A stretch of 64,000 nucleotides of DNA from Planctomycetota bacterium. Lineage in GTDB: Bacteria; Planctomycetota; GCA-002687715. The stretch is from assembly GCA_002683135.1 (NCBI GenBank), contig NYSS01000005.1, positions 166,834 through 230,833 of the forward strand, given 5' to 3'. A program made the position numbers and the translations under genes. Positions 1 through 64,000 of the stretch are shown one piece after another. Under the pieces are notes generated by a model. The model searched no databases. It was not told the origin of the DNA and worked only from the letters and a program-made list of their open reading frames with translations. Each line of letters begins with the position of its first letter. Positions within the stretch are counted from its first letter, which is position 1.

Positions 1-860
1 ACCTCGCTGATATGGAGGCCGAGCACGGCAGCATTCTCAAGGGGATGAGGAGCCGGGAGCGGGAACGTCGAGACGATGCGGGCCGCGTCGTCCCGTCGCC
101 GCTGTGGTCTCTGCGTGGCGGGCTTGGCGCCGCCGTCCAGAAGATGGTCGCCGACCTCGGGGATCGCATTCGATACAACTGCAGGGTGACGAATATCGTG
201 CGGCGGCCGGGGGGCGGTCTTCAGGTTGGGCTGACCTCCGACACCGGCGACGAAGTGGTGGAGCCCGACCGCATGATCCTCGCCGTCAGCGCCGCGACGG
301 CGGGGATCCTCATTGCTCCGCTTGCGCCGGATGCCGCGGATCTACTGTTCGAGGTCGAGTCCTCTCCCCTCATCGTTGCGCAGGCAGGATTCGATCGCGA
401 GCAGCTTCCTGGGTTGCCGAAGGGCTACGGCTACCTCGTGCCACGATGCACTCGCTTGCGCACATTGGGTTGGATCTTCGAGTCCCAGCTGTTCCCGGAA
501 CGCGCGCCCGAGGGCAAGGTCGCCATGTGCGGGTTCCTCGGGGGCATCCTCGACCCGCACGCCATCGACCAGCCAGACGAGGTGACCCGTCACCTGTTGC
601 TGGGCGAACTGGCTCTCGCCCTTGGGCAGAGAAAGCTCCCGATCCCCGAGGTCTTTCGAATCGTCAGGTGGAAGAACCGCTTGCCCCAGTACAACGTGGG
701 TCACCTGCGCCGCATGGTCGCCGTTCGGCGGCTGGTGGAGAAGGATGTGCCGGAGGTGGCCCTGGCGGGCAACTGGATCGAGGGCATCACGGTCGACGCT
801 TGCGTGAAGCGTGGCCGGGAGGCGGCCCAGGAATCGCTCGACGCGCTCCCGGTGGCATGA
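1..860 (+). CDS. hemG: Protoporphyrinogen oxidase, C-terminal part (5' end outside window)
   Basis: The frame is open from base 3, so the gene starts upstream; about 285 residues are visible. The early stretch EAEHGSILKGM and the C-terminal GNWIEGITVDACVKRGREA are typical of the FAD-dependent HemY/HemG-type oxidase, where the last motif belongs to the FAD-binding fold. The family oxidises protoporphyrinogen IX to protoporphyrin IX, the penultimate haem step, at the membrane. The N-terminal GxGxxG dinucleotide motif would lie outside the window. It is followed at once by remains of other haem genes and by hemL, so it belongs to a haem cluster. The family call is secure; the exact subtype (HemY or other) is inferred. 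Confidence 0.85.
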   Translation, partial: LADMEAEHGSILKGMRSRERERRDDAGRVVPSPLWSLRGGLGAAVQKMVADLGDRIRYNCRVTNIVRRPGGGLQVGLTSDTGDEVVEPDRMILAVSAATAGILIAPLAPDAADLLFEVESSPLIVAQAGFDREQLPGLPKGYGYLVPRCTRLRTLGWIFESQLFPERAPEGKVAMCGFLGGILDPHAIDQPDEVTRHLLLGELALALGQRKLPIPEVFRIVRWKNRLPQYNVGHLRRMVAVRRLVEKDVPEVALAGNWIEGITVDACVKRGREAAQESLDALPVA

Positions 861-864
861 CGAC

Positions 865-939
865 ATGATCTTGACCGCCCAAGCGCTTACGACCTTGCTC
901 CCTGTTCTCTACCTGCTCGCTGCGTCGCGGAGGAGCTGA
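865..939 (+). pseudogene. Possible 5' stub of a hemX/ccsA-like membrane protein gene
   Basis: An ATG five bases after the oxidase stop opens 24 codons (MILTAQALTTLLPVLYLLAA, then SRRS and TGA). The hydrophobic start resembles the first membrane helix of HemX/CcsA-type proteins, which are encoded inside haem operons in other bacteria (hemAXCDBL in Bacillus). After about codon 19 the helix is lost and the DNA continues, in another frame, as the middle of hemD. Inference: this is the first few dozen bases of a lost gene, joined to hemD by a deletion or by an assembly error. The similarity is short and could be chance. Confidence 0.35.
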
Positions 940-1325
940 TCCGGCGAGGCGCGACTTCGGTTCTGTGGTTGTGCGGCGACCGTGCCTTGCCGACCCTGGG
1001 TGCTCGACTCGCGGGAGCGGGCGCGGAGGTGGCGAAGCTCGTTGTTTACCGCACCGTCCTGCTGTGCCCCGGGGAAGCGGAGATTGATGACGCGCTCCTG
1101 GGGCTCGCTGCGGCCACCTTCACGAGCCCGAGCACCGTCGAGGCGCTGGCCGCTTGCGCGAAGACGCCGTGGCTGGAGGCGGCTCGGGCTTCGCTTCGCT
1201 GCGTCGCCCTCGGGGCGACGACGTCAAGCGCCCTGTCGGCCTCAGGCTTCTCTCGCGTCGTGGTCGCTGCGTCGCCGACGAACGCGGCGCTCGCCGCGGC
1301 GGCCTCAGGTGATCTCGGCCTTTAG
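921..1325 (+). pseudogene. hemD: Uroporphyrinogen-III synthase, C-terminal half only
   Basis: This frame encodes about 134 residues that read as the second half of HemD: VAEELIRRGA, LWLCGDRALPTLGARL, the VYRTV strand, TFTSPSTVEAL and the final VALGATTSSAL plus AASPTNAAL. Full HemD is about 250 residues, cyclises hydroxymethylbilane and needs both lobes. Here the first lobe is absent. The frame is open back to the preceding oxidase stop, but the HemD-like part begins only near 921 and there is no ATG or GTG start; the first possible start is TTG at 969, inside the conserved region. It is most likely non-functional or an assembly artefact. It lies 29 bases before hemL. Confidence 0.7.
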
Positions 1326-1354
1326 CCAGCTCCCCTGCCTCGCTAACCTCGCCC

Positions 1355-2641
1355 ATGACCCTCGACCTCACCAACAGCGAGGCCTTGCTCGGTCGCGCTC
1401 GAGAGTTGATCCCCGGAGGCGTGAACAGCCCTGTGCGCGCTTATCGTGGCGTTGGAGGGACGCCCCCCTTTGTGGAGAGGGGCGACGGCTGCCGGGTCGT
1501 CGACGCGGACGGCAATCAGTACGTCGACCTGGTGCTCTCATACGGGCCGCTGATCCTCGGTCACGGACACCCCGACGTGTTGGCTGCGCTCAAGGGAGCG
1601 CTCGAGCGTGGTACGGCGTTCGGTGCTCCGACCGAGTCGGAGATCAACCTCGCGGCTGCGATCTCTGAGCGCGTCCCATCCGTCGAGTGCGTGCGGCTCG
1701 TGAACTCGGGCACTGAAGCCACGATGTCTGCCTTACGCCTGGCGCGGGCAGCGACCGGGAGGAGCGCGTTCGTCAAGTTCAGCGGGTGCTACCACGGACA
1801 CGGTGACGCGTTCCTTGTAAAAGCAGGATCGGGCGCGCTGACGCACGGATCGCCGGACTCGCCGGGGGTCCCCGAGAGCGTCGTCGCTGACACGCTTGTC
1901 GCCGACTACAACGACCTGGCGTCGGTCGCGCGGCTGTTTGAAGAACGGGGAGACGAAATCGCCGCCGTGTTCGTCGAGCCGGTCGCTGGCAACATGGGGT
2001 GCGTCCTCCCGGAGGCCGGTTTTCTCGAGGGTCTCCGCGCGCTTTGCGACGACGTTGGCGCGCTCTTGGTATTTGATGAAGTGATGACCGGCTTTCGCGT
2101 CGGCCGCGGCGGCTTCCAGCAGATCTGCGGCGTGCGACCCGACCTGACCACCCTCGGCAAGGTGATTGGTGGAGGCCTACCCGTAGGCGCGTACGGTGGG
2201 AGACGTGACCTGATGGAGCAGGTTTCGCCGGCGGGTTCGGTGTATCAGGCCGGGACGCTGTCAGGTAATCCGCTCGCCGTTGCGGCGGGGCTCGCCGCGC
2301 TGGAGGCGCTCGATCGTCCCGGCGTTTGGGGCGCGCTCGAGGATGCGGGTGCGCACCTCCAGGCGGGTCTCGAGCACATCACGCAGGACCTGGGGATCCC
2401 GGCACGCGTTAATCGGCAGGGTGCCATGCTCTGCCTCTACTTCTCCGATCGGCCGGTGCGTTCGCTCGCCGACGTCATGGCGTCGGATCGCGACCGGTTC
2501 ACGGCGTTCTTCCACCGGATGCTGGAGAACGGAGTGATGCTCCCGCCGTCACCGTTCGAAGCCTGGTTTCTTTCCTACGCCCATGACGCCGAGGCCTTGG
2601 ATCAGGTACTGGATGCCGCGCGCACGTCGCTCACGAGTTGA
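1355..2641 (+). CDS. hemL: Glutamate-1-semialdehyde 2,1-aminomutase
   Basis: The 428-residue protein has the normal length for HemL and converts glutamate-1-semialdehyde to 5-aminolevulinate in the C5 haem pathway. Visible landmarks are IPGGVNSPVRA near the start, LVNSGTEATMSALRLAR (cofactor phosphate region), KFSGCYHGHGD, LLVFDEVMTGFR with the Asp that holds the pyridine nitrogen, and LGKVIGGGLPVGA with the PLP lysine at about K269, then YQAGTLSGNPLA. It is a cytoplasmic class-III aminotransferase-fold enzyme. The ATG has no strong Shine-Dalgarno sequence. It sits downstream of the oxidase and hemD remnant, as in haem operons, and is followed by a clear terminator hairpin. Confidence 0.95.
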   Translation: MTLDLTNSEALLGRARELIPGGVNSPVRAYRGVGGTPPFVERGDGCRVVDADGNQYVDLVLSYGPLILGHGHPDVLAALKGALERGTAFGAPTESEINLAAAISERVPSVECVRLVNSGTEATMSALRLARAATGRSAFVKFSGCYHGHGDAFLVKAGSGALTHGSPDSPGVPESVVADTLVADYNDLASVARLFEERGDEIAAVFVEPVAGNMGCVLPEAGFLEGLRALCDDVGALLVFDEVMTGFRVGRGGFQQICGVRPDLTTLGKVIGGGLPVGAYGGRRDLMEQVSPAGSVYQAGTLSGNPLAVAAGLAALEALDRPGVWGALEDAGAHLQAGLEHITQDLGIPARVNRQGAMLCLYFSDRPVRSLADVMASDRDRFTAFFHRMLENGVMLPPSPFEAWFLSYAHDAEALDQVLDAARTSLTS

Positions 2642-2685
2642 TTCACGACAACAGGCTGGGCGATCTCCGGTTGCCACGACAGGAG

Positions 2686-2721
2686 AAACCCGCCGCACAG
2701 TTAGGTGTGGCGGGTCTTTTT
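2686..2721. terminator. Rho-independent terminator after hemL (possibly bidirectional)
   Basis: The stem ACCCGCCGCAC / GTGTGGCGGGT (one G-T wobble) encloses a short loop and is followed on the plus strand by TTTTT. It lies between convergent hemL and the minus-strand thioredoxin-like gene. On the minus strand the run after the stem is only TTT, so it should act best for hemL. Confidence 0.85.
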
Positions 2722-2734
2722 GTTGCCGTTTGGA

Positions 2735-3337
2735 TCAGGAGCCGATGGGCTTCTTGCGTTCGCCGGTCTTCGGCTTCGTGGTGCCCTTCGGCGGCTTCTC
2801 CTTCAGGAGCTTCTTGACCACCGCGTCTAGCTGGGAGTTGGCGAGGTCGGCGAACCGCAGCTTGCCGCCCCGTCCAATGACGTAGTAGTCGGGGTACGAG
2901 TCGACGTGGAAGGCCTTGACGGTCTTGCCCTCCGAGTCGATGGCGATGGGGTAGCCGATCTTCTGCTCCTTGGCGAACGCGGCCATGCGCTGACTGGCGT
3001 TCTTGGTGTGAACTCCGATGAGGACCAGGCCCTGGTCCTTGTAGCGCTCATAGAGATCCTTCAAGTGAGGGATCGCGCTCTTGCAGGGGCCTCACCACAC
3101 GCCCCAGAAATCCAGCACGACGACCTTGCCCTTCAGGTCGGACAGGCCGTGGCCCTTTCCGGGCGCGTTCATCCAACCGGTTACCTGTAGCGCAGGGGGT
3201 GCCTTGCCCTCCAGGCCATCCTTGAGCTCGTCGCGGTTTCCTCTGCCGCTCCGCTCTCGCTTGAAATCGTCGTCTCCTTGGGCCGGCAGGGTCGCCGCGA
3301 AGAAGAAGACGAGGGCGGCCGTTGCGAATGTCCTCAT
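2735..3337 (-). CDS. TlpA-like thioredoxin, probable selenoprotein (in-frame TGA at 3092-3094)
   Basis: Read through one in-frame TGA, this is a complete 200-residue exported thioredoxin-fold protein. It has a signal peptide (residues 1 to about 20, ending LPAQ), a linker, then KVVVLDFWGVW-U82-GPC85, where the TGA stands exactly at the first Cys of the usual WCGPC motif. The fold continues without a break: PHLKDLYERYKDQ, LIGVHTKNA, YPIAIDSEG, the cis-Pro region DSYPDYYVIG, and a Lys/Pro-rich tail. The family reduces or exchanges disulphides outside the cytoplasm. The ATG at 3337 is chosen because AGGAG lies 8 bases upstream and the signal peptide begins there. Read as a normal stop, the gene would be cut in the active site. 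A TGC-to-TGA mutation or sequencing error is the alternative. No Sec machinery is in the window. Confidence 0.75.
3055..3074 (-). promoter_or_regulatory. Candidate SECIS-like hairpin downstream of the in-frame TGA
   Basis: Seventeen bases after the TGA (minus strand) there is a perfect 5-bp inverted repeat, GATCC...GGATC, with two further possible pairs (TC/GA) and a 4-base loop. Bacterial SECIS elements lie in the coding region just downstream of UGA at about this distance. An alternative pairing of TGAGG, starting at the TGA, with CCTCA is also possible. The loop lacks an obvious conserved G, and I could not fold it, so this is only a candidate. Confidence 0.3.
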
Positions 3338-3398
3338 GTGGTTCTCCTGATCAGGGTCCGCCATGGTAGCCGAGCCTGATCGGTGAACGCCAGGGGCA

Positions 3399-5411
3399 TC
3401 ACTGATTGGGCGCGACGCCGTTCAAAATCTCCTGCCGGGTCAGGTTGTCCTTGCGGTGCAGCAGGTCGGTGTAGACGACGACGCGGCCGTTCCCCGGCCC
3501 GCCGGGACCACCGGCGAGAGGCTCCGAGCACACGAGGTCGTTGACGCCCGCGCCAGAGAAGTCGCCGGCGGCGAGGGTCATGCCAAGCAGGCTGTAGGCC
3601 GCAGGTGCATCGGACTTGAGGTGGAGGCGGCGGAACGAGTCGTCAAGGCTGCTCGTTGCTCCTCCGAAGTAGACGAACACCTGACCGGCGAGGGCCATGC
3701 CATCGGTCACGCGACCCGGGGCGGCGACGACGATATCGTCGATCCCGTCGGCGTTGAGGTCGTCGACGAGCAGCGCGCTCCCGAAACGGTCGAAGTCCGC
3801 GGGCGTGACGGGCGTGGTCAGGTCCTCAGCGTTGGTGCTGTACGACGGTCCGCGGAAGACGTAGGTGATGCCTGCGTTGGAGGCGGTCGCTCCCGGGGTC
3901 GTCGGGCCGGCTCCTACGAGCACGTCTTCGTTCGACCCTGCGACGATATCGAGGACGCCGTCTCCGTCGATGTCGCCGACCCCAATGCTGGTCCCGAGGT
4001 CGGCCAGGCCGACGGGTGCGGGATGATCGATGGCCTGGTCCTGTGTTGATCCGCCCATGGCGAAAGACCAGATGGCGATCTTCCCGGCGTTGCCCATGCC
4101 CTGGACTTGCTGACCGGGGACGCCGATGAGGATCTCCTCGCTCGGGTCGCTGTCCATGTTCGTGACGACGAGGGCGCTGCCGAAGCGTTTGCCCGCCGCC
4201 GGGGTCGGATCCTGCAGTAAGGCATCCTCTTGGATGAAGGTCTGGCCGCCGAGAGGTCCGAGGAAGACGTATACCCCGCCGACCTCCTGGTCGGATGCGA
4301 GGGGGGAGTTGTCCAGCATCGGCGAGGAGACGACGAGGTCGTCGATCTGGTCGCCGTTCAGGTCGCCGCAGGCGATCCGCATACCGAAGAGAGCGTGGGC
4401 ACGCTCGGTGTTGGGTTCGGGTTGGGTGATATCCGTGGGAGAGACATTGAGGAGCACCGGTGTGCTTGGGGGCGGGTTCGCGGTGAGGAGGGTGTCGAGG
4501 CGGAGGTAGACGTACGCCTCGCCGGGATCTGGCTCACCGGAGTTGGCGTCGCCGCGGGGGACACCGACGACGAGCTCGTCGATTCCGTCGCCGTCGAGAT
4601 CACCAGCATCGAGCGTGGCTCCGAAGCGGGCGTTGTGCTCAGGTCCTGGGTTCTCCCCGAAGGCCAGGGGGAGCAGGGCCATGTTCGGTTCCTCGATCAC
4701 GTAGGGGACCGGATGAAGCCCGCCCGAGAAGGTGCTCTGACCCGGGATCCCGACGTAGACGTACACGCGGCCGGCGCCAACGAGGCCGCCACCGATGTCG
4801 TTCGGCGCTCCGACGGCCAGGTCATCGATGCCGTCACCGTTGAGATCGGCGGCGCACATCGCTTCGCCGAGACGGGCGGGGCCGATGGTCGGCGTGCTGC
4901 CGAGTCCGGACCCGATCCCTTCGGTGTTCACAGCGAAGCCACCGTTCGAGAAGCTGCTCAGATATTGGCCGCCGCCGAGGTTGAGGACGCCGGCCATGTT
5001 GAAGGCGTACGAGAGCTCGTCGAAGAGCGAGTGGCTGTAGAGGATCGGCGTCCACGCCGTGAGCTGGGTGGCCGACAGCGGTCCCACCGTGAGCAGCCAG
5101 GGCTGAACCAAGGAGATCGGATTCGGCCACATGAGATGCTCGGTGAGATGCATGCTGGCGAACGTCGTCTCCATCGAGAGGTTGTTCATCCCATAGCGGC
5201 CGTAGAGGCTGATCACGGGCACGGCCTGCCAGGCGTTTTCTCCGGCGAACAGCGGGTAGATGATGACGTCGTTATGTCGTGACGGCTGGATCACGATGAG
5301 GGTCGAGTTGTCCGAGTTGCCGGGCAACTGGGCGTCGAACACCGGCATCAGGACGTGCTGGGCCGGGGCGAATATGACGAGCAGCAACACCACGAAGATG
5401 GCTCGAGCCAT
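3399..5411 (-). CDS. Secreted FG-GAP repeat (integrin-like beta-propeller) protein
   Basis: The 670-residue protein begins with a signal peptide (MARAIFVVLLLVIFAPAQ) behind a GGAGG site. From about residue 160 it carries seven FG-GAP blades, with calcium-loop cores such as DLNGDGIDDLAVGAP, DLDGDGIDELVVGVP, DLNGDQIDDLVVSSP, NMDSDPSEEILIGVP, DIDGDGVLDIVAGS, DLNADGIDDIVVAAP and DFSGAGVNDLVCSEP. Seven such repeats suit a closed seven-bladed propeller. The fourth and seventh blades are degenerate in the Asp-rich loop. The first 150 residues have no recognised domain. Such proteins are exported or surface-located in planctomycetes, with unknown ligands. It is transcribed alone, downstream of the palindromes at 5463-5526. 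Confidence 0.85.
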   Translation of the reverse strand: MARAIFVVLLLVIFAPAQHVLMPVFDAQLPGNSDNSTLIVIQPSRHNDVIIYPLFAGENAWQAVPVISLYGRYGMNNLSMETTFASMHLTEHLMWPNPISLVQPWLLTVGPLSATQLTAWTPILYSHSLFDELSYAFNMAGVLNLGGGQYLSSFSNGGFAVNTEGIGSGLGSTPTIGPARLGEAMCAADLNGDGIDDLAVGAPNDIGGGLVGAGRVYVYVGIPGQSTFSGGLHPVPYVIEEPNMALLPLAFGENPGPEHNARFGATLDAGDLDGDGIDELVVGVPRGDANSGEPDPGEAYVYLRLDTLLTANPPPSTPVLLNVSPTDITQPEPNTERAHALFGMRIACGDLNGDQIDDLVVSSPMLDNSPLASDQEVGGVYVFLGPLGGQTFIQEDALLQDPTPAAGKRFGSALVVTNMDSDPSEEILIGVPGQQVQGMGNAGKIAIWSFAMGGSTQDQAIDHPAPVGLADLGTSIGVGDIDGDGVLDIVAGSNEDVLVGAGPTTPGATASNAGITYVFRGPSYSTNAEDLTTPVTPADFDRFGSALLVDDLNADGIDDIVVAAPGRVTDGMALAGQVFVYFGGATSSLDDSFRRLHLKSDAPAAYSLLGMTLAAGDFSGAGVNDLVCSEPLAGGPGGPGNGRVVVYTDLLHRKDNLTRQEILNGVAPNQ

Positions 5412-5462
5412 GGCATCCTCCGCGCTTGGGTCCCCAAGCCAGTGATAGCCTAGGTGAAACCC

Positions 5463-5492
5463 AAGTCTTTGACTTCGAGCGCATTACGCTCG
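5463..5492 (-). repeat. Two abutting short hairpins
   Basis: AAGTC-TTT-GACTT (5463-5475) is followed directly by CGAGCG-CATTA-CGCTCG (5476-5492). Both arms are perfect. They lie between the IPT operon and the next minus-strand gene and may act in transcript termination or processing; there is no long T-run. Confidence 0.5.
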
Positions 5493-5506
5493 CAATGACA
5501 GCCGAA

Positions 5507-5526
5507 CCGTGGCCGGTTTGCCACGG
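5507..5526 (-). terminator. Hairpin downstream of the IPT operon
   Basis: CCGTGGC / GCCACGG form a perfect 7-bp stem with a 6-base loop. On the minus strand it lies 69 bases after the stop of the 1225-residue IPT protein and 95 bases before the start of the FG-GAP gene. There is no T-run, so termination is an inference. Confidence 0.4.
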
Positions 5527-5594
5527 CTCCTTACGACAGGATATCCCATTCCCGCCCCCCATTGCGATCCCAGCTCGGGGTTCGGTCGGGGAGG

Positions 5595-8500
5595 TCAGTT
5601 CTGTGGGAACGTGTAGTAACCAGCAGGATATAGCGTTCCGGGTACCGTCGCCGCGCCCGGAGGCATGGGGCCGATCACCGGGATGATCGGGTCGAAGAGC
5701 GTGTCGATGGTGGAGGTGAACTCCGCGCCGTAAGGCGACTGGGCGCTGATCGCGAAGCGGATACGGCCCTCCGAGGAGGCTCCTCCGGCCGGGACACCCG
5801 GGTCCATCAGCCCTTCCGGGGTGGTTTGTGGCCCGCTCGCTGCCGAAGAGACGTCGACCTGCAGGAAGCTCGGCGGCGCAGGGGCACCGGACATGCTGGG
5901 GCCGCACACGGTGGCGGGCCCGTAGGCGAAGCAGACGTTGGCGATGGCCAGCCCGAGGACCGTTCCGCCGGCCCCGCCGCCACCGCCGCCCGGGAGGTTG
6001 ACGGGGATCACGGGATCACCGTTGTAGACCGGGAACGCATCGACGCCGAGCTGGCCCTGTTCGCCTTGGGCGAAGATGGCGCCGCCATCGCCGATCACCA
6101 GCAGTCGATCGCTGATGAGCACGACGCACCCGCCGCCGTTACCGCCGCGACCGCCGAGGGTGAGCGCGGGGATGAAGATCGCCAGCCCCCCGCCGCCGCC
6201 CGCGCCGCCCGACCCGCCGTAGAGGAGGCCGGAGCTAAAGGCTGTTCCGTCCGAGAAACCGGCGAAGTCGTTACCGTTCGCGCCGAAGATGAACCGGTCG
6301 TCATTGGGGGTGCCGACGACGGGGACAGGCAGGGCGTTTGTCGTGTTGCCGAAGGACAATCCCGCGAGCCCCCCCGGGCTGGTTCCCGACGTGCCGTTGC
6401 TGCCGGGAACGACGTGACCGGCGCCCCCGCCCGCTCCCGACTGCACGCCGATCGGAGCTGCCCCGAGTCCGCCCGTACCCTCGGTGCGAATCGCAGGCGC
6501 TGTTGTCGTGGAGTCGAAGCGGCCGGAGGGGGGGAAGCCGGCCATGCCGGCGAGGATGCCGGGGCCGACGCCGAAGTTGGGGCCGGGGATCTGCGGCCGG
6601 TTTTCGGGGAACCACGTGCCGCCGCGGCCGCCCTGGCCGGCGCCGGCCGGCGGGATCGTCCGGTCGACACGGACGCGGAACGGGCCACCGACGGTGACCC
6701 CCTGCAAGTTCAAGTAGCCCTCGATCATGAAGGCGTCACCGGCGCAGTCGATCATCCCGTCGACGATCAGATCGCTATGGGACATGAGTACGAGCGGCGG
6801 ATTGTCCGCCGGGTCGAACTGGATGCGGCTGTCGGCTGACAGGGTGTAGCCGACCGCCTTCACGATGACGCGGAGTTTGCTCACGACACCCGGGTTGGAC
6901 GGATTGACGGAGGCCGGGATCGTCACGATGGATCCCGGCGCGAAGAGCGCCGGGGCGGTGGGGTCGATGGGCGGAACGAAGGCGAACCCTCCGTTCACGA
7001 GCTCTATGGTCTCTGGCAACTCGATGCAGTCGAACTCGAAGCGTCGGGTGCCGCCGGGGGGCGGCCCGTTCAGCCGCGTGTTGAGCAAGAAGACATAGTC
7101 GTAGGACCAGGTCTCTCCGGGGGGAGGGCTCTTGGGGTCTTGCGCCTGGTCGCGAAGCGGCGACGGGTTCTGGATGACCGTGATGGCGGGCGCCGTCACC
7201 GGGCCACCGCTGAGCATGGGCACGATGCCGGGCGCCTGCGCGCCGGGGTCGCCAGCGGCGATTGCCTCGAGCGCGTTGCTGTCGAGCTTCGGGACCATGG
7301 GGTCGAGGAGGTTGGTCGGGTCGGTGAGGGGCGGGACGTACTTGAACGTCAGGGATGCGGTCGCCGGCTGTAGGTCCGGGTTATGGACGGTGACCCCGAC
7401 CCCCGTCGCGATGTTGGTGAACGCCGCGGGCGGCACCTTTACGCGCAGGGTTTGCTCGTCCAGGATCTCGACCTGCTCCGCGAATCGGGCGCCGAACTGC
7501 ACGGCCGGGACGACGATTTGTGTCGGGTCCACTGCGGGTATGCCGCCTCCCGGCGCCGCAAACGGGGTGAAATCCTGCACCGTGACACCGGGCTGCAGCG
7601 AGAAGAAGTTGTTCCCCCGGATGTCGACGAAGGTGTTGCCCGTGGCGACGGCGATGGCGGGGAAGATCTCGGTCACCGTCGGCGGGAGCGCGTCCTGCAG
7701 CACGATCACGCACGGGGGAGTGAACCCGAGGCACAGCGGACTCGAGATCGGGGTCGCCGTGCCCGTGTTGACGCACGGAGGATTTTCCAGGCGCAGCTCT
7801 CTGAAGCCGAGCTCCGGCCGGAACATCGTCGTTGCGGCGAACGCGGATGTTGACGCTGCAATGGAGGTACCAGATGTCGCTGTGAACGCCGGCTGCAGGA
7901 CGCCGTCCTGAAACACCCGCGTCGGGAAGAAGCTGCCCGCGGGGACGGTCGAAGCGGCCGCGAGGGGGCTCGTCGGCGGCAGGAAATTTGTCCCCGTCAG
8001 GGTGACGCTTGTGCCGGCCGCGTTGATCGCGATGTAGGTGAAGCCGCCGAGCTCGGGCGCGGCGGTCACCGTGGGAGTGCCTCCGATATGGAACGGTTGC
8101 AGCGGCAAATAGGTGAAGGTGACGGCGTTCGATGTTTCGCCGTCGCAGTTGTCCACCACGACGTCAACGGGCCCCGTGCAGAAGGGAGGCATGGACAGGA
8201 TGTCGACCGTGGTTCCGCCGGGGCCCGCGACAGCCTCGGGGGCGGTGAGCGTGACGGTGAGCGCGGGGTTTGCCTGGGAGGTGAACGTCACCGTTAGGCC
8301 GTCGAGGAACCAGCTCCCCTGGATTTGACGCGCGTAACCGCCTTCCGGGCTGCCCGTGGGTGTGCTGAACCCTGCGGCCGCAGGCCCCTGTCCGGTCTTG
8401 TAGAGAAACGGGGTCGGCGCGGTGATCGCTGCACCAGTCGGTGCGATGAGCGGGTTGTTGGCGAAGGTGACATCGACCGAACACGCGGCCGTCATCGGCG

Positions 8501-9272
8501 GCGCTGTCGGGAAGGCCGTCGGCGGCGTGACCACCATGATCGTGTTGCGGTCCACCACCGTGACCTGGGCGGCCGGCTGGGCGCCGAACAGGATCATGGG
8601 CGGCAGCACCGTCCAGTCCGACTGGGCAAGGAAGTTGTCCCCCGTGATCGTGACGAGGGTGCCACCCGACTCCGGCCCCTCAGTGGGTGTAATGCTCGTG
8701 ATGACTGGGATCAATCCCTCCGCCTCCGGGTCGACGAGTTGGAACCGGACGGGGTTCGAGAGGAGGAGCCCCGCGCCGCCGGGCGCGTCCGCGCACACGG
8801 CCTGCATCGTCAGGGTCTGGGCGGGAGATAGCAGAGGGAACAAGGGGTCGAACAGGTGTATCGCCAGGGTCAGAGTCAGCGTGTTGGTCGGGCCCTGCAG
8901 AGGGGGACCATAGGTCGGCGCGAACGGGTCGGCGAAGGAATCGAACAAGGCAATCGGGGGAGGTGTCATCGACGTGGTGTCGATGAAGACGAGCCCTTCA
9001 GGGAACACGGATGGCGTCGGGTCGTCGAGGCCGATGTAGAGGGCGACCGGGCGCGGGATGAGTTGAGCCGGAGGCGGTGTCGTGACCGTGGGAGACGAAG
9101 ACAGCGTCACGATTAGCTGCTCGGTGCGCACGATGTTCGGCAAGGTTGTCGGTGGCGATGCCTGGCCAGCGGCGAAGCTGTTCACGTCGACGGGTACGAG
9201 GGAGATCGTGTGGGTCTGGGCGGAAAGGGTCGTCGCGAGAAGAAGGGCGACCGTGATCGTGGTGACTCTCAT
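5595..9272 (-). CDS. Very large secreted IPT/TIG and glycine-rich protein (paralogue 1)
   Basis: The 1225-residue protein has a signal peptide (MRVTTITVALLLATTLSAQ) and several IPT/TIG Ig-like domains; the clearest begin PVITSITPTEGPESGGTLV (about residue 190) and PTVTEIFPAIAVATGNTFV (about 530). The last third is rich in glycine, with runs such as GGSGGAGGGGGLAIF and GGRGGNGGGCVVLIS between beta-like hydrophobic strands. No catalytic motif is seen. It is probably exported or surface-attached. It follows a second protein of the same plan by 11 bases, so the two form an operon and probably arose by duplication. The partner of the IPT domains cannot be told from sequence. Confidence 0.8.
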   Translation of the reverse strand: MRVTTITVALLLATTLSAQTHTISLVPVDVNSFAAGQASPPTTLPNIVRTEQLIVTLSSSPTVTTPPPAQLIPRPVALYIGLDDPTPSVFPEGLVFIDTTSMTPPPIALFDSFADPFAPTYGPPLQGPTNTLTLTLAIHLFDPLFPLLSPAQTLTMQAVCADAPGGAGLLLSNPVRFQLVDPEAEGLIPVITSITPTEGPESGGTLVTITGDNFLAQSDWTVLPPMILFGAQPAAQVTVVDRNTIMVVTPPTAFPTAPPMTAACSVDVTFANNPLIAPTGAAITAPTPFLYKTGQGPAAAGFSTPTGSPEGGYARQIQGSWFLDGLTVTFTSQANPALTVTLTAPEAVAGPGGTTVDILSMPPFCTGPVDVVVDNCDGETSNAVTFTYLPLQPFHIGGTPTVTAAPELGGFTYIAINAAGTSVTLTGTNFLPPTSPLAAASTVPAGSFFPTRVFQDGVLQPAFTATSGTSIAASTSAFAATTMFRPELGFRELRLENPPCVNTGTATPISSPLCLGFTPPCVIVLQDALPPTVTEIFPAIAVATGNTFVDIRGNNFFSLQPGVTVQDFTPFAAPGGGIPAVDPTQIVVPAVQFGARFAEQVEILDEQTLRVKVPPAAFTNIATGVGVTVHNPDLQPATASLTFKYVPPLTDPTNLLDPMVPKLDSNALEAIAAGDPGAQAPGIVPMLSGGPVTAPAITVIQNPSPLRDQAQDPKSPPPGETWSYDYVFLLNTRLNGPPPGGTRRFEFDCIELPETIELVNGGFAFVPPIDPTAPALFAPGSIVTIPASVNPSNPGVVSKLRVIVKAVGYTLSADSRIQFDPADNPPLVLMSHSDLIVDGMIDCAGDAFMIEGYLNLQGVTVGGPFRVRVDRTIPPAGAGQGGRGGTWFPENRPQIPGPNFGVGPGILAGMAGFPPSGRFDSTTTAPAIRTEGTGGLGAAPIGVQSGAGGGAGHVVPGSNGTSGTSPGGLAGLSFGNTTNALPVPVVGTPNDDRFIFGANGNDFAGFSDGTAFSSGLLYGGSGGAGGGGGLAIFIPALTLGGRGGNGGGCVVLISDRLLVIGDGGAIFAQGEQGQLGVDAFPVYNGDPVIPVNLPGGGGGGAGGTVLGLAIANVCFAYGPATVCGPSMSGAPAPPSFLQVDVSSAASGPQTTPEGLMDPGVPAGGASSEGRIRFAISAQSPYGAEFTSTIDTLFDPIIPVIGPMPPGAATVPGTLYPAGYYTFPQN

Positions 9273-9283
9273 GTGCTACGCCC

Positions 9284-12277
9284 CTACCAGCCCGTGGTAT
9301 CCGCGATTGGGTTTACGACCGCCGCCCCGTCGACCTGGGGCGTCGCGATGCCCATGGCGGGCAGCGTGAAACGAATCATGCCGAGGCTGCCGGGGCCCCC
9401 GTCGTTGATCCCGATGAGGGCTCCTGGCCCCGCCAGTCCACCGCGGGCGGTGAGAACAGCGGATGCGTTGACGGCGATCCCCTGGGTCGCCTGCAGCACC
9501 AGGCCACCCCCCGCTCCTCCTCCACCTCCGGCCCCAGGCAGGGTGCCGGTGATGACGTCGAAGGCGCCGGCCGTGCCGTCCTCGCCGTCGAGGTCGATGA
9601 CGCCGTTCATCGTGATGGTGCCATCCGCGGCTATCAGGATGCCGCCGCCCCCGTTGCCGCCCGAACCTGACAGGCCAATTGATGACGCTGCTGGCCCTGG
9701 GAAGTACGGCAACGCCGTGCCGAGGCCTCCAGCCGCGCCACCGCCGCCGCCGGGCGGGTCAAAGAACTCGGTGCCGTCACCGGCGCCCGCGATGGCGAAG
9801 GGGAGGTTCGCGAAGCCGAGGGCCGCGCCGCCGAGTCCGCCGGTGGGGGTGCCGCTGAAGCCGAGGCCCATGGCGCCGGGGAATGCCATGCCGCCGCCGC
9901 CGCCGCCGCCGGGCTGGACCGGCCCATGAAAGCCGCCGAGACCGAAGTTGTTGAACGGGACAAGCGCCAGCGAGTTGATCGGTCCGAGTCCGGGGAGGCC
10001 CGAGGCCACGCCCTGGAGGAGGTCCACGTCTCCGCCTCGTCCACCGGGGCCTCCGCCTGCGGGCGGTGCTCCCGTTGCGGGTATGGGCCCCGGAGCGCTC
10101 GCGAACGAGTCGCCGGACAGGTCGATCAACCCGTCGATCACGATGTCGCCTCCGGCGCGGATGATGACCGGACCGACACCGAACGCTTCGATGATCGTCG
10201 CGACGTCGATCGTGAGGTCCTCCGTGAACTCATAGATATTCGGTATCAGGAGCACGCCGGTGTTGAGGGTCAGCGTGCCCGGACCTGGGCCGAAGGTAGA
10301 TCCGGTCGCTCCGACGAGCGAGCGGACGATCCAGAAGTCGTCGGCTGTTCCCGCCGTCGTGGCTTGCTGGCCGTCGGGGTTGCGGAGGATCGCCTCCACT
10401 TGCATGGGCAACGGCAGCCCCAGGGCGGTGAGGTTTGGCGTTGTCAGGACGAGGTTCTGATCGTCGATGATGGTGATGTTAGCGAAGGCCGACTCCAGGA
10501 TCGTCCCACCAAGGCCGCTCGCCCCCAGGAGCGTCGCGTTACTCGACGGCAGCACGGTGTCGTTGGTAAAGAACCCCGCGCCAACGACGCTGATCGACTG
10601 ACCGCCGTTCTCGCGCCCCACGTTGTTCGGTGCGATCGAGATGATCTGCGGGGCTGCCATGGCGAAATAGGTGAACCCGTTGCCGGGCTCGGTGGCGGGC
10701 ACCGCGCTGAACGTCAGGTGCGGGCTGCCGCTCGGCTCGAGGCAGGGAGGCAGGATGAGCTGCGCGTACTTGGTGCCGGCGTTGCCGATCCCGCCGCTCG
10801 TGAGCCCCGGAGGGTTGAGCCCGGGGGGCAGGTCGGGGATGAGCGCCTCGATCACGAACTGACCTGGTGCGGGCGTCTGCACCGAGACGATGGGGAGCGC
10901 CGCGCTCGCGTCGGTCCCGTCCAGGTTTGAGCCGAGGTTCACCGTCGCCAACCCCGAGCGCGAATCCAGCGCGGTGTAGGACCCCATCGCCGGACAGGTC
11001 CCGGAGATGAAGATGGTCCCGCCGCCGGTTCCCTCGACGACGTTCGGCGGGTTGATCCCGGTCACGGTGACGTTGGCGAGGAGTCCGGGGCGAAACAGGG
11101 CGAATTCGGTTGCGGGCGGCGCGAGGACCGTCTCCTTCGGGGAAGACGGGAAGTGGTCGATATTGCGGACGACCACCTCGAAGAGGCCACCTGAGAGGCC
11201 CACCGGCGGGGTGGAAAAATCGACCTGAGTGTTGGTAATCGCGGAGGGCGTGAAGGTCGTTGGGCTCCCACCTTGGCTGAACCGCACCTCGGCACCTAGT
11301 AGGAAGCCGGCGCCCGTGATCGCGACCGCGCAATTGCCCGCAGTGAGGCCCGCCTGCGGTGTCATGGAGGTGAACACCGGGGTGATCCCGGTCTGGTAGA
11401 CGAGGTACGTCGGAGCGGAGAAGTCCCCCGGGGCCGGGCTCGTCGTCGTCGTTGCGGCGGGGTTGCCCGCGTTATAGAGACCGGTCGATCCGAAGTCGAC
11501 GCGGATCAGCGCCAACCCAGCTGAGGTCGTGGGCGGCGTGGGGATAGGACCCAGAGAGGGAGGCGCTACGACCATCAGCGCGGGCAGCACCGCGGGGCCG
11601 GGGTCATTGTCGATAAGGACGACCGAGAGCGCGTCGGATTCGTTGCCGGGGGTGGTCGTCGAGAGGAAAGACACCCGCGGGACGGTCATCGTCGCGCGTT
11701 CGAGAAATCCGGCCCCACTGATGATGATGGTCGGCGCTGACCCCTCTTGCACGACCTGTACGTCAAGCGTCGTGATGGAGGGTGACGTGGGGGGCTCATC
11801 GACGATGATGTCGACGCTGTTCGAGAACGCCATGGCCTCACCGCCCGGGCTCGTGGGCTGCCCGACGACAGCTTGCAACGCGAAGCCCACAGGCAACGGT
11901 ACCGGCGCGCCGAGGTCCGGGGGAACGCGAATCGAAAACGACACGGCGCCATTGCTGTCGAGCACGAGTGGGAAGCTGCCGCCAAAGAAACCGAGGCCGT
12001 CGTAGGGCCCGAATGGTCCGATCGTGAAGGGGTCGATGCCGAGCGCCCCGCTGAAGCCAGGGACGGTCATGGGCGTGGCGAGGGGGTTGCCCATGAACAG
12101 CGTCACCGGTCTGCCGCCTCCTCCGGCCGACGAGATGGAGATGGTGAGCATCTCGGTGCGGATGAAGGGCCCCGCGCCTCCGTCGTACGCGGAGGCGACC
12201 GAGAGCGACGGCGCCTGGGCGATGAGCGGTGGGCAAATGACGGCGCAGGTGATGAGGAGGCGAAGAGTCCGTTCCAT
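9284..12277 (-). CDS. Very large secreted IPT/TIG and glycine-rich protein (paralogue 2)
   Basis: The 997-residue protein starts at ATG 12277, where a GAGG site and a signal peptide (MERTLRLLITCAVICPPLIAQ) agree; the open frame extends 11 codons further without support. IPT/TIG-like segments include SPSITTLDVQVVQEGSAPT, PVFTSMTPQAGLTAGNCAV, GINPPNVVEGTGGGTIFI and ISIAPNNVGRENGGQSISV. A glycine-rich region then alternates GG-rich runs with short strands (residues about 730 to 950). The plan and the C-terminal pattern (DLSGDSF, GGPGGRGG, IDLDGEDG) match the downstream gene, which begins 11 bases after its stop. Function is unknown. Confidence 0.8.
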   Translation of the reverse strand: MERTLRLLITCAVICPPLIAQAPSLSVASAYDGGAGPFIRTEMLTISISSAGGGGRPVTLFMGNPLATPMTVPGFSGALGIDPFTIGPFGPYDGLGFFGGSFPLVLDSNGAVSFSIRVPPDLGAPVPLPVGFALQAVVGQPTSPGGEAMAFSNSVDIIVDEPPTSPSITTLDVQVVQEGSAPTIIISGAGFLERATMTVPRVSFLSTTTPGNESDALSVVLIDNDPGPAVLPALMVVAPPSLGPIPTPPTTSAGLALIRVDFGSTGLYNAGNPAATTTTSPAPGDFSAPTYLVYQTGITPVFTSMTPQAGLTAGNCAVAITGAGFLLGAEVRFSQGGSPTTFTPSAITNTQVDFSTPPVGLSGGLFEVVVRNIDHFPSSPKETVLAPPATEFALFRPGLLANVTVTGINPPNVVEGTGGGTIFISGTCPAMGSYTALDSRSGLATVNLGSNLDGTDASAALPIVSVQTPAPGQFVIEALIPDLPPGLNPPGLTSGGIGNAGTKYAQLILPPCLEPSGSPHLTFSAVPATEPGNGFTYFAMAAPQIISIAPNNVGRENGGQSISVVGAGFFTNDTVLPSSNATLLGASGLGGTILESAFANITIIDDQNLVLTTPNLTALGLPLPMQVEAILRNPDGQQATTAGTADDFWIVRSLVGATGSTFGPGPGTLTLNTGVLLIPNIYEFTEDLTIDVATIIEAFGVGPVIIRAGGDIVIDGLIDLSGDSFASAPGPIPATGAPPAGGGPGGRGGDVDLLQGVASGLPGLGPINSLALVPFNNFGLGGFHGPVQPGGGGGGGMAFPGAMGLGFSGTPTGGLGGAALGFANLPFAIAGAGDGTEFFDPPGGGGGAAGGLGTALPYFPGPAASSIGLSGSGGNGGGGILIAADGTITMNGVIDLDGEDGTAGAFDVITGTLPGAGGGGGAGGGLVLQATQGIAVNASAVLTARGGLAGPGALIGINDGGPGSLGMIRFTLPAMGIATPQVDGAAVVNPIADTTGW

Positions 12278-12571
12278 GACAGGCCTCGTGATCAGCAACG
12301 GGCGACCCAAGACGAAAGCGCAAGCTCCCGATCCCCGCGCGCCCCTTTAGCGTCCCCTTCCAGCCCGAAATGGGCAGGAAGTCCCTTTACGTATGCATCT
12401 TACGGCAGAACAGGCTGCCCAAGCAACCGGGACACCCTCAGCGGCTCATCGCGGGGCGGGGTTCCCAAAAGCCCGGTAGCCCCGAACAATGGCCGGTGCG
12501 GCTGTCATGGGGAGCGGGTGGGGCACCCGTTTCCCCCCGCCGCGCCTCAAGTTACCTGCGACCTCAACCTC
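12278..12571. other. Divergent intergenic region
   Basis: These 294 bases separate the minus IPT operon from the plus FHA-FtsZ-like gene and should hold both promoters. I see no convincing -35/-10 pair, operator repeat or small gene. The frames that cross it lack start signals and protein-like composition. Confidence 0.6.
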
Positions 12572-14248
12572 ATGGCGGAACTGCAGGTCCTCAACGGACC
12601 GCTGCAATGGAAGACTTTCAAGATATCCGGCCCGCGGTTTCTCATGGGCCGGCAGGACACCTGCCATCTCGTGCTGAACGACGGGTGGGTCTCCCGTGAG
12701 CACGCGGTGGTCATCGAGGCGTCAGCAGGCGAATACACGGTGCAAGATCTCGGCAGCGAGAACGGGATCTTCGTCAATGGGGCGCGGGTCCAGGACAGCA
12801 AGCTGAAGCACGCGGACATCTTGCGCGTGGGGCGGACGGAGATGCGCCTGTTCAACCCGACCGGCGAGGAGAGCGGCGTTGACCTGGGGGCGTTCACCCG
12901 CCCGTCGGGGGCTGGGCTGCCCGAGCCGTCGGAGGCCGCGAACCTCGACATGACCATTCACGAGCCCGGCGCGCTCAAGGTGGAGCGGCCCGACCTGCGG
13001 GATCGCGTCCGGCGTCTCGAGAAGCTCCTCAACGTGAAAGAGGAGGACAACAGTCGTCTCGCGGCAGAGAACGCGGTCCTCAAGCGCACGCTTGCCCAGG
13101 GCGGGCTGATCGACCCGGCTACAGGTCACGTCGACCTCCGACGGCTGACGACGTCCGCTCCCCGCGAGGCGCTGTCCCGGGACCTCTTGCCCCTGATCGG
13201 GAATCCGGCGTTCAGCGTTACCTGGCCGCTTTGTGACGGAGGCAGCATCGGTCAACTTGCGGCGGGGGACATCGCCCTCGGCGCGCATCGGCTCGGGATC
13301 GTGGGACTCGGGCGCGGGGGCGTTCGTATCGCGGACGCGATGCACGCCCTGGGGTGGCGGCACGTCGCGGCCGTCGCGGCCGACGCCGAGGTGATGGCGA
13401 CGGTGCCATGGGAAACGACGCTCGAGCTGCCAGCGGGCCTCGAGGATGTCGGGGCGGTGGGGGCGCTGGTCGAGGAGCGTCGCCCCGAGATACGCACCCT
13501 GCTGTCGGCCGCCTTGGGCGTGGACCGGACACTCCACCTCATCACGGTCGGGCTTGGAGGCGCCACTGGCATCGGCAGCATCCCGGTTGTTTTGGGGGCG
13601 CTCCAGGCGCTCGATCCAGACACCCCATGCGGCGTCATCCTCTCCGTCCCATCGACCGCGTCTGCGACGGCGGCTCACCGCATGGCGACGATGCGCGATG
13701 GGGTCAAGACGGTGCTGCGGCTGCACGACGCAGGGAAGATTCGCCCGTTCGTGCTGTTTGACGAGTCGCGGCTAGAGCGGATCGTAGGGGAGCAGGCCCG
13801 CTCGGCCCAAAACGCGACGATCGCGGGCCTCATAGACACAGTGGTGCGGTTGCCGGCGCTCCCGTCCATTGGCGGTGACGTCGACTCCGACGCGTTGCGG
13901 ACGTGCCTAGGGACCGAGGGGATGAGCTCATTCGGGCTCGCCGCCGCGAAGGAGACGGACGGAGCCTCAATCGGCGCTGCTTTGCGGCACGCGCTCAGTG
14001 ATGGTTGGCTGTGTTCGCGCGTCGCGCCATCCCGGGGCCGTACGACGGTTGTCCTGGCCATGATCGGTAGCGACGTTCTCGCTGAGGACGCCTCCGTGGC
14101 GAACCGTGTCGGGGCTGCGATCGAGGAGGTCTCGGAGTTGTTGCCGCAGGCGGAGGTCTCGAAAGGAATCTACGAAGATTGTGGGCAAGGAGTGCGCATC
14201 GTGGCCTGGGTCGGGGGGCTTCCTTTCCCGGAGAGTTTGGCGGTCTGA
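12572..14248 (+). CDS. FHA domain fused to an FtsZ/tubulin-like GTPase
   Basis: The 558-residue protein starts at ATG 12572, where the FHA fold begins. Residues about 5-95 are an FHA domain with G26-R27, S41-R-x-H44, N64-G and N69-G, the residues that bind phosphothreonine. Residues about 140-175 form a heptad-like coiled coil. From about 240 the chain follows FtsZ: glycine loop GLGRGGVRIAD (245-255), a tubulin-signature equivalent GGATGIG (329-335, canonical GGGTGTG), then GVILSVPSTASATAAHRM and DGVKTVL, ESRLERI, the long helix with an acidic T7-like loop DVDSD (436-440), and a second FtsZ-like C-terminal domain ending in a VRIVAWVGGLP strand. Family knowledge: GTP-dependent filament proteins. 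The fused phosphopeptide reader and the neighbouring PP2C and kinase suggest phospho-controlled assembly. Whether it hydrolyses GTP or polymerises is unknown. Confidence 0.75.
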   Translation: MAELQVLNGPLQWKTFKISGPRFLMGRQDTCHLVLNDGWVSREHAVVIEASAGEYTVQDLGSENGIFVNGARVQDSKLKHADILRVGRTEMRLFNPTGEESGVDLGAFTRPSGAGLPEPSEAANLDMTIHEPGALKVERPDLRDRVRRLEKLLNVKEEDNSRLAAENAVLKRTLAQGGLIDPATGHVDLRRLTTSAPREALSRDLLPLIGNPAFSVTWPLCDGGSIGQLAAGDIALGAHRLGIVGLGRGGVRIADAMHALGWRHVAAVAADAEVMATVPWETTLELPAGLEDVGAVGALVEERRPEIRTLLSAALGVDRTLHLITVGLGGATGIGSIPVVLGALQALDPDTPCGVILSVPSTASATAAHRMATMRDGVKTVLRLHDAGKIRPFVLFDESRLERIVGEQARSAQNATIAGLIDTVVRLPALPSIGGDVDSDALRTCLGTEGMSSFGLAAAKETDGASIGAALRHALSDGWLCSRVAPSRGRTTVVLAMIGSDVLAEDASVANRVGAAIEEVSELLPQAEVSKGIYEDCGQGVRIVAWVGGLPFPESLAV

Positions 14249-14304
14249 CGCCACGGGGCGGTCGGTACGCTATCGGGGTTGATGACGTTGGTTGGGAGAC
14301 GGGA

Positions 14305-15555
14305 ATGGACATCCTGAATCGCGCACGCGGAGCGCTGTTGGGGATGGCAGTGGGTGAAGCTCTCGGGGCTCCGTTGGACGGATTGAGTCCGGAGGAGATC
14401 GAGGAGAAGGTCGGTCGCATAGACGGCTTCCTCGATCCGGCTGATACCCAGCCGGCGTATCGGTCTGGATACTTCACTCACCGGGCGTACGAGGACGAGA
14501 CCCAGGTCGCGTTGGCGACCGCAGAGACCCTGGTCGAGGACGCGGAGCTCCAGGCAGAGGGGCTCAGGTCGCGGCTCGAAGAACTCGGTCGACCCGTCGA
14601 GGGCAACGCGTTCGGTTGCTATCGGCGAGCCCGGCGTAACTTCCGCACCGCGGTCCGGCGCATGCTTGAGGGAGCGCCGTGGCAGGAGTGTGGCGTGAAC
14701 ACCGCCGGCGCCGGAGCGGCCAGTCGAGGTATTCCGATCGGGATCTGGTACCGCGATGAGCGGGATGGACGGCTTCGCGCGAGCGTCGAGGCGACGTTGT
14801 TGACGCATCGTGATCCCCGCGCGTGCGCAGCGACGGTCAGCGTGGCTGAGGCCGTGGCTGTCGCATTGGCTGCTGAGACATCCGACGCCCTACGTCCGGA
14901 GGCTGCCGCGTCCGCCATCGCCGCTTCCTGCCGCGACGCCGAGCGGCTCATGGAAGAGGAATATTCGGAGGTCCTGTATCCGGGATACCAGCCGTACCTG
15001 CATCAGTATTCGGACTCCACTTCGTTGCTGTCAGACCTCGTGCAGCTTGACATCGGGCCCGCGTTCGAGCGCATCGTCAAGCAGGCCTCCGATAAGGGGT
15101 CTCGGCCGATCACGTCTGCGACCCGCGGTTTTTCGCTGACGGCGGTCGTGTCGTCGCTGTATCTGTTCCTCACGGGCCTCGAGTCGTTTGAGGACACCGT
15201 GCTGGACACGATCTGCGAGGGCGGCAGCGCCGATACGCTCGGCTGCCTCGTCGGCGGCCTCTCCGGGGCCCTCCATGGCGTCGATGGAATTCCCGCGGAG
15301 TGGCGCGGGTCGCTCAAGAACAATGAGCATGTCGACGCCTACGGCGCCGCCCTCGTGGGGGGGGGCGACCGAGCGGCGTTGGCGCCGCTAGCTCTCACCG
15401 AGGCGTCGGTGACGCTTCCGGCCCCGCCGGGCCTTCGCAAACGATCGAGGCGGCGCCCAGACCCTCGCCCTTCGGCTCGGGGCCGGGGTGGCGCCGGGCG
15501 CCGCAAGGGAGGTGGTGGGCCTTCTATGGGAGGTGGTCGTGGAGGCGATCGATAG
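14305..15555 (+). CDS. ADP-ribosylglycohydrolase (ARH/DraG-like) family protein
   Basis: The 416-residue protein starts at ATG 14305 behind a GGGAG site. ARH-family marks are RGALLGMAVGEALGAP (residues 8-23), YEDETQVALATAETL (62-76) and GGSADTLGCLVGGLSGALHG (306-325), then IPAEWRG. The family removes ADP-ribose from proteins or nucleic acids using two metal ions held by a Thr-Asp-Asp set and a GGDxDT motif. Here the set reads E63-D64-E65-T66 and the second motif has S308 where an Asp is usual, so metal binding may be weaker or altered. The last 40 residues are Arg/Gly/Pro-rich and look disordered. It lies 56 bases after the FHA-FtsZ-like gene on the same strand, probably co-transcribed. Confidence 0.8.
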   Translation: MDILNRARGALLGMAVGEALGAPLDGLSPEEIEEKVGRIDGFLDPADTQPAYRSGYFTHRAYEDETQVALATAETLVEDAELQAEGLRSRLEELGRPVEGNAFGCYRRARRNFRTAVRRMLEGAPWQECGVNTAGAGAASRGIPIGIWYRDERDGRLRASVEATLLTHRDPRACAATVSVAEAVAVALAAETSDALRPEAAASAIAASCRDAERLMEEEYSEVLYPGYQPYLHQYSDSTSLLSDLVQLDIGPAFERIVKQASDKGSRPITSATRGFSLTAVVSSLYLFLTGLESFEDTVLDTICEGGSADTLGCLVGGLSGALHGVDGIPAEWRGSLKNNEHVDAYGAALVGGGDRAALAPLALTEASVTLPAPPGLRKRSRRRPDPRPSARGRGGAGRRKGGGGPSMGGGRGGDR

Positions 15556-15633
15556 AATGCGGTTCCTGGACCGAACGGGGTCCGGCAGTAGGTTCGGATT
15601 GCCTAAGAGAACTCAGGGAGTTATCGGAGAGTC

Positions 15634-16689
15634 GTGAGCAGCAACGCTGTGCCGAGCCCGTCCTGGCGTAAGGACGTTGAAGTGGGAGCCCTCTCCCACG
15701 TGGGGATGGTCCGGTCCGAGAACCAGGACCATTGGGCCTGGTGGGAACCCGAAGACGACGAAGACCTGAAGGGCAAGGGCCGGGTCCTCGTCGTCTGCGA
15801 CGGCATGGGCGGCCACAACGGTGGCATCGTGGCCAGCCGCACGACGGTCGAGGCGATGCTCGAGTCGTTCGACAAGTCGGCGACCTGCAACCTCAAGCGC
15901 CTGCTATCGACAGCGATCGACAGGGGCAACGCCTTGGTTCGGACGAAGGGGCAGGAGGATCCCGCGCTTCGCAACATGGGCACGACTTGCGTCGCCATTG
16001 CTCTGCGCGGTCCCCAGGTCCAGATCGCGAACATTGGCGACAGCCGGGCTTACCGGATCCACGACGGCCAGATCGAGCAGGCGACCCGCGACCACACGTA
16101 TTTGAATGACCTCATCGAGATCGGCCTGCTTACACCAGAGAAAGCCAAGAACCATCCCGAGCGCAACATCATCACCCGTTGCGTCGGCATGGGCGACGTG
16201 GTCCAGGTGGACTTCATCACGCGACCGGCTGAGGCGGGTGACCTGTTCTTGCTTTGCTCTGACGGCTTGTACAACCACGTGGAAGATGACGAGATCTGCG
16301 AGTGCGCCTCCACGTATGCGCCTGAGGAGGCCGCGCAGAAGCTCGTCGACCTCGCAAACAGCCGCGGCGGCGAAGACAACATCACGGTCGGTATCATCCG
16401 AGTGACGGAGACACCGCCGGAGTTCGAAGTGGCCAACAGGGAACACCCTGTCGACGCGGCTGAGGACGAAGGACCCGAGACCCCGACTCCGATCATGACT
16501 ATTGGATCGGACGAGGCGACGCCTTCGATCCCGGCGCCGATTGCTGGAAACCCTGGAAACGACATCACTGCGCTGCAGCAGCAGGTGAGCATCGATCTGC
16601 CCCGGACGGGCATGAAGGGGTGGATGATCCTGCTAGCCGCCGAGCTGATCATCTTGATTATTCTCCAGGCGTTGATTTTGGGGCACTGA
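15634..16689 (+). CDS. PP2C-type Ser/Thr phosphatase with C-terminal membrane anchor
   Basis: The 351-residue protein starts at GTG 15634, five bases after GGAG. PPM/PP2C motifs occur in order: VGMVRSENQD (residues 23-32), VVCDGMGGHNGG (53-64, metal-binding Asp56 and Gly), GTTCVAIAL, IANIGDSRAYRI, ATRDHT, NIITRCVGM, LLCSDGLYNHV and NSRGGEDNITVGII with the last metal Asp. The fold ends near residue 265; a Pro/Glu-rich linker leads to one hydrophobic helix (about 329-350) at the C-terminus, placing the phosphatase domain in the cytoplasm. It ends 11 bases before a kinase-FHA gene, the usual phosphatase-kinase pairing, so it probably reverses that kinase's phosphorylation. Confidence 0.93.
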   Translation: MSSNAVPSPSWRKDVEVGALSHVGMVRSENQDHWAWWEPEDDEDLKGKGRVLVVCDGMGGHNGGIVASRTTVEAMLESFDKSATCNLKRLLSTAIDRGNALVRTKGQEDPALRNMGTTCVAIALRGPQVQIANIGDSRAYRIHDGQIEQATRDHTYLNDLIEIGLLTPEKAKNHPERNIITRCVGMGDVVQVDFITRPAEAGDLFLLCSDGLYNHVEDDEICECASTYAPEEAAQKLVDLANSRGGEDNITVGIIRVTETPPEFEVANREHPVDAAEDEGPETPTPIMTIGSDEATPSIPAPIAGNPGNDITALQQQVSIDLPRTGMKGWMILLAAELIILIILQALILGH

Positions 16690-16700
16690 GTCGACCACCA

Positions 16701-18209
16701 ATGATCGGGACACGCGTCGGAGATTGGCTCATCACGGAGGAACTGGGAGACGGGGGGCACGCCTTCGTCTTCAAGGGAGTGCGTGATGGGGAGGTGGCCG
16801 CGATCAAGATGCTGAAGCCATCGGTCGCGAGCGAGGAGAACCTAGAGAAGCGTTTCAAGATTGAAGTCGAGGCGCTGAAGAGCCTGGACCATCCAGGAAT
16901 CGTCGGGTTCAAGGACTACCTGTGTGTTGGCGGGTATCACTACCTCATCCTGGAGTGCATGGACGCGGGTGCGATTGACCACCTCCTGCGTGTGAACGGT
17001 GCGTTGGAGGCGCGATACGCGCTGCCGATCTTCTACATGATCCTGGATGGGATGAGCTTCGCGCACTCCTTCGGCTACATCCACAGGGACGTCAAGCCGA
17101 ACAACATCCTGCTCAACAAGAGGGGCGAAGCGAAGGTCACCGACTTCGGCATCGCCAAGGTCGTTGGTGGCGAAGACTTGACCAGGCAGGGCTTCGTGCT
17201 GGGGACGACCCTGTACATGGCTCCGGAGTACCTGTCGCAGGGGGTCGTTTCTCCGCAGACGGATATCTATGCGTTGGGGGTCTTGCTGTACGAGATGCTC
17301 ACGAATCGGAAGCCGTTCGAGTTCGAGACCGACGATGAGCTGCCTGTGCAATTTGCGAAACGCGTGTGCACCGGGAATCCGCCACCTCCGAGCGTCTACC
17401 GTCCGATCCCCCCGGCGCTGGAGAAGATCGTCATGAAGGCGATCGCTCGCGATCCGAAGAAGCGGTATCGGCAGGTCGACAAGTTCCAGGCGGACTTGAA
17501 GAAGGCGTTTCCGGAGCTCGTCGAGCGGCCGATCGAGATCCCGGAGGGTCGCCCCAAGACCAGCGCTGTTCAGATCATCGGGGATGTCGCGGCCGGCGCC
17601 GGTCGGTCCCCCGCGGCGGGGTCCAACCCCTGGCTTGCTCTTGGTGCCGCAGGGCTCGCCGCCGCCGTGGTGGGGCTGGTCGCCGCGTTCGTTTTCGGTC
17701 AGGGCGCGGGGATCTCGAGCATCGCTGGGCTGCTGTCCGCCGCCCTCGCCATCGCCTTCACCATCAAGCAGCGGCGCCCGGCGCCGATTTCGAGGACGGA
17801 AGAAGCGACCTTGGACGCGTCAGCCGACGACTCGAGCGACCCCTTGCCGTTTCACGGCGGCGTCGCGCCCCAGGGCGAGGTCGAGGAGACCAACATCTCC
17901 GAGCTCAACGCCTTCCTCGAGGTCACCGAGGGGAAGGCCAAGGGCAAGCGCTATGGCGTTCGCCCCATCTCCCGTATCGGCCGCGATCTTCGCTTCGACA
18001 TCCGTCCACACGATCCCGAGATCTCGCGTCACCACGCGATGATCACCTTCACTGGCACGGGCTTCATCGTGAAGGACACGGGCTCGACGAATGGGACCTT
18101 TGTCAACGAAAACAAGGTGGCGCCTGGCACCGAGGCAGACCTGGAACACGGGAATATCCTCCGAGTGGGTCGCACCTCGATGAGGTTCGAGCACCAGAGG
18201 TCGGGCTAG
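16701..18209 (+). CDS. Hanks-type Ser/Thr kinase with TM segments and C-terminal FHA domain
   Basis: The 502-residue protein starts at ATG 16701, 11 bases after the phosphatase stop. The kinase domain (about 8-275) has the Gly-rich loop ELGDGGHAFVFKG, K36 in VAAIKML, H128-R-D130 with KPNN, D148-F-G and APEYLSQG; all catalytic residues are present. Two hydrophobic helices follow (about 311-335 and 342-359), then an acidic linker and an FHA domain (about 405-495) with IGRD, SRHHAMI and GSTNGTFVN. Both the kinase and the FHA domain should face the cytoplasm if the two helices form a hairpin. FHA domains bind phosphothreonine, so the kinase may recruit its own products. Its stop overlaps that of the convergent gene by four bases. 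Confidence 0.93.
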   Translation: MIGTRVGDWLITEELGDGGHAFVFKGVRDGEVAAIKMLKPSVASEENLEKRFKIEVEALKSLDHPGIVGFKDYLCVGGYHYLILECMDAGAIDHLLRVNGALEARYALPIFYMILDGMSFAHSFGYIHRDVKPNNILLNKRGEAKVTDFGIAKVVGGEDLTRQGFVLGTTLYMAPEYLSQGVVSPQTDIYALGVLLYEMLTNRKPFEFETDDELPVQFAKRVCTGNPPPPSVYRPIPPALEKIVMKAIARDPKKRYRQVDKFQADLKKAFPELVERPIEIPEGRPKTSAVQIIGDVAAGAGRSPAAGSNPWLALGAAGLAAAVVGLVAAFVFGQGAGISSIAGLLSAALAIAFTIKQRRPAPISRTEEATLDASADDSSDPLPFHGGVAPQGEVEETNISELNAFLEVTEGKAKGKRYGVRPISRIGRDLRFDIRPHDPEISRHHAMITFTGTGFIVKDTGSTNGTFVNENKVAPGTEADLEHGNILRVGRTSMRFEHQRSG

Positions 18210-19570
18210 CGATCCGAACGGTTGATGGGTTCGGTGGTCGCGGTCTCGGCGTGACGCAGCAGGCCCTGTATGGCGACCGAGCTGATGGCCCAGCCGGTGA
18301 GGTCCCGCCCCAGGGAGATGCCGATCAACTCATCCCCTGCGAATAGCGGCGTGCCGGCCGCTGGGGGCAGGGGCATGGCGTCGAGGTCGAACGCGAGGAG
18401 GGTGGCCGACTCAGGCTTCACGGCGCCCTTGTCCGCGTTGGTGAGCCGCCGAACCCCAAGGTCCTGAGGGGATTCCCAGGGCGGATAGAAGCGGAGCGTC
18501 CCGGCGCGCGGCGCGGCGGTGAGGGCTCGGGCCAGACGGGCGCTCTGGTCGAGCACGAGAAGGACGAGGTTGCCGTCCTCGCTCTTGCCAGCCGCCGGGT
18601 GAAGGACTCGTGCCTTGACCGGCTTCGCGCTAGCGAGGGAGCCCCCCGGTGCGGCCAGGAGCACCTTGGTGTGGCGTCCGTCAACGGTACCCCGGCGCAG
18701 CCAGGCCTTGAGCCGGAGGTCCACGTCGTAAGTGGTCGCGATGGCTTCGGTGCGGACGACCGCCCCGAAGCCGAGCGTCTCCTGGTCAACGAACCTGCCG
18801 CGATCATCACGGACCACGCCGAGGAGGCGTACGACCGTTCCACGAGGGCCGGCCGGCACGACCCCCGGTGCTCGCTTGGGGGTCGAGGTCTTCGGCCGAC
18901 GGATGGCGCCGGACCCAATGGGCGACATCCCGGCGCCGATGGTGTCACCGGCACTGCCATCCTGCTTGCGGGTCTCAAGGGTCTCGATTCGATCGAGAAA
19001 GTGCCGCACCAGGATGAATCCGCCGATGAGCAACGCGCAGAAGACCATCAACGCGATGGCGACGACGATGCGCCGTCGCACGAGGCGAGGCGGCGCAAGG
19101 GACGCGGGGTCGAGCAGCTGGCGTTCTTCGGCGGTAGCGCCGATGTAGTGGGGCTCACGGTCCGACAAACGCGCGGGTTCTTGCTCTGGAGCCTCTGAGG
19201 TTACGGGGGGAGACGACGCTGATCCGACGGCGAATCGGATACGGGGCCCTTCCCGTCCGAGCCCGAGCTGGTCGCCGTCGGCGAGGGGTGCTCGCCGGAT
19301 GCGGCGGTCGTTCACGTAGGTCCCGTTGAGGCTGCCCACGTCATAGATAATGGGGATGCCGTCTTCGACTCGAATTTCGCAGTGCCGGTGGGAGACGGAG
19401 CGCTCTCTCTCGGCGTCGAAGGAGCAATGGTTGTTCTTGCCGCGCCCGATCGAAATGCGGGTTCCCGTGAACCGCTCCTCCGTCCCCTTTCGGTGACCGG
19501 TGAGGTGGCGCAGCGCGATGTGAAGCGCCTTCTCTCCCGGCTTCTTTACTTCGGAATCGGAGATCGTCAC
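18206..19570 (-). CDS. FHA domain-TM protein with trypsin-like C-terminal domain
   Basis: The 454-residue protein is placed at GTG 19570 because its GTGA overlaps the stop of the upstream gene, a coupled start; an earlier GTG at 19651 would add 27 unsupported residues. An N-terminal FHA domain contains SIGRGKNNHC, SVSHRHCEI and GSLNGTYVNDR. A Glu/Pro-rich linker leads to one membrane helix (RRRIVVAIALMVFCALLIGGFILV), a Thr/Pro-rich stretch, and an exported C-terminal domain ending GTPLFAGDELIGISLG-like, the shape of the last strands of trypsin-like serine proteases. The usual GDSG is not seen, so activity is doubtful. It is the third gene of the dual-kinase operon and probably links phosphorylation inside to a domain outside. 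Confidence 0.75.
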   Translation of the reverse strand: MTISDSEVKKPGEKALHIALRHLTGHRKGTEERFTGTRISIGRGKNNHCSFDAERERSVSHRHCEIRVEDGIPIIYDVGSLNGTYVNDRRIRRAPLADGDQLGLGREGPRIRFAVGSASSPPVTSEAPEQEPARLSDREPHYIGATAEERQLLDPASLAPPRLVRRRIVVAIALMVFCALLIGGFILVRHFLDRIETLETRKQDGSAGDTIGAGMSPIGSGAIRRPKTSTPKRAPGVVPAGPRGTVVRLLGVVRDDRGRFVDQETLGFGAVVRTEAIATTYDVDLRLKAWLRRGTVDGRHTKVLLAAPGGSLASAKPVKARVLHPAAGKSEDGNLVLLVLDQSARLARALTAAPRAGTLRFYPPWESPQDLGVRRLTNADKGAVKPESATLLAFDLDAMPLPPAAGTPLFAGDELIGISLGRDLTGWAISSVAIQGLLRHAETATTEPINRSDR

Positions 19571-22497
19571 CGCTGCTTTATCCGAATGGGGTGCACCCTC
19601 GTCAGCCCCCAGCCCGTCCCACGAGCGAAAAGGGGCGCGACCAAGTGGCACCCGTCTTTGCTGGGACTGCTCTCGCCTCGAACGCCGAAGGGCTCGCTGC
19701 GGACCAGTTTCCAGGCGTTTCCGGTCGTGCCCGAGGATCCCGAGTCCCCGCGAGAACGAACACTCGATGACCTCGGACCGTCCAGCCCACCGTAACCGAA
19801 TCTGGGCAGGTGGCCTGATCCTATCGCTCTGCAGCAGTTGAGGTTCGAGCAGTTCTTGCCGTTCCCCTGGCCGGGTTGACCCAGGCCGATCGTATGGGAT
19901 GCCGCGACGGGAGGGTTTTCCTCTCGACCCTCCGGCGGCGCCTGTCGCACGGTGGGGCCGCGTGGATGGTCGAGCCGTTCTTCGCCCCCCTCTTCTCTCA
20001 CCCTGCGGATTTCGTTCAGAAAGGCGGACCGTTCTCCTTCGAGGAGGTGCTTTGCGGATGCTTTCCGCACGGCGCTCTCGATCGCGGCGAGCTCCTTGCG
20101 GGCGGCCTCGCCCCCGCGACCTGCGACGCTCTCGCGCACCTTCTGCAGCCGGTCCTTCAGCACCTGAGGGATTGAGTAGGGCGTCAGCTCGGCGAGGAAT
20201 CGAATCGCTCGCTCCTTCCCCGCGACGTCCCGTACGACGAGGACCAGCGGCCCTTTTCCTGGCGGCGTCGCCGGATCACCCAGGGCTCCTCCTTCACCGA
20301 GGGGGAGGTCGCCGTCGCCCAGCGTCGCCCGGACGACCATGCCGTTGGTCACCTTTACGACGAGCTCGGACGGCCGTTTGAGCTGGATCGGTCCGTCGTG
20401 TCCGACCACCTCGCCGTTGTGAAGCAGGTCGATCACCACCGCGGGGACCACCGCAGGGGTGACCACTTTGAACGCGAGCCCGGTCACGTTTCCCGCGGCG
20501 TCGCGCGCGCGGATCATCATCGCGGCGGGGAGGACCTCGGGAACGCCTACCACGAGCGTGACGACGTCGCCGTTCTTCTTGCGCGCGAGGACGACAGTTC
20601 CCGTGACCGTGATGTCGGCATCGCCTCCTGCTTCCTCGACCGTGATCTCAAGGCGCGTTCCCGGGCTGGCCTCGAAGGTGTCGCGTGGCCCGTCCTCTGC
20701 CGGGTCCCAGGCGCCGATCCGGATTGTTGGAGGGACGTGATCGACCCGAAGCCTCGCCGTGGCGAGATGGCGGCTGTCGCGACTATCAGTGAATCGGATT
20801 TCGCGGTCCGCCATGGCCTGATCCGCGACATCGAGGACGACGCTCAGCGCCGAGCTTCCGCTGTCGCCGAGCTCATGGGTCCCGTGCTTGAAGACGGTTC
20901 CACCACGCGGTTCCAGCAGTGTCCACAGGATCGCCCCTTCGCCGTCGTGGGTCAGGGCGAACGCGACCTTTCCGTGGGTGACGGCGATGGCATCCAACCC
21001 GACGTCCACGCCATTCACCTTGATGGTACGGAGACGAATCGGCTGGCGCGCTCGGATTGGAAACGACCGCTCAGGGGTCGCGTTTCCGAGGGCATCCTCC
21101 GCCTGCACGACGACGCCTCCTTTGGCGTTCTCGGGGACGCGCAGGCGACGGGACTCTGACCTGGGGCCCTTCTGTGCACCTGCGGGGGAGAGCCCGGTCG
21201 GGATGATGCGTACCGGGCCGAGGCCGTTCTCGTCTTCGAGGACGACCTCGATCACGCTGCCCTGCTCTAGCACGGTCACGGTGTCTTCGAGCAGCGGTTT
21301 GCCAGCGCAGCTGACGGTGATGGAAGGTGCGGCGGTGTCGGCGTGGACGACCCACGTCCTCAGGACGGCGGAGCCGCGCAGCAGGCTGATGCCGGTCTTG
21401 CCCGAATGCTTGAGCTTCACGGACGCGACGAGGTGCCGCCCCTCGACGCGCAAGGGGACGGCTGCAGCCCCATCCGTGCGTACGCCCATGCCGACCACGT
21501 GGGCGGGGATGCCGGGGTGCAGGGCGACGCGTAGCTCGTGCTCGAGTCCAGCGACCGCCACTCCGTGGGTCGCGAGGACCGTGTCCGAGAGCAGCACTTC
21601 AGAGACGGGAAACCAGCGCTCGTCTTTCACGTCGAGGGTGAAGGACGTCGTCGTCGTCGTGTCGAGCTGGTTCCTCGCCGTGACTTCGATCTGGAGCGGC
21701 CCCTCGGATCCGATCAGGTTGGCGGGGAGAGCCACGCGGACGCTGGATTTTTCGAGCCCGGAGACGGCGTCCTCATCGTCGCCTGCGACCCACGAAACGC
21801 GAGACAGGCCTCGCTCGTCCGTGACCTCGATCGTCACTGGCGCTCCCGGGGGGACCAGGATGCGGGTCGAACCGTCGGCGGAGGGACTCACGGGTTCGTT
21901 CTCGCCGACGGTCACGTTGATCACGGGGCAGCCTCGATCGAGCCGCAACCGCATGGTGCCGTCGAGCACGTGGTCGACGGTCGTCCCGTCGGGCAGCTCG
22001 ATGACGGCCGTGATCGGCAGCGTCATCGCCTCTCCCGACTCGGGGAGGCTGATAAGCGTGGAGACGGTGTCGTTCTCAAGCCGGACTTCTTCGTCGCCGA
22101 AGGTCAGCGCGCGGAGGGGCCCCACGAGGTCGGCTGGCCGGATCCGTGCGCTCACCCGTATGGGGCTTACGCCGAAGAGAAGTTCTCCTTCGGCGCTGGG
22201 GTCGAACGAACGCTTGCCCACCCTCTGGATCGGGTGATGCCTTTGGAGGGCCAGGGAGACCACATGTATCGTCAGTTTTTTGCAGCGTTCCGCTTGGTTC
22301 TTCGTCAGCGTGTCTCGTTTCTCGAGCTCGCGAAGGGCTGTCAGGGCACGTCCGATGGACCCGTCCGTGAGGCGCTGCTCCGCCCGTTCGAGGAGCGCGT
22401 CGTCTTGCATCAAGGAGGACAACCGGCGGGCGCTGAGAAGGATGGGAATCAGGAGCAGGATGGCAACGATCATGCAGAGGAGCGCGCGGCGATCCAT
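19567..22497 (-). CDS. Membrane-anchored protein with repeated Ig-like exported domains
   Basis: The 976-residue protein starts at ATG 22497, two bases after the stop of the dual-kinase gene and downstream of a GGAGGGGG run. A single N-terminal helix (ALLCMIVAILLLIPILL) is followed by a helical pair-like stretch (ERAEQRLTDGSIGRALTALRELEKR) and then many beta-sandwich-like segments (for example GAPVTIEVTDERGLSRVSWV, PSITVSCAGKPLLEDTVTV, PPTIRIGAWDPAEDGP), so most of it is outside the cytoplasm. The last 130 residues are rich in Gly, Ser, Arg and Cys with relaxed codon use and do not look like the rest; a frameshift near residue 855 is possible. It resembles the external region of the upstream kinase receptor and may act with it. 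Confidence 0.7.
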   Translation of the reverse strand: MDRRALLCMIVAILLLIPILLSARRLSSLMQDDALLERAEQRLTDGSIGRALTALRELEKRDTLTKNQAERCKKLTIHVVSLALQRHHPIQRVGKRSFDPSAEGELLFGVSPIRVSARIRPADLVGPLRALTFGDEEVRLENDTVSTLISLPESGEAMTLPITAVIELPDGTTVDHVLDGTMRLRLDRGCPVINVTVGENEPVSPSADGSTRILVPPGAPVTIEVTDERGLSRVSWVAGDDEDAVSGLEKSSVRVALPANLIGSEGPLQIEVTARNQLDTTTTTSFTLDVKDERWFPVSEVLLSDTVLATHGVAVAGLEHELRVALHPGIPAHVVGMGVRTDGAAAVPLRVEGRHLVASVKLKHSGKTGISLLRGSAVLRTWVVHADTAAPSITVSCAGKPLLEDTVTVLEQGSVIEVVLEDENGLGPVRIIPTGLSPAGAQKGPRSESRRLRVPENAKGGVVVQAEDALGNATPERSFPIRARQPIRLRTIKVNGVDVGLDAIAVTHGKVAFALTHDGEGAILWTLLEPRGGTVFKHGTHELGDSGSSALSVVLDVADQAMADREIRFTDSRDSRHLATARLRVDHVPPTIRIGAWDPAEDGPRDTFEASPGTRLEITVEEAGGDADITVTGTVVLARKKNGDVVTLVVGVPEVLPAAMMIRARDAAGNVTGLAFKVVTPAVVPAVVIDLLHNGEVVGHDGPIQLKRPSELVVKVTNGMVVRATLGDGDLPLGEGGALGDPATPPGKGPLVLVVRDVAGKERAIRFLAELTPYSIPQVLKDRLQKVRESVAGRGGEAARKELAAIESAVRKASAKHLLEGERSAFLNEIRRVREEGGEERLDHPRGPTVRQAPPEGREENPPVAASHTIGLGQPGQGNGKNCSNLNCCRAIGSGHLPRFGYGGLDGPRSSSVRSRGDSGSSGTTGNAWKLVRSEPFGVRGESSPSKDGCHLVAPLFARGTGWGLTRVHPIRIKQR

Positions 22498-22499
22498 GA

Positions 22500-25400
22500 T
22501 CAACGTCCCCCCTCCGGCTCCGGCCACAGGATCCGGACACCGATGTCCCGCAGGCTCTCCAGGTCACGACCTTCCGCGTGGGGTTTGCGCCCGATTAGCC
22601 CGCCGCCTGTTGTCGAGTTGTTGCCCTGGTGTTGATAGCTGCCACCCATGGTGGCGTTCTCGGCGATCCACTCCGCGACGTTCCCGGCCAATCCGCGCAG
22701 CCCGAACGGGCTCTGAGGACTCATCGCACCCGCGGCCCGCGGCCCGCCCGACGGGTCGGCGAAGTTGCACCACTCCCGGCTACTTGGGTGCCGGAAGTAC
22801 CGGGTGGCGGACTTCGGGCCGGAGCTGGCCACGAAGACGAGCCACTTGGCGTCGGGCTTGGTGAACAACCCCGCCGCGTTCTTCCACTCGTCAGCCGTCG
22901 GGAGTCGCCCGCCGCCGCATTCGAACGCGAAGAACGCCGCGACGTCGTAGTAGACATATCGCAGGGGCATGTCGTCCTCGGCCTGCTGGTTGCGCTTCCA
23001 GACCGCATCAATCCGCGCGCGGTCGATCCGGGTCGCGGCTGCCGCGCTCACTCCGTCTATCTCGGAGAGCTGGCTTTTGAAGGCCTGGATGCGCGCCGCG
23101 AGGTCCGCGCTCACCCGGCCTCTGAATGCTCGGAAATGCCCGACCGTCGCTTCGGTCTCGGCCATATAGAAGCGCGTCTTACCCTCGTGGACGACGGGGA
23201 CCGCGCGCATGCCGGCCAAGGCCTGGATCTGTGCCACAGAGAGCACCGTCGTCGGAGGCACGACGGGGCGCTTCGGCTTCATCGTGACGTCGACCTGGTG
23301 GGTCGTTTCGTGGCCGGCGATATCACGGGCTATGACGCTCAGCCGATAGGTGCCGGGCCCGCGTTCCTGGTTAGGGATGCCGTAGACGTTCTGGCCAGAG
23401 GAGGAGAGCGGAGTGAAAGATGGCGCGCCGCCGGAGAGCTTGAACGCGACACGTTCGATCCCGTAGGCGTCGTTGACGTGGGCGCTGAATCCATCGAATC
23501 GTTCGACCTCCATGGCGTCTTCGGTGACGACTCGGTCTTCGTGCCTGATCGCGATTGCGGGAGGCACCGTATCGATCCGAACGCGTGTCTCCGCGAATGG
23601 TGTGTCCGCCATCCCGGTGTCGTCTCGTTCGGCCGTCAATTTGACGACATACTCGCCGTCCTTCGGGAGCTTGAGTTCGACCTTGAAGCTCTTGGAGATG
23701 TCCTTGACGGGGATCGTCTCCGAGTAGCCGTCGGCCGTGACGCCTACCTTGATTCCCACGACTCGCGGAGCGCGGTTTGATAGGTCGAGGGTCACGACCC
23801 GTGAGCGCGCGACCCAGGTGTCGTTCCGTTCTGTGCATCCGTCTTCAGCGGTCACGCGGTTCAACTGAGGGGCGTTCGCTTCTCGGATCAGCAATAGCTC
23901 GATCGGGGTTGTCCGTCCGGATAGGTCTTTGACGTCGAACTTGATCACGCGACTGGTCCAGTTCGGGACGTCGCGGAACGCCCACGTGACGTGCTTGCCG
24001 CGTGGCGAGAAGTCGGCGACCAGGGGGTCGCCGCCAATGTTGGAGATGACGGCCGCCTCGTCGCTGGAGAAGCCACAATCGTCCTCGACGCGCAGCTTGA
24101 TGTTGCTGAGTCGCGACACCTGGAGGCCGTTGATAGCGAGCAAGGAGGGGTTATCCGTGACCTGCAGGCCGTTGCGAATGACGTGCCAGGTGGGCCGCTC
24201 TGCGTCCCGCTTCCATCGCAAGGTGTCGAACCAGATGGGCGGCGCAACCGTGCTGTCGTCGCCGACCACCTGGTACCAATGGAGGTCGACCGATCCAGAC
24301 TGGCCTTCCAGCCCGGGTATGCGAACGCTGGTCGGGTTCGCTTCAGCGACCGCGATGTCCGTCGTCTGGATCTCCGCCGTGCCCTCGGTCTTGAAGCCGA
24401 GGAGAAAATGCCCAAGCCCGGCACGATTCTCGACCACGAGATCGATGCTGTTGCCCTTGATGGGGACGACGCGTGTGTCGAACTGGCGCGGGATTTCCAG
24501 GGGGGCCACGAGTTCCCCGGCCTTCTTCACGTAGAGGGACGGGGGCTGTACGTGGACGAGGACGGAGAGGGCGCTCGACTTGCTGCCGGCGAAGTCTTGG
24601 GTTTGGTAGCGGATGCGCCACTTCCCAGGAACCATCTCCTTGCCTTGCGGCGCGGCGACCTTCAGCTCGATTCCGCCCTCCACCGCCGCGCTCGAAGCGC
24701 GCAACTCCAGATCTCCTTCGAGTGTTTCGATGGAGATGTCCGTGTCCTGCTCATCGATGCGCCCCGCGTCCTGCACGCGAATTACGATCGGAGGGAAGCG
24801 CCCCACTGTCAGGGTCCCGTCGATGGCGCTGGGTTGTTCGTACAGGGTGGTGGTCAGTCTTGGTTTTATCCGGTCGACGAAGACCCCATAGCGCGTGATC
24901 ACGCGGTTGTCTTCGGTCTTGATGACCAGGTTTCCGCTGCGCGCTTCCGGCGATGGAAAGGCGAGCGTGGCGTTGAACTCGCCGTCGCTGGCTTGCTGGA
25001 GCGCCTCTCGGCCGACCTCTTCGCCGGCCGCATCCTCCAGCACGGCGATCAGGCGGTCGTTCGCCGTTACGCCTGTCGCGGAGAGCCGCACGGCGAGGCC
25101 GCGCTCTTCGGGGACGAAGAACGCCCCTTCGGCGCGTTGCCGGCCGGCCACCGTGATGTGGTTGACCGAGGCGCCGATGACGTCGACTCTCCAGGAGAGG
25201 AGACTCTCGTTGCCGGCGAGGTCGGAGACCTTGACCGCCACGTCGAATGCCTTCTGTTCCGGGATATCCTCGGGCAGGCGAATCGCTCCTCCACCCCCGA
25301 TACGCACTTGGCGAGTCTGCCCGGCGTAGGAGACGGTGGCGTTCTGTTGCAGTCCGTCCGCGTCCATCGCCGCGATCTGGAACAAGCTCGCCATGGACTC

Positions 25401-28343
25401 GCTGGATCTCTTGCGTAACGGCTCGCTGGGTGGCTCGTCGATCTTGAACGGCTGCGTTTCTTCGCCGACGGGGCTGTATGTGAGCCGCATTGTCGGAGCG
25501 ACCGGGTCATGGACGACCTTGACCGAGTCGGCCATGGGCTGACCCCTGAAGGTGAAGGCCACGGAGTGGGTTTGGGTGGCCGCATCGCCGATGTCCGGCA
25601 ACTTCAGTGCGACTACGTAGCGCGAGCCATCGCGCTTGACGGGCGTCGCTGTCCCGCCGATTGATGCCTCGACGTCTCCGTCGGACAGGGGTGTCGCGGC
25701 GAGATCGAAGGGGGGGCACTCGAGGTCGAGGGGCAAGAGCAAATCAGCCCGGTTGGTGCGGATCAGTCCGAGGGGAGTGCGTAGACGCGGCGCTACGCGG
25801 ATAATCGTGACCTCGCTGTTGAATTGTCGCCCGGTGAGGTCGGTGACCTCGAGGGTTCTGCTGTCGGGATCGCCCGGGTCTTGCGTGACCCGGACGCTCT
25901 CGAGGCGGTCGCCCTCGTCGCTTCGCCACCGCATGATGCGGCCACCTTCACCGTCGCTGAATCCGCTCTCTTCGTCGACGACCTCGAACACGATCGGGCT
26001 TCCGTGCATCGCGCGGATGGTTTGACCGAGCGGCTCCGTGTGGCCGCCGTGGGTGATGACGGTGCGTCGCGGCGGCGTAGGGTCGTGGACGACGGTGAAG
26101 GACAATGGCTCCGCGGCTTCTTCCCGAACCAGGAGCGTCACCGCGTAAGTTGTGGCCGCGTCGGTCTTATTGGAGCCGAGCGCGATCTCGTGGATGAGGG
26201 GCTCGGAACCCATGGTGGCTTCGGGGCCCGGGACTTCGAGCTCGCCCTCGACCCGCACCTCCGTGTCGAAGACAGCCCCCTCCTGTCCGACGACCGTGAT
26301 GCCCACGGCGTTTTCTCGGACGTAGTAGGTGGATCCCGGCTCGAAGTTGTCCGCTCTGACAAACCGGATGCCGAACGGAATCCTGGCGATGGTGGGCGGT
26401 TCGGGGGTGAGGATTTGGATGACCGCGATCGTTGCGACCACGAGCGCCACCGCCGCGACCAGGGCTATGGGGGATCGATACCAGGGGCGCGCCGGAATTT
26501 CGTCGGGCGCGAAGACGACGCGCAGGTCGTCAAGAACCTCGGCGGCGCTCTGGTATCGGTCATCCGGCTCCTTCGCCAGCAGCTTCAAGATGATGCGGTC
26601 GAGGTCAGGCGAGGCTTCGGTCGCGATCTTCGACGGCGGGGTCGGCTCCGCGTTGCAGTGCTGGTAGACGATGGCGATCTGGTTGCCCTGGAACGGCCCT
26701 CGGCCCGTCGCCATCATGTAGAGGACACAGCCGAGGCTGTAGAGGTCAGAGCGGTTATCTACGGACTGATCGTTGATCTGCTCGGGGCTCATGGTGGCGG
26801 CGGTGCCGCCGCCGACGTCGTGGGCACCCGTATCCGGTCCCTGACTACCCTTCGAGCGCTTGGTCACCTTTGCGATGCCGAAGTCCGTGATCTTGGCGAC
26901 GTGGCGGTGAACGAGGACGTTCGCCGGCTTCAGGTCTCGATGAATGACCGGCTCGTCACGGTCGTGGGCTAACGAGAGGCCGTCGCACAGTCCTCTCGCA
27001 ATCTCCCAGAACCGTTGCCCCGAGAGCGCGCCCTCCTCTTCGATGACTTGGGCGAGGGTGCTGCCCTCCACGAACTCCATCGAGATGAACGGGGTCCCTC
27101 CGTCGGTGCCGACGTCATAGATGGTGACAATGTTCTCGCAGCGCAATGCGGCTGACGCCCGCGCTTCGTTGAGCACGCGCCTCTTCGCCTTCTCCTCCTC
27201 GATCTGGGTCGCCACTTTCAGCGCGACCTTCCGGCGAAGATCGGGGTCCCAGGCCTCGTACACGGAGCCCATGCCACCTCGCCCGACGAGCCGCTTGATG
27301 ACGTACCGGTTGATTGTGTCGCCCTCGGCCAACTCGGCGCCAGGCGTGTCCTTGGGGAAGAAGAAATAGCCGTCGGCGAGCCCTGTTTCGCTCTCTGTCC
27401 GTAGGGGCACGGGCGTGGTGTAGTCGGAGTCGGGCGTCGCCGAGGCGTCGTGAAACACCTCGCCCGCGTTGGCGCGTTCACGTACGGCGTTCAACACCTC
27501 GAGGACCTCGTCGAGGAGCGGGCGGTCCTCGGGTGTCTTCGCGAGGCATCGCATGATGACGGCCTGCAACTCCGGTGGAATCCGCATCCCCTCGCGGAAG
27601 CTCCCGATCGGGCTCGGCGGCTCCTTCTGGATCTTCTTGAAGTCCGGGATGCCACGAATCTCCAATGGGACATGCCCGGTGACCATCTGGTAGAGCACGA
27701 CGCCGAGGGAATACACGTCACTCGCGGGAGTCAGGTCGAAGCCGCGGGCCTGCTCCGGGGAGAAGTACTGGGGCTTCCCCATGATGGTGAGCATCTCGGT
27801 CACCTGGTCGAGCTCACCCCCGATCGATTTCCCGATGCCGAAGTCGAGGAACTTCGGCACCCGAATGCCGTCCGCGTCCTTCACGAGCACGATGTTGTCG
27901 GGGGCGAGATCGCGATGCAGGATCTGCTTCTCGTGGATGCTCTTCAGTCCTTCGACGAGGTGAACGCCGTAGTGGAGCAGCGTGTGGACGGGCAGTACGT
28001 CCTCGCCCCGTCGAATGAAGTAGCTGAGTTGCTCGCCCTCGAGCAACTCCATGGCGATGAACCAGTCGCCGTTCTCGGAGCACGCGTGCTGGACGAAGTC
28101 CACGACGCGGGGATTGCCGGCCAGGATCTGGAGTATTTCAGCTTCGCGCTTGAAGCGCCGGAGATTGCGCTCCGCTTCCTTGGGGTTCCGGTCGAGGAAT
28201 TCGCGCGAGAGGATCTTGATTGCGACGAAGCTCGAGGTCTCCTCGTCGCGTGCGCGGTAGACGGTGGCCATGCCACCTGCGCCTACGCGCTCCAGGATGG
28301 TGTACCGGCCGTTGAATACCGTTCCCTTGAGATCGTCACTCAT
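22500..28343 (-). CDS. Tandem-kinase receptor with Ig-like repeats and FGE-sulfatase-like C-terminus
   Basis: The 1947-residue protein starts at ATG 28343, just before the first kinase fold; an earlier in-frame extension encodes a 12-bp repeat and is unsupported. Kinase 1 (about 14-285) has GAGGMATVY, K43, H143-R-D145-LAPDN, DFGIGKS and SPEQARG. Kinase 2 (about 335-600) has GRGGMGSVYEAW, VALKV, H468-R-D470-LKPAN, DFGIAKV and SPEQIND. In both, catalytic residues are intact; kinase 1 has Ala for the usual Lys after HRDL. A TM helix (about 624-646) is followed by about 1000 residues of Ig-like beta domains and a C-terminal FGE/SUMF-like domain (MAETEATVGHFRAF, GRLPTADEWKNAAG, GLRGLAGNVAEWIAENATMGG, DIGVRI). 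In many such proteins that domain is non-catalytic. It leads a coupled three-gene operon. Confidence 0.9.
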   Translation of the reverse strand: MSDDLKGTVFNGRYTILERVGAGGMATVYRARDEETSSFVAIKILSREFLDRNPKEAERNLRRFKREAEILQILAGNPRVVDFVQHACSENGDWFIAMELLEGEQLSYFIRRGEDVLPVHTLLHYGVHLVEGLKSIHEKQILHRDLAPDNIVLVKDADGIRVPKFLDFGIGKSIGGELDQVTEMLTIMGKPQYFSPEQARGFDLTPASDVYSLGVVLYQMVTGHVPLEIRGIPDFKKIQKEPPSPIGSFREGMRIPPELQAVIMRCLAKTPEDRPLLDEVLEVLNAVRERANAGEVFHDASATPDSDYTTPVPLRTESETGLADGYFFFPKDTPGAELAEGDTINRYVIKRLVGRGGMGSVYEAWDPDLRRKVALKVATQIEEEKAKRRVLNEARASAALRCENIVTIYDVGTDGGTPFISMEFVEGSTLAQVIEEEGALSGQRFWEIARGLCDGLSLAHDRDEPVIHRDLKPANVLVHRHVAKITDFGIAKVTKRSKGSQGPDTGAHDVGGGTAATMSPEQINDQSVDNRSDLYSLGCVLYMMATGRGPFQGNQIAIVYQHCNAEPTPPSKIATEASPDLDRIILKLLAKEPDDRYQSAAEVLDDLRVVFAPDEIPARPWYRSPIALVAAVALVVATIAVIQILTPEPPTIARIPFGIRFVRADNFEPGSTYYVRENAVGITVVGQEGAVFDTEVRVEGELEVPGPEATMGSEPLIHEIALGSNKTDAATTYAVTLLVREEAAEPLSFTVVHDPTPPRRTVITHGGHTEPLGQTIRAMHGSPIVFEVVDEESGFSDGEGGRIMRWRSDEGDRLESVRVTQDPGDPDSRTLEVTDLTGRQFNSEVTIIRVAPRLRTPLGLIRTNRADLLLPLDLECPPFDLAATPLSDGDVEASIGGTATPVKRDGSRYVVALKLPDIGDAATQTHSVAFTFRGQPMADSVKVVHDPVAPTMRLTYSPVGEETQPFKIDEPPSEPLRKRSSESMASLFQIAAMDADGLQQNATVSYAGQTRQVRIGGGGAIRLPEDIPEQKAFDVAVKVSDLAGNESLLSWRVDVIGASVNHITVAGRQRAEGAFFVPEERGLAVRLSATGVTANDRLIAVLEDAAGEEVGREALQQASDGEFNATLAFPSPEARSGNLVIKTEDNRVITRYGVFVDRIKPRLTTTLYEQPSAIDGTLTVGRFPPIVIRVQDAGRIDEQDTDISIETLEGDLELRASSAAVEGGIELKVAAPQGKEMVPGKWRIRYQTQDFAGSKSSALSVLVHVQPPSLYVKKAGELVAPLEIPRQFDTRVVPIKGNSIDLVVENRAGLGHFLLGFKTEGTAEIQTTDIAVAEANPTSVRIPGLEGQSGSVDLHWYQVVGDDSTVAPPIWFDTLRWKRDAERPTWHVIRNGLQVTDNPSLLAINGLQVSRLSNIKLRVEDDCGFSSDEAAVISNIGGDPLVADFSPRGKHVTWAFRDVPNWTSRVIKFDVKDLSGRTTPIELLLIREANAPQLNRVTAEDGCTERNDTWVARSRVVTLDLSNRAPRVVGIKVGVTADGYSETIPVKDISKSFKVELKLPKDGEYVVKLTAERDDTGMADTPFAETRVRIDTVPPAIAIRHEDRVVTEDAMEVERFDGFSAHVNDAYGIERVAFKLSGGAPSFTPLSSSGQNVYGIPNQERGPGTYRLSVIARDIAGHETTHQVDVTMKPKRPVVPPTTVLSVAQIQALAGMRAVPVVHEGKTRFYMAETEATVGHFRAFRGRVSADLAARIQAFKSQLSEIDGVSAAAATRIDRARIDAVWKRNQQAEDDMPLRYVYYDVAAFFAFECGGGRLPTADEWKNAAGLFTKPDAKWLVFVASSGPKSATRYFRHPSSREWCNFADPSGGPRAAGAMSPQSPFGLRGLAGNVAEWIAENATMGGSYQHQGNNSTTGGGLIGRKPHAEGRDLESLRDIGVRILWPEPEGGR

Positions 28344-28371
28344 GCGGGGTCCGTGTGGGTCGGTCCGCTCG

Positions 28372-28402
28372 GCGCCGCTGTGTGCGCCGCTGTGTGCGCC
28401 GC
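28372..28402. repeat. 12-bp tandem repeat, 2.6 copies
   Basis: The unit GCGCCGCTGTGT occurs at 28372-28383 and 28384-28395, followed by a partial copy. It lies 29 bases upstream of the kinase start on the minus strand, in the likely 5' leader or promoter. If the open frame is extended it would encode GAHS repeats, which I regard as untranslated. Confidence 0.6.
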
Positions 28403-28484
28403 GACGTTTGAGAAATCCATAGTAGCAGTGGGCTAAACGTCCGGCAAACCCACTGTATGCCACGACTTGTGATATGTGCGCTTC

Positions 28485-28513
28485 TTGACAGGGGCCCTGG
28501 CTGGCGGCATGCT
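28485..28513 (+). promoter_or_regulatory. Possible sigma70-like promoter
   Basis: A perfect TTGACA (28485-28490) is followed after 17 bases by CATGCT, which matches only three positions of TATAAT. It lies 30 bases upstream of the outer-membrane protein gene, on the same strand. Confidence 0.3.
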
Positions 28514-28542
28514 GCGCGGCATTCCGAAGGGAGCGGGGTGCG

Positions 28543-30324
28543 ATGAGAAGCTGGATCGCCTTGCCGGTTGTTGCGCTTGCGTTCGCTATCTGTGCGCCGG
28601 ACGCTTACGCGCAACCCGCCGTCGAACGGCTGAAGTCCGAGGTGGCCGAGCTCAAGGGGCTGCTTGCCAAGCAGCGAGCCGACTTTGAGAGGGCGATCGG
28701 CGACCTCAAGGAGCGGCTCGACAGGGAGCTCGCGGACGAGGTCAAGAAGAAGCTCGAGACCTATGTCGACGACATCGTCGCTCGCAAGAGCAAGTTCTAT
28801 CGTCGTCCTCCCGCGGGCAGCAAGGACTCGAGCATTAACTACTCAGTCTTCGACGCCCTGGAGGGCGGGCTGATCTTCTCCGGCCTCTTCCGGACCCGGT
28901 TCGAGCATCGAGGCCAAAACGTCGATTTCAACAGCGGCGACAGCGGCCTCGACGATGAAGGGCCGAGGTTCAATGGCCGCTTCAGGCTCGGATTTGGGGC
29001 CGTCATTGTCCGTGGATTGAACGAGGACCGCACGAAGGTCACGGCGCTGACCGAGTTTCAGGCTGTCGGCACGTTCGCAAACAACACGTATTTCTCATTC
29101 AGCGGTCCCAGCGGGGTCCCCGTCGCGACGGAGTTCACGATCTTCAAGGAGCCGTTCGAGCAGGTCGGGCTCTACCAGGGCTTCATGTCGTTCGACCATG
29201 TCCTCGGTGACGACATCTTCCTGAGGCTCGGGCGGCAGGAGGTGATCCTGCCCGAAGACGACAGCAACGAGTTCATCTTCGGTAACAACAGTTTCTATGA
29301 CGGGACCGTTCACGACGGGTTGCTGCTGACCTGGGCCCCGTCCAGGTTCAGCCTCTCCGGCTTTTACTTCAAGGAAGCGCAATCCGACACCGAGCTAGCC
29401 GTGACGTTGCCGGCCGACGACTTCGACGAGGATTGGTTGGCGGGCTTCTACGCTAGCTGGAAGCCGGGGGAGGCGACGAAGACGACCGTCGATTTTTACG
29501 CCCTGTACTTTGATGCGCGGTCCAACTTTACCGACGCGTTCGTCACCCGCACGACGGCGTTGGCCTTCGACGGCGCGCTCACGCCGCCGATCCTGGGCCA
29601 CTTCTGGACGCTCGGCGGCCGACTACTGTGGAGTGAGATCGACCTGTTCGGTGGCCTGCTCCAGGTCAACGCGGAGGCCGCGTTCCAGACGGGAAACAAC
29701 GGCGTTGAGGATGCGGTGTCGGGGGGGCTGGACGAGCAGTCGATTCACGGGTGGTCGACGGAGGTCCTCTTGAACTATTGGGTCCAATCCGAGGATCTTC
29801 AGCCGATCGTGTCGCTGTCGTACTACTACGCCGGCGGTGGCAGCGAGAACCCGGGCACCGCCACCGGTTTTCCGCCGACGCACATCGGGTTTCAGCCGCT
29901 GTTCATCAACCGCCACTTCGACCGCCCTGTCTCTGCCAGGGAGCGATACGACAAGCCGTACCACTCGGGTGGCGGTCGCTACGGGAACATGGACCTCATT
30001 CCGCTCACCAACATGCACATCGTCAAGGCGGCGGTGTCGATTTCTCCTGCGGACAAGTTCGAGATCGGCCTCGCCGGTGTCATGGCGATTACCGCCGACA
30101 ACGAAGGGTGGGGTACGGGGGTCTTCGGATACGAGGTCGACCTGTTCGGCTCCTACGATTACAAAGACTACATTCGCTTCTCCGCCAACCTGTCCGTGTT
30201 CTTTCCCGAGAGCACGGCGACAGACATGTCGGAGTACTACTTCTTCAGCGGCACTGGCCTCGACGGCGAGCCCGACAATGACATCGCCTTCGCGTTCTAC
30301 ATCCAGGCCTTGATCGCGTTCTGA
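28543..30324 (+). CDS. Outer-membrane beta-barrel protein with N-terminal coiled coil (AlgE-like)
   Basis: The 593-residue protein has a signal peptide (to about AYA-Q24), then a coiled coil (residues about 25-75: VERLKSEVAELKGLLAKQ and DLKERLDRELADEVKKKL). The remainder alternates aromatic strands typical of large barrels: GLIFSGLFRTRFEHRG, LGRQEVILPEDD, FSLSGFYFKEAQ, TTVDFYALYFDARS, GGRLLWSEIDLFGG, and a terminal YIQALIAF with a final Phe as in barrel proteins. The pattern is nearest to the alginate-export/AlgE-type porins. The coiled coil could span to the cell wall or form trimers. The ATG is preceded by a GGGAG-like site. It is a single gene; the substrate is unknown. Confidence 0.75.
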   Translation: MRSWIALPVVALAFAICAPDAYAQPAVERLKSEVAELKGLLAKQRADFERAIGDLKERLDRELADEVKKKLETYVDDIVARKSKFYRRPPAGSKDSSINYSVFDALEGGLIFSGLFRTRFEHRGQNVDFNSGDSGLDDEGPRFNGRFRLGFGAVIVRGLNEDRTKVTALTEFQAVGTFANNTYFSFSGPSGVPVATEFTIFKEPFEQVGLYQGFMSFDHVLGDDIFLRLGRQEVILPEDDSNEFIFGNNSFYDGTVHDGLLLTWAPSRFSLSGFYFKEAQSDTELAVTLPADDFDEDWLAGFYASWKPGEATKTTVDFYALYFDARSNFTDAFVTRTTALAFDGALTPPILGHFWTLGGRLLWSEIDLFGGLLQVNAEAAFQTGNNGVEDAVSGGLDEQSIHGWSTEVLLNYWVQSEDLQPIVSLSYYYAGGGSENPGTATGFPPTHIGFQPLFINRHFDRPVSARERYDKPYHSGGGRYGNMDLIPLTNMHIVKAAVSISPADKFEIGLAGVMAITADNEGWGTGVFGYEVDLFGSYDYKDYIRFSANLSVFFPESTATDMSEYYFFSGTGLDGEPDNDIAFAFYIQALIAF

Positions 30325-30340
30325 GTCGGCGATCCTGTCG

Positions 30341-30359
30341 CGGTCCACGCTCGTGACCG
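30341..30359. terminator. Hairpin between convergent genes
   Basis: CGGTC(C)AC and GTGACCG pair with one bulged C around a GCTC loop. It lies 16 bases after the outer-membrane protein stop and 8 bases beyond the end of the convergent methyltransferase gene. No T-run is present. Confidence 0.35.
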
Positions 30360-30367
30360 TCGTCTGT

Positions 30368-31114
30368 TCAACGGTCAGGGTGGTCCATGCTCCGCATCAG
30401 CTCGCGGATTCGGCGCGCAAGCGCGAAGAGTACGCGGGAATCACGGGTCTGCATGGGGCCCAGGGTCATCAGTCGCTGGATGGACTGCTCGCATGCGATG
30501 TCGTTGCCGTCGTGCATGATCCCGACGTCCTTCAGCGTATCGAGGAGCTCCGATTCGAGCCGGTGGCGCATGTCCGCTGTGATCAGACGCCCGGGGTCGC
30601 TGTCGGCGACGGCTCCCCGTGACCCGGCCGCGAGCCAGACCTCGTATGCGATGAGGAGGACGGCCTGACTGATGTTGAGGGCCCGACAGCCGGGCGCAGT
30701 CTCAATGGCGATGGTCTCGTGGGCGAGCCTCAACTCTGCGTCGTCGAGGCCGTGATCCTCGCGTCCGAAGAGGATGGCGACGCGCCCCCTGGCGGCCTGT
30801 TCGACGATGCGCTCCCCTGCTTCCCGTGGGCGCAGCGTGGGCAGCCGATAGCGCCGTTTTGCAGTCGTCGCGATGACGAACGTGGCGTCCGCGATGGCCT
30901 CTGGCAGGGCCTCGGTGGTGCGAGCGCTGCGCAGCAGGTCACCCGCCTTGACCGCCATGGCCGTGGCCTGTGGGTGGTTCAGGCGCGGACCGTTCACGAC
31001 CACGAGGCGGCTCATGCCGAAGTTCTTGAGTGCGCGCGCGGTCGAGCCCACGTTGCCGGGGCCGCGTGGTTCCACGAGAACGATGTCGATGTTGTCGAGG
31101 ACCATGGGGTCCAT
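30368..31114 (-). CDS. trmJ: tRNA/rRNA 2'-O-methyltransferase, TrmJ/SpoU family
   Basis: The 248-residue protein is a SPOUT-fold methyltransferase. Motif 1 VEPRGPGNVGSTARALKNFG (near residues 14-33), motif 2 VAILFGREDHGLDDAEL and motif 3 ALNISQAVLLIAYE are the three SpoU motifs that bind S-adenosylmethionine through a knot. The length and C-terminal helical extension (IQRLMTLGPM) fit TrmJ, which methylates position 32 of tRNA, rather than shorter TrmL. The start at 31114 is chosen over ATG 31105 without strong support, as neither has a Shine-Dalgarno sequence. Target assignment within the family is inferred. Confidence 0.85.
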   Translation of the reverse strand: MDPMVLDNIDIVLVEPRGPGNVGSTARALKNFGMSRLVVVNGPRLNHPQATAMAVKAGDLLRSARTTEALPEAIADATFVIATTAKRRYRLPTLRPREAGERIVEQAARGRVAILFGREDHGLDDAELRLAHETIAIETAPGCRALNISQAVLLIAYEVWLAAGSRGAVADSDPGRLITADMRHRLESELLDTLKDVGIMHDGNDIACEQSIQRLMTLGPMQTRDSRVLFALARRIRELMRSMDHPDR

Positions 31115-31286
31115 GGCTGCATGATACGCGCGCGCGAACGGGTTGCATTACCGGAATGGCTCCCAGCCGTCTGTTCGAGGGTTCCGAGCAAGTTTCTGGG
31201 TCGGTGGTGGTAGATTGGCGGTTCCGAGTGGAGGTGCGAGAGCGGCGCCGAGCAGCTTGAGCCCGTCCGGCTGTCGGAGGAGCAGT

Positions 31287-32417
31287 ATGTCTGGCCGAAT
31301 CCATAGCTTGCTGATGATCGCGATGGCGAGCGCGCTTCCCGCGCAGCAGCTCATCCAGTTCGAGGACGGATCGCGCGTCGAGGGCCGGGTGACGCGGGTG
31401 GAAGGCGCGAGCATGATCGTCACCGTGTTCGGGGCTCGCCCGGTTGTCGCCGGCACGCTCGACGGGCAGGTACCGGCAGATGACGTGTCTCGACTCCGGG
31501 CCCTGTACGCCGAGCAAGCGGAGGACGTAGTCCCGGGCTTCACGGCAGGCCGCGTAGCGCTGGCGCGGTGGTGCATGGAGCAGGGGCTCCTGTCCGGCGC
31601 CAAGGAGCAGATAGAAGCGGTTGTTCGGGTGGACCCGGATTCTCGTTCGGCGAACGCGTTGATCGGCGAGATCGCCGCCGCGTGGCGTCTCGACACGGCG
31701 GAAGGTGGGGCCAAGCCCCGAGATCGCCGCCGGTTCGTGAAGGACCTGTTCTCGCGGCACGCGGCCAAGGACCTGACGACGGCCATGATTGCGTGGCACA
31801 AGGCCCAGGCGCTTGATCCAGCGGAGACGCTGCGCCCGGCGCTGAAGGGGCTCAAGCACAAGAGCGCCGGCGTGCGCTGGCTATCGGCCCGTGTCCTCGC
31901 GCGGCATCGTAACCACCCTGAGCGTATCAACCCGCTCTACAAGCGAGCGCTCGTGGACCCGGCCTCCGTCGTGCGCAGGGCAGCCGTGCGCAGCCTCAAG
32001 GTGACGAATGACCCGGTCTTCGCGCGGTTGTTCGCGAAGAACCTCGGCAATCCGAAGCAGCGACTCCGGATGACCGCTGCGGAGGCGCTCGCCGAGCTGG
32101 GGCTCGAGCAGGGCGTGGAGCCGCTCGTCGGCGCGCTCAAGGCGCTCGCCAGCGGAGGAGGCGGGGTCCGCGCCCATATCGCGGTCACCACGCAGAAGGC
32201 GTACGTGAAGGACTTCGATGTGGAGATCGCACAGGCCGCCGTGATCGCGGACCCCATCGTGGACATTGTCACCGAAGGGGTGGTGCTTGACGTGACCGTC
32301 GTCGGTATCTCGGTCGAGCGCGGGGCCTATACCAGGGCGCTTCGCAGGCTTACAGGTGAGGGCTTCGGCGCCGACGTGAAGGCCTGGGAGGGCTGGTTGA
32401 GGCGTCGCCAGAAATAG
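31287..32417 (+). CDS. Exported HEAT-repeat protein
   Basis: The 376-residue protein starts at ATG 31287, five bases after GAGGAG; the open frame extends upstream without signals. A short signal peptide (ending SALPAQ) is followed by a small beta domain (FEDGSRVEGRVTRVEG) and a TPR-like helical pair (KEQIEAVVRVDPDSRSANAL). From about residue 180 there are HEAT-type helices: GVRWLSARVLARH, SVVRRAAVRSLKVT and LRMTAAEALAELGLEQGVEPLVGAL. Such scaffolds bind proteins; no catalytic motif is seen. It is divergent from the methyltransferase gene and has no evident operon. Confidence 0.75.
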   Translation: MSGRIHSLLMIAMASALPAQQLIQFEDGSRVEGRVTRVEGASMIVTVFGARPVVAGTLDGQVPADDVSRLRALYAEQAEDVVPGFTAGRVALARWCMEQGLLSGAKEQIEAVVRVDPDSRSANALIGEIAAAWRLDTAEGGAKPRDRRRFVKDLFSRHAAKDLTTAMIAWHKAQALDPAETLRPALKGLKHKSAGVRWLSARVLARHRNHPERINPLYKRALVDPASVVRRAAVRSLKVTNDPVFARLFAKNLGNPKQRLRMTAAEALAELGLEQGVEPLVGALKALASGGGGVRAHIAVTTQKAYVKDFDVEIAQAAVIADPIVDIVTEGVVLDVTVVGISVERGAYTRALRRLTGEGFGADVKAWEGWLRRRQK

Positions 32418-32451
32418 GGCCGCGGGGGCTCGCCCGCTGTGCCCTTCAGGG

Positions 32452-34122
32452 TCAATAGCCGAAGGTCAGCGCCATCCCGTTGCTCGCGTGCCACGTGAGG
32501 TGCACGGGGTCGAAGCCGCCAACCTGAGCGTAGAGCGTACTTCCGCCGGCCACTGCGATCACCGAGGGCAGGATGTAAAAGCCGAGCGAGAACGCGCCTG
32601 CCGCGTCATGGGTGTACGAGATGGTCGGCGCGAGCGTTGTCAGCTCGAGGAGCAGGGTGAGCGGGCCGCCCGGGAGCGTGACCGTGAGGTTGGCCGGATT
32701 CAACGAGAGCCCTATCTGGCCGGGGCCGCTTGCCGGTCCGTTGCTCACGACGAGGTGGAGGACCTCGCCGGTATTCGTGCCGCCCGACGTCGTGAGGTCG
32801 ATGGTGTTGAGCCCGCCGAGGCCGCTGCCGTAAGGGGCCGCCCCCTCTGCTGCGTAGACCACCACACTCCCTGCGTCCGTCATCGGACCGGGGTCGTATC
32901 GGGGCGCTCCGACAATGACATCGGGGCGCCCGTCGCCGTTGTAGTCTCCGCGACTCGCGATGGCGGAGCCGAACTCCTCGCCAGCGGTGCCCCCCTCGGC
33001 GAGGAAGAGCTGTTGGGAGTTCTCGTCATGGATGACCACGCGACCCTGGTTGATGCCGAGCGGCCCGTCCCACCCGGGCCCGCCGCAGATGACGCTTAGG
33101 AGCCCGTCACCGTTCCGATCACCAGCCGGGGCGATCTGGGAGCCGAATGACTCGCTCACCTGTGTGCCCGACAAGGTGACGATGGGGGCCGCGCCGTTGT
33201 TCAGGCTCTCCCGCAGGAAACCTCTGCCGCTCGGGAGCCCCGCCGAGGTGTACCACGGTGCACCCGCGAGGTAGTCATTGCGGCCATCGCCGGTGACGTC
33301 GGCAAATCCGCTCACGCAGAACCCCAAGAGGGAGCCGCTCTGGCCCTGTACCTGCGCGATAATCGACGCAGTGAGGCCGTCAGCGAAGTAGATCTGCCCC
33401 GAGTCCATGCCATTCGTGTCGGTGAATGGCGCGCCGATGATCACATCATCGTCAACCCCTGCGTTGATGTCCCCGGCTCCCGAGACGGAGTGGCCGAAGT
33501 GCCCGCTGGGGTGCGGAGGGGTGATCATGTGGAGGACGGAACCATTGGTCGCCGACAAGATGAAAGCGGCGCCCGTGTCGTTGTTGTGGCCGGGGGCGCC
33601 GATGATGACGCTTGGAATTCCTGTCCCGTGGGTGTCGCCGGCATACGCGACGTCAAACCCAAAGCGGTCGCCCGTACTTGTTCCGGTTTGGGTCCAGATC
33701 TGATTGCCAGTCGCCCCGGACAGCAGATACACCCGCCCCGTATTCAGCCCGAGAGAAGAATCTCCCCAGGCGCCGACGAGCAGGTCCGCGACGCCGTCAC
33801 CGTCCACATCGGGCACGGAGTCGAGGGTCGCTCCGAATTGCTCGGCGAAGCCGAAGCCGAAGCTCTGGTAGATGACGCCTCCTCGGCGCCGCCGCACCTC
33901 GACCCTCCCGTTGGCAAAGTAGTTGCCGCTGTACCACGGAGCGCCAATGGCGATCTCATCATCGCCGTCTCCGTCAATGTCACCCAGGAATGCGACCGCA
34001 GACCCGTAGCGCTCCCCAGGCTGCTGGCCGAAGTATCGGTACGGCGACGGCTGCGCATTCAGGTACGCGGCGAGCAGCAGGCAAAACCCCAGCGCACGGA
34101 GGATGTTGCAGGCAAAGGACAT
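32452..34122 (-). CDS. Secreted FG-GAP repeat beta-propeller protein
   Basis: The 556-residue protein is started at ATG 34122, where a signal peptide (SFACNILRALGFCLLLAAYLNAQ region) begins; a longer frame exists but lacks support. Seven FG-GAP-like blades follow, for example DIDGDGDDEIAIGAP, DVDGDGVADLLVGAW, a weak THGTGIPSVIIGAP, DINAGVDDDVIIGAP, DVTGDGRNDYLAGAP, DRNGDGLLSVICGGP and DYNGDGRPDVIVGAP. The C-terminal about 110 residues (from GSGLGGLNTIDLTTSGG) form a beta-rich domain that recurs in planctomycetal secreted proteins. It is presumably exported, with calcium bound in the Asp-rich loops. There is no operon partner. Confidence 0.85.
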   Translation of the reverse strand: MSFACNILRALGFCLLLAAYLNAQPSPYRYFGQQPGERYGSAVAFLGDIDGDGDDEIAIGAPWYSGNYFANGRVEVRRRRGGVIYQSFGFGFAEQFGATLDSVPDVDGDGVADLLVGAWGDSSLGLNTGRVYLLSGATGNQIWTQTGTSTGDRFGFDVAYAGDTHGTGIPSVIIGAPGHNNDTGAAFILSATNGSVLHMITPPHPSGHFGHSVSGAGDINAGVDDDVIIGAPFTDTNGMDSGQIYFADGLTASIIAQVQGQSGSLLGFCVSGFADVTGDGRNDYLAGAPWYTSAGLPSGRGFLRESLNNGAAPIVTLSGTQVSESFGSQIAPAGDRNGDGLLSVICGGPGWDGPLGINQGRVVIHDENSQQLFLAEGGTAGEEFGSAIASRGDYNGDGRPDVIVGAPRYDPGPMTDAGSVVVYAAEGAAPYGSGLGGLNTIDLTTSGGTNTGEVLHLVVSNGPASGPGQIGLSLNPANLTVTLPGGPLTLLLELTTLAPTISYTHDAAGAFSLGFYILPSVIAVAGGSTLYAQVGGFDPVHLTWHASNGMALTFGY

Positions 34123-34287
34123 TGGCTGATTGCGGACAAACGGGTACTTCCCGATCGTACGCTTGGCTCTGACCAGTCGCAATAACGATCGGCGCGAGCC
34201 CGGGTAGGGCTTGCCGGGGCCGGGGTTTTGCGCCGGGTGGGTCCGCTCCGGCCTTGCAGCGCACGGGGTGACCGGCTATCAGACGCC

Positions 34288-35370
34288 ATGCCGGAGACGG
34301 GCCATATTCGCGTTGACGAGGAGTTTCCGCTGGCGCTCGGAGGTTCGTTACCCGAGGTCGGGATCACGTTCGAGCAGTGGGGCGATGTTGATGCGCCTGG
34401 CGACCGTACGATCGTGATCATGCCGGCGCTCTCGGCCTCCGCTCATGTATCGAGCGGGGTCGCCGATCCGACGCCGGGCTGGTGGGAGGCCATGGTCGGG
34501 CCTGGTCGCTGGATCGACACGGACCAGTGGCGTGTCGTTGCCGGGGCGATCCTTGGGGCCCCGTTCGGTTCGTCGTCTCCGCTCAGTGAAAACGTGCATG
34601 GGGGAGGCCAGTGGGGACGTGACTTTCCGCAGATCACACCGGCGGACCAGGCGCGTTGCCACGCGCTGATGCTCGACCACCTCGGGATTGAGCGCGTGCA
34701 TGCGGCCATAGGCGCGAGCCTCGGCGGGATGCAAGTTTTGCAATTTGCGGCGATGTACCCGGAGCGTGTCTCGCGGATCGTCAGCATCTCGGCGACCGGC
34801 AAGACGACGCCAGGGACGGTGGCGCTTCGGCGCGTGGGTCGCAACGCGATCATGAACGACCCGGATTTTGCTGACGGACGATACGCGGGCGGCAAGGGCC
34901 CGCTCCGCGGCCTCGCCGTCGCCCGCGAGCTCGGGACGATCTGCTACCGCTCTCGAGACGAATTCAATCAGCGCTTCAGCTGGGACCCTGATCCAGAGGG
35001 CCCGTTTACTCCGCACAAGCTGACCTACGAGGTGGAGCGGTACCTGGCGCACCAGGGCGAGCGCTTCGCGAACATGTTCGACGCGAATTGCTACCTGCTG
35101 TTGTCGCGCTGTATGGACCTCATGGATCTCGGAGCGGGTTTCGATCTGTACGCGGATGGGGTTCTGCGCATTCGCTGCCCATCCATGATCATTGGCGTCG
35201 ACCGCGACATGCTCATCCCGGCCTCTGAGCAGCAGCATCTGGCGCACCTGCTCCAGAGTCACGGCCGCGAGGTGCACTTCGAGATCCTGCCGAGCCTCTT
35301 TGGTCACGACGCGTTCTTGAAGGAGCACGAGTGGTTTGGCCCGCGGGTGCGTGATTGGCTGCAGGCCTGA
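34288..35370 (+). CDS. metX: Homoserine O-acetyltransferase-family enzyme
   Basis: The 360-residue protein has the alpha/beta-hydrolase fold of MetX, which acetylates homoserine (in some members serine) from acetyl-CoA in methionine or cysteine synthesis. Landmarks are GSLPEVGITFEQWGD, ILGAPFGSSSP, FPQITPADQARCHALMLDHLGI, the nucleophile elbow GASLGGMQVLQFA, the acid in GVDRDMLIPASEQ, and the histidine in LFGHDAFLKE. All three catalytic residues are present. The ATG at 34288 precedes the conserved start, and the open frame before it carries no family sequence. It is convergent with the HD gene across a hairpin at 35373-35393. The substrate (homoserine or serine) cannot be fixed by eye. Confidence 0.88.
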   Translation: MPETGHIRVDEEFPLALGGSLPEVGITFEQWGDVDAPGDRTIVIMPALSASAHVSSGVADPTPGWWEAMVGPGRWIDTDQWRVVAGAILGAPFGSSSPLSENVHGGGQWGRDFPQITPADQARCHALMLDHLGIERVHAAIGASLGGMQVLQFAAMYPERVSRIVSISATGKTTPGTVALRRVGRNAIMNDPDFADGRYAGGKGPLRGLAVARELGTICYRSRDEFNQRFSWDPDPEGPFTPHKLTYEVERYLAHQGERFANMFDANCYLLLSRCMDLMDLGAGFDLYADGVLRIRCPSMIIGVDRDMLIPASEQQHLAHLLQSHGREVHFEILPSLFGHDAFLKEHEWFGPRVRDWLQA

Positions 35371-35372
35371 GG

Positions 35373-35393
35373 GGCGGAACACCCCGGTCCGCC
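35373..35393. terminator. Bidirectional hairpin between convergent genes
   Basis: GGCGGA and TCCGCC form a 6-bp stem around a 9-base loop, exactly filling the 24-base gap between the metX stop and the end of the HD gene. No T-run follows. Confidence 0.45.
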
Positions 35394-35394
35394 T

Positions 35395-35982
35395 TCAACT
35401 CTCGGCGGCGGGAGGACCTTGGGAGCCTTCGAGCCCGAGCTCTGAGGCGTGGGGTTTCAGGGCGTCAACGATGAACTGAATGTGCTCGCCCAGGTCGACG
35501 CCCAGGAGCGCGGTCCCGGCGGCGACCTCGTCACGCTCGACCTTCGCCGCGAACTTGAGGTTCTTGAGCTTCTTCTTGACGCTCTTCGGCTTGAGTGACC
35601 GCACGCCGTCGGGGCGCACGAGGCAACACGCTCCGATGAACCCGGTCAGTTCGTCGCACGCGAGGAGGGCCTTGTCGAGCGGGGATTCGTGGGGGACATT
35701 CCACTTCGTGTAGTGCGCCGAAACCGCGTGGGCGATGTCCTCTTCCCCGTTTTCGCGGAGCCAGGCGACGATGCGGTTGGGGTGGTCCTCAGGCCACTTC
35801 TCGTAGTCGGCGTCGTGGAGCATGCCGGCGATGCCCCAGGTCTCCTCATCGCTCGCCCCAGACCCGTATTGGTGGGCCGCCGCTCGCATGACGATCTCGA
35901 CCGCGCGCGCGTGCGTGCGCAGCGCGTCTCCCTCGGTCCACTCGCACAATTTGGCCCAGGCTTCGTCACGGGTCAGCGCCAT
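35395..35982 (-). CDS. HD-domain phosphohydrolase-like protein
   Basis: The 195-residue protein starts at ATG 35982, seven bases after GGAGG. It has the HD pattern of metal-dependent phosphohydrolases: H24 in LRTHARAVEIVMRAAA, the HD pair in GIAGMLHDADYEKWP, a His in HAVSAHYTKWNVP and an Asp in LLACDELTGFI. Its length fits the single-domain group that includes small nucleotide phosphohydrolases. The Lys-rich helix SVKKKLKNLKFAAKVER is a common feature near the end. It is cytoplasmic. The substrate is unknown; no neighbouring gene gives a hint. Confidence 0.8.
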   Translation of the reverse strand: MALTRDEAWAKLCEWTEGDALRTHARAVEIVMRAAAHQYGSGASDEETWGIAGMLHDADYEKWPEDHPNRIVAWLRENGEEDIAHAVSAHYTKWNVPHESPLDKALLACDELTGFIGACCLVRPDGVRSLKPKSVKKKLKNLKFAAKVERDEVAAGTALLGVDLGEHIQFIVDALKPHASELGLEGSQGPPAAES

Positions 35983-36047
35983 CGATTTACCTCCACCGGT
36001 CAGCGTGCCAGACGACCGTTTGAAACGTAAGGAGCGCGCTTCAACGC

Positions 36048-37472
36048 TTACTCGATCCGCGTCCAGATCAGGTTGGTCGTGCCGCTGGCCTGTGTCGTCC
36101 CGGTGGGGACGAACCCGGCGTGCCACCAGACCTCCGCGCCCGACAGGGCTGGGAGATTGGGGACGGTCACGGTGGCTTGCGCCATGGCGGTCGCCCACGT
36201 CAGCTGCCCGAACAGGTTGGCGAACCAGGCGCTGGAGGTGGGGTCGTAGGCCGCGTACGTGAGGAGCGGGTCAGTGAGCGGAAGACGCCACTCAACGCCG
36301 GGGCCGACGGTGACGCCGCCGCCGAAGGGCAGCGGCGGCGTGCCGCTGGGGAGGACCGCGTAGTACTCGCCGCCGTGCGCGACCGCGAAGAGGTCGAGGC
36401 TGAAGGTCGCGCCGGGCGCGATGGAGCCGCTGACGCTGAGCTGGCGTGCCTTGGGGGCCGAACTGATGGCCTCCAGGGCATCGAAATCAGGTCCCGGCGT
36501 GGCGCCGGTGGTCGCGGTCGCGGTCGAAACGACGCGGAAATGGTCAGCCTGCGTCAGCCCTGTTCCTGCCAGATCCCAGCCACGGATGTTTGCGGTCTGG
36601 ATGGCTCCAACGCCGTAGGTCGGCGAGAGGTTGCCCGAGAGCGTCATGGGCATCCACGACCATCCGTCGTCGGAGGCTTCGACGACGAACTGGTCCTCCG
36701 GGCTGAAGTACTCATGGCTCGCGAGGTCAGGGCCTGCGCCGTCGATGACGTGGTCGTGGCTGAAGAACACGACGAGGCTGGCGCCCGCCGGCAGCGCGAC
36801 GAAGCCCGTGTAGTTGTTGAGGAAAGTCGCTCCGCTCAGCGTCTGGGTGAGGGCGGCATTCGGCGGGCCGAGGGCCTCCGAGGCGTCCGTGAACAGGTTG
36901 GATGTGCTCGATCCCGGAGCGTAAGCGAGTAGCCGGTCGGGGTACACGTGCGGGATGTTCCCTGCAAACAGGGGCGGCAGGTAGTGGATGGCGTAGATGG
37001 CGTCGAAGTCCGGACCGGGCGTGGTGCCGGTGACGACGCCCGATCGATCGATCAGCGCGACAAATTGGACAAACGCGGGGCCGATTCCCTGAATGTCGAT
37101 GCCCGTGTCGCCGTTGTGGTTGCCCGCATATGGCCCAGGGACGTTGAACCAGGTGGCGCCATCTGCCGAGATCTCGACGCCGTAGGGTTCGGTGACGCTG
37201 CTGCTCTCTTCGACGACGCACAGGTCGTAGCCTGGTCCGTCGATGACCGCGACGCCGAGGGTGAACTCGGCGCGATCGAGCCCGCACAAAGACAGGTATC
37301 CGTTGCTCGCCGCGAGGTCGAGGACCCTGGTCGCGTCCGTCGCGGCGTTTGCCGGACAGAAGGTCGTGGCGGAGGAGGGGGTCAGGACGGCGACCGCGAC
37401 ACGCTCCGTGACCAGGGGCTGGGCCGAAACAGGAATGGAGAGGGCAGCAAGGATGACCAGCAGTCGTCGCAT
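36048..37472 (-). CDS. Secreted planctomycetal protein with two related beta domains
   Basis: The 474-residue protein has a signal peptide (MRRLLVILAALSIPVSAQ) and starts at ATG 37472, the codon before which is an unlikely GTG. Two related halves are seen: GYDLCVVEESSSVTEPYGVEISADGATW with PGPDFDAIYAI, and DQFVVEASDDGWSWMPMTLSG with PGPDFDALEAI. These could be discoidin-like sandwiches that bind ligands. The C-terminal domain (PPLPFGGGVTVGPGVEWRLPL to WWHAGFVP) is shared in style with other exported proteins in this window. No catalytic motif is seen. The function is unknown. Confidence 0.7.
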   Translation of the reverse strand: MRRLLVILAALSIPVSAQPLVTERVAVAVLTPSSATTFCPANAATDATRVLDLAASNGYLSLCGLDRAEFTLGVAVIDGPGYDLCVVEESSSVTEPYGVEISADGATWFNVPGPYAGNHNGDTGIDIQGIGPAFVQFVALIDRSGVVTGTTPGPDFDAIYAIHYLPPLFAGNIPHVYPDRLLAYAPGSSTSNLFTDASEALGPPNAALTQTLSGATFLNNYTGFVALPAGASLVVFFSHDHVIDGAGPDLASHEYFSPEDQFVVEASDDGWSWMPMTLSGNLSPTYGVGAIQTANIRGWDLAGTGLTQADHFRVVSTATATTGATPGPDFDALEAISSAPKARQLSVSGSIAPGATFSLDLFAVAHGGEYYAVLPSGTPPLPFGGGVTVGPGVEWRLPLTDPLLTYAAYDPTSSAWFANLFGQLTWATAMAQATVTVPNLPALSGAEVWWHAGFVPTGTTQASGTTNLIWTRIE

Positions 37473-37490
37473 CACGTCATTTCCATATCT

Positions 37491-38231
37491 CTACCGTATA
37501 CGCACGAGGCTCCAGGCTCGAACATCTATGCGCCGCGAGAAATGCAGCACGGGCGCTCGGGGAGGCAGGGAGATGCCCCACCCGTCGGTCAGGCCATCAA
37601 CCTGGAGCTCCGCCTCTGCCGGCTGCAACGGCCAGGGAGCGTGGTCGATTTCGCCGCGCCAGACGCCCTCGCGACGATCGCGCGCGTAGAGGCAATAGCG
37701 CTCGGTGAGCCAGTGCTCGAACGTCCCGCTCGCCGCGGGTTCGGCCACGGGTCCCGTGGGGCCGTACCGGCCGACCAGGGACGCGGACGGCGCTCCTCGA
37801 TGGACGCGAGCGCTGCGGTATGCGATCCCCTCTCCGTTTGCTTCGCATGCCATCCGGGCCCGAAAGTACGGCAGGTGGTACCAGCGTCGAGCGATGGCGA
37901 CGGCCAGCGGATTTCCCGCGTCGAGGCTCAAAAACCACACGCCGGACTTGTCACCGTCGGTGACGTATGTGCGTACGTTGAGCTCCGGAAACGCCGCGAA
38001 GCCGGGGACGGGGGGCGTGAACCGCAGGCGCACCGAGGTCATGCGAAAAGGGACGATGCCGATCCACGCGGAGCCGTCGAATTCCTCTATCTGGAGGCGA
38101 TCCGGCAGGAGGGGCCTGAGGACATGGGCAGGAATCGGCCAGTGGGCAAACAGCAGATCGTGCCATCGCTGGAACATGATCCATGGGCGTTGCGCTATGG
38201 GCCAGGGGCGGTGTGTGCCGTTAAAGCTCAC
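37491..38231 (-). CDS. DUF2071 (YqjF-like) family protein
   Basis: The 246-residue protein shows the DUF2071/YqjF pattern: RPWIMFQRWHDLLFAHWPIP near the start, LRPLLPDRLQIEEFDGSAWIG, PFRMTSVRLR, FPELNVRTYV and FLSLDAGNPLAV. The fold resembles acetoacetate decarboxylase-like barrels, but its chemistry is not known. The GTG at 38231 is preferred over the internal ATG because family members keep the RPW...M stretch. It starts only 46 bases from the divergent phosphatidyltransferase gene, so both promoters lie in that gap. It ends 18 bases before the start of the secreted protein gene on the same strand. Confidence 0.85.
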   Translation of the reverse strand: MSFNGTHRPWPIAQRPWIMFQRWHDLLFAHWPIPAHVLRPLLPDRLQIEEFDGSAWIGIVPFRMTSVRLRFTPPVPGFAAFPELNVRTYVTDGDKSGVWFLSLDAGNPLAVAIARRWYHLPYFRARMACEANGEGIAYRSARVHRGAPSASLVGRYGPTGPVAEPAASGTFEHWLTERYCLYARDRREGVWRGEIDHAPWPLQPAEAELQVDGLTDGWGISLPPRAPVLHFSRRIDVRAWSLVRIR

Positions 38232-38277
38232 TCGGAGACGATAGCAAGTTGCCCGGTCACCGTTAGAATCCCGCCCG

Positions 38278-39153
38278 ATGCCTCAGGAGAGCCCGTACTC
38301 CGGCCAGGAAGAGGACCGGATCGACCGCTGGTTCAACCGGAAGCTCGCTTATCCGGTAGCGGTCGTGTCCGCGCGCCTCGGCGTACACCCGAACGTCGTG
38401 TCGATCGTCGGGATGATGTTGGGTGTCGCCTCAGGCTGGTGGTTCCAATTTCAGGACGCGACGGTCTTGTGGGGCGTCGGGCTGCTGGTGGTCTCGACTA
38501 TCCTGGACAACGCCGACGGCATGGTCGCGCGGATGACCAACAAGTCGAGCGAGTTCGGCTACATCCTCGACGGCGTCTGTGACAACTTCGTGTTCATCTC
38601 CGTCTACGTCGGTGGGATCTACGGTATCTGGACCGGCCCGATGCCTTGGGGGGGCACCTGGGGAGCGTGGGCATGGGTGCTCGCGTGTGCGGCCGGCTTC
38701 AGCCACGGCCGTCAGAGCGCCATGCTCGACTTCTACAAGATGCAGTGGCGCTACTGGGCGTGCCAGCGAGACGGCGCTCGATTCAAGACCTCAGCCGAGG
38801 TCGCCGAGCGCCGGACGCGCGCTTCGGGGATCGCGCGCTTGTTCATGGGCATGCACGTCGCCCACGCTCGACGCCAGGAGTCGATGGCCCGCCGTCGCCT
38901 CGCCTTGGCGCCGCAGATGGAGGCCGCCCGTTTTCGGTCCGGTTTCTCCGACCGCTATGCGTCTCTGAACCGGCTACCGATGAAGGGGTGGTTCTTCATG
39001 GGGCCGAACTGGCACGTCATCGCGGTTTGCGTCTTCGCTCTGATAGGTCGCTTCGATCTGTATTGCTGGTCCCAGATCTTGCTCTTCAATGGAGCCCTGT
39101 TGGCGACGTTCGTCCTGCAGCGTGTTCGCGATCGGGCCCTCCTCGCGGCGTAA
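38278..39153 (+). CDS. CDP-alcohol phosphatidyltransferase family protein
   Basis: The 291-residue integral membrane protein carries the full family signature D77-x2-D80-G-x2-A84-R-x8-G94-x3-D98-x3-D102, whose aspartates hold the catalytic metals. The family transfers a phosphoalcohol from a CDP-alcohol to an acceptor alcohol in phospholipid synthesis. Several hydrophobic helices are seen (VVSIVGMMLGVASGWW, TVLWGVGLLVVSTIL, FVFISVYVGGIYGIW, WAWVLACAAGF and two near the C-terminus), separated by a charged cytoplasmic loop (about 155-220) longer than in small members. The acceptor (inositol, glycerol phosphate or other) cannot be told. Confidence 0.9.
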   Translation: MPQESPYSGQEEDRIDRWFNRKLAYPVAVVSARLGVHPNVVSIVGMMLGVASGWWFQFQDATVLWGVGLLVVSTILDNADGMVARMTNKSSEFGYILDGVCDNFVFISVYVGGIYGIWTGPMPWGGTWGAWAWVLACAAGFSHGRQSAMLDFYKMQWRYWACQRDGARFKTSAEVAERRTRASGIARLFMGMHVAHARRQESMARRRLALAPQMEAARFRSGFSDRYASLNRLPMKGWFFMGPNWHVIAVCVFALIGRFDLYCWSQILLFNGALLATFVLQRVRDRALLAA

Positions 39154-39241
39154 TGTCCGGTTGTCCGCGGATGGGGGGGGGAGCCCCCTGAGACATCGCG
39201 GTACGGTTAGAGCCAGCCCACAGATAGAATCCGGGACTCTC

Positions 39242-42200
39242 ATGAAAGCCACAATCCTCGCCGTCACCCTGTCCGTGATCGCCGCCTCTGGCGCCATCGC
39301 ACAACGCAAGTACGAGCCGCGCATCGCCAAGGCGTCGGAGGATGGTCGCCGCCAGATGTCCGGTTTTCGTATCGACGACGGGTTCGAGGCTCGGCTCTGG
39401 GCGGCCGAGCCACAGCTGGCGAACCCGGTCTGTTTCTGGGTCGACGCCCGTGGCCGGGTCTTCGTTGGGGAGACCTACCGCCAGGAGCAGGGCGGGGTGC
39501 CGGACAACCGCAGCTTCGGGTTCTGGCTCAAGGACGACCTGAAGAGTCAGACGCTGGCTGATCGACGTGCGATGTACCTGACGCACCGACCGCACTACGC
39601 GATGCAATTTACGGAGCACCACGATCGCATCTCCTTGCTCGAGGACCGGGACGGCGACGGCGTCGCCGACTCATCCAAGGTGTTTGCGGATGGGTTCAAC
39701 GACATCCTGGATGGGACCGGAGCAGGGATCCTCGCGCGCGGATCGGACATCTACTACACCTGCATTCCGAACGTATGGCGTCTGCGCGACACCAACGATG
39801 ATGGCGTCGCCGATCGCCGCGAAATCCTCCACACCGGATACGGCATCCGCATCGCGCTCCGCGGGCATGACCTGCACGGCTTGGTGATGGGTCCGGACGG
39901 CCGCCTGTACTTTTCGATGGGCGACCGGGGCTACAACATCTTCACCAAGGAAGGGAAGCACCTGAAGTGCCCGTGGTCGGGCGCGGTGTTCCGCTGTGAA
40001 CTCGATGGGTCGAATCTGGAGTTGTTCGCGACGGGGCTGCGCAACCCGCAAGAGCTCGCGTTCGACGACTTCGGGAACCTGTTCACGGGCGACAACAACT
40101 CTGACTCGGAGGACCGGGCGCGCATCGTGTACGTGGTTGAAGGTGGCGAGACGGGCTGGCGCATGAACTTCCAGTACCGGGACGACCGCGGCGGCTGGGT
40201 CTCTGAGGGCTGGTGGAAGACGCGACACGAGGGTCAGGCGGCGTTTCTCATCCCGCCTCTCGCCCATGTCGGTTCCGGCCCTTCCGGCTTTACCAGCTAT
40301 CCCGGCACCGGGCTGCCATCCAGGTATGACGGCTCGTTTCTCATGTGCGACTTCCGTGGTGGGCGGAAGAACTCGGGCATCTGGTCGTTCAAGTTCGAGC
40401 AGGAAGGCGCGGGCTACAAGGTCGTCGGCAGCGAGCACCTGCTCTGGGGCTCGCTCGCCACGGACTGCGACTTCGGGCCGGACGGTACGCTCTTCGTGAG
40501 TGACTGGGTCGCTGGGTGGGTCGGCGTCGGGAAGGGACGCATCTACACCTTCCGGCACAAGGATGTGGAGGCCCGAAAGGCGGGCGCTGCGACGGCGCAG
40601 CTGCTCGGCGGTGACTGGTCGAAGCACGCCGTGCCGGCCCTGGCGGCCTTGCTCGGCAACGCCGACCGCCGCGTGCGGCTCGAGGCCCAGTACGAACTCG
40701 TGAATCGAGGCGGCGAGAGCATTCGCGTCATGAAGGCGGTCGCGCTCGACAAGTCCGAAGGACGCCTCGCCCGTATTCACGCGCTCTGGGGCCTCGGCCA
40801 GATGGCACGGCGCGACTCGTTTGGATTGATGCAACTCTCCGAGGTGGCGTCCCTGGCGAGTGACGCCGACGCGGAGATCCGCGCGCAGGTGGTCAAGATC
40901 CTTGGGGAGCACCCCAATCCGTACGCCGATCATGCGGCGATTCTGCGCGCTGGCCTCGGGGACGATTCACCCCGCGTGCGTTACTTCGCAGCGCTGAACC
41001 TGGGTCGCTTCGGGGGCAAGCAAGACGTCGCGCGCCTGCTGGCGCTCGCCCGAGAGAACGCGGACAAGGACGTCTATATTCGACATGCCTGCGTCATGGG
41101 CCTCACGGGGCTTGGGGACGCGGATGCATTGGTGGCATGCAAGTCCGACGAGGCGCCGTCGGCTCGCCTCGTGGCCGTCCTGGCGCTTCGGCGCTTGAAG
41201 GACAGCCGCGTCGCGGAGTACCTCAAAGACGCGGACGGCTATGTCGCCACGGCCGCCGCCCGCGCCATCTACGACGTCCCGATCGACAGCGCGTACGCAG
41301 CCCTGGCCGGGATGTTGCGTCAGGAGCGGCTGCCGTCGGTCCCGTTCGCCCGCCGCGCGCTCGCCGCGGCCGAGCTGTTGGGCCAGGCGCATCTTCCGGA
41401 GTTGATCGCCGCGTACGCGTCACGGGACGGCACCCCGACGCGCCTGAAGGAGGAGGCCCTCGCGATCCTCGCGGACTGGAAGAACGATCGCGCATTCGAC
41501 CGCATCCTCAACATGTGGCGGGACCGCCCCGTGCGTTGGGACACGCGGTTTGTGGGCATCGCGCTGAAGGACCGCTTGGCAGGTTTCCTGAAGGCGGAGC
41601 CGGGCGTTCGACGCGCCGCGATCAAGATCGCGGAGTCCTACCAGATGCGAGGTGCGAGCGATCGCCTGTTGGAGCTGGTGGGTGATGGGAGCGCCAAGAC
41701 CCCCACGCGGATCGAGGCGTTGAGGGCTCTGGCGACCCTCGCCCCGAGCAAGCTGAAGGACGCCGTCGACTTCGCCATGGCATCGACCGACGGGCGCTTG
41801 CGAGCAGAGGTTGCGTCTCTCTTGCCGCGCATCGACAAGGGCCTCACCCTCGACTTCATCGCCAAGACGTTCGACGGGGGGACGACGCCCGAAAAGCAGG
41901 CCGGCCTGGTCACGCTAGCGAAGATGAGCGATCCGCGCGCTGACGGAATGCTGGTGGAGGCGATGGATCGGCTCTTGTCGAAGGAGCAGCCGATGGGGAC
42001 GTGGCTGGAACTCCTCGACTCGGCGCGGCGTCGCATGAAGGCGAACGAGGCCCTCGCGTCCCGGGTGAAAGAGTACGAGTCGTCTCTCTCGCAAAAGGCG
42101 ATTGCCCGCTACCTTCCATCGCTGCATGGAGGCGATCCGGAGCGTGGCAAGAAGGTCTTTCTCAACAAGACAGAGACGTCGTGCCGTCGCTGCCACCAAG

Positions 42201-42583
42201 TGGGGAACCTCAAGCCGACCGACCCGAACGTGATCGCTGGACCGGACCTTAGCGACGTCGGCGATCGGCGGGATCGAGAGTACCTCCTGAGATCCATCGT
42301 CGATCCGAACGCCGAGATCACCGAGTCGTTCCAAGACTGGATGGTCGAGACGAAGGAGGACGACATATATCGAGGTCGCGTCGTCGAGGAGGACGATCAG
42401 AGGGTGGTCATGGAGGTCAAGGAGGTCGGTGAGCCGCTCGCGCGGGTCACCATCGACAAGAAGATCATCACGTTCCGCAAGCGCGAAAAATCGCCCATGC
42501 CGGAGGACGTGATCACCAAGCTGTCCGCCCACGAGCTGCGGGACCTCGTCGCGTTTCTGGCGTCGCAGAAATTGAAGAAGTGA
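39242..42583 (+). CDS. PVC-type membrane-bound dehydrogenase with HEAT repeats and cytochrome c
   Basis: The 1113-residue exported protein starts at ATG 39242 with a signal peptide (ending SGAIAQ). The first about 430 residues form the planctomycete-type dehydrogenase beta-propeller (DDGFEARLWAAEPQLANPV, LLEDRDGDGVADSSKVF, RDTNDDGVADRREIL, FATGLRNPQELAFDDFGNLF, FDCDFGPDGTLFVSDW-like strand). Residues about 450-930 are HEAT-like helices. The C-terminal domain holds one c-type haem site C981-RRC-H985 and the typical PVC haem-domain end (GPDLSDVG, SIVDPNAEI, DLVAFLASQK). It should act in the periplasm, oxidising an unknown substrate and passing electrons to the haem. The GNAT gene overlaps its stop by four bases. 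Confidence 0.9.
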   Translation: MKATILAVTLSVIAASGAIAQRKYEPRIAKASEDGRRQMSGFRIDDGFEARLWAAEPQLANPVCFWVDARGRVFVGETYRQEQGGVPDNRSFGFWLKDDLKSQTLADRRAMYLTHRPHYAMQFTEHHDRISLLEDRDGDGVADSSKVFADGFNDILDGTGAGILARGSDIYYTCIPNVWRLRDTNDDGVADRREILHTGYGIRIALRGHDLHGLVMGPDGRLYFSMGDRGYNIFTKEGKHLKCPWSGAVFRCELDGSNLELFATGLRNPQELAFDDFGNLFTGDNNSDSEDRARIVYVVEGGETGWRMNFQYRDDRGGWVSEGWWKTRHEGQAAFLIPPLAHVGSGPSGFTSYPGTGLPSRYDGSFLMCDFRGGRKNSGIWSFKFEQEGAGYKVVGSEHLLWGSLATDCDFGPDGTLFVSDWVAGWVGVGKGRIYTFRHKDVEARKAGAATAQLLGGDWSKHAVPALAALLGNADRRVRLEAQYELVNRGGESIRVMKAVALDKSEGRLARIHALWGLGQMARRDSFGLMQLSEVASLASDADAEIRAQVVKILGEHPNPYADHAAILRAGLGDDSPRVRYFAALNLGRFGGKQDVARLLALARENADKDVYIRHACVMGLTGLGDADALVACKSDEAPSARLVAVLALRRLKDSRVAEYLKDADGYVATAAARAIYDVPIDSAYAALAGMLRQERLPSVPFARRALAAAELLGQAHLPELIAAYASRDGTPTRLKEEALAILADWKNDRAFDRILNMWRDRPVRWDTRFVGIALKDRLAGFLKAEPGVRRAAIKIAESYQMRGASDRLLELVGDGSAKTPTRIEALRALATLAPSKLKDAVDFAMASTDGRLRAEVASLLPRIDKGLTLDFIAKTFDGGTTPEKQAGLVTLAKMSDPRADGMLVEAMDRLLSKEQPMGTWLELLDSARRRMKANEALASRVKEYESSLSQKAIARYLPSLHGGDPERGKKVFLNKTETSCRRCHQVGNLKPTDPNVIAGPDLSDVGDRRDREYLLRSIVDPNAEITESFQDWMVETKEDDIYRGRVVEEDDQRVVMEVKEVGEPLARVTIDKKIITFRKREKSPMPEDVITKLSAHELRDLVAFLASQKLKK

Positions 42584-43122
42584 GCCAGACCCACCCGACG
42601 ACTCTGCGCACGGATCGCTTACACCTCGTCGCCGCGACGCCGGAGCTCTTGCGCGCCCACCTTGAGAGCTTCGCTGCCCTGAGCACGGTGCTCGACGCCG
42701 AGGTCGATGCCATGCCGTCCGATCTGGAGGACTCCAATCTCCAGTGGTCGCTCGAGGCGTTCGAGCGGAACCCGGCCGCCGCCGGCTGGCTCATGTGGTA
42801 TTTCGTCCTGCAGCTGGAAGACGGAGGTCGGCGCCTGGTCGGCGTCGGTGGCTACAAGGGGCCGCCGTCGGAGGGCGGCACGGTAGAGGTGGGATACGCG
42901 GTCGTCGAAGACGAGCAAGGCAACGGTTACGCCACCGAGGCGACGACGGAGCTGGTTCGCCACGCCTTCGATGACGACCGCGTTCGAGCGGTCATTGCGG
43001 AGACCTACCCGGCGCTGGTCCTTTCCATCGGGGTCCTCGAGAAATGCGGTTTCGCGTGCGTCGGGAAGGGGTCGTCGGACGGCGGCCTCCGCTACGCGTT
43101 CCTGCGGGGGTGGCTGGAGTAG
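42580..43122 (+). CDS. GNAT-family N-acetyltransferase
   Basis: The 180-residue protein starts at GTG 42580, overlapping the upstream TGA as GTGA, so it is probably translated by coupling. It follows the RimJ/RimL-like GNAT plan: LRTDRLHLVAATPELL at the start, GVGGYKGPP, EVGYAVVEDEQGNGYATEATTELV containing the Q/R-x-x-G-x-G/A acetyl-CoA loop, and a final VLEKCGFACVGKG. The loop here reads Q-G-N-G-Y-A. It is cytoplasmic and transfers acetyl to an amino group; the acceptor is unknown. Its link to the upstream periplasmic dehydrogenase is only positional. Confidence 0.88.
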   Translation: MSQTHPTTLRTDRLHLVAATPELLRAHLESFAALSTVLDAEVDAMPSDLEDSNLQWSLEAFERNPAAAGWLMWYFVLQLEDGGRRLVGVGGYKGPPSEGGTVEVGYAVVEDEQGNGYATEATTELVRHAFDDDRVRAVIAETYPALVLSIGVLEKCGFACVGKGSSDGGLRYAFLRGWLE

Positions 43123-43148
43123 GACGCGGCCCCGTCAGGGGTTCGGTG

Positions 43149-44297
43149 TCACTCTTCACGCGCGGCGGATCGTGAGGTGTAGCGCCGGCCATTCACGTGG
43201 CCTGGTCGCTCCCACGGTTGGGCCCGCCGTGTTCGGACCGGCTGGGCCGCGACGACGAGTTCACGATCCCTGGCGCCGCTGCGCAGCGCCAAGGCCATTA
43301 GCGCTCCGGCGAGGAACCCACCGATGTGGGCCCACCACGCGACGTTTCCCTGCCCCAGCAGAATGCCGAGGACCTGCATTCCGATCCAGATGAGGATGTA
43401 GGTCGAGACGTGCAGTCGGAGAGGAACGAAGAACCACACGACCCACACGCGGATCCGGGGGAACAGGACGCAATACGCGCCCATGAGTCCGGCGATCGCC
43501 GCCGATGCTCCGACGACAGGGGTCGCGTCCGTCGGGAACGCCAGGACGTGTGTCAGCATGCCGGCCAGTCCGGCGGCGAGATAAAGGGCCAGGGTCTTGC
43601 CGCGTCCGATCATGTCTTCGACGTTGTCGCCGAACATCCAGAGAAACCAGAGGTTCCCGAGCAGGTGGAAGATCCCGGCGTGGAAGAACATGTAGGTGAT
43701 CAGAGTCCAGGGCGCGTCCCCGTTCATGATCGTCGTGGGTACGGCGAACATGGCTTCGGAGAACGCGATCTGATTTTCCGGCGTCGCCATGTAGGCGAGC
43801 CACAGCTGGGTGAGCGCGGCGGCGACCACGGCGCCGACGATCGACATCACGACGAGCGGCTTGTGCCTGACAGGGTTCCACTCCTCCACTGGGAAGCCCG
43901 TCAGCAACTGGAAGAGGTAGCCCTTGGTGTCAGGGGAGTAGGGGGCGGTCCCCTCGCCCTGGCGGCGGGCAATGCTTGACAGGGCGCGTCCTTCGCGGGC
44001 GTCGAGCCACAAGCCCTCGCATTGACTGCAGGTGTCGATCTCTACGGAGCCTTGTTCGTCGCGGAGGAGGAGGATCTCGAGGGGGCCATGCCCGTCCGGG
44101 CAGGTGAGACTGGAGGCGCCGCGGGTCTCGGCGATGTTCATCGCTTCCCATTTGGACGGATCGGCGCCGGGGCCGAAGCGGCGGATGGCGTCGCCCGGGA
44201 GGACCCATGCGCCGTGGCATCGGTGGCATTGGTCGAGCTCACTGACGCCGTCTTGGATGACCTTCAGGGGGTAGGTGCAACGTGGGCAGCGACGCAT
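43149..44297 (-). CDS. Rhomboid-family intramembrane protease with two N-terminal zinc ribbons
   Basis: The 382-residue protein begins with two TFIIB-like zinc ribbons: C4/C7/C24/C27 and C66/C90/C93 (with H70 as a possible ligand), each ending in a WL/WV-(D)-like turn. A six-helix rhomboid domain follows (about 145-340). The catalytic pair is S265 in VVGASAAIAGLMG and H324 in WWAHIGGFLAG; the usual GxSG reads GASA. The loop motif FHAGIFHLLGNLWFLWMFGDNVE is also typical. The family cleaves membrane-embedded segments of other proteins. The ribbons would lie in the cytoplasm and could select substrates. The start codon directly precedes the first ribbon. It is divergent from the phosphatase gene. 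Confidence 0.88.
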   Translation of the reverse strand: MRRCPRCTYPLKVIQDGVSELDQCHRCHGAWVLPGDAIRRFGPGADPSKWEAMNIAETRGASSLTCPDGHGPLEILLLRDEQGSVEIDTCSQCEGLWLDAREGRALSSIARRQGEGTAPYSPDTKGYLFQLLTGFPVEEWNPVRHKPLVVMSIVGAVVAAALTQLWLAYMATPENQIAFSEAMFAVPTTIMNGDAPWTLITYMFFHAGIFHLLGNLWFLWMFGDNVEDMIGRGKTLALYLAAGLAGMLTHVLAFPTDATPVVGASAAIAGLMGAYCVLFPRIRVWVVWFFVPLRLHVSTYILIWIGMQVLGILLGQGNVAWWAHIGGFLAGALMALALRSGARDRELVVAAQPVRTRRAQPWERPGHVNGRRYTSRSAAREE

Positions 44298-44387
44298 GGG
44301 GTGCCGAGTTTACTCCTGGGCACAGTACGGCGCGTCCGTTCCACTGCGGGCGCGGTTATTCGTCAGCCACCCGGTTATTATCTCGCG

Positions 44388-46031
44388 ATGCACCGAGTAC
44401 TCCTGGCGTTTCTGTTCATCACCAGTGTCGTTCTCGCCCAGTCGCCGCGGCCACGGCTCGCCGTGCTGGTGAGCGTGGACCAGCTGGCGACCTGGGTGAT
44501 AAACGAAGTCAAGGCGGTCTTGCCTGCGGAGGGGGGGTTCTTTCGCGGGGCGGGTACGTTTGGCCTCGAATTCACCGATTGTGCCTTCCAGCACGCCGGG
44601 ACATATACCGGTCCCGGGCATGCGACCGTGAGCACGGGAGGTACGCCTTCCCAGCACGGGATCATCCTGAACAACTGGTTCGACAGGAAGACATCGCTCG
44701 CCCAGAATTGCTGCTTCGACCCGGGGGCCCGGGGCATCGGAAGCCCGACGGCCGCGCCGAATGTCGGCCCGGCCCAGCTGCGAGGTGCGACCCTGGGCGA
44801 CGCCATGAAGGCCCACTTCGGCGCGCCCTCGCGCGTCGTCTCTCTGTCTTGGAAGGACCGCTCGGCGATCCTGATGGGCGGCAGATCTGCGGACGTCGCC
44901 GTCTGGGGAGACAAGGCGTCGGGTTCGTGGATCTCGAGCACTCGGTTCATGCAGAAGTTGCCCGCATGGCTCGAGGAGATCAACGCGGCCCGTCCGTTCG
45001 ACAAGTGGCATGGCAGGGTCTGGGAGCGGGTTGCTCCGGACGCTATGTATGCGGGGTTGGTGGACGATCGCGTCTTTGAGATAGCGACCGCAACGGGTCA
45101 CCGCACGCTGCCGCGGGCGGTGACCGGCGGCCTCGCCGAGCCTGGCCCGCTGTTCTACGAAGAGATGTACGGGACCCCATTCGGCAACGCCGCCCTGATG
45201 GAGCTCGTCGAGGCGGCGATCAGCAACGAGAAGCTCGGGCAGGATGAGGTCCCGGACCTGTTGTGCATCGGCTTCAGCGCGAACGATTCCTGCGGTCATC
45301 GTTACGGGCCACGCAGCGTCGAGGTCCGGGACATGACCATCCGAACCGACCGAATGCTTATGGCGCTGGTCGCCCTCCTCGACGCGCGAGTCGGCGCGGG
45401 CCACTGGTCCATGGTGGTCACGTCGGATCATGGCATCCGGCCCGCGCCGGAGACCGTGTTTCAAGCCGGGGTGGACGCGGGACGAGGAGACCTGGACCTC
45501 GGCGCGGCCATGTTCGCAAATCGTGCGCTTCAACAGAAGTTCGGTGCGCCGCCCGATGGTCTTCTGCGCTGGGTCGTGGGCTTCGACGACACGGGGCTGT
45601 TCCTCGACTACGGGGCGCTGGCGAAGGCCAAGGTCCAGGTAGCTGATGCAATCGAGGTGGCGGTGGCGGGAGCTTCCGAGGCGCCGGGCGTGTTACGGGC
45701 GCTGTCTGTTTCCGCTATCAACGCTGGAGCGCAGGGGCCCGAGCCGTGGTCGTCGCTCGTTCGTGCGAACCTGTATCCGGGGAGATCGGGCGACGTATAC
45801 GTCATCCACAAGCCCTGGTGGACCAACACCACCGACGCCACGACGCACGGTTCGCCGCACCCGCAAGACCGGGAGGTGCCGCTCTGGTTTATCGGAGCAG
45901 GTCCGTGGACGACGGGTTATGTGCGCAGCCCTGTCTCCCCAGCCCTTGGCGTCGTGATGCTCGCCGAGTCGCTGGGCATCCCCAGGCCACCGTTGGCGTC
46001 TGAGCGTATCCCGGATGCGGCGAGGCGCTGA
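44388..46031 (+). CDS. Exported alkaline phosphatase of the PafA / nucleotide pyrophosphatase superfamily
   Basis: The 547-residue protein starts at ATG 44388 with a signal peptide (ending SVVLAQ). Metal and nucleophile motifs of the superfamily are present: D30 in VLVSVDQL, T74 in TYTGPGHATVSTGG as the likely nucleophile, KDRSAILMGG, GFSANDSCGHRYGP (Asp and His ligands), VVTSDHGI and a His in TTHGSPHPQD. The length agrees with PafA-type calcium-independent phosphatases. It should release phosphate from esters in the periplasm. A short hairpin (GGCGC-GTCG-GCGCC at 46057-46070) follows the stop. The gene is 90 bases from the divergent rhomboid gene. Confidence 0.85.
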   Translation: MHRVLLAFLFITSVVLAQSPRPRLAVLVSVDQLATWVINEVKAVLPAEGGFFRGAGTFGLEFTDCAFQHAGTYTGPGHATVSTGGTPSQHGIILNNWFDRKTSLAQNCCFDPGARGIGSPTAAPNVGPAQLRGATLGDAMKAHFGAPSRVVSLSWKDRSAILMGGRSADVAVWGDKASGSWISSTRFMQKLPAWLEEINAARPFDKWHGRVWERVAPDAMYAGLVDDRVFEIATATGHRTLPRAVTGGLAEPGPLFYEEMYGTPFGNAALMELVEAAISNEKLGQDEVPDLLCIGFSANDSCGHRYGPRSVEVRDMTIRTDRMLMALVALLDARVGAGHWSMVVTSDHGIRPAPETVFQAGVDAGRGDLDLGAAMFANRALQQKFGAPPDGLLRWVVGFDDTGLFLDYGALAKAKVQVADAIEVAVAGASEAPGVLRALSVSAINAGAQGPEPWSSLVRANLYPGRSGDVYVIHKPWWTNTTDATTHGSPHPQDREVPLWFIGAGPWTTGYVRSPVSPALGVVMLAESLGIPRPPLASERIPDAARR

Positions 46032-46148
46032 CCTCGCCTCCCCGTTGGTCTCGGGATGGCGCGTCGGCGCCCCGACCTGAACGGATCGCGACTCCGCGGG
46101 GTCCCCCGGGTATCAGGGAGACGTTGTGCGCAAAAATCAGGAGGTGGC

Positions 46149-46413
46149 ATGAGCCCCTTTGGCGATCATCTGCGATGACCTGTTGGGCATCTCCGCCTCC
46201 CAGATTCCCTCACCCATGACAGTCCTGGGGGGGGCACTCTATGTCGACGTGTTCACGCCGGGCGCGGTGGTCCCCATCTCGGGGTCCGACCCGATCACCT
46301 TGACCCTGGCGATTCCGGCGAACCTCACGTCGCTCACGGTGTACGCGCAAGCCGTGTTCGTCGACGGGTCCGGCTACGCCTGGACGGCGCCGTTGCGGGC
46401 GACGATCTTGTAG
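46149..46413 (+). pseudogene. Remnant of a secreted-protein gene (start and C-terminus in different frames)
   Basis: A strong site AGGAGG lies four bases before ATG 46149, but that frame stops after nine codons. From about 46159 another frame encodes some 80 residues (SQIPSPMTVLGGALYVDVF to NLTSLTVYAQAVFVDGSGY) that resemble the C-terminal beta domain of planctomycetal secreted proteins and end in a proper stop. The only possible start in the second frame is TTG without a ribosome site. I read this as the two ends of one lost gene joined by a deletion, or as a frameshift. A short real protein from the second frame is less likely. Confidence 0.5.
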
Positions 46414-46427
46414 AGGGCCCCGGTCCC

Positions 46428-47243
46428 CTATCGCGCGTCTTTAGCCAGGATACGGGGGTACATCTGCGACCGGAGCGCGTCGAACTCTTCCTGGAAATCG
46501 ACCTCCATGAAGAGGAGGTCTTCGCGGAGCATGATCGTCTCGAGGCGACGCAGCGTCATGAGGTACTGGGCGAGCTCTTCGTGCTCGGACGCGATGTGGG
46601 CGAAACCGAAACCGGACGATTGTCCGGGGACACCGACGAGCCAGTCGAGCATGGCCGCGACGAGGCGATGGTCCTCTGGTTCGATGCGGACGATGCCGGT
46701 CGCCTCGCCGAGCAGCTCGAGGCCGTCGGTCAGCGGTGATTCGAGCCCCTTGCCGAGCAGGGTAGGCTGCCCGTCTCGGGCGTAGACGCGGACCTCTTCC
46801 GTGTCTTTGTTCGTTACTGGACAGACCAGCATGCGAGACGGACCGGGCGGCACCTTGAGGATGGCATCGAGCACGGCGCGCTCGTAGGCGAGGTCGCCGT
46901 CCATCAGCAGCAGGGGCTCGTCGCCGTCAAGGGGATTCCAGTCCGACCGCACGGCGAACTGCAGGGAGTGGCTGGTTCCCGATGCGCTGATGTCGGAGTG
47001 GATGTTCTCGATGAGCCTGACCCCGAGGGGGCCCATCTTCTCGGCGACCTTGTCGCGGCGCCACCCGACGACGACCGCGACATCCTCCACGCCAGCCGCG
47101 CGCAGGCAGTGCACCTGGCGCTCGAGGAGCGACACGGTCGTCGGGTCCTCGGCGCTGGCGGGACCGATTTCCCACAACGGTTTGGGAAGCTCGTCGGCCT
47201 CCAATCGTGATCCGCGTCCAGCGGCGAGGAGGACCGCTTTCAT
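46428..47243 (-). CDS. Sugar-phosphate/choline-phosphate type nucleotidyltransferase
   Basis: The 271-residue protein has the NTP-transferase signature AAGRGSRL (residues 7-14) with PKPL (20-23), the metal Asp pair D115-G-D117 in LLLMDGDLAYE, and a loop ISASGTSHSLQFA. It is closest in shape to the LicC-like group that makes CDP-choline or, in phosphonate pathways, CMP-2-aminoethylphosphonate, but sugar nucleotide synthesis is equally possible. The C-terminal helices (EELAQYLMTLRRLETIML) follow. It starts with ATG close to the end of a symporter gene on the same strand (71 bases). No polysaccharide genes adjoin it. Confidence 0.8.
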   Translation of the reverse strand: MKAVLLAAGRGSRLEADELPKPLWEIGPASAEDPTTVSLLERQVHCLRAAGVEDVAVVVGWRRDKVAEKMGPLGVRLIENIHSDISASGTSHSLQFAVRSDWNPLDGDEPLLLMDGDLAYERAVLDAILKVPPGPSRMLVCPVTNKDTEEVRVYARDGQPTLLGKGLESPLTDGLELLGEATGIVRIEPEDHRLVAAMLDWLVGVPGQSSGFGFAHIASEHEELAQYLMTLRRLETIMLREDLLFMEVDFQEEFDALRSQMYPRILAKDAR

Positions 47244-47314
47244 CGTGGGGGACTCAGAAGTCGCGGGTTCATGGCGACCCGCATCCTACGGCGAGGTGCG
47301 GCGCGAGCAAGGCA

Positions 47315-49126
47315 TCAGTCCGGGTCGGCGAAGCAGGGATGCCTGAGGGCGGCTGCGAGACCCATGGCGCCTAACAGCGCGACGACGAGGAGCGCCCAGC
47401 CGGTGGAGTTCGTTCCGATGAGCAGGTTCCCGACGCCAAAGAGGACGCCGTAGACGACCGCCAGGCCGCAGCCCCAGGCGCAGAGTCGCGGGCGCAGGTT
47501 AAGCGGCGTTTCTTGCGCCGCGAATCCACCCCAGCCTGGTCCCGGCGGGTTGACCCGCTCGCAGAACCCACGAAGGGTCTCCGGAGACTCTGGGCGCGTC
47601 AGGAAGGTCGCCGCGATCCATGCGACCGTCGTGCCACCGACGGTGAGCAGTAGCTTGGGACCGAATCCGAGCTCGGACGCGAGGGTGAAGATGAGCGTCG
47701 ATATCACGAACGCGGAGATCATCGACACGATTTCAGACCACGCGTTGATGCGCCACCACAGCCAACGGAGGATCAGCACCAACCCGGTGCCGGATCCGAC
47801 GGCGATGACGAACTCCCACGCGTCCTTGACGGTGTCGAACATCAGCGTGATCAGCACCGACAGTGCCAGAACGACGACCGTCGTCATGCGCGCCACCATG
47901 ACCTCGTTGCGCGCGTTTGCATTACGACGCACGAAGGGCCGGTAGACGTCATTGACGAGGTACGACGCGCCCCAGTTCAACTGGGTGGAGATTGTTGACA
48001 TGTAGGCGGCTGCGAAGGCCGCCATCAGCAGGCCGCGCCACCCTGTTGGTAGGTGGTCGAGGATGAGCTGTACGTACGGTAGCTCGGGGTCGGGCTTGCC
48101 GTTCCAGATCAACGTGTTTCCGTACAACGCAATGCCGCAAAGCCCGGCGATGATCCACGGCCACGGCCGCAGCGCGTAGTGGGCGCAGTTGTACCAGAGC
48201 CCGGCGAGCATGGCGTGCCGCTCGCTCTTGCACGCGAACATGCGTTGCGCGATGTAGCCGCCGCCGCCCGGCTCCGCTCCCGGATACCAGCTCGCCCACC
48301 AGTTCACCGCGAGGAAGACGGCGAATGTCATGGGTATGAGGCTCCATGGCGCGTCGCCCGGAAAGAAGGAAAGCAGGTCCTCGACGTTGTCGCCGTAGGG
48401 CGCGTCACCGTGCGCGAGCCCGGCCTCACCGGGTCCGAGGGCAGGATGATCGGGCGGCAGCGCCGGGTGATGGGCCTCGGCGAGCCGCGAGCGTAGGTTG
48501 CCGAGGCCGCCGACGGCGTCGACGGCAAAGAAGGCGAGCGCGATCGTGCCACCCATGCCGATCACGAACTGTAAGACGTCGACGACCACGATGCCCCACA
48601 ACCCGGAAAGCGCCGAGTAGAGCAGCGTCACGGACAGGCAGATCGCGAGCGCGACCCAGGCGTTCAGATCCAGGGACCACCCCAGGATCTTGATCATCGC
48701 GATGTTCACCCAGCCGAGAATGAACCCGTTCATGAGCACGCCGAGGTAGATCGCGCGGAACCCGCGGAGGAAGCGAGCAGGGCGTCCCCCATACCGAACC
48801 GAGACGAGCTCGACGTCCGTCATGACGCCGGAGCGCCGCCACAGGGCGGCGAAGAAGAACACGGTCATGAGCCCGCTTGGTGCGAGACACCACCAGACCC
48901 AGTTCCCCGAGACCCCCTCCCTCGCGACGATGCCCGTAACGGCGAGCGGCGTGTCGGCGGCGAAGGTCGTCGCGACCATGCTGGTCCCGGCGAGCCACCA
49001 TGGGAGGGATCGACCGGAGACGAAGTACTCGGACAGGCTGGAGGCGCCCTTCTTCCTGAACCACAGTCCGATCGCGATGGTCAGGGCGAAGTACGCGCCG
49101 ACGATGACCCAGTCAATGGTCTCCAT
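47315..49126 (-). CDS. Sodium:solute symporter family transporter
   Basis: The 603-residue protein has about 14 hydrophobic helices and the family's N-terminal pattern DWVIVGAYFALTIAIGLWFRKKG, SEYFVSGRSLPWWLAGTSMVATTFAADTPLA, with the sodium-site helices 1 and 8 (AAFAAAYMSTISTQLNWGASYLVNDVYRP). It carries solutes into the cell with sodium. A Pro/Gly-rich insertion (AHHPALPPDHPALGPGEAG) sits in one loop. The substrate may be a sugar, amino acid or organic acid and is not shown by the sequence. The start at 49126 opens 36 bases from the divergent SDR start, so the two genes share a small promoter region. Confidence 0.92.
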   Translation of the reverse strand: METIDWVIVGAYFALTIAIGLWFRKKGASSLSEYFVSGRSLPWWLAGTSMVATTFAADTPLAVTGIVAREGVSGNWVWWCLAPSGLMTVFFFAALWRRSGVMTDVELVSVRYGGRPARFLRGFRAIYLGVLMNGFILGWVNIAMIKILGWSLDLNAWVALAICLSVTLLYSALSGLWGIVVVDVLQFVIGMGGTIALAFFAVDAVGGLGNLRSRLAEAHHPALPPDHPALGPGEAGLAHGDAPYGDNVEDLLSFFPGDAPWSLIPMTFAVFLAVNWWASWYPGAEPGGGGYIAQRMFACKSERHAMLAGLWYNCAHYALRPWPWIIAGLCGIALYGNTLIWNGKPDPELPYVQLILDHLPTGWRGLLMAAFAAAYMSTISTQLNWGASYLVNDVYRPFVRRNANARNEVMVARMTTVVVLALSVLITLMFDTVKDAWEFVIAVGSGTGLVLILRWLWWRINAWSEIVSMISAFVISTLIFTLASELGFGPKLLLTVGGTTVAWIAATFLTRPESPETLRGFCERVNPPGPGWGGFAAQETPLNLRPRLCAWGCGLAVVYGVLFGVGNLLIGTNSTGWALLVVALLGAMGLAAALRHPCFADPD

Positions 49127-49162
49127 GGGGGCATGAGCCTACACGCTGGGTATGATCCCGGC

Positions 49163-49936
49163 ATGAGGCTCAAAGACAAGATCGCGCTGGTCACCGGCGC
49201 CGCGAGCGGCATTGGCAAGGAGACGTGCGTCCTGTTCGCCGGGGAGGGCGCGAGCGTCGCGTGTGTAGACATCAACGGCGACGGCGCGCAGGCGGTGGCC
49301 GAGGCCATCACGGCGGATGGAGGGCAGGCGATCGCGATCGCCGCCGACGTCTCGAAGGACGCCGATTGCGCCCGCATGGTGGAGGAGACGGAGGCGGCGT
49401 TCGGTGGGCTGCATATCGCGTTCAACAACGCAGGAATCATGGACTCCGGTGACGACGACGCGGTGGCGACCGAAGAGGCCGTGTTCGACCGGACCTACGC
49501 CATCAACGTCAAGGGCGTCTTCCTCGGCTGCAAGTACCAGATCCCGGCGCTGCGCCGCGCGGGCGGCGGGTCGATCGTGAACACGGCGTCGTTCGTCGCC
49601 TTGCTTGGCGCCGCGACGCCGCAGATCGCCTACACAGCGAGCAAGGGCGCCGTGCTGTCGATGACGCGCGAGTTGGCGGTCGTCCACGCGCGTGAGGACA
49701 TCCGCGTCAACGCGCTGTGTCCGGGGCCGCTCAAGACGGAGCTGCTGATGAAGTTCCTGGATACGGAAGAGAAGAAGCAGCGGCGGCTGGTCCACATTCC
49801 CATGGGGCGCTTCGGTGAGGCGTCTGAGATGGCCCGCGCGGCCCTGTATCTCGCGTCGGACGAGGCGTCGTACCTGACGGGGGCGACGTTCTCGGTGGAC
49901 GGCGGGATCACGGCGGCGTACGTGACCCCCGAGTAG
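49163..49936 (+). CDS. Short-chain dehydrogenase/reductase
   Basis: The 257-residue classical SDR has the NAD(P) loop T11-GAASGIG, the NNAGI motif, the catalytic Y157-x3-K161 (YTASK) and VNALCPGPLKTE. The C-terminal YLTGATFSVDGG is typical. The enzymes oxidise alcohols or reduce ketones. The ATG at 49163 begins the conserved fold (MRLKDKIALVTG); ten upstream codons are open but without support. The gene is convergent with the aldehyde dehydrogenase seven bases away; the pair could oxidise an alcohol through an aldehyde to an acid, but the substrate is not known. Confidence 0.92.
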   Translation: MRLKDKIALVTGAASGIGKETCVLFAGEGASVACVDINGDGAQAVAEAITADGGQAIAIAADVSKDADCARMVEETEAAFGGLHIAFNNAGIMDSGDDDAVATEEAVFDRTYAINVKGVFLGCKYQIPALRRAGGGSIVNTASFVALLGAATPQIAYTASKGAVLSMTRELAVVHAREDIRVNALCPGPLKTELLMKFLDTEEKKQRRLVHIPMGRFGEASEMARAALYLASDEASYLTGATFSVDGGITAAYVTPE

Positions 49937-49942
49937 GCGGCC

Positions 49943-51304
49943 TCAGATCTTGAAATGAAGCGCCTTGCGCTTCGTCAGGTGCAGGAAACCGTAGCGCGAG
50001 AGGGTCGACCCGATCCCGCTTTCACGGCAGCCGCTCCAGGGCAGCGCGGGATCGAGGAAGTCACATCGGTTCTGGAAGATCGTGCCTGCGTCGAGCTCCC
50101 GGGCCATTCGTTCAGCGCGCGTCGTGTCCGTGGTCCATACCGACGCGGTCAACCCGTAGCGGGTCTCGTCCATCGCGCGCAGGGCCTCTTCGTCGTCGGC
50201 GACGCGCATGACCGGGAGCAGGGGCCCGAAGGACTCCTCCTGCATGACGAGCGCGTCGTTGGGGACGTCGACCATGAGCGTGGGGAGCCAGAACAGCGAT
50301 CCGTACATGGCGCCACCCCCCAAGAGGACGCGGGCACCACGCCGGGTGGCGTCCCGCACGTGCCCCTCGAGCGCGAGGTGCACCGCCGCGGAGGCGAGCG
50401 GCCCCATGGTGACGTCCTCGTCGAGGGGGTTGCCCAGCCGGTACTGCTCCATGATGGAGCGAGCTCGTTCGATGAAGTCGTCGTGCACGCTCTCGTGGAC
50501 GTACACCCGCTCCACGGCGCAGCAGGACTGGCCGGCGTTGTAGCAGGCGCCGTCCACGATGCTCTCCACCGCGGTCTCGAGGTCGGCATCCGCCGCCACG
50601 TAGGCGGGGTCCTTGCCCCCGAGCTCCAGCCCTGCGTCCATGAGCCGCGCAGCGGCGGCGGCGTAGATGTTGCGCCCGCCGTCGGTGCTTCCCGTAAATG
50701 AGACGTGCGCGATACGGCGGTCGGCGATCAGCGCCGAGGTCGCATCGTGGGTGAGGATGACGTCTTGGACCAGCCCGGCGGGCTCTATGGAGGCGAAGGC
50801 GTCGGTATAGGCACGCCCGCAGAGAGGCGTCTTCGCGCTGTGCTTGAGGAGGACCGAGTTTCCCGCCACCAGGGCCGGCACGATGACGTTGACGGCGATG
50901 ATGAGCGGGTAATTCCAGGCGGCGATGTCGAGGACGACGCCGAGGGGGACGTGCTCGATGCGACGAACGAAGCCCGGGCCGTCGAGCACGTCGGGCGCGA
51001 GGGCATCCGGCGCCAGAGACAGCATGTGGTCGGCTCGATCCAGCAAGGTCGCCACCTCGCCGCGGGCCTGGGCGAGGGGCTTACCCATCTGTCGGGTCAC
51101 GTCCTCCGCGATGGACTCGGCGTTGTCGCGGAAGTAGTTCATGCCGTCGCGAACACGCGCGATGCGTTCGTCGAGGGGGACCCGCGACCAGACATCCTGC
51201 GCGGCGTATGCGAACGCGACCTTGCGTTCAAGCGCGTCGCCTTCGTCAAAAGGCAACTCGCAGATCTCGGCGCCGTCGTAAGGACTGGTTACTCGTAGAG
51301 GCAA
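49943..51304 (-). CDS. NAD(P)-dependent aldehyde dehydrogenase
   Basis: The 453-residue enzyme begins at TTG 51304, where family sequence starts (TSPYDGAEI); the open frame runs 48 codons further but reads as unrelated Arg-rich sequence. Active-site features are AWNYPLIIAVNVIVPAL, the Rossmann FTGSTDGGRNI, the general base in LELGGKDPAYV, the nucleophile in GACYNAGQSCCAVERVYV, and EESFGPLLPVMRV. Both catalytic residues are present. It should oxidise an aldehyde to an acid in the cytoplasm. Being near phnXW, acetaldehyde or phosphonoacetaldehyde is a conceivable substrate, but there is no direct evidence. Confidence 0.88.
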   Translation of the reverse strand: MPLRVTSPYDGAEICELPFDEGDALERKVAFAYAAQDVWSRVPLDERIARVRDGMNYFRDNAESIAEDVTRQMGKPLAQARGEVATLLDRADHMLSLAPDALAPDVLDGPGFVRRIEHVPLGVVLDIAAWNYPLIIAVNVIVPALVAGNSVLLKHSAKTPLCGRAYTDAFASIEPAGLVQDVILTHDATSALIADRRIAHVSFTGSTDGGRNIYAAAAARLMDAGLELGGKDPAYVAADADLETAVESIVDGACYNAGQSCCAVERVYVHESVHDDFIERARSIMEQYRLGNPLDEDVTMGPLASAAVHLALEGHVRDATRRGARVLLGGGAMYGSLFWLPTLMVDVPNDALVMQEESFGPLLPVMRVADDEEALRAMDETRYGLTASVWTTDTTRAERMARELDAGTIFQNRCDFLDPALPWSGCRESGIGSTLSRYGFLHLTKRKALHFKI

Positions 51305-51380
51305 CGCTGCGTCTCGCCCTCGCTGCGGGTGGCCGGTAGGGTAGCCGCCAAGTCGAAAGACGGGAAGAGAGGCGCGCCGC

Positions 51381-53396
51381 CTACTTCGCGTGCATGACGC
51401 GATCGGCGAACGACAGGAACACCTCCCAGTCCGCGTCGGTAACGTCATGGCGGCCGGGGCGGATGTGGTAACCGAGTCGCCCGAGGGAAGCGCTTCCGGG
51501 TTTGGGCATCTCTGTCGCGGGGAGCCCTTCCGTTCCGAGCATCCGATAGACCGGGTCAGCGGCGAGAATAGAAAGGAATTCGCCGTGCGGGTCAGCCCAG
51601 CGGTCGCCCTCCGCGCTGCTGACGAGACACGCTCGCGGCGCGATGCACGCGATCAGGGTGTGTTGATCGACGGGCAAGGCGGCCTCGTTGCCGTTGTAGG
51701 TCTTGAAGCGGTCGCAGAACCAGTGGGGGAACCCCGCGTTGATCCGCTGGACGGTCTCTCCGAACCCGCGTCGAGACAAGGCCGCGCCGCCGCATCCAGA
51801 ATTGTTGGAGATCACCAACTTGAACCGTTCGTCGCACGCGCCGGCCCACAGCGCCGTCTTGCCGAGCCGGGAGTGCCCGAGGACCGCGACGCGTTCGCCG
51901 TCGATGTCCTCGTCCTTGACGAGCGCATCCATGGCGCGGGAGAGCCCCCATGCCCATGCGCAGATCGACCCCCACGCGTCGTCGTCTCGTTTTCCCGCCG
52001 TCGTCATGGGGAAGAGGGGGTGCACACCGTTCTTGAACCCGTCGTGTTCGTCCGGATCGATGTCTCCGTAATAGACCGTGGCGAGGGCGTAGCCCCGGCT
52101 CAGAATCTTCTGCACGGGCCACCGGCTCTTCCGGGATCCGCGGGGACGGGTGCGCCGGGTCGCCGGGTTCTTGGTGATCTCAGGATCGGGCGAGATCGTG
52201 TGGTTGCCCCAGAAATTCAGACCAAGGAAGGCCGGCGCCGGCCCGTCGCGGCCATTCGGGACATAGACGAGCACCCTCATGGACGGCGCATCGTTCGCTT
52301 CACCGAAGCGGATGACGACCTCTTTGCGCGTGGCCGTCCCTTCCATCGCGGTCGGGTCCACGGTGAGAGTCATGGGCATCTTTGCTGGTCGGCCCGGCAT
52401 GCGCCCGTAGACGTGGCCCTCGAGAAGTTGCATGAGCTCGCCGCGACGCGCCGGCCACTGCAGGGGAGAAGTGGCGTCCCCGAGGGGGTCGGGGAGCGTG
52501 TACTTCGGGACCTTGGCCTCGTCGTAGTTGGTCTGCGCACCGAGGACGGTGGTGAGGAGGAGGAGGGCCAGCAGGGAGCTGACCCAGTTCTTGACCTCGA
52601 CCTGGCGCACGCCCGGGTCAAGCAGATCGGCGTCGATGCCGAGCTGCCAGCCCAGGTCCTTGCGCGACGGGTTGTCGTGCAGCTCTTCAAGGTCGTCGAC
52701 GTGTCGCAGCGCGGCGTCTCGGTCTTCGAACAGCCCCAGGCCCACCAGCTTGTCCGCGCGGGTGAACATGAGTCGGGCCATCTCGTGAAGGTCGTACTCG
52801 GGGTGGTACTGGAGGCCCCAGAACGGTGTCCCTTCATGGACGACATGGACCGCCTGCACGCGTGTCCACGGGTTCGATGCGAGGATCGACGCCCCATCCG
52901 GCGTGTGGGTGACCTCGTCATCGTGGCTCGTGAAGCCGTCGAACACGGGCGGCTTGCCTGCGTACATGGGGTGGGCGAGGCCTTGCTCGGTGAGGCGGAT
53001 CTTGCGGGCGACACCCATCTCTCGCCCGTTCGGATTCGGAGCCACCTGGCCGCCGGCCGCGACCACCGCGATCTGGGCGGCCCAGCACGATCCGAACCCC
53101 GGGACGCCGGCCGCGAACGCGCGCCGCTGCAGCTCGATCTGGCACTGGACCTCGCTCTTGTGGTCGTCATTCACGCAGAGACTGCAGCCCGTCCAGGTGA
53201 TGCCGTCGTATTGATGGAGGTCGAGATCTGGATCAATGCCGTCGTCCGCCGGGAACAGGATGTGGGCGGAGGAGCCAGCGGGCGCCCAGCGGAGCAGCAT
53301 GCGTTCGTAGAGAGTGGCCGCGATGGTGGCTCCTCCTGCCTGGAGCTCGTCGCGGGCCGCCTTGGAATATCCGTCGATGACGAGGAAGCGAGTCAT
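51381..53396 (-). CDS. Glutamine amidotransferase fused in frame to a CE15-like esterase
   Basis: The 671-residue reading frame joins two proteins. Residues 1 to about 270 are a class-I glutamine amidotransferase-like domain with the nucleophile C104 in PGFGSCWAAQ and H198/E200 in LQYHPEYD, all intact, ending in the family's usual helix. Residues 271-287 (WVSSLLALLLLTTVLGA) form a hydrophobic segment like a signal peptide, and from about 289 there is an alpha/beta-hydrolase with GHSRLGKTALWAG and VISNNSGCGGAALSRR, as in CE15 glucuronoyl esterases. The ATG overlaps the HAD gene stop as ATGA, a coupled start. Internal GTG 52610 could start a separate esterase. So this is either two genes joined by a deletion or a fusion; a cytoplasmic and an exported part in one chain is odd. 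Confidence 0.75.
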   Translation of the reverse strand: MTRFLVIDGYSKAARDELQAGGATIAATLYERMLLRWAPAGSSAHILFPADDGIDPDLDLHQYDGITWTGCSLCVNDDHKSEVQCQIELQRRAFAAGVPGFGSCWAAQIAVVAAGGQVAPNPNGREMGVARKIRLTEQGLAHPMYAGKPPVFDGFTSHDDEVTHTPDGASILASNPWTRVQAVHVVHEGTPFWGLQYHPEYDLHEMARLMFTRADKLVGLGLFEDRDAALRHVDDLEELHDNPSRKDLGWQLGIDADLLDPGVRQVEVKNWVSSLLALLLLTTVLGAQTNYDEAKVPKYTLPDPLGDATSPLQWPARRGELMQLLEGHVYGRMPGRPAKMPMTLTVDPTAMEGTATRKEVVIRFGEANDAPSMRVLVYVPNGRDGPAPAFLGLNFWGNHTISPDPEITKNPATRRTRPRGSRKSRWPVQKILSRGYALATVYYGDIDPDEHDGFKNGVHPLFPMTTAGKRDDDAWGSICAWAWGLSRAMDALVKDEDIDGERVAVLGHSRLGKTALWAGACDERFKLVISNNSGCGGAALSRRGFGETVQRINAGFPHWFCDRFKTYNGNEAALPVDQHTLIACIAPRACLVSSAEGDRWADPHGEFLSILAADPVYRMLGTEGLPATEMPKPGSASLGRLGYHIRPGRHDVTDADWEVFLSFADRVMHAK

Positions 53397-54139
53397 AGGG
53401 AGCCGATGATACTCAAGAGCTCCTGCCAGTTCCCGCAGACGGAGTCGGCGGCGGTGCCCTCCAGATCTGCGTCCCGTGCGGCGACGAAGAGCACGGCCTT
53501 CATCCCTGCCGCCTGAGCGCCGCGGATGTCGTGATGCTCGCGATCCCCTACGTGAACCATGGCCTCGAGCGGAACTCCCAGGCGTTCCGCCGCCGCCTTG
53601 AAGACACCGGCGTCCGGCTTGGATCGTCCGGCCTCGTCGGAGAACACGCAGGCTCCGAAGTGACCCAGGAGGCCGTGGGTGCGCAGGATCTCGCGCAGGC
53701 ACCGTCCGGGTGAGAATACGGCGTCGGACACGATGGCCAGGGGCCACCGGGCGGCCAGGGCAGCGACGCCGTCGATGGCGCCAGGTACGGGGATCGGGGC
53801 AGGATCCAGCTCCATTTCTTCCAGGGCGCGAACGATGACGGCGCGGCTGTCTACAGGGAGCGGCGTGCCGAGCTGGGCCAGGACCCGGTCGAGTCGCTCC
53901 GTGACGCTGAAGGTCAGGTGCTCATTGCGCCAGATCGCCCGAAACTGGTTCGCGACCATCCCAAGTGCATCGGCGAGCCGTTCTCGGTCCACCGAGAACC
54001 CCTCAGCGAGGAGGGCGTCGATCACGATGGCAACGCGGGCCTCCCCCTTTGACGCCATGCCCCGGGCCTGTCGCACCTGTTCGTCGGAGTCGTCGGCGAT
54101 GACCGTGTCCCAGAGATCGAGGGTGACGCCGCGGATCAT
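53393..54139 (-). CDS. HAD-superfamily hydrolase
   Basis: The 248-residue protein starts at ATG 54139. HAD motifs are D8-LWDT at the N-terminus (the second position of DxD is Trp, accepted in this superfamily), VSDAVFS (motif II Ser), K in GRSKPD, and VHVGDREHHDIRGAQ (motif IV Asp). An alpha-helical cap lies between. It acts on a phosphate ester or similar compound, probably a phosphatase or dehalogenase-type enzyme, in the cytoplasm. Its stop overlaps the start of the amidotransferase-esterase gene by four bases. It is divergent from phnX with a 50-base gap. Confidence 0.85.
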   Translation of the reverse strand: MIRGVTLDLWDTVIADDSDEQVRQARGMASKGEARVAIVIDALLAEGFSVDRERLADALGMVANQFRAIWRNEHLTFSVTERLDRVLAQLGTPLPVDSRAVIVRALEEMELDPAPIPVPGAIDGVAALAARWPLAIVSDAVFSPGRCLREILRTHGLLGHFGACVFSDEAGRSKPDAGVFKAAAERLGVPLEAMVHVGDREHHDIRGAQAAGMKAVLFVAARDADLEGTAADSVCGNWQELLSIIGSL

Positions 54140-54189
54140 GTCTGCATCGTAGCGTTGAGCCCTGTCGGCGGATCCATTAGCCTGCCAAT

Positions 54190-54990
54190 ATGGCAATCAA
54201 GGCAATCATTCTCGACTGGGCTGGGACGACGATGGACTATGGCTGCATGGCACCCGCAGTGGTGTTCGGCGCGGTCTTCAAGAAGTACGGCGTCGAGATC
54301 AGCGTGGAGGAAGCGCGGCAGCCCATGGGCGCCCACAAGAAGGTGCACATCCGCGCCTTGACCCAGATCCCGTCGGTTAACGAGCGATGGCGGTCCGTTC
54401 ACGGGAGCGCCCCGACCGAGGAGGACGTGGAGCGCATGTTCACGGACTTCGTTCCCATGCAGATCGCGTGCCTCGCGGACTACTCCGATCTCATCCCCGG
54501 CTGCCTCGAGGCGATCGCGGACTTCAGGGCGCGTGGCCTGAAGATCGGATCGACGACCGGGTACACGCCCGAGATGATGGATCTCTTGCGTTCCGAGGCC
54601 AAGGCGCGCGGGTATGAACCAGACGCGACGGTGAGCGCGGGGGACGTGCCCGAGGGCCGTCCAGCGCCGTGGATGTGTCTCGAAAACGCGCGGCTGCTCG
54701 GCGTCTGGCCCATGAGCGCCATCGTGAAGGTGGATGACACGGTGCCCGGCATCGCCGAGGGTATAAACGCTGGCATGTGGAGCATCGGCCTCGCGCGGAG
54801 CGGCAACGAGATAGGCCTGCCTCTCGCCGAGGTGGATGCGCTCCCGGAGGCCGAGTACGCCGAACGCATCGAGGGTGCGCGTTCGCGGATGCGCGCGGCC
54901 GCCGCGCACTACGTCGTCGATGACATCACCGGGGTGGCGGCCTGCCTCGATGACATCGAGCGGCGACTCGCGGCCGGAGAGACTCCGTGA
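54190..54990 (+). CDS. phnX: Phosphonoacetaldehyde hydrolase (phosphonatase)
   Basis: The 266-residue HAD-superfamily enzyme splits phosphonoacetaldehyde into acetaldehyde and phosphate. Defining features are D9-WAGTTMD, with the Asp nucleophile, and K50 in QPMGAHKKVHIRAL, the Schiff-base lysine unique to phosphonatases; then GSTTGYTPEMM, GRPAPWM and IVKVDDTVPGIAEG with the metal Asp. The length is normal. It lies 5' of phnW with a four-base overlap (GTGA), so the pair makes and cleaves phosphonoacetaldehyde from 2-aminoethylphosphonate for use as a phosphorus source. No Pho box was recognised upstream. Confidence 0.95.
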   Translation: MAIKAIILDWAGTTMDYGCMAPAVVFGAVFKKYGVEISVEEARQPMGAHKKVHIRALTQIPSVNERWRSVHGSAPTEEDVERMFTDFVPMQIACLADYSDLIPGCLEAIADFRARGLKIGSTTGYTPEMMDLLRSEAKARGYEPDATVSAGDVPEGRPAPWMCLENARLLGVWPMSAIVKVDDTVPGIAEGINAGMWSIGLARSGNEIGLPLAEVDALPEAEYAERIEGARSRMRAAAAHYVVDDITGVAACLDDIERRLAAGETP

Positions 54991-56105
54991 CGGACCCGTT
55001 GCGGCCGGACAAGCCGCTGTTCACCCCCGGCCCCCTGACCACCAGTCGATCGGTAAAGGAGGCCATGCTGCGTGACCTCGGATCGCGCGACGGCGCGTTC
55101 ATCGACACGGTCCGTCAGGTGCGGGATCGACTCCTGGCCCTCGCCGGCGTTTCGACGGAAGCCGGGTACGAGGCGATCCTGGTCCAGGGCAGCGGGACGT
55201 TCGGCCTCGAATCGGTCATCTCTTCCGCCTCTCCGCCCCGCAAGAAGCTGCTGGTCGTGATCAATGGCGCCTACGGCGAGCGCATCGCGACGATCGCGGA
55301 GGTCCACGGGGTAGAGGTCGTCAGGCTCGGTTTTGCGGAGAACGCGACACCGGAGGTCGGAGAGATCGGGCGCCTGCTCGAAGAGGATCCGTCGATCGCG
55401 ACCGTGGCCCTGGTCCACTGCGAGACGACGACCGGCATCATGAACCCCGTCCAGGCGGTTGGTCAGGTCGTTCGCGACGCCGGGCGTGTCTTCTTCGTCG
55501 ACTCAATGAGCGCGTTCGGTGCCATCAGCGTGGACGCGTCGGAGTGGGGGATCGACTTCCTCGTTTCGAGCGCCAACAAGTGCATCGAGGGCGTTCCCGG
55601 ATTCTCATTCGTGATCTGCCGTCGGGAGGTGCTGCTCGCGACGAGGGGGTGGAGTCGCACGGTCAGCCTCGATTTGCTCGCGCAATGGGAGGGCCTCGAG
55701 GCGAACGGCCAGTTCCGCTTCACTCCGCCAACGCACACGATCCTCGCGTTCGCACAGGCCCTCACCGAGCTCGAGGCCGAGGGAGGGGTGCGAGGTCGCT
55801 GCGACCGCTATCGGGAGAACCACGCGGCGCTCGTCAAGGGAATGCGCGCGCTCGGTTTCGAAGAGTTCCTCTCGCCCGATATGCAGGGCCCCATCATCAC
55901 GTCGTTCCTTTGTCCGGATCACGCCGCCTTCACGTTCGACGATTTCTACGAACGACTGAACGACCGGGGCTTCGTTATTTACCCGGGGAAGGTGACGCAG
56001 GCGAATTGCTTCCGCATCGGGACCATCGGACGCCTCTACCCGGATGACATAAGCGATCTGCTCGCGGCGATCGAGGCGACCCTCTCGGACATGGGGATCC
56101 GCTGA
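54987..56105 (+). CDS. phnW: 2-aminoethylphosphonate-pyruvate transaminase
   Basis: The 372-residue PLP enzyme transfers the amino group of 2-aminoethylphosphonate to pyruvate, giving phosphonoacetaldehyde and alanine. Family marks are LFTPGPLTTSRSVKEAM, AILVQGSGTFGLESVI, VHCETTTGIMNPV, D172 in FFVDSMSAFGA (pyridine-nitrogen Asp) and PLP lysine K198 in SSANKCIEGVPGFSF. It begins with GTG that overlaps the phnX stop as GTGA. Together with phnX it forms the classic two-step degradation route. A glycosyltransferase gene starts one base after its stop. Confidence 0.95.
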   Translation: MTDPLRPDKPLFTPGPLTTSRSVKEAMLRDLGSRDGAFIDTVRQVRDRLLALAGVSTEAGYEAILVQGSGTFGLESVISSASPPRKKLLVVINGAYGERIATIAEVHGVEVVRLGFAENATPEVGEIGRLLEEDPSIATVALVHCETTTGIMNPVQAVGQVVRDAGRVFFVDSMSAFGAISVDASEWGIDFLVSSANKCIEGVPGFSFVICRREVLLATRGWSRTVSLDLLAQWEGLEANGQFRFTPPTHTILAFAQALTELEAEGGVRGRCDRYRENHAALVKGMRALGFEEFLSPDMQGPIITSFLCPDHAAFTFDDFYERLNDRGFVIYPGKVTQANCFRIGTIGRLYPDDISDLLAAIEATLSDMGIR

Positions 56106-56106
56106 C

Positions 56107-57318
56107 GTGGGTGCCCGCGGCGGGCGGGTCCTCCACGTGCTCTCCCAGCGCCCGATGCTGACGGGCAGCGGCGTGACGCTGGATGCGCTGGTCCGCGAGG
56201 CCGCCGCCGCCGGCTGGGACCAGCACGTCGTTTGCGGCGTTCCGGCAGAGGATGATAGCCCCATGGTGGGAGACCTGGGGGCGTCCCACGTCCATCCGTT
56301 GACGTTCGCGTCTGCGGGCGGCGCGGAGGACGGGGCGCTGCCGTTCCCTGTCCCAGGGATGTCCGATGTGATGCCGTATCCGAGCACGACATGGTCGTCC
56401 ATGGACGCATCACAGCTCGGTTTGTATCGGGAGGCGTGGCGAGCCCATCTCTCGGACGTGATTGCGTCTGTGCAGCCGGACGTCATCCATGCGCACCACG
56501 GCTGGATCCTGACCGGGATCACGAAGGAGGTGGCGCCATCGGTGCCGGTTGTCGCGCACACACACGGCACGGCGCTCCGCCAACTCGAGCTCTGTCCGGG
56601 GCTGCGCGATGAGGTGATTGAGTCGTGTCGCGGCGTCGACTCCTGGGCGACGTTGCATGCAGGACAGAAAGATGAATACGCGAGGGTCTACGGGCTGGTT
56701 CCCTCCGCCGTTCACGTCGTCGGTGCGGGCTACCGGGAGGCGCTCTTCCACTCTCGTGGCGCCGCCGCGCGGACGGGGGTGGCGTACGCGGGAAAGCTGA
56801 GTCACGCGAAGGGTCTGTGCGAGTTATTGGATGCGGTGGAGGTTCGCGATGGAGTTCACCTCCACGTCGCAGGAGACGGAGCCGGATCAGAGGCCGACGC
56901 GTTACGAGAGCGCATGGCGTCGATGCCCGAACGGGTGACCTGGCACGGGCGGCTGGATCAGAACGACCTCGCCGGCTTGCTGCGCCGTTGCGTGGCGTTC
57001 GTGTTGCCGTCGTATTTCGAAGGGCTCCCGCTGGTGCTCGTCGAAGCGGCTGCGTGTGGGTGCCGCGTGATCTCGACGGCGTTACCGGGCGTGGTTGATG
57101 GGTTGTCCGAAGGACTGGGGGAGAGCCTGGACCTGGTCGCTCTGCCTCCGATGGCGGGGGTGGATACCCCCAAGGCCGGGTCAAAGGCGGCCTACACCGA
57201 GCGACTCGGAACCGCGATCGATCGGGCGCTGAAGGCAGAGCCGCTGACCGGGATCGACCTCCAGGGATTGACCTGGGGGGCCGTTTTTCAGCGCGTCCAG
57301 GGGCTCTGGCTCAGGTAG
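56107..57318 (+). CDS. GT4-family glycosyltransferase
   Basis: The 403-residue protein has a GT-B fold: VLHVLSQRPMLTGSGVTLDAL at the N-terminus, PDVIHAHHGWI (acceptor side) and a second domain with GVAYAGKLSHAKGLCELLDAV, HVAGDGAGSEAD and FVLPSYFEGLPLVLVEAAACG, including the E-x7-E nucleotide-sugar motif. Its N-terminus runs on from GTG 56107, one base after the phnW stop, so it is probably co-transcribed and translationally coupled. Its sugar donor and acceptor are unknown. A role in a phosphonate-decorated glycan is possible, but phnX points to breakdown instead. The C-terminal region contains a Pro-rich loop. Confidence 0.88.
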   Translation: MGARGGRVLHVLSQRPMLTGSGVTLDALVREAAAAGWDQHVVCGVPAEDDSPMVGDLGASHVHPLTFASAGGAEDGALPFPVPGMSDVMPYPSTTWSSMDASQLGLYREAWRAHLSDVIASVQPDVIHAHHGWILTGITKEVAPSVPVVAHTHGTALRQLELCPGLRDEVIESCRGVDSWATLHAGQKDEYARVYGLVPSAVHVVGAGYREALFHSRGAAARTGVAYAGKLSHAKGLCELLDAVEVRDGVHLHVAGDGAGSEADALRERMASMPERVTWHGRLDQNDLAGLLRRCVAFVLPSYFEGLPLVLVEAAACGCRVISTALPGVVDGLSEGLGESLDLVALPPMAGVDTPKAGSKAAYTERLGTAIDRALKAEPLTGIDLQGLTWGAVFQRVQGLWLR

Positions 57319-57639
57319 GGAGCTCGAGTCGGCTTCGGAAGTGGCGGCTTTACCCGGGCTTCTGGCGCAGCCCCGGGGGCCCATGGCCGCAGGAATCCGA
57401 CAATCTCGTCGGGGCCGTGCAGGTTCTGTCGGAATCTGGGCAGACGGGACTGGCCAACCCGTGTGACTTCGGGTCACGATGACTTCCGCGGTGCTGCGAC
57501 GGCCGACCCCGATGCCCACCAAGGGGCCGGTCCGAGCGGTGCCGCGTTTTTTTTGCGCTCCGCGCAGCCCGGCGTGGCCGCATTCCCGTGCTCGGGGACG
57601 AGGTGGACACGCGCCTATGATGCGCGCAGGAGATCCGCC
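57319..57639. other. Intergenic region between glycosyltransferase and LamG-like gene
   Basis: These 321 bases contain no protein-like frame or RNA gene that I recognise. A 5-bp hairpin GTGAC-TTCGG-GTCAC (57463-57477), with a stable UUCG-like loop, and an eight-T run near 57545-57553 are the only structured features. The promoter of the downstream gene should lie here, but no clear -35/-10 pair is seen. Confidence 0.5.
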
Positions 57640-58371
57640 ATGACGCTTGTCTCGCTCATCTTGCTGGTCGCCACCGGTCTCGCTCCCGATCAGGCATCGC
57701 GGAACCCGAGCACTGCGTTGATGGCCGCAGATCCGCCGGTTTACGTGCAGGCTTTCAAGACGGCCGATGTCCGCAAGGAGTATGTCTTCAGCGACCCAAA
57801 GGTCTGGAGGGTGAAGGCGGACGAGAAGGGCGGCTGGCTCGCCCACGTGCCGGGGCAGAAGTACAAGACGCCACAGCGGTCGCCCCACAACATCGGGCTC
57901 ATCGCTGACTGGACCTTTGTCGATTTCGTGCTCGAGTGCGAGATGCTGCAGACAGGCAAGGAATACGGGCACCGGGATCAGTGCGTCTTCTTCGGGTTTC
58001 AGGACCCGTCGCGTTTCTATTACGTCCACATCGCTACCAAGGCCGATCCGAACGCCCACAATGTCTTCCTCGTGAACAAGAAGCCTCGGAGGTCTTTCGC
58101 CAAGAAAACGACGAAGGGCATCGATTGGGGTAGCGACACGTGGCACAAGGTCCGGGTCGAGCGCAGGGGCAAGGACATCAAGGTCTGGTTTGACGACATG
58201 GACGCCCCGATCATGGTCGCCGAGGACACGACCCACGGTCGCGGTTGGATCGGGTTCGGGTCCTTCGATGACGAGGGGCGGGTCCGCGACATCAAGATCT
58301 GGAGCGATTCAGCCAAGCGCGAGCGCGCCACGGCGTTCGCCACGGCCGCGGCGCCCAAGAAGAACGACTAA
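57640..58371 (+). CDS. Exported LamG/DUF1080-like beta-sandwich protein
   Basis: The 243-residue protein starts at ATG 57640, seven bases after AGGAGA, with a signal peptide (MTLVSLILLVATGLA). The body is a jelly-roll like the 3-keto-disaccharide hydrolase/DUF1080 family: VWRVKADEKGGWLAH, DWTFVDFVLECEML, QCVFFGFQDPSRFYYVHIA, TWHKVRVERRGKDIKVWFDD and GWIGFGSFDDEGRVRDIKIW. The glycan-binding face is formed by these strands. No catalytic residue was identified; it may bind sugars or cleave a modified glycan. It is convergent with the sulfatase gene 23 bases away. Substrate unknown. Confidence 0.75.
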   Translation: MTLVSLILLVATGLAPDQASRNPSTALMAADPPVYVQAFKTADVRKEYVFSDPKVWRVKADEKGGWLAHVPGQKYKTPQRSPHNIGLIADWTFVDFVLECEMLQTGKEYGHRDQCVFFGFQDPSRFYYVHIATKADPNAHNVFLVNKKPRRSFAKKTTKGIDWGSDTWHKVRVERRGKDIKVWFDDMDAPIMVAEDTTHGRGWIGFGSFDDEGRVRDIKIWSDSAKRERATAFATAAAPKKND

Positions 58372-58394
58372 GGGCCACCGGGAGCGCCGTTCGG

Positions 58395-60428
58395 TTACCA
58401 GCGGCGGATACGACGCTTCGGCAGGACCCCGTCGAAGACCCGTATGTTCTCCAGTTTCCCTGCGAACGGGCCGGCACCCTCCCGGCCGTCGACGCGGGAG
58501 TTCGAGTCCTGGCCGACGTCGAGACCGTCCGAGGGGTTCCGTGCGATGAAGAGCCCGGGGGCGGAGGCCACCTCCTCGCCGTTGACCCACAGGTGCAGCC
58601 TCGCCTTCTTGTCGAGGACGCCGCAGATCACGTGGGGGCCCGTGCCTTCGAGGGGGGCCGGACCGATCACCTCCTTCAACTCGCCCGCGGAGCGGACGCT
58701 GAATCGCGGCATGCCCTTCGACATGGCGAGCGACCACCCGTAGGCGGCGCCGCCGAGCGCCACGAGGACGCCGTCACCGGATGCGGGTGCGCAGCGAGCG
58801 CCGACGCTGAGGGGGCGGTTCGCGCAGGTGAGGGTTTTAGGGCGTGGGTCGATTCGAAGCTTCAGGTCGAGGACCTTCTTCAGCTTGACGTTCTTCGGAG
58901 CGGGGCCGCGGGGGGATCGCCTCGGCGGATCCGTCATGTCCGGGTCCACGTCTCCGTAGTGCTCACGTAGCCTCTCCAGCTCCACCTCCAGCCGCCTCTT
59001 CGTCTCGGCGTAGGCGGGGTCGTCGTAGACGCTCTTCAGCTCGCTCGGATCCTTGTCCAGATCGAACAACTCCCACTCGCCGAGACGGTAGTAGTGGATG
59101 AGCTTGTACCTCGTCGTGCTCACGCCGTAGTGCCGCCGGACGCTGTGCACCGCGGGATACTCCCAGTAGTGGTAGTAGAGCGACGTGCGCCACTCCTTGA
59201 CCTCCCCGTTCATGATCGGGACGAGGCTCTTGCCCTGCATGTCGTCCGGGGCCTGGACACCCGCCATGTCGAGGAAGGTCTGGGCGTAGTCGATGTTCTG
59301 GACCAGGTGCTGCGAGCGGGTGCCGGGCTTGATCACCTTGGGCCAACGGACGACGAGGGGCATGCGGTACGACTCCTCGTACATCCACCGCTTGTCGTAC
59401 CAGCCGTGATCGCCCAGGTAGAAGCCCTGGTCGGAGCTGTAGACGACGATCGTGTTGTCCGCGAGCCCGGTCTCGTCCAGGTAGCTCAGGACACGCCCCA
59501 GGTTGTCGTCCACTGACGCGATGCAGCGGAGGTAGTCCTTGATGTAGCGCTGGTATCGCCACCGCACGAGGTCCTTGCCCGTGAGCGAGAGCTTCTTGAA
59601 GGCCTCGTTCTTCGGGTCGTACGCGGCGTGCCACGCCTGGAGCTGCGCTGGCGTGAGGCCACCGGGCGGTCGGAACTTCAGGTCCCGCTCGCTCATGTGA
59701 TTTGCGATCGTCATCGTCTGCTTGGCGGCGGCGGATGTTCGGTTCTTCCAATCGTCGAAGAGCGTCGCGGGCTCCTCGATCTTCATGTCGTCGTAAAGGT
59801 GATAGTGCTTGGGTCCCGGTTGCCAGTCCCGGTGCGGGGCCTTGTGCTGAAACATGAGCAGGAAGGGCTTGCTCCTGTCGCGCCCCTCGTCGAGCCAGGT
59901 GAGGGTGTGGTCGGTGAGGACGTCGGTCGTGTAACCCTCGTGCCTGACCGTACCGGCGGCCGTCTTGAGCGGCGGATTCCAGTACGGACCTTGCCCGTTC
60001 AAGACCTCCCAGTGGTCGAATCCTGTTGGGTCCGACCTCAGGTGCCACTTGCCGATGATCGCGGTCTGGTAGCCAGCTGCCCGCAGCAGCTTCGGGAACG
60101 TCACCTGCGATCCGTCGAAGGAGGAGCGGTTGTCGATGAACCCGTTGTTGTGGCTGTGCTTGCCCGTGAGGATGGTCGCCCGGCTGGGGCCGCAGATGGA
60201 GTTCCCGCAGTAGGAGCGATCGAAGATCATCCCCTCAGTGGCGAGGCGGTCGATGTTCGGTGTCTTGTTGATGCGCGATCCGTATGCGGAGATCGCATGC
60301 GGCGCGTGGTCGTCCGTGAAGACGAACAAGATGTTCGGTCGCGGCGCCGGATCGCCATCGCGAGACTGGGGTCGGGCGTTCGCTGTTGCGAGCGCCAAGA
60401 GCACCAACGAGAAAACACAGGCCTTCAT
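58395..60428 (-). CDS. Exported sulfatase with C-terminal LamG-like domain
   Basis: The 677-residue protein has a signal peptide (to about ANA-RPQ) and a full sulfatase domain: [13 protein letters not shown] with the metal DD pair, C79-G-P-S-R motif (the Cys becomes formylglycine), [32 protein letters not shown] and [13 protein letters not shown]. The pattern is that of N-acetylglucosamine-6-sulfatase/mucin-type or related glycan sulfatases. The C-terminal about 180 residues (from [11 protein letters not shown]) look like a LamG/concanavalin domain with [10 protein letters not shown] and [10 protein letters not shown]. Planctomycetes use many such enzymes on sulfated polysaccharides. Maturation requires an FGE encoded elsewhere, unless the FGE-like tail at 22500-28343 acts. 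Confidence 0.92.
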
Positions 60429-60556
60429 GTCGACTTCTCCGCACGGTCGTCCCGTGATCCTATCGGGAGCCAGTTGATTCGGCCCGCCGAGGCGTGGCCG
60501 CGCAGACCGGATGTCTGCGCGGCCAAAGAGACAACAGGCGGAGGTGTCGCCGCGGC

Positions 60557-61900
60557 TCAGGGGAGGTTCACGAGCTGGCGATTGGAGATGTTGAACCAGC
60601 CGTTTGGCGCGTCACTGTTTTCGATCAGCGCTTCCGAGACCAGCTGGATGCCCAGCGGGGGCAGCGAGATCGAGAGCTGCCAGTGCCCGTTCGACGGGAT
60701 CACTCCGAGCGGGTTCGGTGGACCGAAGACTCCGGGACCGTCGACGACCGGGATGTAGGTGGGATGGAAGACGTTGATGATCCATCCGTACGGGGTGTAG
60801 ACCTCCAGCCAGGGTGTGACGGCGGGGGCCGGGAAGGCACCTAGGAGCAGGGGCGACCCGGGGGCTCCCCAGACGTGGATGTCCACGAGGCTGCCAGTGG
60901 TGGTGGCGGCGACGTTCACCTGCAGGGAGGCGGGGAGCCCCGGGCCGTGGTCTTCTTCGACGATGTAGAGCGCCTTGCCCGGGGTCGTGCTGACCGTGGG
61001 GGCATCCGTCAGCCAGTACATGGCTCCGCGGATTGAGGTCGTGATCGTGCGCAGACCGCTCCTCGGGAGGCCGTAGCTCTCGGTGGCGAAGGGGGCGTTG
61101 CTGCCTGACGTTGGAGATCCAGGAAACGCGGACCCGACGCCGCAGGAACACAGCGTGGTGAACGCGTTTACCCCGATGAGCGCACCGCGACCGAGCTGGT
61201 CGTAGTACGACCGAGCGAGTGACGTCACGCGCACGATCGAGTTCGGCGTGATGAGGGTGCTCCAGTAGGAGAGGGTGCCGACGGTCGCAGGTGACCAACG
61301 ACGGACCTGGGCGCCGTACGCGATCAGGATGTCCTGTGAAGCGGCGACGGATTGGAGCGTCGCGTTGTCTCCGAAGCCGGGCCCGAGGTATGTCGGCGTC
61401 CCCCCCAGCGAGTCGTGTCGGTAGATGCCGGGGTTGCCCACAGCCGTCTGTGTCCCGAATATCCAGCGGCCATCATCGTCGATCGTGAAGCCAGCGGCGA
61501 TGAGCGGTGTCGTCCCGACCTGAACGGGGCCCGCGTTGTCGAGGCGGTAGACGGTGCTCAGAACGACCGTGAGGAAGGGGCTGTGAACGGCGACATAGCA
61601 CTTGCCGTCGACTGGGTTGAACGCGATCTGGCTCCCGACCCCCAGGCCGGTGGTGTAGGCCGCGGCGACGTTGCCGTTCGCCGAGACGCGGGTGATCGAG
61701 TCGGAGATTATGGGGGGGCCGCCGGCGGGGCGGTTCAGGATGAAGACGTTCCCCCACGCGTCGGCGGCCATGGCCTCTCCAGAGGCCACGATGCCGTCGG
61801 CGTGCAGGCTGACGTTGAAGGTCGCCGGCGTGGCCGGCTGTGCCGCCACGTTGGTGACGACCAAAGAACACAATATGATTGCGATCAGTGACTTATGCAT
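60557..61900 (-). CDS. Exported propeller-like protein of unknown function
   Basis: The 447-residue protein starts at ATG 61900, nine bases after GGGAG, with a signal peptide ([20 protein letters not shown]). The middle part has repeated strand-turn elements: [75 protein letters not shown], suggestive of a NHL/SMP-30-like propeller. The final 100 residues ([18 protein letters not shown] to [11 protein letters not shown]) match in style the C-terminal beta domain of other exported proteins here. Catalytic residues are not recognised. It is divergent from the cysteine-repeat lipoprotein gene. Confidence 0.75.
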
Positions 61901-62091
61901 GTCCTGGATCTCCCGTTTGTTGAGTAGTGCGGGGGAGGGAACGGCGACGGGGCAGGGAACCCGTTCGAGGTTGGGAGCGACTTGCCGCCCGGGATGCAAC
62001 AAATAGGAGGCGAGAATTCGGCCTTCGGCGCCATCGGATAGCGTTTGGGACCGTCTATCTCCGTGATCTTCGATTGTAGGAGGAACATCTG

Positions 62092-62463
62092 ATGAAAATG
62101 ACACTCACTCTGGTCCTTGGTCTTGGCCTCCTCATTCCGCTCCTCGCTGGTTGCGGTCTGGAAGCAGAGCCAGGTGCGGCCAATGAAGAACCCCAGGCGA
62201 CCGTTTCGCTGTGCGGCGGCTGTGGTCAGTTCAAGGGCTCGGAGGCGTGCTGCGCCGACGAGGCCGCGCTCTGCTCCGGTTGCCAGCTGGCGAAGGGTTC
62301 CCCGGGCTGCTGCAAGATGGAGAAGGGTGCGGACGTCGCGCTCTGCTCCGGTTGCGGGCAGTTCAAGGGCTCTGACGTCTGCTGCGCTGCCGATGCCGAG
62401 AAGTGCGGCACGTGCGATCTGGCGAAGGGCTCCCCCGGCTGCTGCAAGATGCCGAAGAAATAA
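62092..62463 (+). CDS. Small cysteine-repeat lipoprotein
   Basis: The 123-residue protein starts at ATG 62092, behind AGGAGG; a second ATG at 62098 is also possible. A lipoprotein signal peptide ends in LLAG-C21, so it should be lipid-anchored. After a Glu/Pro-rich linker come two repeats of about 42 residues, each with eight cysteines arranged CxGC-GQFKGS-xxCC-(x)8-CxxC-xLAKGS-PGCCKM. Sixteen cysteines with CC pairs could bind metals or form disulphides. I do not recognise the family's function; metal storage or envelope redox work are guesses. It has 191 bases of upstream region shared with a divergent gene. Confidence 0.85.
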   Translation: MKMTLTLVLGLGLLIPLLAGCGLEAEPGAANEEPQATVSLCGGCGQFKGSEACCADEAALCSGCQLAKGSPGCCKMEKGADVALCSGCGQFKGSDVCCAADAEKCGTCDLAKGSPGCCKMPKK

Positions 62464-62643
62464 CTCGAGACCGAACGCACGCCAGCCTGCTCCGGAGTGG
62501 GCTCGGCGCGTGCTTCTCTCGATTAGCCCGGCGACTTGATGCAAGGGTGCGGGCAAAGCGGGCGCGGCCATCACCCGCGCGCGAGCCTTCTCTTGATTTG
62601 GCTTTGCAGCCCCGAGTAGACCCGGGGGCGCCTCCTCGGCGGC

Positions 62644-64000
62644 CTATTGCGTGACGACGGTGACAGGAGTGCTGAGCGCACCGGCGGCGAGGTCGTATGC
62701 CTGGACGATGAAGCCGAAACCGGCGGGGATGCCGGGGAGCGACCAGGTGCGGGATGTGTGGCCCTGGGCGTCCACCGTGGCGGGGGGCGCGTTGATGGTG
62801 AGCTGAACGATGGGGTCCATGAGGTTGATGATGTAGAGCTCCGGGTGCGCCCCGGGTGCGTCGAGAGGACCCCCGGTCACATCCGAGCGCAGGGAGAAGG
62901 CGCCCGACGGTGTGACGGTCGCGTACCGGGCGACGAACCAGCAGTTGGCGCCGGGGGTGAAGCCGCCGCCGTCGACTGTCAGGCTGCCGGGTGTGGTGAG
63001 ATCCACCGTGCCGGCGTCCAGGATGCGTGTCGTGGTCGCCATCGCAGCGGAGGCCCACGCCAGGGCCGTGACGCTGCTGTTGGCGCCGCCCTGAAAGTCG
63101 GTGGATGACAGGCCGAGGGACGCGGCGTCGGAGAAGCTGGCCCCCGACTGCGTGGCGACGCTTCCGAGTCCGCTGGAGCTGACGATGGCCGGTCCGGCGG
63201 CGTTGTCCGCGGCGAACCAGAAGTGGGGCAGGGTGTAGCCCCCCGGTCCGGTGAATGAACCACCCGCCGGGTCGATGGCGATGCCGTCGAGGTCGTCCAC
63301 GACCCCGCCGAGCCCCGCGTTCGAATAGAAGAGATCCAGGTGCAGCTCGAACAGGGCGATCTGCGCGCCGCCAGCCGTGACCGACGCGACGGTGCCGTCG
63401 CCGTTGGCGACGTAGGCGGACGCGGGCAGGCGGAGGACCCCGCCGTCTTGCACCATGACGCCGTTCACCGTCTGGGTCGTGGTCAGTGTCCAGTACAGAT
63501 CCCCTGTCGCCGTGTCGACGGTGAACCCGTTGACGTCCAGGTCCGCTGTCGTGTTCATGGCGAGCCGGATCTGCACCTCGGTTATGTACGGGACGAATCC
63601 GCCGGCGGGATTCAGGCGAATGACGTCGCCGTCCTCGATGGAAGAGGTGCCGAGGATGCCTCCCGGGCCGGCGTTGTTCGAGAACGACACCCAGAAGTCA
63701 AACAGGGAAGGCGGATTGGCGCCGCCGCTGACCGGATGCAATGCATCCAGGTTGCCGAGAACACCTTCGGTGAAGTTGTCGTCACCGTCGTCGTCACCGA
63801 ACCAGGTGGCCCACGCCCACTTCGGCGCGCACGAATGAGCGACGGCGCCGGTGGTCTTGACGATGATCGCCTCGTCGCGGAAGACGGCCGTCCAGTTGCC
63901 GGGGCTGGTGGCGCTTCCGCCAGCGCCGCTCGCGGAGGTCTCGGTGCCATCCATGGAGAAGAACACGGTGAACCCCTGCCCCGAGACCGGGGTCGCGGCA
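62644..64000 (-). CDS. Secreted planctomycetal protein (5' end outside window)
   Basis: The frame is open to the window's last base, so the start and signal peptide lie beyond it; about 451 residues are visible. The sequence is beta-rich without a catalytic motif: FTVFFSMDGTETS, TVDLTTPGSLTVDGGG, WFVARYATVTPSGAFSLRSDV, IDPAGGSFTGPGGYTLP and ADLDVNGFTVDTATG. The last 100 residues (GANCWFVARYA to AAGALSTPVTVVTQ) form the beta domain also seen in other exported proteins of the window. It is minus-strand and ends 180 bases from the end of the lipoprotein gene. Function is unknown. Confidence 0.75.
   Translation of the reverse strand, partial: AATPVSGQGFTVFFSMDGTETSASGAGGSATSPGNWTAVFRDEAIIVKTTGAVAHSCAPKWAWATWFGDDDGDDNFTEGVLGNLDALHPVSGGANPPSLFDFWVSFSNNAGPGGILGTSSIEDGDVIRLNPAGGFVPYITEVQIRLAMNTTADLDVNGFTVDTATGDLYWTLTTTQTVNGVMVQDGGVLRLPASAYVANGDGTVASVTAGGAQIALFELHLDLFYSNAGLGGVVDDLDGIAIDPAGGSFTGPGGYTLPHFWFAADNAAGPAIVSSSGLGSVATQSGASFSDAASLGLSSTDFQGGANSSVTALAWASAAMATTTRILDAGTVDLTTPGSLTVDGGGFTPGANCWFVARYATVTPSGAFSLRSDVTGGPLDAPGAHPELYIINLMDPIVQLTINAPPATVDAQGHTSRTWSLPGIPAGFGFIVQAYDLAAGALSTPVTVVTQ

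Follow-up and report, generated by a model that had tools for sequence, protein, structure and literature searches.

Results

Domain order of the fusion protein

The stretch of planctomycete DNA analysed here, 64,000 nucleotides long and referred to as the window, contains a gene for a protein in which an FHA domain, a coiled coil and a tubulin-fold body follow one another in a single polypeptide (Table 1). This architecture, which an initial annotation had read from the sequence, was confirmed with high confidence by Pfam matches, heptad analysis, homology and an AlphaFold2 model. The FHA domain scores above the PF00498 cut-off, and the Gly-Arg, Ser-Arg-x-His and Asn-Gly residues that form the phosphothreonine pocket in the family (G26 R27, S41 R42 H44, N64 G65 and N69 G70) are all present in the alignment and invariant in three of three orthologs. 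The nearest FHA proteins of solved structure include GarA and OdhI. The variable linker that follows holds a short threonine motif, which is a candidate phosphorylation site at T128, and the a/d heptad periodicity of the coiled coil is clear. The GGATGIG signature and the acidic T7-like loop to which the initial annotation had drawn attention are both present in the body. That annotation had also known of no described FHA-FtsZ fusion, and we likewise found no published FHA-tubulin fusion in the open-access literature; the fusion is a new architecture inside a known superfamily.

Table 1. Features of the fusion gene and its downstream neighbours in the window
Feature	Coordinates	Strand	Basis
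FHA-coiled coil-tubulin-fold fusion protein, 558 aa	12572..14248	+	ORF with exact limits (ATG at 12572, stop codon ends at 14248); two orthologs that agree in start and domain order
FHA domain, residues 24-87	12641..12832	+	PF00498 E 1.4e-16; invariant columns
Thr motif NLDMTIHEPG within variable linker, T128 and H130 invariant	12941..12970	+	Ortholog alignment; segment identities
Coiled coil, residues ~138-175 (ortholog identity 59-69%)	12983..13096	+	Heptad analysis; identities
Tubulin-superfamily body, TubZ-like, residues ~237-558	13280..14245	+	AlphaFold2 and Foldseek; hhalign
T4 glycine loop GLGGATGIGS, residues 327-336, absent from both orthologs	13550..13579	+	Alignments
T7-like loop GGDVDSDA, residues 434-441; D438 retained, A441 in place of the second catalytic Asp	13871..13894	+	Alignment with E. 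coli FtsZ
ADP-ribosylglycohydrolase family protein, directly following gene	14305..15555	+	PF03747 E 2.2e-47; adjoins the fusion in two orthologous loci
PP2C phosphatase, predicted C-terminal transmembrane helix	15634..16689	+	PF00481 E 1.6e-15; hydropathy
Hanks-type kinase, two predicted transmembrane helices, C-terminal FHA	16704..18209	+	PF00069 E 5.7e-50, PF00498 E 5.7e-18; hydropathy
FHA-domain protein (FHA2), convergent, one transmembrane helix	18206..19609	-	PF00498 E 5.3e-16; hydropathy

Homology of the body to the tubulin superfamily

Family profiles scored poorly against the window protein as a single sequence. PF00091 gave 20.7 bits (E 5.5e-4) against a cut-off of 33, TIGR00065 of the FtsZ family gave 21 bits (E 1.8e-4) against a cut-off of 295, and FtsZ_C (PF12327) did not match the protein. 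The profile check proposed in the initial annotation was thus sub-threshold in one half and null in the other, and it is other evidence that makes the homology firm. The body was searched by itself, as full-length queries brought swarms of unrelated FHA proteins. In 392 genomes of the phylum, this query retrieved only tubulin-family relatives, with E values down to 7e-21, and these comprised the two fusion orthologs, free-standing tubulin-like proteins (L034-L036, 7e-21 to 6e-20) and an eroded paralog, the set of which in the genomes of the free-standing family was extended by profile search. Two weak matches in the phylum (L052 and L053), in which only some 45 positions around the glycine loop aligned, were set aside.

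Comparison of the window body with the free-standing relatives by hhalign gave an E value of 2.7e-17, phmmer likewise supported the homology, and the reversed and five shuffled controls gave no match, which rules out a chance-motif reading. The family profile matched FtsZ (6.8e-10) and RepX/TubZ (1.4e-9) in the PDB. Structure prediction, from alignments of nine sequences that included the intact relatives, returned a tubulin fold for the window protein (mean pLDDT 74, pTM 0.79), the best PDB matches of which in Foldseek were Bacillus cereus TubZ (4ei7, E 1.6e-11) and FtsZ (E 1.8e-11). The model of the most decayed ortholog was also tubulin-like but weaker (pTM 0.68; best match FtsZ, 1.3e-5). 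Given the homology to relatives, the null result of the shuffled controls, the profile comparison and the model, the fold assignment stands, and the window body belongs firmly to the FtsZ/tubulin superfamily. An assembly chimera is ruled out by the occurrence of the full-length fusion in three independent genomes.

Probable affinity to TubZ

The initial annotation had called the body FtsZ-like; as an identity, FtsZ is not favoured by the profiles. In hhalign comparisons the group of three orthologs matched TubZ at 97.8% (E 4.4e-12) and FtsZ at E 4.7e-7, and for the free-standing relatives the corresponding values were 4.8e-32 and 8.6e-8. A tblastn search with a free-standing relative matched gp138 of Bacillus phage G and plasmid tubulins of Bacillales (Paenibacillus and Lysinibacillus), and the phage and plasmid collections gave TubZ-type matches only. 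TubZ-like_C was matched in the free-standing relatives alone, at a sub-threshold score. Moreover, the C-terminal peptide that binds FtsA, SepF or ZipA is absent from the window protein, which ends in GGLPFPESLAV, as against NIDVPTFLRRSR in a planctomycete FtsZ (L051). As judged from these comparisons, the fusion body is best called a TubZ-like branch of the superfamily, apparently nearer to TubZ than to FtsZ. In a tree the five groups separated cleanly and the fusion clade nested in neither TubZ nor FtsZ, but one branch is long and the placement is therefore unsure.

The TubZ/RepX proteins of plasmids and phages share the fold and are the best profile match beyond the fusion's own family, but they have neither an N-terminal FHA domain nor a coiled coil and have kept the GTP site. 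TubZ proteins form GTP-dependent filaments that, together with TubR and tubC, segregate plasmid or phage DNA; the fusion gene is surrounded by signalling genes, among them those for a kinase and a phosphatase. Bacterial FtsZ shares the fold, the T4-like GGATGIG and a T7-like loop, but is a weaker profile match, and the fusion differs from it in having eroded T1, T3 and T7 loops and in not adjoining division genes. An identity as FtsZl1/Tubulin_2 was rejected, as PF13809 matched neither the window protein nor any of 40 relatives. Some FtsZl1/Tubulin_2 proteins of Planctomycetes carry an N-terminal protein kinase, and the likeness lies in a tubulin-family protein with a coiled coil that is physically tied to Ser/Thr kinase signalling (PMC2875224). 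The FtsZl1/Tubulin_2 coiled coil, however, is C-terminal to the tubulin domain and the neighbourhood is of the vWA-GTPase type, in contrast to the ADP-ribosylglycohydrolase, PP2C and kinase genes that neighbour the fusion.

State of the GTP site

Alignment with E. coli FtsZ revealed changes in all four loops of the GTP site. T1 reads GLGRGGVR in the window protein versus GVGGGGGN in FtsZ, T3 reads AGLEDVGAVG versus GAGANPEVGR with loss of the GAG motif, T4 is kept with changes (GLGGATGIG versus GMGGGTGTG), and T7 reads DVDSDA versus NVDFAD, with the first Asp kept and the second replaced. The Asn of H7 is kept in the window protein and gone from both orthologs, in which the segment corresponding to GGATGIG has become EDINGVG (genome G003) or SEAASAQ (genome G002) and T1 and T7 are eroded as well. 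The fusion therefore does not hold the full set of T1, T3 and T4 loops and catalytic T7 Asp residues, and a working state of the GTPase named in the initial annotation is not borne out, given the loss of T3 and of the second T7 Asp in the window protein and of the T4 signature in the orthologs. The window protein probably does not work as an FtsZ-type GTPase, and a normal hydrolysis cycle is unlikely. As the least decayed copy it may still bind nucleotide, because the T4 loop, the H7 Asn and one T7 Asp are kept.

One possibility is that GTP-dependent filament formation of the TubZ type persists in the window protein, with assembly seeded or blocked when the FHA domain binds a phosphoprotein, and that only the orthologs became pseudo-GTPases. 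The same retained T4 loop, H7 Asn and first T7 Asp speak for this reading, as does the window copy's branch, which is the shortest in the clade (0.36, versus 0.77 and 1.69). Against it are the missing GAG of T3, the altered T1 and the replacement of the second T7 Asp by Ala, and the orthologs, with a strongly conserved FHA domain and coiled coil, manage without T4. We consider such a filament former rather unlikely.

Orthologs and free-standing relatives

The only full-length orthologs found, two proteins that share 49% and 40% identity with the window protein, come from two other genomes, so the fusion was found in 3 of 392 genomes of the phylum, all from uncultured Planctomycetota. Three further members of the same family lack it. 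A scan of the named genomes with a single protein as query gave no match, and an aligned query gave the two orthologs only. Identity among the three proteins is 70-74% in the FHA domain and 59-69% in the coiled coil; in the body it falls to 25-34% for the N-lobe and 30-49% for the C-lobe. These segment identities, together with the losses in the pocket, suggest that selection holds the phospho-binding half far tighter than the GTP site.

It could be argued that the tubulin body is simply decaying and that the FHA-coiled-coil adaptor is the working part of the protein. The loss is indeed graded from the window protein through G003 to G002, and relatives that lack the fusion still have the other genes of the set. 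The body is nevertheless full length and free of frameshifts in three of three orthologs, the C-lobe motif YxD...R(I/V)xAWxGGLP is conserved among them, and the genomes with free-standing relatives hold a paralog that is similarly eroded but long kept. Simple decay thus appears distinctly improbable.

The free-standing relatives, from another planctomycete family, pass the PF00091 cut-off (37.3 bits) and have an intact GTP site (GQCGG, GAGKDMGRG and GAGGGTGGG). Their homology to the fusion spans the entire body (E about 1e-20 to 1e-24), but a Lys-rich N-terminal tail stands in place of the FHA domain and coiled coil. This histone-H1-like, Lys/Ala/Pro-rich tail of about 70 residues opens L034 (1255-1465, + strand) and is also found in L035 and L036; it possibly binds DNA or membrane. 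The eroded paralog in the genomes of this family is a second tubulin-like protein from which the GTP signature has gone (L037, 1492-2532, - strand; L038, 787-1827, + strand; L056, 1492-2547, - strand), and is a putative parallel case of pseudo-tubulin evolution.

Gene neighbourhood

Of all its neighbours, the ADP-ribosylglycohydrolase gene that follows the fusion gene is the most constant; its product might act on an ADP-ribosylated tubulin-like or signalling protein. In G002 the order fusion, ADP-ribosylglycohydrolase, PP2C and kinase-FHA is kept, and in G003 the first two genes are kept up to the contig end. In two related genomes of another family, G007 and G011, ADP-ribosylglycohydrolase, PP2C and kinase genes occur with a counterpart of FHA2 near the kinase, the glycohydrolase of G011 being an end fragment before PP2C at a contig edge, and at least the ADP-ribosylglycohydrolase-PP2C pair is present in G001 and G005. 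No fusion was detected in G001, G005, G007 or G011. Since these relatives have the set without the fusion, the signalling set is the older element, which the fusion either joined or dropped out of. The kinase and phosphatase neighbours lend support to the phospho-controlled part of the initial annotation. No division genes adjoin the fusion among the neighbours examined. Divergently upstream of it (5595-12310, - strand) lie genes for two large, apparently secreted proteins with repeats that look IPT/TIG-like by eye; both are kept beside the fusion in G003 and also match genes beside the G005 signalling set.

Associations of tubulin GTPases with FHA domains are known in bacterial conflict systems (PMC7159879), and the fusion might be part of such a defence system. 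Tubulin homologs and FHA domains both occur in these systems, and an ADP-ribosylglycohydrolase adjoins the fusion. The neighbours examined, however, include no vWA, MoxR, TRAFAC GTPase, nuclease or other effector gene, and the kinase-PP2C set is fixed in place across families, unlike mobile defence loci. We regard a role in defence as very improbable.

FtsZ in the source genome and the phylum

The source genome, 91% complete, yielded no tubulin homolog besides the fusion, and PF00091 matches occur in 4 of 199 genomes of the phylum. In published surveys the phylum is described as devoid of FtsZ (PMC12283558). The initial annotation had put forward that many planctomycetes divide without canonical FtsZ, and for the source genome and nearly the whole phylum its absence is supported here. 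The matches of the phylum search include one real FtsZ, L051. Divergent FtsZ proteins were seen in three Planctomycetota genomes (L051, 1459-2574, + strand; L058; L059), which are drafts of 81-89% completeness in which contamination is possible. All three end in a peptide like that which binds FtsA (NIDVPTFLRRSR, NIDIPTFLRRSR and DLDVPAFLRHR), and an FtsA-like gene lies beside FtsZ in two of the three (L051, FtsA-like at 174-1481).

As the sole tubulin homolog found in its genome, the fusion might replace FtsZ in the division of FtsZ-less planctomycetes. A link between FHA proteins and FtsZ is known in mycobacteria, where FipA (FhaB/Rv0019c) is reported to interact with FtsZ under the control of PknA (reviewed in PMC3989709). 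The likeness is that an FHA domain and a tubulin-family protein act in one phospho-dependent pathway, but FipA and FtsZ are two separate proteins, whereas here there is one polypeptide with a degenerate tubulin body, and the FhaB/FipA model matched only the FHA part of the fusion, below the cut-off. Moreover, so rare a gene, lacking even from three members of its own family, with an eroded pocket, no FtsA/SepF-binding tail, an affinity to TubZ rather than FtsZ and no adjoining division genes, is very unlikely to fill this role. A division role was set aside as the main reading on account of the rarity of the gene, the eroded pocket and the missing FtsA peptide.

Discussion

What is the function of a tubulin-fold body that is joined to an FHA domain and has an eroded GTP site? 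Starting from what was observed directly, namely the domain order, homology, predicted fold, pocket erosion and gene order, we propose with moderate confidence (a probability of roughly one half) that the fusion is a phospho-recruited, dimeric pseudo-tubulin scaffold within the Hanks kinase/PP2C set. A protein of the TubZ-like branch would have been fused to an FHA-coiled-coil module and drawn into this signalling set, with dimers or oligomers formed through the coiled coil. A threonine, either in a partner or at T128 of the fusion itself, may be phosphorylated by the membrane kinase, and the FHA domain of the fusion would then bind the phosphothreonine. GarA and OdhI are FHA proteins that are switched in cis, and they offer a model for T128 as the fusion's own phosphosite. 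Binding by the FHA domain might concentrate the body at the membrane complex or switch it in cis in the manner of GarA/OdhI, and the neighbouring PP2C phosphatase would reverse the switch. The body would now serve mainly as a scaffold for binding and assembly, having given up the full GTP-hydrolysis cycle.

A more tentative extension of the scaffold proposal, and one we hold to be possible but doubtful, is that the fusion is a nucleotide-independent pseudo-tubulin that is recruited through phosphothreonine, released by a dedicated phosphatase and used as a kinase-switched scaffold in cells that lack FtsZ. The GTP cycle is what defines tubulin-family proteins. A lineage that keeps its phospho-binding half while its GTP site wears away would let one see, as a natural experiment, how the tubulin fold is used without GTP, and would catch a cytoskeletal protein passing under Ser/Thr-kinase control. 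The protein also adds a putative TubZ-like branch to a phylum that is known for lacking FtsZ and in which division is poorly understood.

What the first reader, a model, noticed from the sequence alone, without database searches (positions are those of the whole stretch)
12572..18209. FtsZ-like GTPase, ADP-ribosylhydrolase, PP2C phosphatase and kinase-FHA in one run of genes
Four same-strand genes encode a phosphopeptide reader on a cytoskeletal-type GTPase, a remover of ADP-ribose, a phosphatase and a kinase. FtsZ can be ADP-ribosylated by the Tre1 toxin of Serratia proteamaculans and freed by the ARH-type immunity protein Tri1 (established). An ARH gene beside an FtsZ-like gene therefore hints that this GTPase is controlled by both phosphorylation and ADP-ribosylation.
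Basis: inference. Interest (0 to 1): 0.75.

Follow-up and report, generated by a model that had tools for sequence, protein, structure and literature searches.

The report
FHA–decayed FtsZ gene beside phosphosignalling operon
In one order of uncultured planctomycetes, a kinase, a phosphatase and an odd ADP-ribosylhydrolase-like protein form a conserved gene set, to which some members have added a protein that joins a phosphate-reading domain to a decayed relative of the cell-division protein FtsZ; it suggests a bacterial cytoskeleton fold reused as a signalling part rather than an FtsZ switched by ADP-ribose.

Summary
The four + strand genes are real and where stated: FHA–coiled coil–FtsZ-like (12572-14248), ARH fold (14305-15555), PP2C (15634-16689), kinase–TM–FHA (16701-18209). 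All four stand in the same order in a second genus; the first two do in a third, whose contig then ends. The FtsZ-like domain belongs to the tubulin/FtsZ superfamily, but "GTPase" is not supported: the second catalytic Asp of loop T7 is gone in all three orthologues and the GTP-binding T4 loop is ruined in two. "Hydrolase" is doubtful: one Mg-binding Asp is missing in every ARH member of the order. The conserved unit is ARH–PP2C, usually with the kinase; three genomes keep ARH without the FtsZ-like gene upstream. So the ARH does not exist to serve the FtsZ-like protein, and the Tre1/Tri1 analogy fails (no counterpart of FtsZ Arg174). Best reading: a membrane-anchored kinase/phosphatase pair controls a phospho-reading scaffold made from a decayed tubulin-fold domain, with an ARH-fold, RG-tailed protein as constant partner. 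New variant of a known planctomycete theme (kinases linked to tubulin-like domains).

The parts
12572..14248 (+). gene 1: FHA domain – linker – coiled coil – degenerate tubulin/FtsZ-superfamily domain, 558 aa
   Evidence: start codon supported by the conserved N-terminus MA[ED]LQVLNGPLQW in G001 and G002
12572..12862 (+). FHA domain (residues 1-97); canonical phosphopeptide residues R27, S41, R42, H44, N64, N69 invariant in three orthologues; 70-74% identity
12953..12955 (+). Thr128 in the variable linker, invariant in three orthologues (besides T97 and S101 at the start of the linker); candidate phosphosite (inference)
   Evidence: alignments ([DE][LM]T[IVM]H)
12986..13147 (+). conserved predicted coiled coil and GL.D..TG.(V/I)D segment (residues 139-192); 65-74% identity
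   Evidence: coiled coil read from the heptad-like sequence, not predicted by a program
13274..14245 (+). FtsZ-like domain (residues 235-558); 41% and 29% identity to G001 and G002
13550..13576 (+). T4 (GTP phosphate-binding) loop GLGGATGIG; ALEDINGVG in G001, ATSEAASAQ in G002
13877..13894 (+). T7 loop DVDSDA: first catalytic Asp (E. coli D209) kept, second (D212) replaced by Ala (His in G001, Gln in G002)
14305..15555 (+). gene 2: ADP-ribosylglycohydrolase-fold protein, 416 aa; the only PF03747 protein found in this genome
14491..14499 (+). E63-D64-E65, in place of ARH3 T76-D77-D78 (Mg ligands)
15226..15237 (+). S308-A-D310-T311, in place of ARH3 D314-x-D316-T317; the first Asp is absent in all six members of the order
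15421..15552 (+). Arg/Gly-rich C-terminal tail (58% R+G, against 18% in the core)
15634..16689 (+). gene 3: Stp1-type PP2C phosphatase with C-terminal hydrophobic (membrane) segment, 351 aa, GTG start
16701..18209 (+). gene 4: Ser/Thr kinase – hydrophobic segment(s) – C-terminal FHA, 502 aa; catalytic Lys, HRD and DFG motifs present
9284..12310 (-). divergent neighbour with IPT/TIG domain, not part of the set; marks synteny with G001 (FtsZ-like gene present) and G003 (absent)

Best explanation
The run is a Ser/Thr phosphosignalling operon. A membrane-anchored kinase with its own FHA domain and a membrane-anchored PP2C phosphatase set the phosphorylation of threonines on shared partners. Their constant partner is a cytosolic ARH-fold protein with an Arg/Gly-rich tail and an altered metal site. 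In one subgroup a further cytosolic partner was added: an FHA reader joined through a coiled coil to a tubulin/FtsZ-fold domain that has lost residues needed for GTP-driven assembly and turnover. That protein most likely works as a phospho-dependent scaffold: kinase-made phosphothreonine (on itself, for example linker Thr128, or on an operon partner) is bound by the FHA domain, the coiled coil oligomerises it, and the tubulin-fold domain is used as a binding surface, not as a cytomotive GTPase; PP2C reverses it. Shown here: the genes, domains, conserved order, lost residues and independence of the ARH–PP2C pair from the FtsZ-like gene. Inferred: membrane topology, phosphosites, complex formation and scaffold role.
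For: ARH–PP2C adjacent in all five loci with readable sequence (window, G002, G003, G005, G006) and ARH–PP2C–kinase in three (window, G002, G006), in two GTDB families with ARH down to 36% identity. FHA–FtsZ-like gene directly upstream in window, G001 and G002. FHA (70-74%) and coiled coil (65-74%) are conserved while the FtsZ-like domain is not (29-41%), as expected if reading and oligomerisation are the selected functions. T4 and T7 residues lost; fold match retained even in the most decayed orthologue (low-confidence model). Kinase and PP2C catalytic motifs intact and hydrophobic anchors conserved. Precedents: tubulin-like domains are the commonest partner of cytoplasmic planctomycete kinases (PMC11032199), and an FHA protein docking on a phosphorylated pseudoenzyme is known for FhaA/MviN/PknB (PMC3601408).
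Against: No expression, interaction or phosphorylation data. Only three FHA–FtsZ-like sequences exist here. The window's own protein keeps part of the T4 loop (GLGGATGIG) and the first T7 Asp, so nucleotide binding is not excluded. In G003 the gene after PP2C is unrelated, so the kinase is not always linked. Fast divergence could also mean relaxed constraint.
Confidence: 0.45

Rival explanations
1. One reading: the FtsZ-like protein is a GTPase controlled both by phosphorylation and by ADP-ribosylation, the ARH protein removing ADP-ribose from it as Tri1 does for FtsZ.
For: Adjacency of the two genes in window, G001 and G002; ARH fold certain.
Against: ARH occurs without the FtsZ-like gene upstream in G003, G005 and G007. 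FtsZ Arg174 has no counterpart. Not Tri1 or DraG by model score. ARH metal site altered. No transferase domain among the flanking genes scanned.
Confidence: 0.05
2. The FtsZ-like protein is a working cytoskeletal element that stands in for FtsZ in these FtsZ-less planctomycetes, placed by its FHA domain.
For: No canonical FtsZ (PF00091) found in the genome (controls ring in 13 of 14 genomes); planctomycetes are reported to lack FtsZ (PMC6952346); true superfamily fold.
Against: Second T7 Asp lost in all three orthologues, T4 lost in two, fast divergence; absent from close relatives that must also divide, although some of those genomes are incomplete.
Confidence: 0.12
3. The FHA–FtsZ-like gene is merely a neighbour: it sits beside a separate ARH–PP2C–kinase operon without functional link.
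For: It is missing at the same place in G003, where the same divergent TIG gene faces ARH; the 56 nt gap could mark its own transcription unit.
Against: Kept next to ARH on the same strand in three genera at 40-49% overall identity, including G002 where the upstream neighbour is different; it carries an FHA domain like the kinase.
Confidence: 0.23
4. The set is a defence or toxin–immunity module (ARH as immunity protein, kinase as abortive effector).
For: ARH proteins can be immunity proteins; the kinase matches PADLOC kinase models.
Against: PADLOC matches of the kinase are to many models at once, along the general kinase domain; ARH and FHA–FtsZ-like match nothing there. Syntenic inheritance within the order with an intact Stp1-type PP2C.
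Confidence: 0.05

Closest known systems
FtsZ-like 1 (FtsZl1, Pfam Tubulin_2) proteins of Makarova & Koonin 2010 and their planctomycete fusions with protein kinase domains
   Same: Diverged tubulin-superfamily domain tied to Ser/Thr kinases; in planctomycetes a kinase domain is fused N-terminally (PMC9871819), and tubulin-like is the commonest domain associated with cytoplasmic kinases (PMC11032199).
   Different: No Tubulin_2 match here; fusion is to FHA, not kinase; neighbours are ARH and PP2C rather than vWA/OmpA proteins; T4/T7 decayed.
TubZ / CetZ / FtsZ
   Same: Predicted fold.
   Different: GTP-binding T4 loop and second T7 catalytic Asp not kept; FHA and coiled coil in front.
DraG / ARH1 / ARH3 / Tri1 ADP-ribosylhydrolases
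   Same: Full-length PF03747 match; several Mg ligands (D77, D316, mostly T317) kept.
   Different: ARH3 D314 replaced by S/N/A/G, T76 by E; RG-rich tail; linked to PP2C; under the DraG and Tri1 model cut-offs.
PknB–Stp/PstP kinase–phosphatase operons with FHA proteins (GarA, FhaA)
   Same: Linked kinase, PP2C and FHA proteins; Stp1 model passed by PP2C.
   Different: PASTA-kinase model not passed; FHA joined to a tubulin fold; ARH in the operon.

Membership tests
tubulin/FtsZ superfamily (fold) | tubulin/FtsZ fold and full-length homology to members | tested here: met
   PF00091 alone is below cut-off (20.7 against 33)
FtsZ/tubulin GTPases | T4 signature GGGTG[TS]G | tested here: not met
   GGATGIG in the window, EDINGVG in G001, SEAASAQ in G002
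FtsZ/tubulin GTPases | T7 loop with two catalytic Asp (E. coli D209, D212) | tested here: not met
   D209 kept, D212 to A/H/Q
FtsZ/tubulin GTPases | GTP hydrolysis and polymerisation | not testable with these tools
   needs protein
canonical FtsZ (TIGR00065) | model cut-off 295 bits | tested here: not met
   21 bits
FtsZl1 / Tubulin_2 (PF13809) | Pfam model match | tested here: not met
   no match for any of the three orthologues; the relative P0005 scores 20.6 against a cut-off of 27
ADP-ribosylhydrolase (PF03747) fold family | model match over cut-off | tested here: met
   162.6 bits against 26.2, residues 9-332
active ARH/DraG enzymes | Mg ligands E41, T76, D77, D78, D314, D316, T317 (ARH3 numbering, PMC9738213) | tested here: not met
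   window D, E, D, E, S, D, T; the D314 position is non-acidic in all six members of the order; D314A of ARH3 loses one Mg and binds ADP-ribose 44-fold less (PMC8141533). Activity itself not tested
Tri1 immunity proteins (NF041672) | model cut-off 490 bits | tested here: not met
   58.1 bits
DraG (TIGR02662) | model cut-off 337 bits | tested here: not met
   101.3 bits
Stp1-type PP2C (NF033484) | model cut-off 230 bits | tested here: met
   247.3 bits
PknB-type PASTA kinases (NF033483) | model cut-off 450 bits, PASTA repeats | tested here: not met
   245 bits, kinase domain only
FHA phosphopeptide readers | conserved Arg, Ser, His and Asn of the binding loops | tested here: met
   R27, S41, H44, N64, N69 invariant; binding not tested

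The most novel reading that the evidence does not exclude
A tubulin-superfamily fold has been turned into a non-catalytic, phosphorylation-gated scaffold (a pseudo-tubulin reader) that works with a pseudo- or altered ADP-ribosylhydrolase, so that two former enzymes serve as regulatory parts of one kinase–phosphatase circuit.
Probability: 0.3. Interest if true: 0.7.

Novelty: new variant of a known kind. Interest (0 to 1): 0.5.

Why it matters
Pseudokinases are well known as scaffolds; pseudo-tubulins are hardly known (own knowledge). A lineage in which an FHA reader is fused to a tubulin fold with lost catalytic residues, next to an ARH fold with a lost metal ligand, gives a compact case for testing how enzyme folds become signalling parts in planctomycetes, which are reported to lack FtsZ and are rich in Ser/Thr kinases. 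It also warns against reading function from neighbouring domain names: the ARH belongs with the phosphatase and kinase, not with the FtsZ-like gene.

Tried and rejected
Tre1/Tri1-type pairing: rejected as above. DraT-like transferase in the genome: none found, but the controls did not ring either, so uninformative. Promoter and terminator scans: one promoter-like site, on the other strand, and eight terminator-like sites, all inside genes, so no transcript could be defined; inverted repeats gave nothing. Defence module by PADLOC: only general kinase and phosphatase matches. First ARH alignment (A2) used the wrong strand for G002 and was discarded for A3. The genome-contig scan with the ARH alignment returned five MAG loci, the same ones already seen as G001, G002, G003, G005 and G007. 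More distant planctomycete ARH genes (G069, G134, G021) have no homologue of PP2C, kinase or FHA–FtsZ-like beside them. The loss of the D314 Asp is not special to the operon: G134 and G021 also lack it, while the Thr-to-Glu change at T76 is found only in the operon group. The structure model of the window's FtsZ-like domain is moderate (mean pLDDT 58.5, pTM 0.62), that of G002 poor (48.8); both match TubZ first. One phylum search failed on the server and was repeated with fewer genomes.

Full report
WHAT IS THERE. The window lies in a 251-kb contig of a 5.07-Mb planctomycete genome (phylum from the named relatives). Between 12572 and 18209 four + strand genes follow one another with gaps of 56, 78 and 11 nt. 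Pfam and NCBIfam give FHA plus a weak tubulin hit for gene 1, ADP_ribosyl_GH for gene 2, PP2C (Stp1 model passed) for gene 3, and kinase plus FHA for gene 4. The kinase has its catalytic Lys, HRD and DFG motifs, and the phosphatase its metal motifs; both carry a strongly hydrophobic stretch (PP2C at the C-terminus, kinase between kinase and FHA), kept in G002 and G006.

IS THE FtsZ-LIKE DOMAIN REAL. Direct model hits are below cut-off (PF00091 20.7 against 33 bits; TIGR00065 21 against 295). A phylum search with the three orthologues found, in three 99%-complete genomes of another planctomycete genus, a protein (P0005) that passes PF00091 (39.0 bits) and matches FtsZ structures over its length. 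Its profile comparison with our domain covers 326 columns at E 8e-15, and a reverse search with P0005 finds our gene at E 4e-21. The predicted fold of the window's domain matches TubZ, CetZ and FtsZ (Foldseek E 2e-10, Z 16-19). The superfamily assignment is therefore sound.

IS IT A GTPase. Aligned with E. coli FtsZ and P0005, loop T4 reads GMGGGTGTG in FtsZ, GAGGGTGGG in P0005, GLGGATGIG in the window, ALEDINGVG in G001 and ATSEAASAQ in G002. In loop T7 the first catalytic Asp (D209) is kept by all, the second (D212) by FtsZ and P0005 but replaced by Ala, His and Gln in the three orthologues. By contrast the FHA domain is 70-74% and the coiled-coil segment 65-74% identical to the window's, the FtsZ-like domain only 29-41%. 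The window copy may still bind nucleotide; the family as a whole does not keep what a cytomotive GTPase needs. This is inference from residues, not an assay.

WHAT TRAVELS WITH WHAT. G002 has all four genes in order; G001 has the first two and then its contig ends. In G006 (another family of the order) ARH, PP2C and kinase are contiguous, with the contig ending inside ARH. G003 and G005 have ARH–PP2C; in G003 the next gene is unrelated, in G005 the contig ends. Upstream of ARH there is no FHA–FtsZ-like gene in G003, G005 or G007. In G003 the gene facing ARH is the same TIG-domain gene that faces the FHA–FtsZ-like gene in the window and in G001, so the locus is the same minus one gene. No full-length copy was found elsewhere in those genomes, though several are incomplete. 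Whether this is gain in one subgroup or repeated loss is not settled.

THE ARH PROTEIN. It is the only PF03747 protein found in the genome. At the seven positions that bind Mg in ARH3 (E41, T76, D77, D78, D314, D316, T317; PMC9738213) the window has D, E, D, E, S, D, T. The D314 position is S, N, N, A, A or G in the six members of the order, and T76 is always Glu. In ARH3, D314A loses one Mg and binds ADP-ribose 44-fold less (PMC8141533). Two of three more distant planctomycete ARH proteins also lack D314 but keep T76; one (G069) keeps all seven. A Glu in place of T76 might partly compensate; activity must be measured. The tail is Arg/Gly-rich in the members (31-62% R+G against 16-19% in the core), most strongly in window, G001, G002 and G007.

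ABOUT TRE1/TRI1. Tre1 modifies Arg174 of FtsZ and Tri1 removes the ADP-ribose (PMC7827354). Arg174 falls in a gap in the three orthologues, gene 2 is far under the Tri1 model, and its constant partner genes are PP2C and kinase. The analogy was reasonable from names but does not hold.

MOST LIKELY WORKING. See best explanation. The candidate phosphosite T128 is one of the few invariant residues of an otherwise variable linker; self-binding of a phosphothreonine by the same protein's FHA domain is known for GarA (PMC5448819), and FHA docking on a phosphorylated pseudoenzyme for FhaA/MviN/PknB (PMC3601408). These are precedents, not tests.

NOVELTY. Tubulin-like domains tied to planctomycete kinases are known (PMC2875224, PMC9871819, PMC11032199). 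I rate it a new variant of a known kind.

Noticed in passing
L064 1459-2778 (-), L065, L066; L068 1489-2529 (-): Three 99%-complete planctomycete genomes of one genus carry a 440-aa FtsZ-superfamily protein with intact T4 (GAGGGTGGG) and T7 Asp pair and a Lys-rich N-terminus, plus a decayed paralogue; this bears on the statement that planctomycetes lack FtsZ.
   Followed up: partly
G050:C206:1159-1614 (L093), G119:C529:6468-6845 (L092), G148:C187:2386-2775 (L095): Three further planctomycete genomes have PF00091 matches over the cut-off (68.5, 82.4, 41.8 bits); they are fragmented assemblies, so contamination is possible.
   Followed up: no
window 22500-28463 (-): A 1987-aa protein with two kinase domains in tandem, a weak Ig-like match and a C-terminal FGE-sulfatase-type domain.
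   Followed up: no
window 18206-19651 (-): FHA protein convergent with the kinase gene, with a possibly protease-like remainder (read by eye, no Pfam match); a homologue of its FHA part lies beyond the kinase in G006 (L055 2898-3314).
   Followed up: partly
L089 7731-9413 (+): An ARH protein with all canonical Mg ligands and a tail of (Y/Q)DRGG repeats in a more distant planctomycete, without homologues of the kinase or phosphatase beside it.
   Followed up: no
window 5595-12310 (-): Two long secreted-looking TIG-domain proteins with Gly-rich C-terminal parts, kept as a pair in G001 and, as far as the contig reaches, in G003.
   Followed up: no

Follow-up and report, generated by a model that had tools for sequence, protein, structure and literature searches.

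In mycobacteria, the kinase PknB phosphorylates the kinase-like domain of MviN, which is then bound by FhaA (PMC3601408). The PpkA-PppA-Fha1 switch of type VI secretion consists of a kinase, a PP2C phosphatase and an FHA protein that are encoded together (PMC6213207), and plant tandem kinase-pseudokinases carry two kinase domains in one chain (PMC6170490). About 80% of the Planctomycetota kinases are membrane proteins, and their exported parts are very varied (PMC11032199). Here we describe a conserved, order-specific signalling neighbourhood, the general kind of which is known and the tandem-kinase history of which is unusual, in a 64,000-nucleotide stretch of a Planctomycetota draft genome (5.07 Mb, 91% complete), referred to as the window. 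Its genes, lettered A to H, lie at 12.5 to 30.3 kb, and no tRNA and no Rfam match was found within the window. Comparisons were made with an order sample of 12 genomes, comprising families f1 (window genome and G001-G005), f2 (G006, G008 and G010) and f3 (G007, G009 and G011), and searches for F and A were extended to a wider phylum sample of 392 genomes. All genomes compared are drafts, that of G003 being 76% complete, so some gene absences may be assembly gaps. The topology of G, F, E, C and D was derived from hydropathy only, and structure models were built from three-sequence alignments. The features of the locus are as follows:

12572..14248, plus strand: gene A, FHA domain, coiled coil and FtsZ/tubulin-superfamily domain, in a run with B, C and D
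14305..15555, plus strand: gene B, ADP-ribosylglycohydrolase family protein, in the run with C and D
15634..16689, plus strand: gene C, PP2C phosphatase with a C-terminal membrane anchor
16701..18209, plus strand: gene D, Ser/Thr kinase, TM hairpin and FHA domain
18206..19570, minus strand: gene E, cytoplasmic FHA domain, TM helix and putative exported HtrA/DegS-like domain without catalytic Ser
18236..18892, minus strand: exported part of E, trypsin/HtrA-like fold suggested, nucleophile Ser absent
19226..19468, minus strand: FHA domain of E, phosphothreonine-site residues R43, S60, H63 and N82 intact
19567..22497, minus strand: gene F, N-terminal TM anchor, Ig-like exported region and degenerate C-terminal FGE-sulfatase remnant
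19642..19908, minus strand: FGE-sulfatase remnant of F, matching the C-terminal third of the ortholog's domain
22500..28343, minus strand: gene G, tandem-kinase receptor of 1947 aa
22650..23177, minus strand: FGE-sulfatase-like domain of G (Pfam, E 9.6e-13)
26412..26468, minus strand: single TM helix of G, aa 626-644, by hydropathy
26508..27305, minus strand: kinase 2 of G, VALK, HRDLKPAN and DFG all present in the window
27474..28304, minus strand: kinase 1 of G, HRDLAPDN with Ala at the position of the catalytic-loop Lys; Lys43, HRD Asp, Asn and DFG present
28543..30324, plus strand: gene H, Alginate_exp-family outer-membrane porin, divergent from G

A preliminary description of this DNA had recognized a minus-strand operon of three genes, encoding a receptor with two kinases, an Ig-like membrane protein and an FHA-TM-protease-like protein. 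Open reading frames, Pfam and hydropathy agree on the operon and, largely, on its domain make-up: the genes follow in the order G, F, E and converge on the plus-strand genes C and D. The junctions are also as described, with 2 nt between the G stop and the F start, an overlap of the F stop and E start as GTGA, and D and E stops that overlap at cTAG. The start codons at 28343 (G, MSDDLKG...) and 16701 (D, MIGT.VG...) are conserved in the orthologs. The single phosphatase of the set is C, a PP2C (Pfam, E 1.6e-15) with one predicted C-terminal TM helix, and FHA domains were indeed found on three proteins, A, D and E (Pfam), each of them carrying the GR, SxxH and NG motifs of the phosphopeptide site. 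The kinase and FHA domains of D are both predicted to be cytoplasmic and joined by a TM hairpin; searches with this kinase match uncultured Planctomycetota MAGs.

A close likeness is to the mycobacterial PknB-PstP-FhaA-MviN (CwlM) system, which combines a membrane Ser/Thr kinase that has an exported sensor, a PP2C phosphatase and an FHA adaptor. Unlike in the PknB system, two kinases are predicted in the receptor, the FHA adaptor is membrane-anchored and Ig/FGE sequence replaces PASTA. A Pfam scan of G and D gave no PASTA match, and neither rodA, pbpA nor mviN, that is, no gene for RodA, a PBP or the MviN flippase, is among the annotated neighbours. The module was therefore rejected as a PknB-PstP-FhaA system proper, as it has neither a PASTA ectodomain nor rodA/pbpA/mviN linkage. 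With the type VI PpkA-PppA-Fha1 switch, it shares kinase, PP2C and FHA genes side by side, but it has additional exported receptor parts, and no type VI secretion genes were found among the annotated neighbours. G resembles other Planctomycetota membrane Ser/Thr kinases in its large exported region. It differs from them in keeping F, E, C and D as fixed neighbours at the order level and in a clade-specific loss of the kinase 1 catalytic-loop Lys.

G consists of kinase 1, kinase 2, one TM helix, about 1000 aa of Ig-like sequence and a C-terminal FGE-sulfatase-like domain, and has orthologs at L036 11086-16884 (44% identity) and L038 4260-10166 (38%). The only Cys residues of the FGE domain are 1809 and 1859, with none in the last 88 residues. 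We therefore rejected the domain as a true formylglycine-generating enzyme, given that such enzymes have a C-terminal pair of catalytic Cys residues, which is lacking here. Across orthologs, identity is 60-77% in the kinases and 24-34% in the exported parts. Exported parts that diverge much faster than cytoplasmic ones are as expected of sensors, and this contrast in rates fits cytoplasmic machinery that is conserved while its contacts outside change. The interval between G and H was too divergent in a three-way alignment to reveal any conserved operator.

The preliminary count of three kinase domains holds at the motif level, with two reservations, namely that kinase 1 of G is without the catalytic-loop Lys and that kinase 2 is a pseudokinase in f2. 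Kinase 2 of G and the kinase of D have the beta-3 Lys, the HRD Asp with loop Lys and Asn, and the DFG Asp. Judged by its sequence, kinase 1, which is 31% identical to kinase 2, departs from the Hanks-type pattern at the catalytic-loop Lys, which normally lies two positions past the HRD Asp, and keeps the other catalytic residues. The position is occupied by Ala in the window, G003, G002 and G006 and by Cys in G010. The Lys is present in 126 of the 133 kinase domains whose HxD loop could be read in the fetched loci, and the five Ala or Cys cases are exactly kinase 1 of this clade. In f1, both kinases of G otherwise carry the usual motifs. The f2 counterpart G', in turn, has retained kinase 1, whereas the beta-3 Lys, HRD and DFG are all gone from its kinase 2; the chain stops shortly after this domain, has no TM, Ig or FGE part and is soluble. 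Only the dead kinase 2 end is visible in G008, because the contig begins inside this domain. A kinase tree unites the f1 and f2 kinase 1 domains (98/92 support) and, more weakly, the kinase 2 domains (88/89), the pseudokinase branches being long and their placement less sure; this grouping makes G and G' orthologous tandem kinases. Other tandem kinases of the phylum, considered as members of the same family, were rejected since the tree puts them in separate groups. Outside the clade, only one of the tandem kinases inspected has an FHA gene directly beside it, that of G047. There, in a distant family, an FHA protein, a tandem kinase and a single kinase form an apparent operon (L143 3462-10450), an independent parallel.

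JAK kinases also have two kinase domains in one chain. The likeness to JAK and plant tandem kinases extends to the degeneration of one domain in f2; unlike them, the proteins described here are bacterial, and f2 keeps the N-terminal kinase while the C-terminal one degenerates. We assume an independent origin. Little work has been done on tandem kinases and pseudokinases of bacteria, and a literature search on the former returned nothing directly on point. In this order, orthologous tandem kinases occur as a two-kinase receptor and as a soluble kinase-pseudokinase, two states that share their neighbourhood as well as their FHA, phosphatase and kinase partners. This natural comparison allows a test of the purpose of the second kinase domain and of pseudokinase origin outside eukaryotes.

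F, described earlier as an Ig-like membrane protein, does have a TM anchor and Ig-like sequence, but its C-terminal end is a broken FGE-sulfatase domain. A complete domain of this type ends the F ortholog of G003 (L036 7775-11089; E 4.5e-15), and window F matches its C-terminal third weakly (28/94 identities, E 1e-5). As the last ~130 codons (~400 nt) also lose coding base bias and only the C-terminal third is matched, we regard this end as degenerate. Tight coupling to E was consequently rejected as proof of an intact F, although G003, which has 4-nt start-stop overlaps at both G/F and F/E, couples the two genes as well. F and its f2 counterpart F' are homologous (hhalign probability 98.5, E 2.6e-15, 441 columns), and no F was found elsewhere in the phylum at E 1e-6 among 392 genomes.

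Among solved structures, GarA and FhaA (TB39.8), which are known to partner PknB, come closest to the FHA domain of E. Identity between E orthologs is 64-70% over residues 1-100 and 19-52% in blocks past residue 200. The protease-like label given to this protein stands in part: FHA domain and TM helix are present and an HtrA-like fold is suggested, but the nucleophile Ser is replaced by Ala or Pro in three orthologs, where PAAGTPL, PPAGMPI and ALPGTPL take the place of the GNSGGPL region (alignment read by eye). E was therefore rejected as an active protease, and from its sequence the exported part is probably not one. The model of this part, weak at a pLDDT of 48.6, aligned best with DegS and HtrA1 among re-aligned chains (VIA-align), with Z up to 7.1, below the tool's safe level of 8; the exported part may thus be HtrA-like in fold. 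These best matches, together with an outer-membrane porin, H, as divergent neighbour, would suit a DegS/RseP-type arrangement in which E rather than G is the sensor, its HtrA-like domain detecting misfolded envelope proteins and its FHA domain relaying to the kinases. Given the poor model and its low Z, the catalytic Ser missing from three orthologs, and an E' that is FHA plus TM only, without any exported domain, in f2 as well as G007 and G011, we consider such a role for E improbable. On the genomic side of E, a PMT_2-type membrane protein converges on it with overlapping ends in G001 (L044 3599-6126), and the f2 operon continues after E' with X, a multi-TM protein that has a PMT_2 match in G006 only. 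A PMT_2-type protein is a possible recurrent partner of E.

Across the order, G and F are both present in 6 of the 12 genomes and both absent from the other 6, F being found only where G occurs. G, F and E are contiguous in five of six G-bearing genomes (window, G003, G006, G008 and G010). When the five-protein set was sought in relatives, C, D, E, F and G were found together in the same convergent layout in 4/12 genomes, namely the window, G006, G008 and G010, with D of G006 split over two contigs; in f2, D with C converges on X-E'-F'-G'. Elsewhere the parts separate. G003 keeps the E-F-G-H order of the window, with A and B at the end of another contig, and D was not found in its 76%-complete draft. 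G002 distributes the genes over three contigs as G-H, F-E and A-B-C-D. G007 and G011 have C, D and E' but neither F nor G, and G001 and G005 have E beside H without D, F or G, such that D and E are spread wider than F and G. The gene set is conserved but not indivisible. Occurrence of the genes apart in relatives without co-variation, named beforehand as the outcome that would speak against a joint system, was observed in part: the pieces are scattered in G002, and D and E are also found where G and F are absent, yet F still tracks G.

This distribution bears on whether the neighbourhood is inherited gene order only, that is, unrelated membrane kinases and FHA proteins passed on as a block with no joint function. 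Kinase and FHA matches are numerous in every relative, the parts are separated in G002, and the overlapping convergent stops, tried as a conserved feature, were rejected because gene X lies between D and E in f2 and D is not beside E in G003 or G002. Against mere inheritance, F and G are together in six of six genomes and absent together from six, the block persists between families with exported parts that have diverged almost beyond recognition, and G003 keeps its 4-nt start-stop overlaps. Weighing these points, we hold inherited order to be unlikely, if still a serious contender.

We favour, with modest confidence, a membrane Ser/Thr phospho-signalling module composed of the G receptor with F, the adaptor E, the phosphatase C and the kinase D. 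The earlier suggestion of a signalling system, one that may sense the envelope, is supported in part by a conserved membrane set of kinase, phosphatase and FHA proteins, and weakened by parts that are separable in some relatives. G would be a bitopic receptor, the exported Ig-like and FGE-like part of which responds to an extracytoplasmic cue, probably joined by the kinase-less F, and this response would change the state of the two cytoplasmic kinase domains. E would act as a membrane-tethered adaptor with an FHA domain that binds phosphothreonine made by G or D, and the tail-anchored PP2C C would remove phosphates and reset partner binding by E. In the window family, kinase 1 may be regulatory or slow and kinase 2 the main catalyst. 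In f2, kinase 2 is a pseudokinase and the protein is soluble; for this reason the tandem kinase, once phosphorylated, may chiefly be a platform on which the FHA domain of E docks, and D the principal kinase. The tandem kinase would then be like MviN, whose kinase-like domain can be a phosphorylated, FHA-docking pseudokinase (PMC3601408). Gene order, domains, topology, co-occurrence and the gain or loss of motifs are read directly from sequence; we infer the envelope origin of the cue from topology, and who phosphorylates and binds whom by analogy. Since kinases and FHA proteins are very numerous in planctomycetes, partners may also lie elsewhere in the genome.

The run that contains C and D in the window and in G002 also includes A, which raises the question of whether the module mainly controls this FHA-FtsZ/tubulin-like protein, and hence division or the cytoskeleton, rather than envelope homeostasis. 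A has an FtsZ/TubZ/CetZ-like domain (Foldseek E 1.9e-9; domain pLDDT 70-90) and an intact FHA site, and its full-length form was found, among 392 phylum genomes, only in three f1 genomes, all with receptor-type G. The same count also speaks against such control, as A is carried by three genomes only; moreover, A is missing from f2 although G, F, E, C and D are present there, and the GTPase signature GGxTGxG, near-intact as GGATGIGS in the window, is lost in both orthologs. Control of A as the main task accordingly has, in our judgement, little probability. A literature search found no published FHA-FtsZ fusion. At L194 and L195, in two genomes of another family (f75), A is represented by its tubulin-like part only, the FHA domain being absent.

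G006 encodes a second tandem kinase (L048 6891-11555) with a degenerate kinase 1, an intact kinase 2 and an FGE domain, divergent from an H-like porin, while the soluble tandem kinase adjoining F'-E' in the same genome shows the opposite losses, in that its kinase 1 is retained and its kinase 2 is dead. No full-length counterpart of the second protein was found in G008 or G010, so the idea of reciprocal loss draws on one genome, and the complementary degeneration is suggestive only. The membrane kinase, in which kinase 2 survives and kinase 1 is dead, carries the Ig and FGE parts. While the window family has both kinases in a single receptor, the work of a tandem kinase whose one domain controls the other might have been divided here in the course of evolution, which, with E and D, would amount to a JAK-like, FHA-coupled bacterial receptor system; we regard this as rather doubtful.

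Some further neighbours recur. H adjoins G in three genomes and E in two others. At the place that D and C occupy in the window, G003 encodes an ECF sigma factor together with two further single kinases (L036 515-5514). Finally, three large FG-GAP or TIG proteins are encoded on the minus strand of the window at 3399-12277, and their order is kept in G003 (L189) beside A and B.
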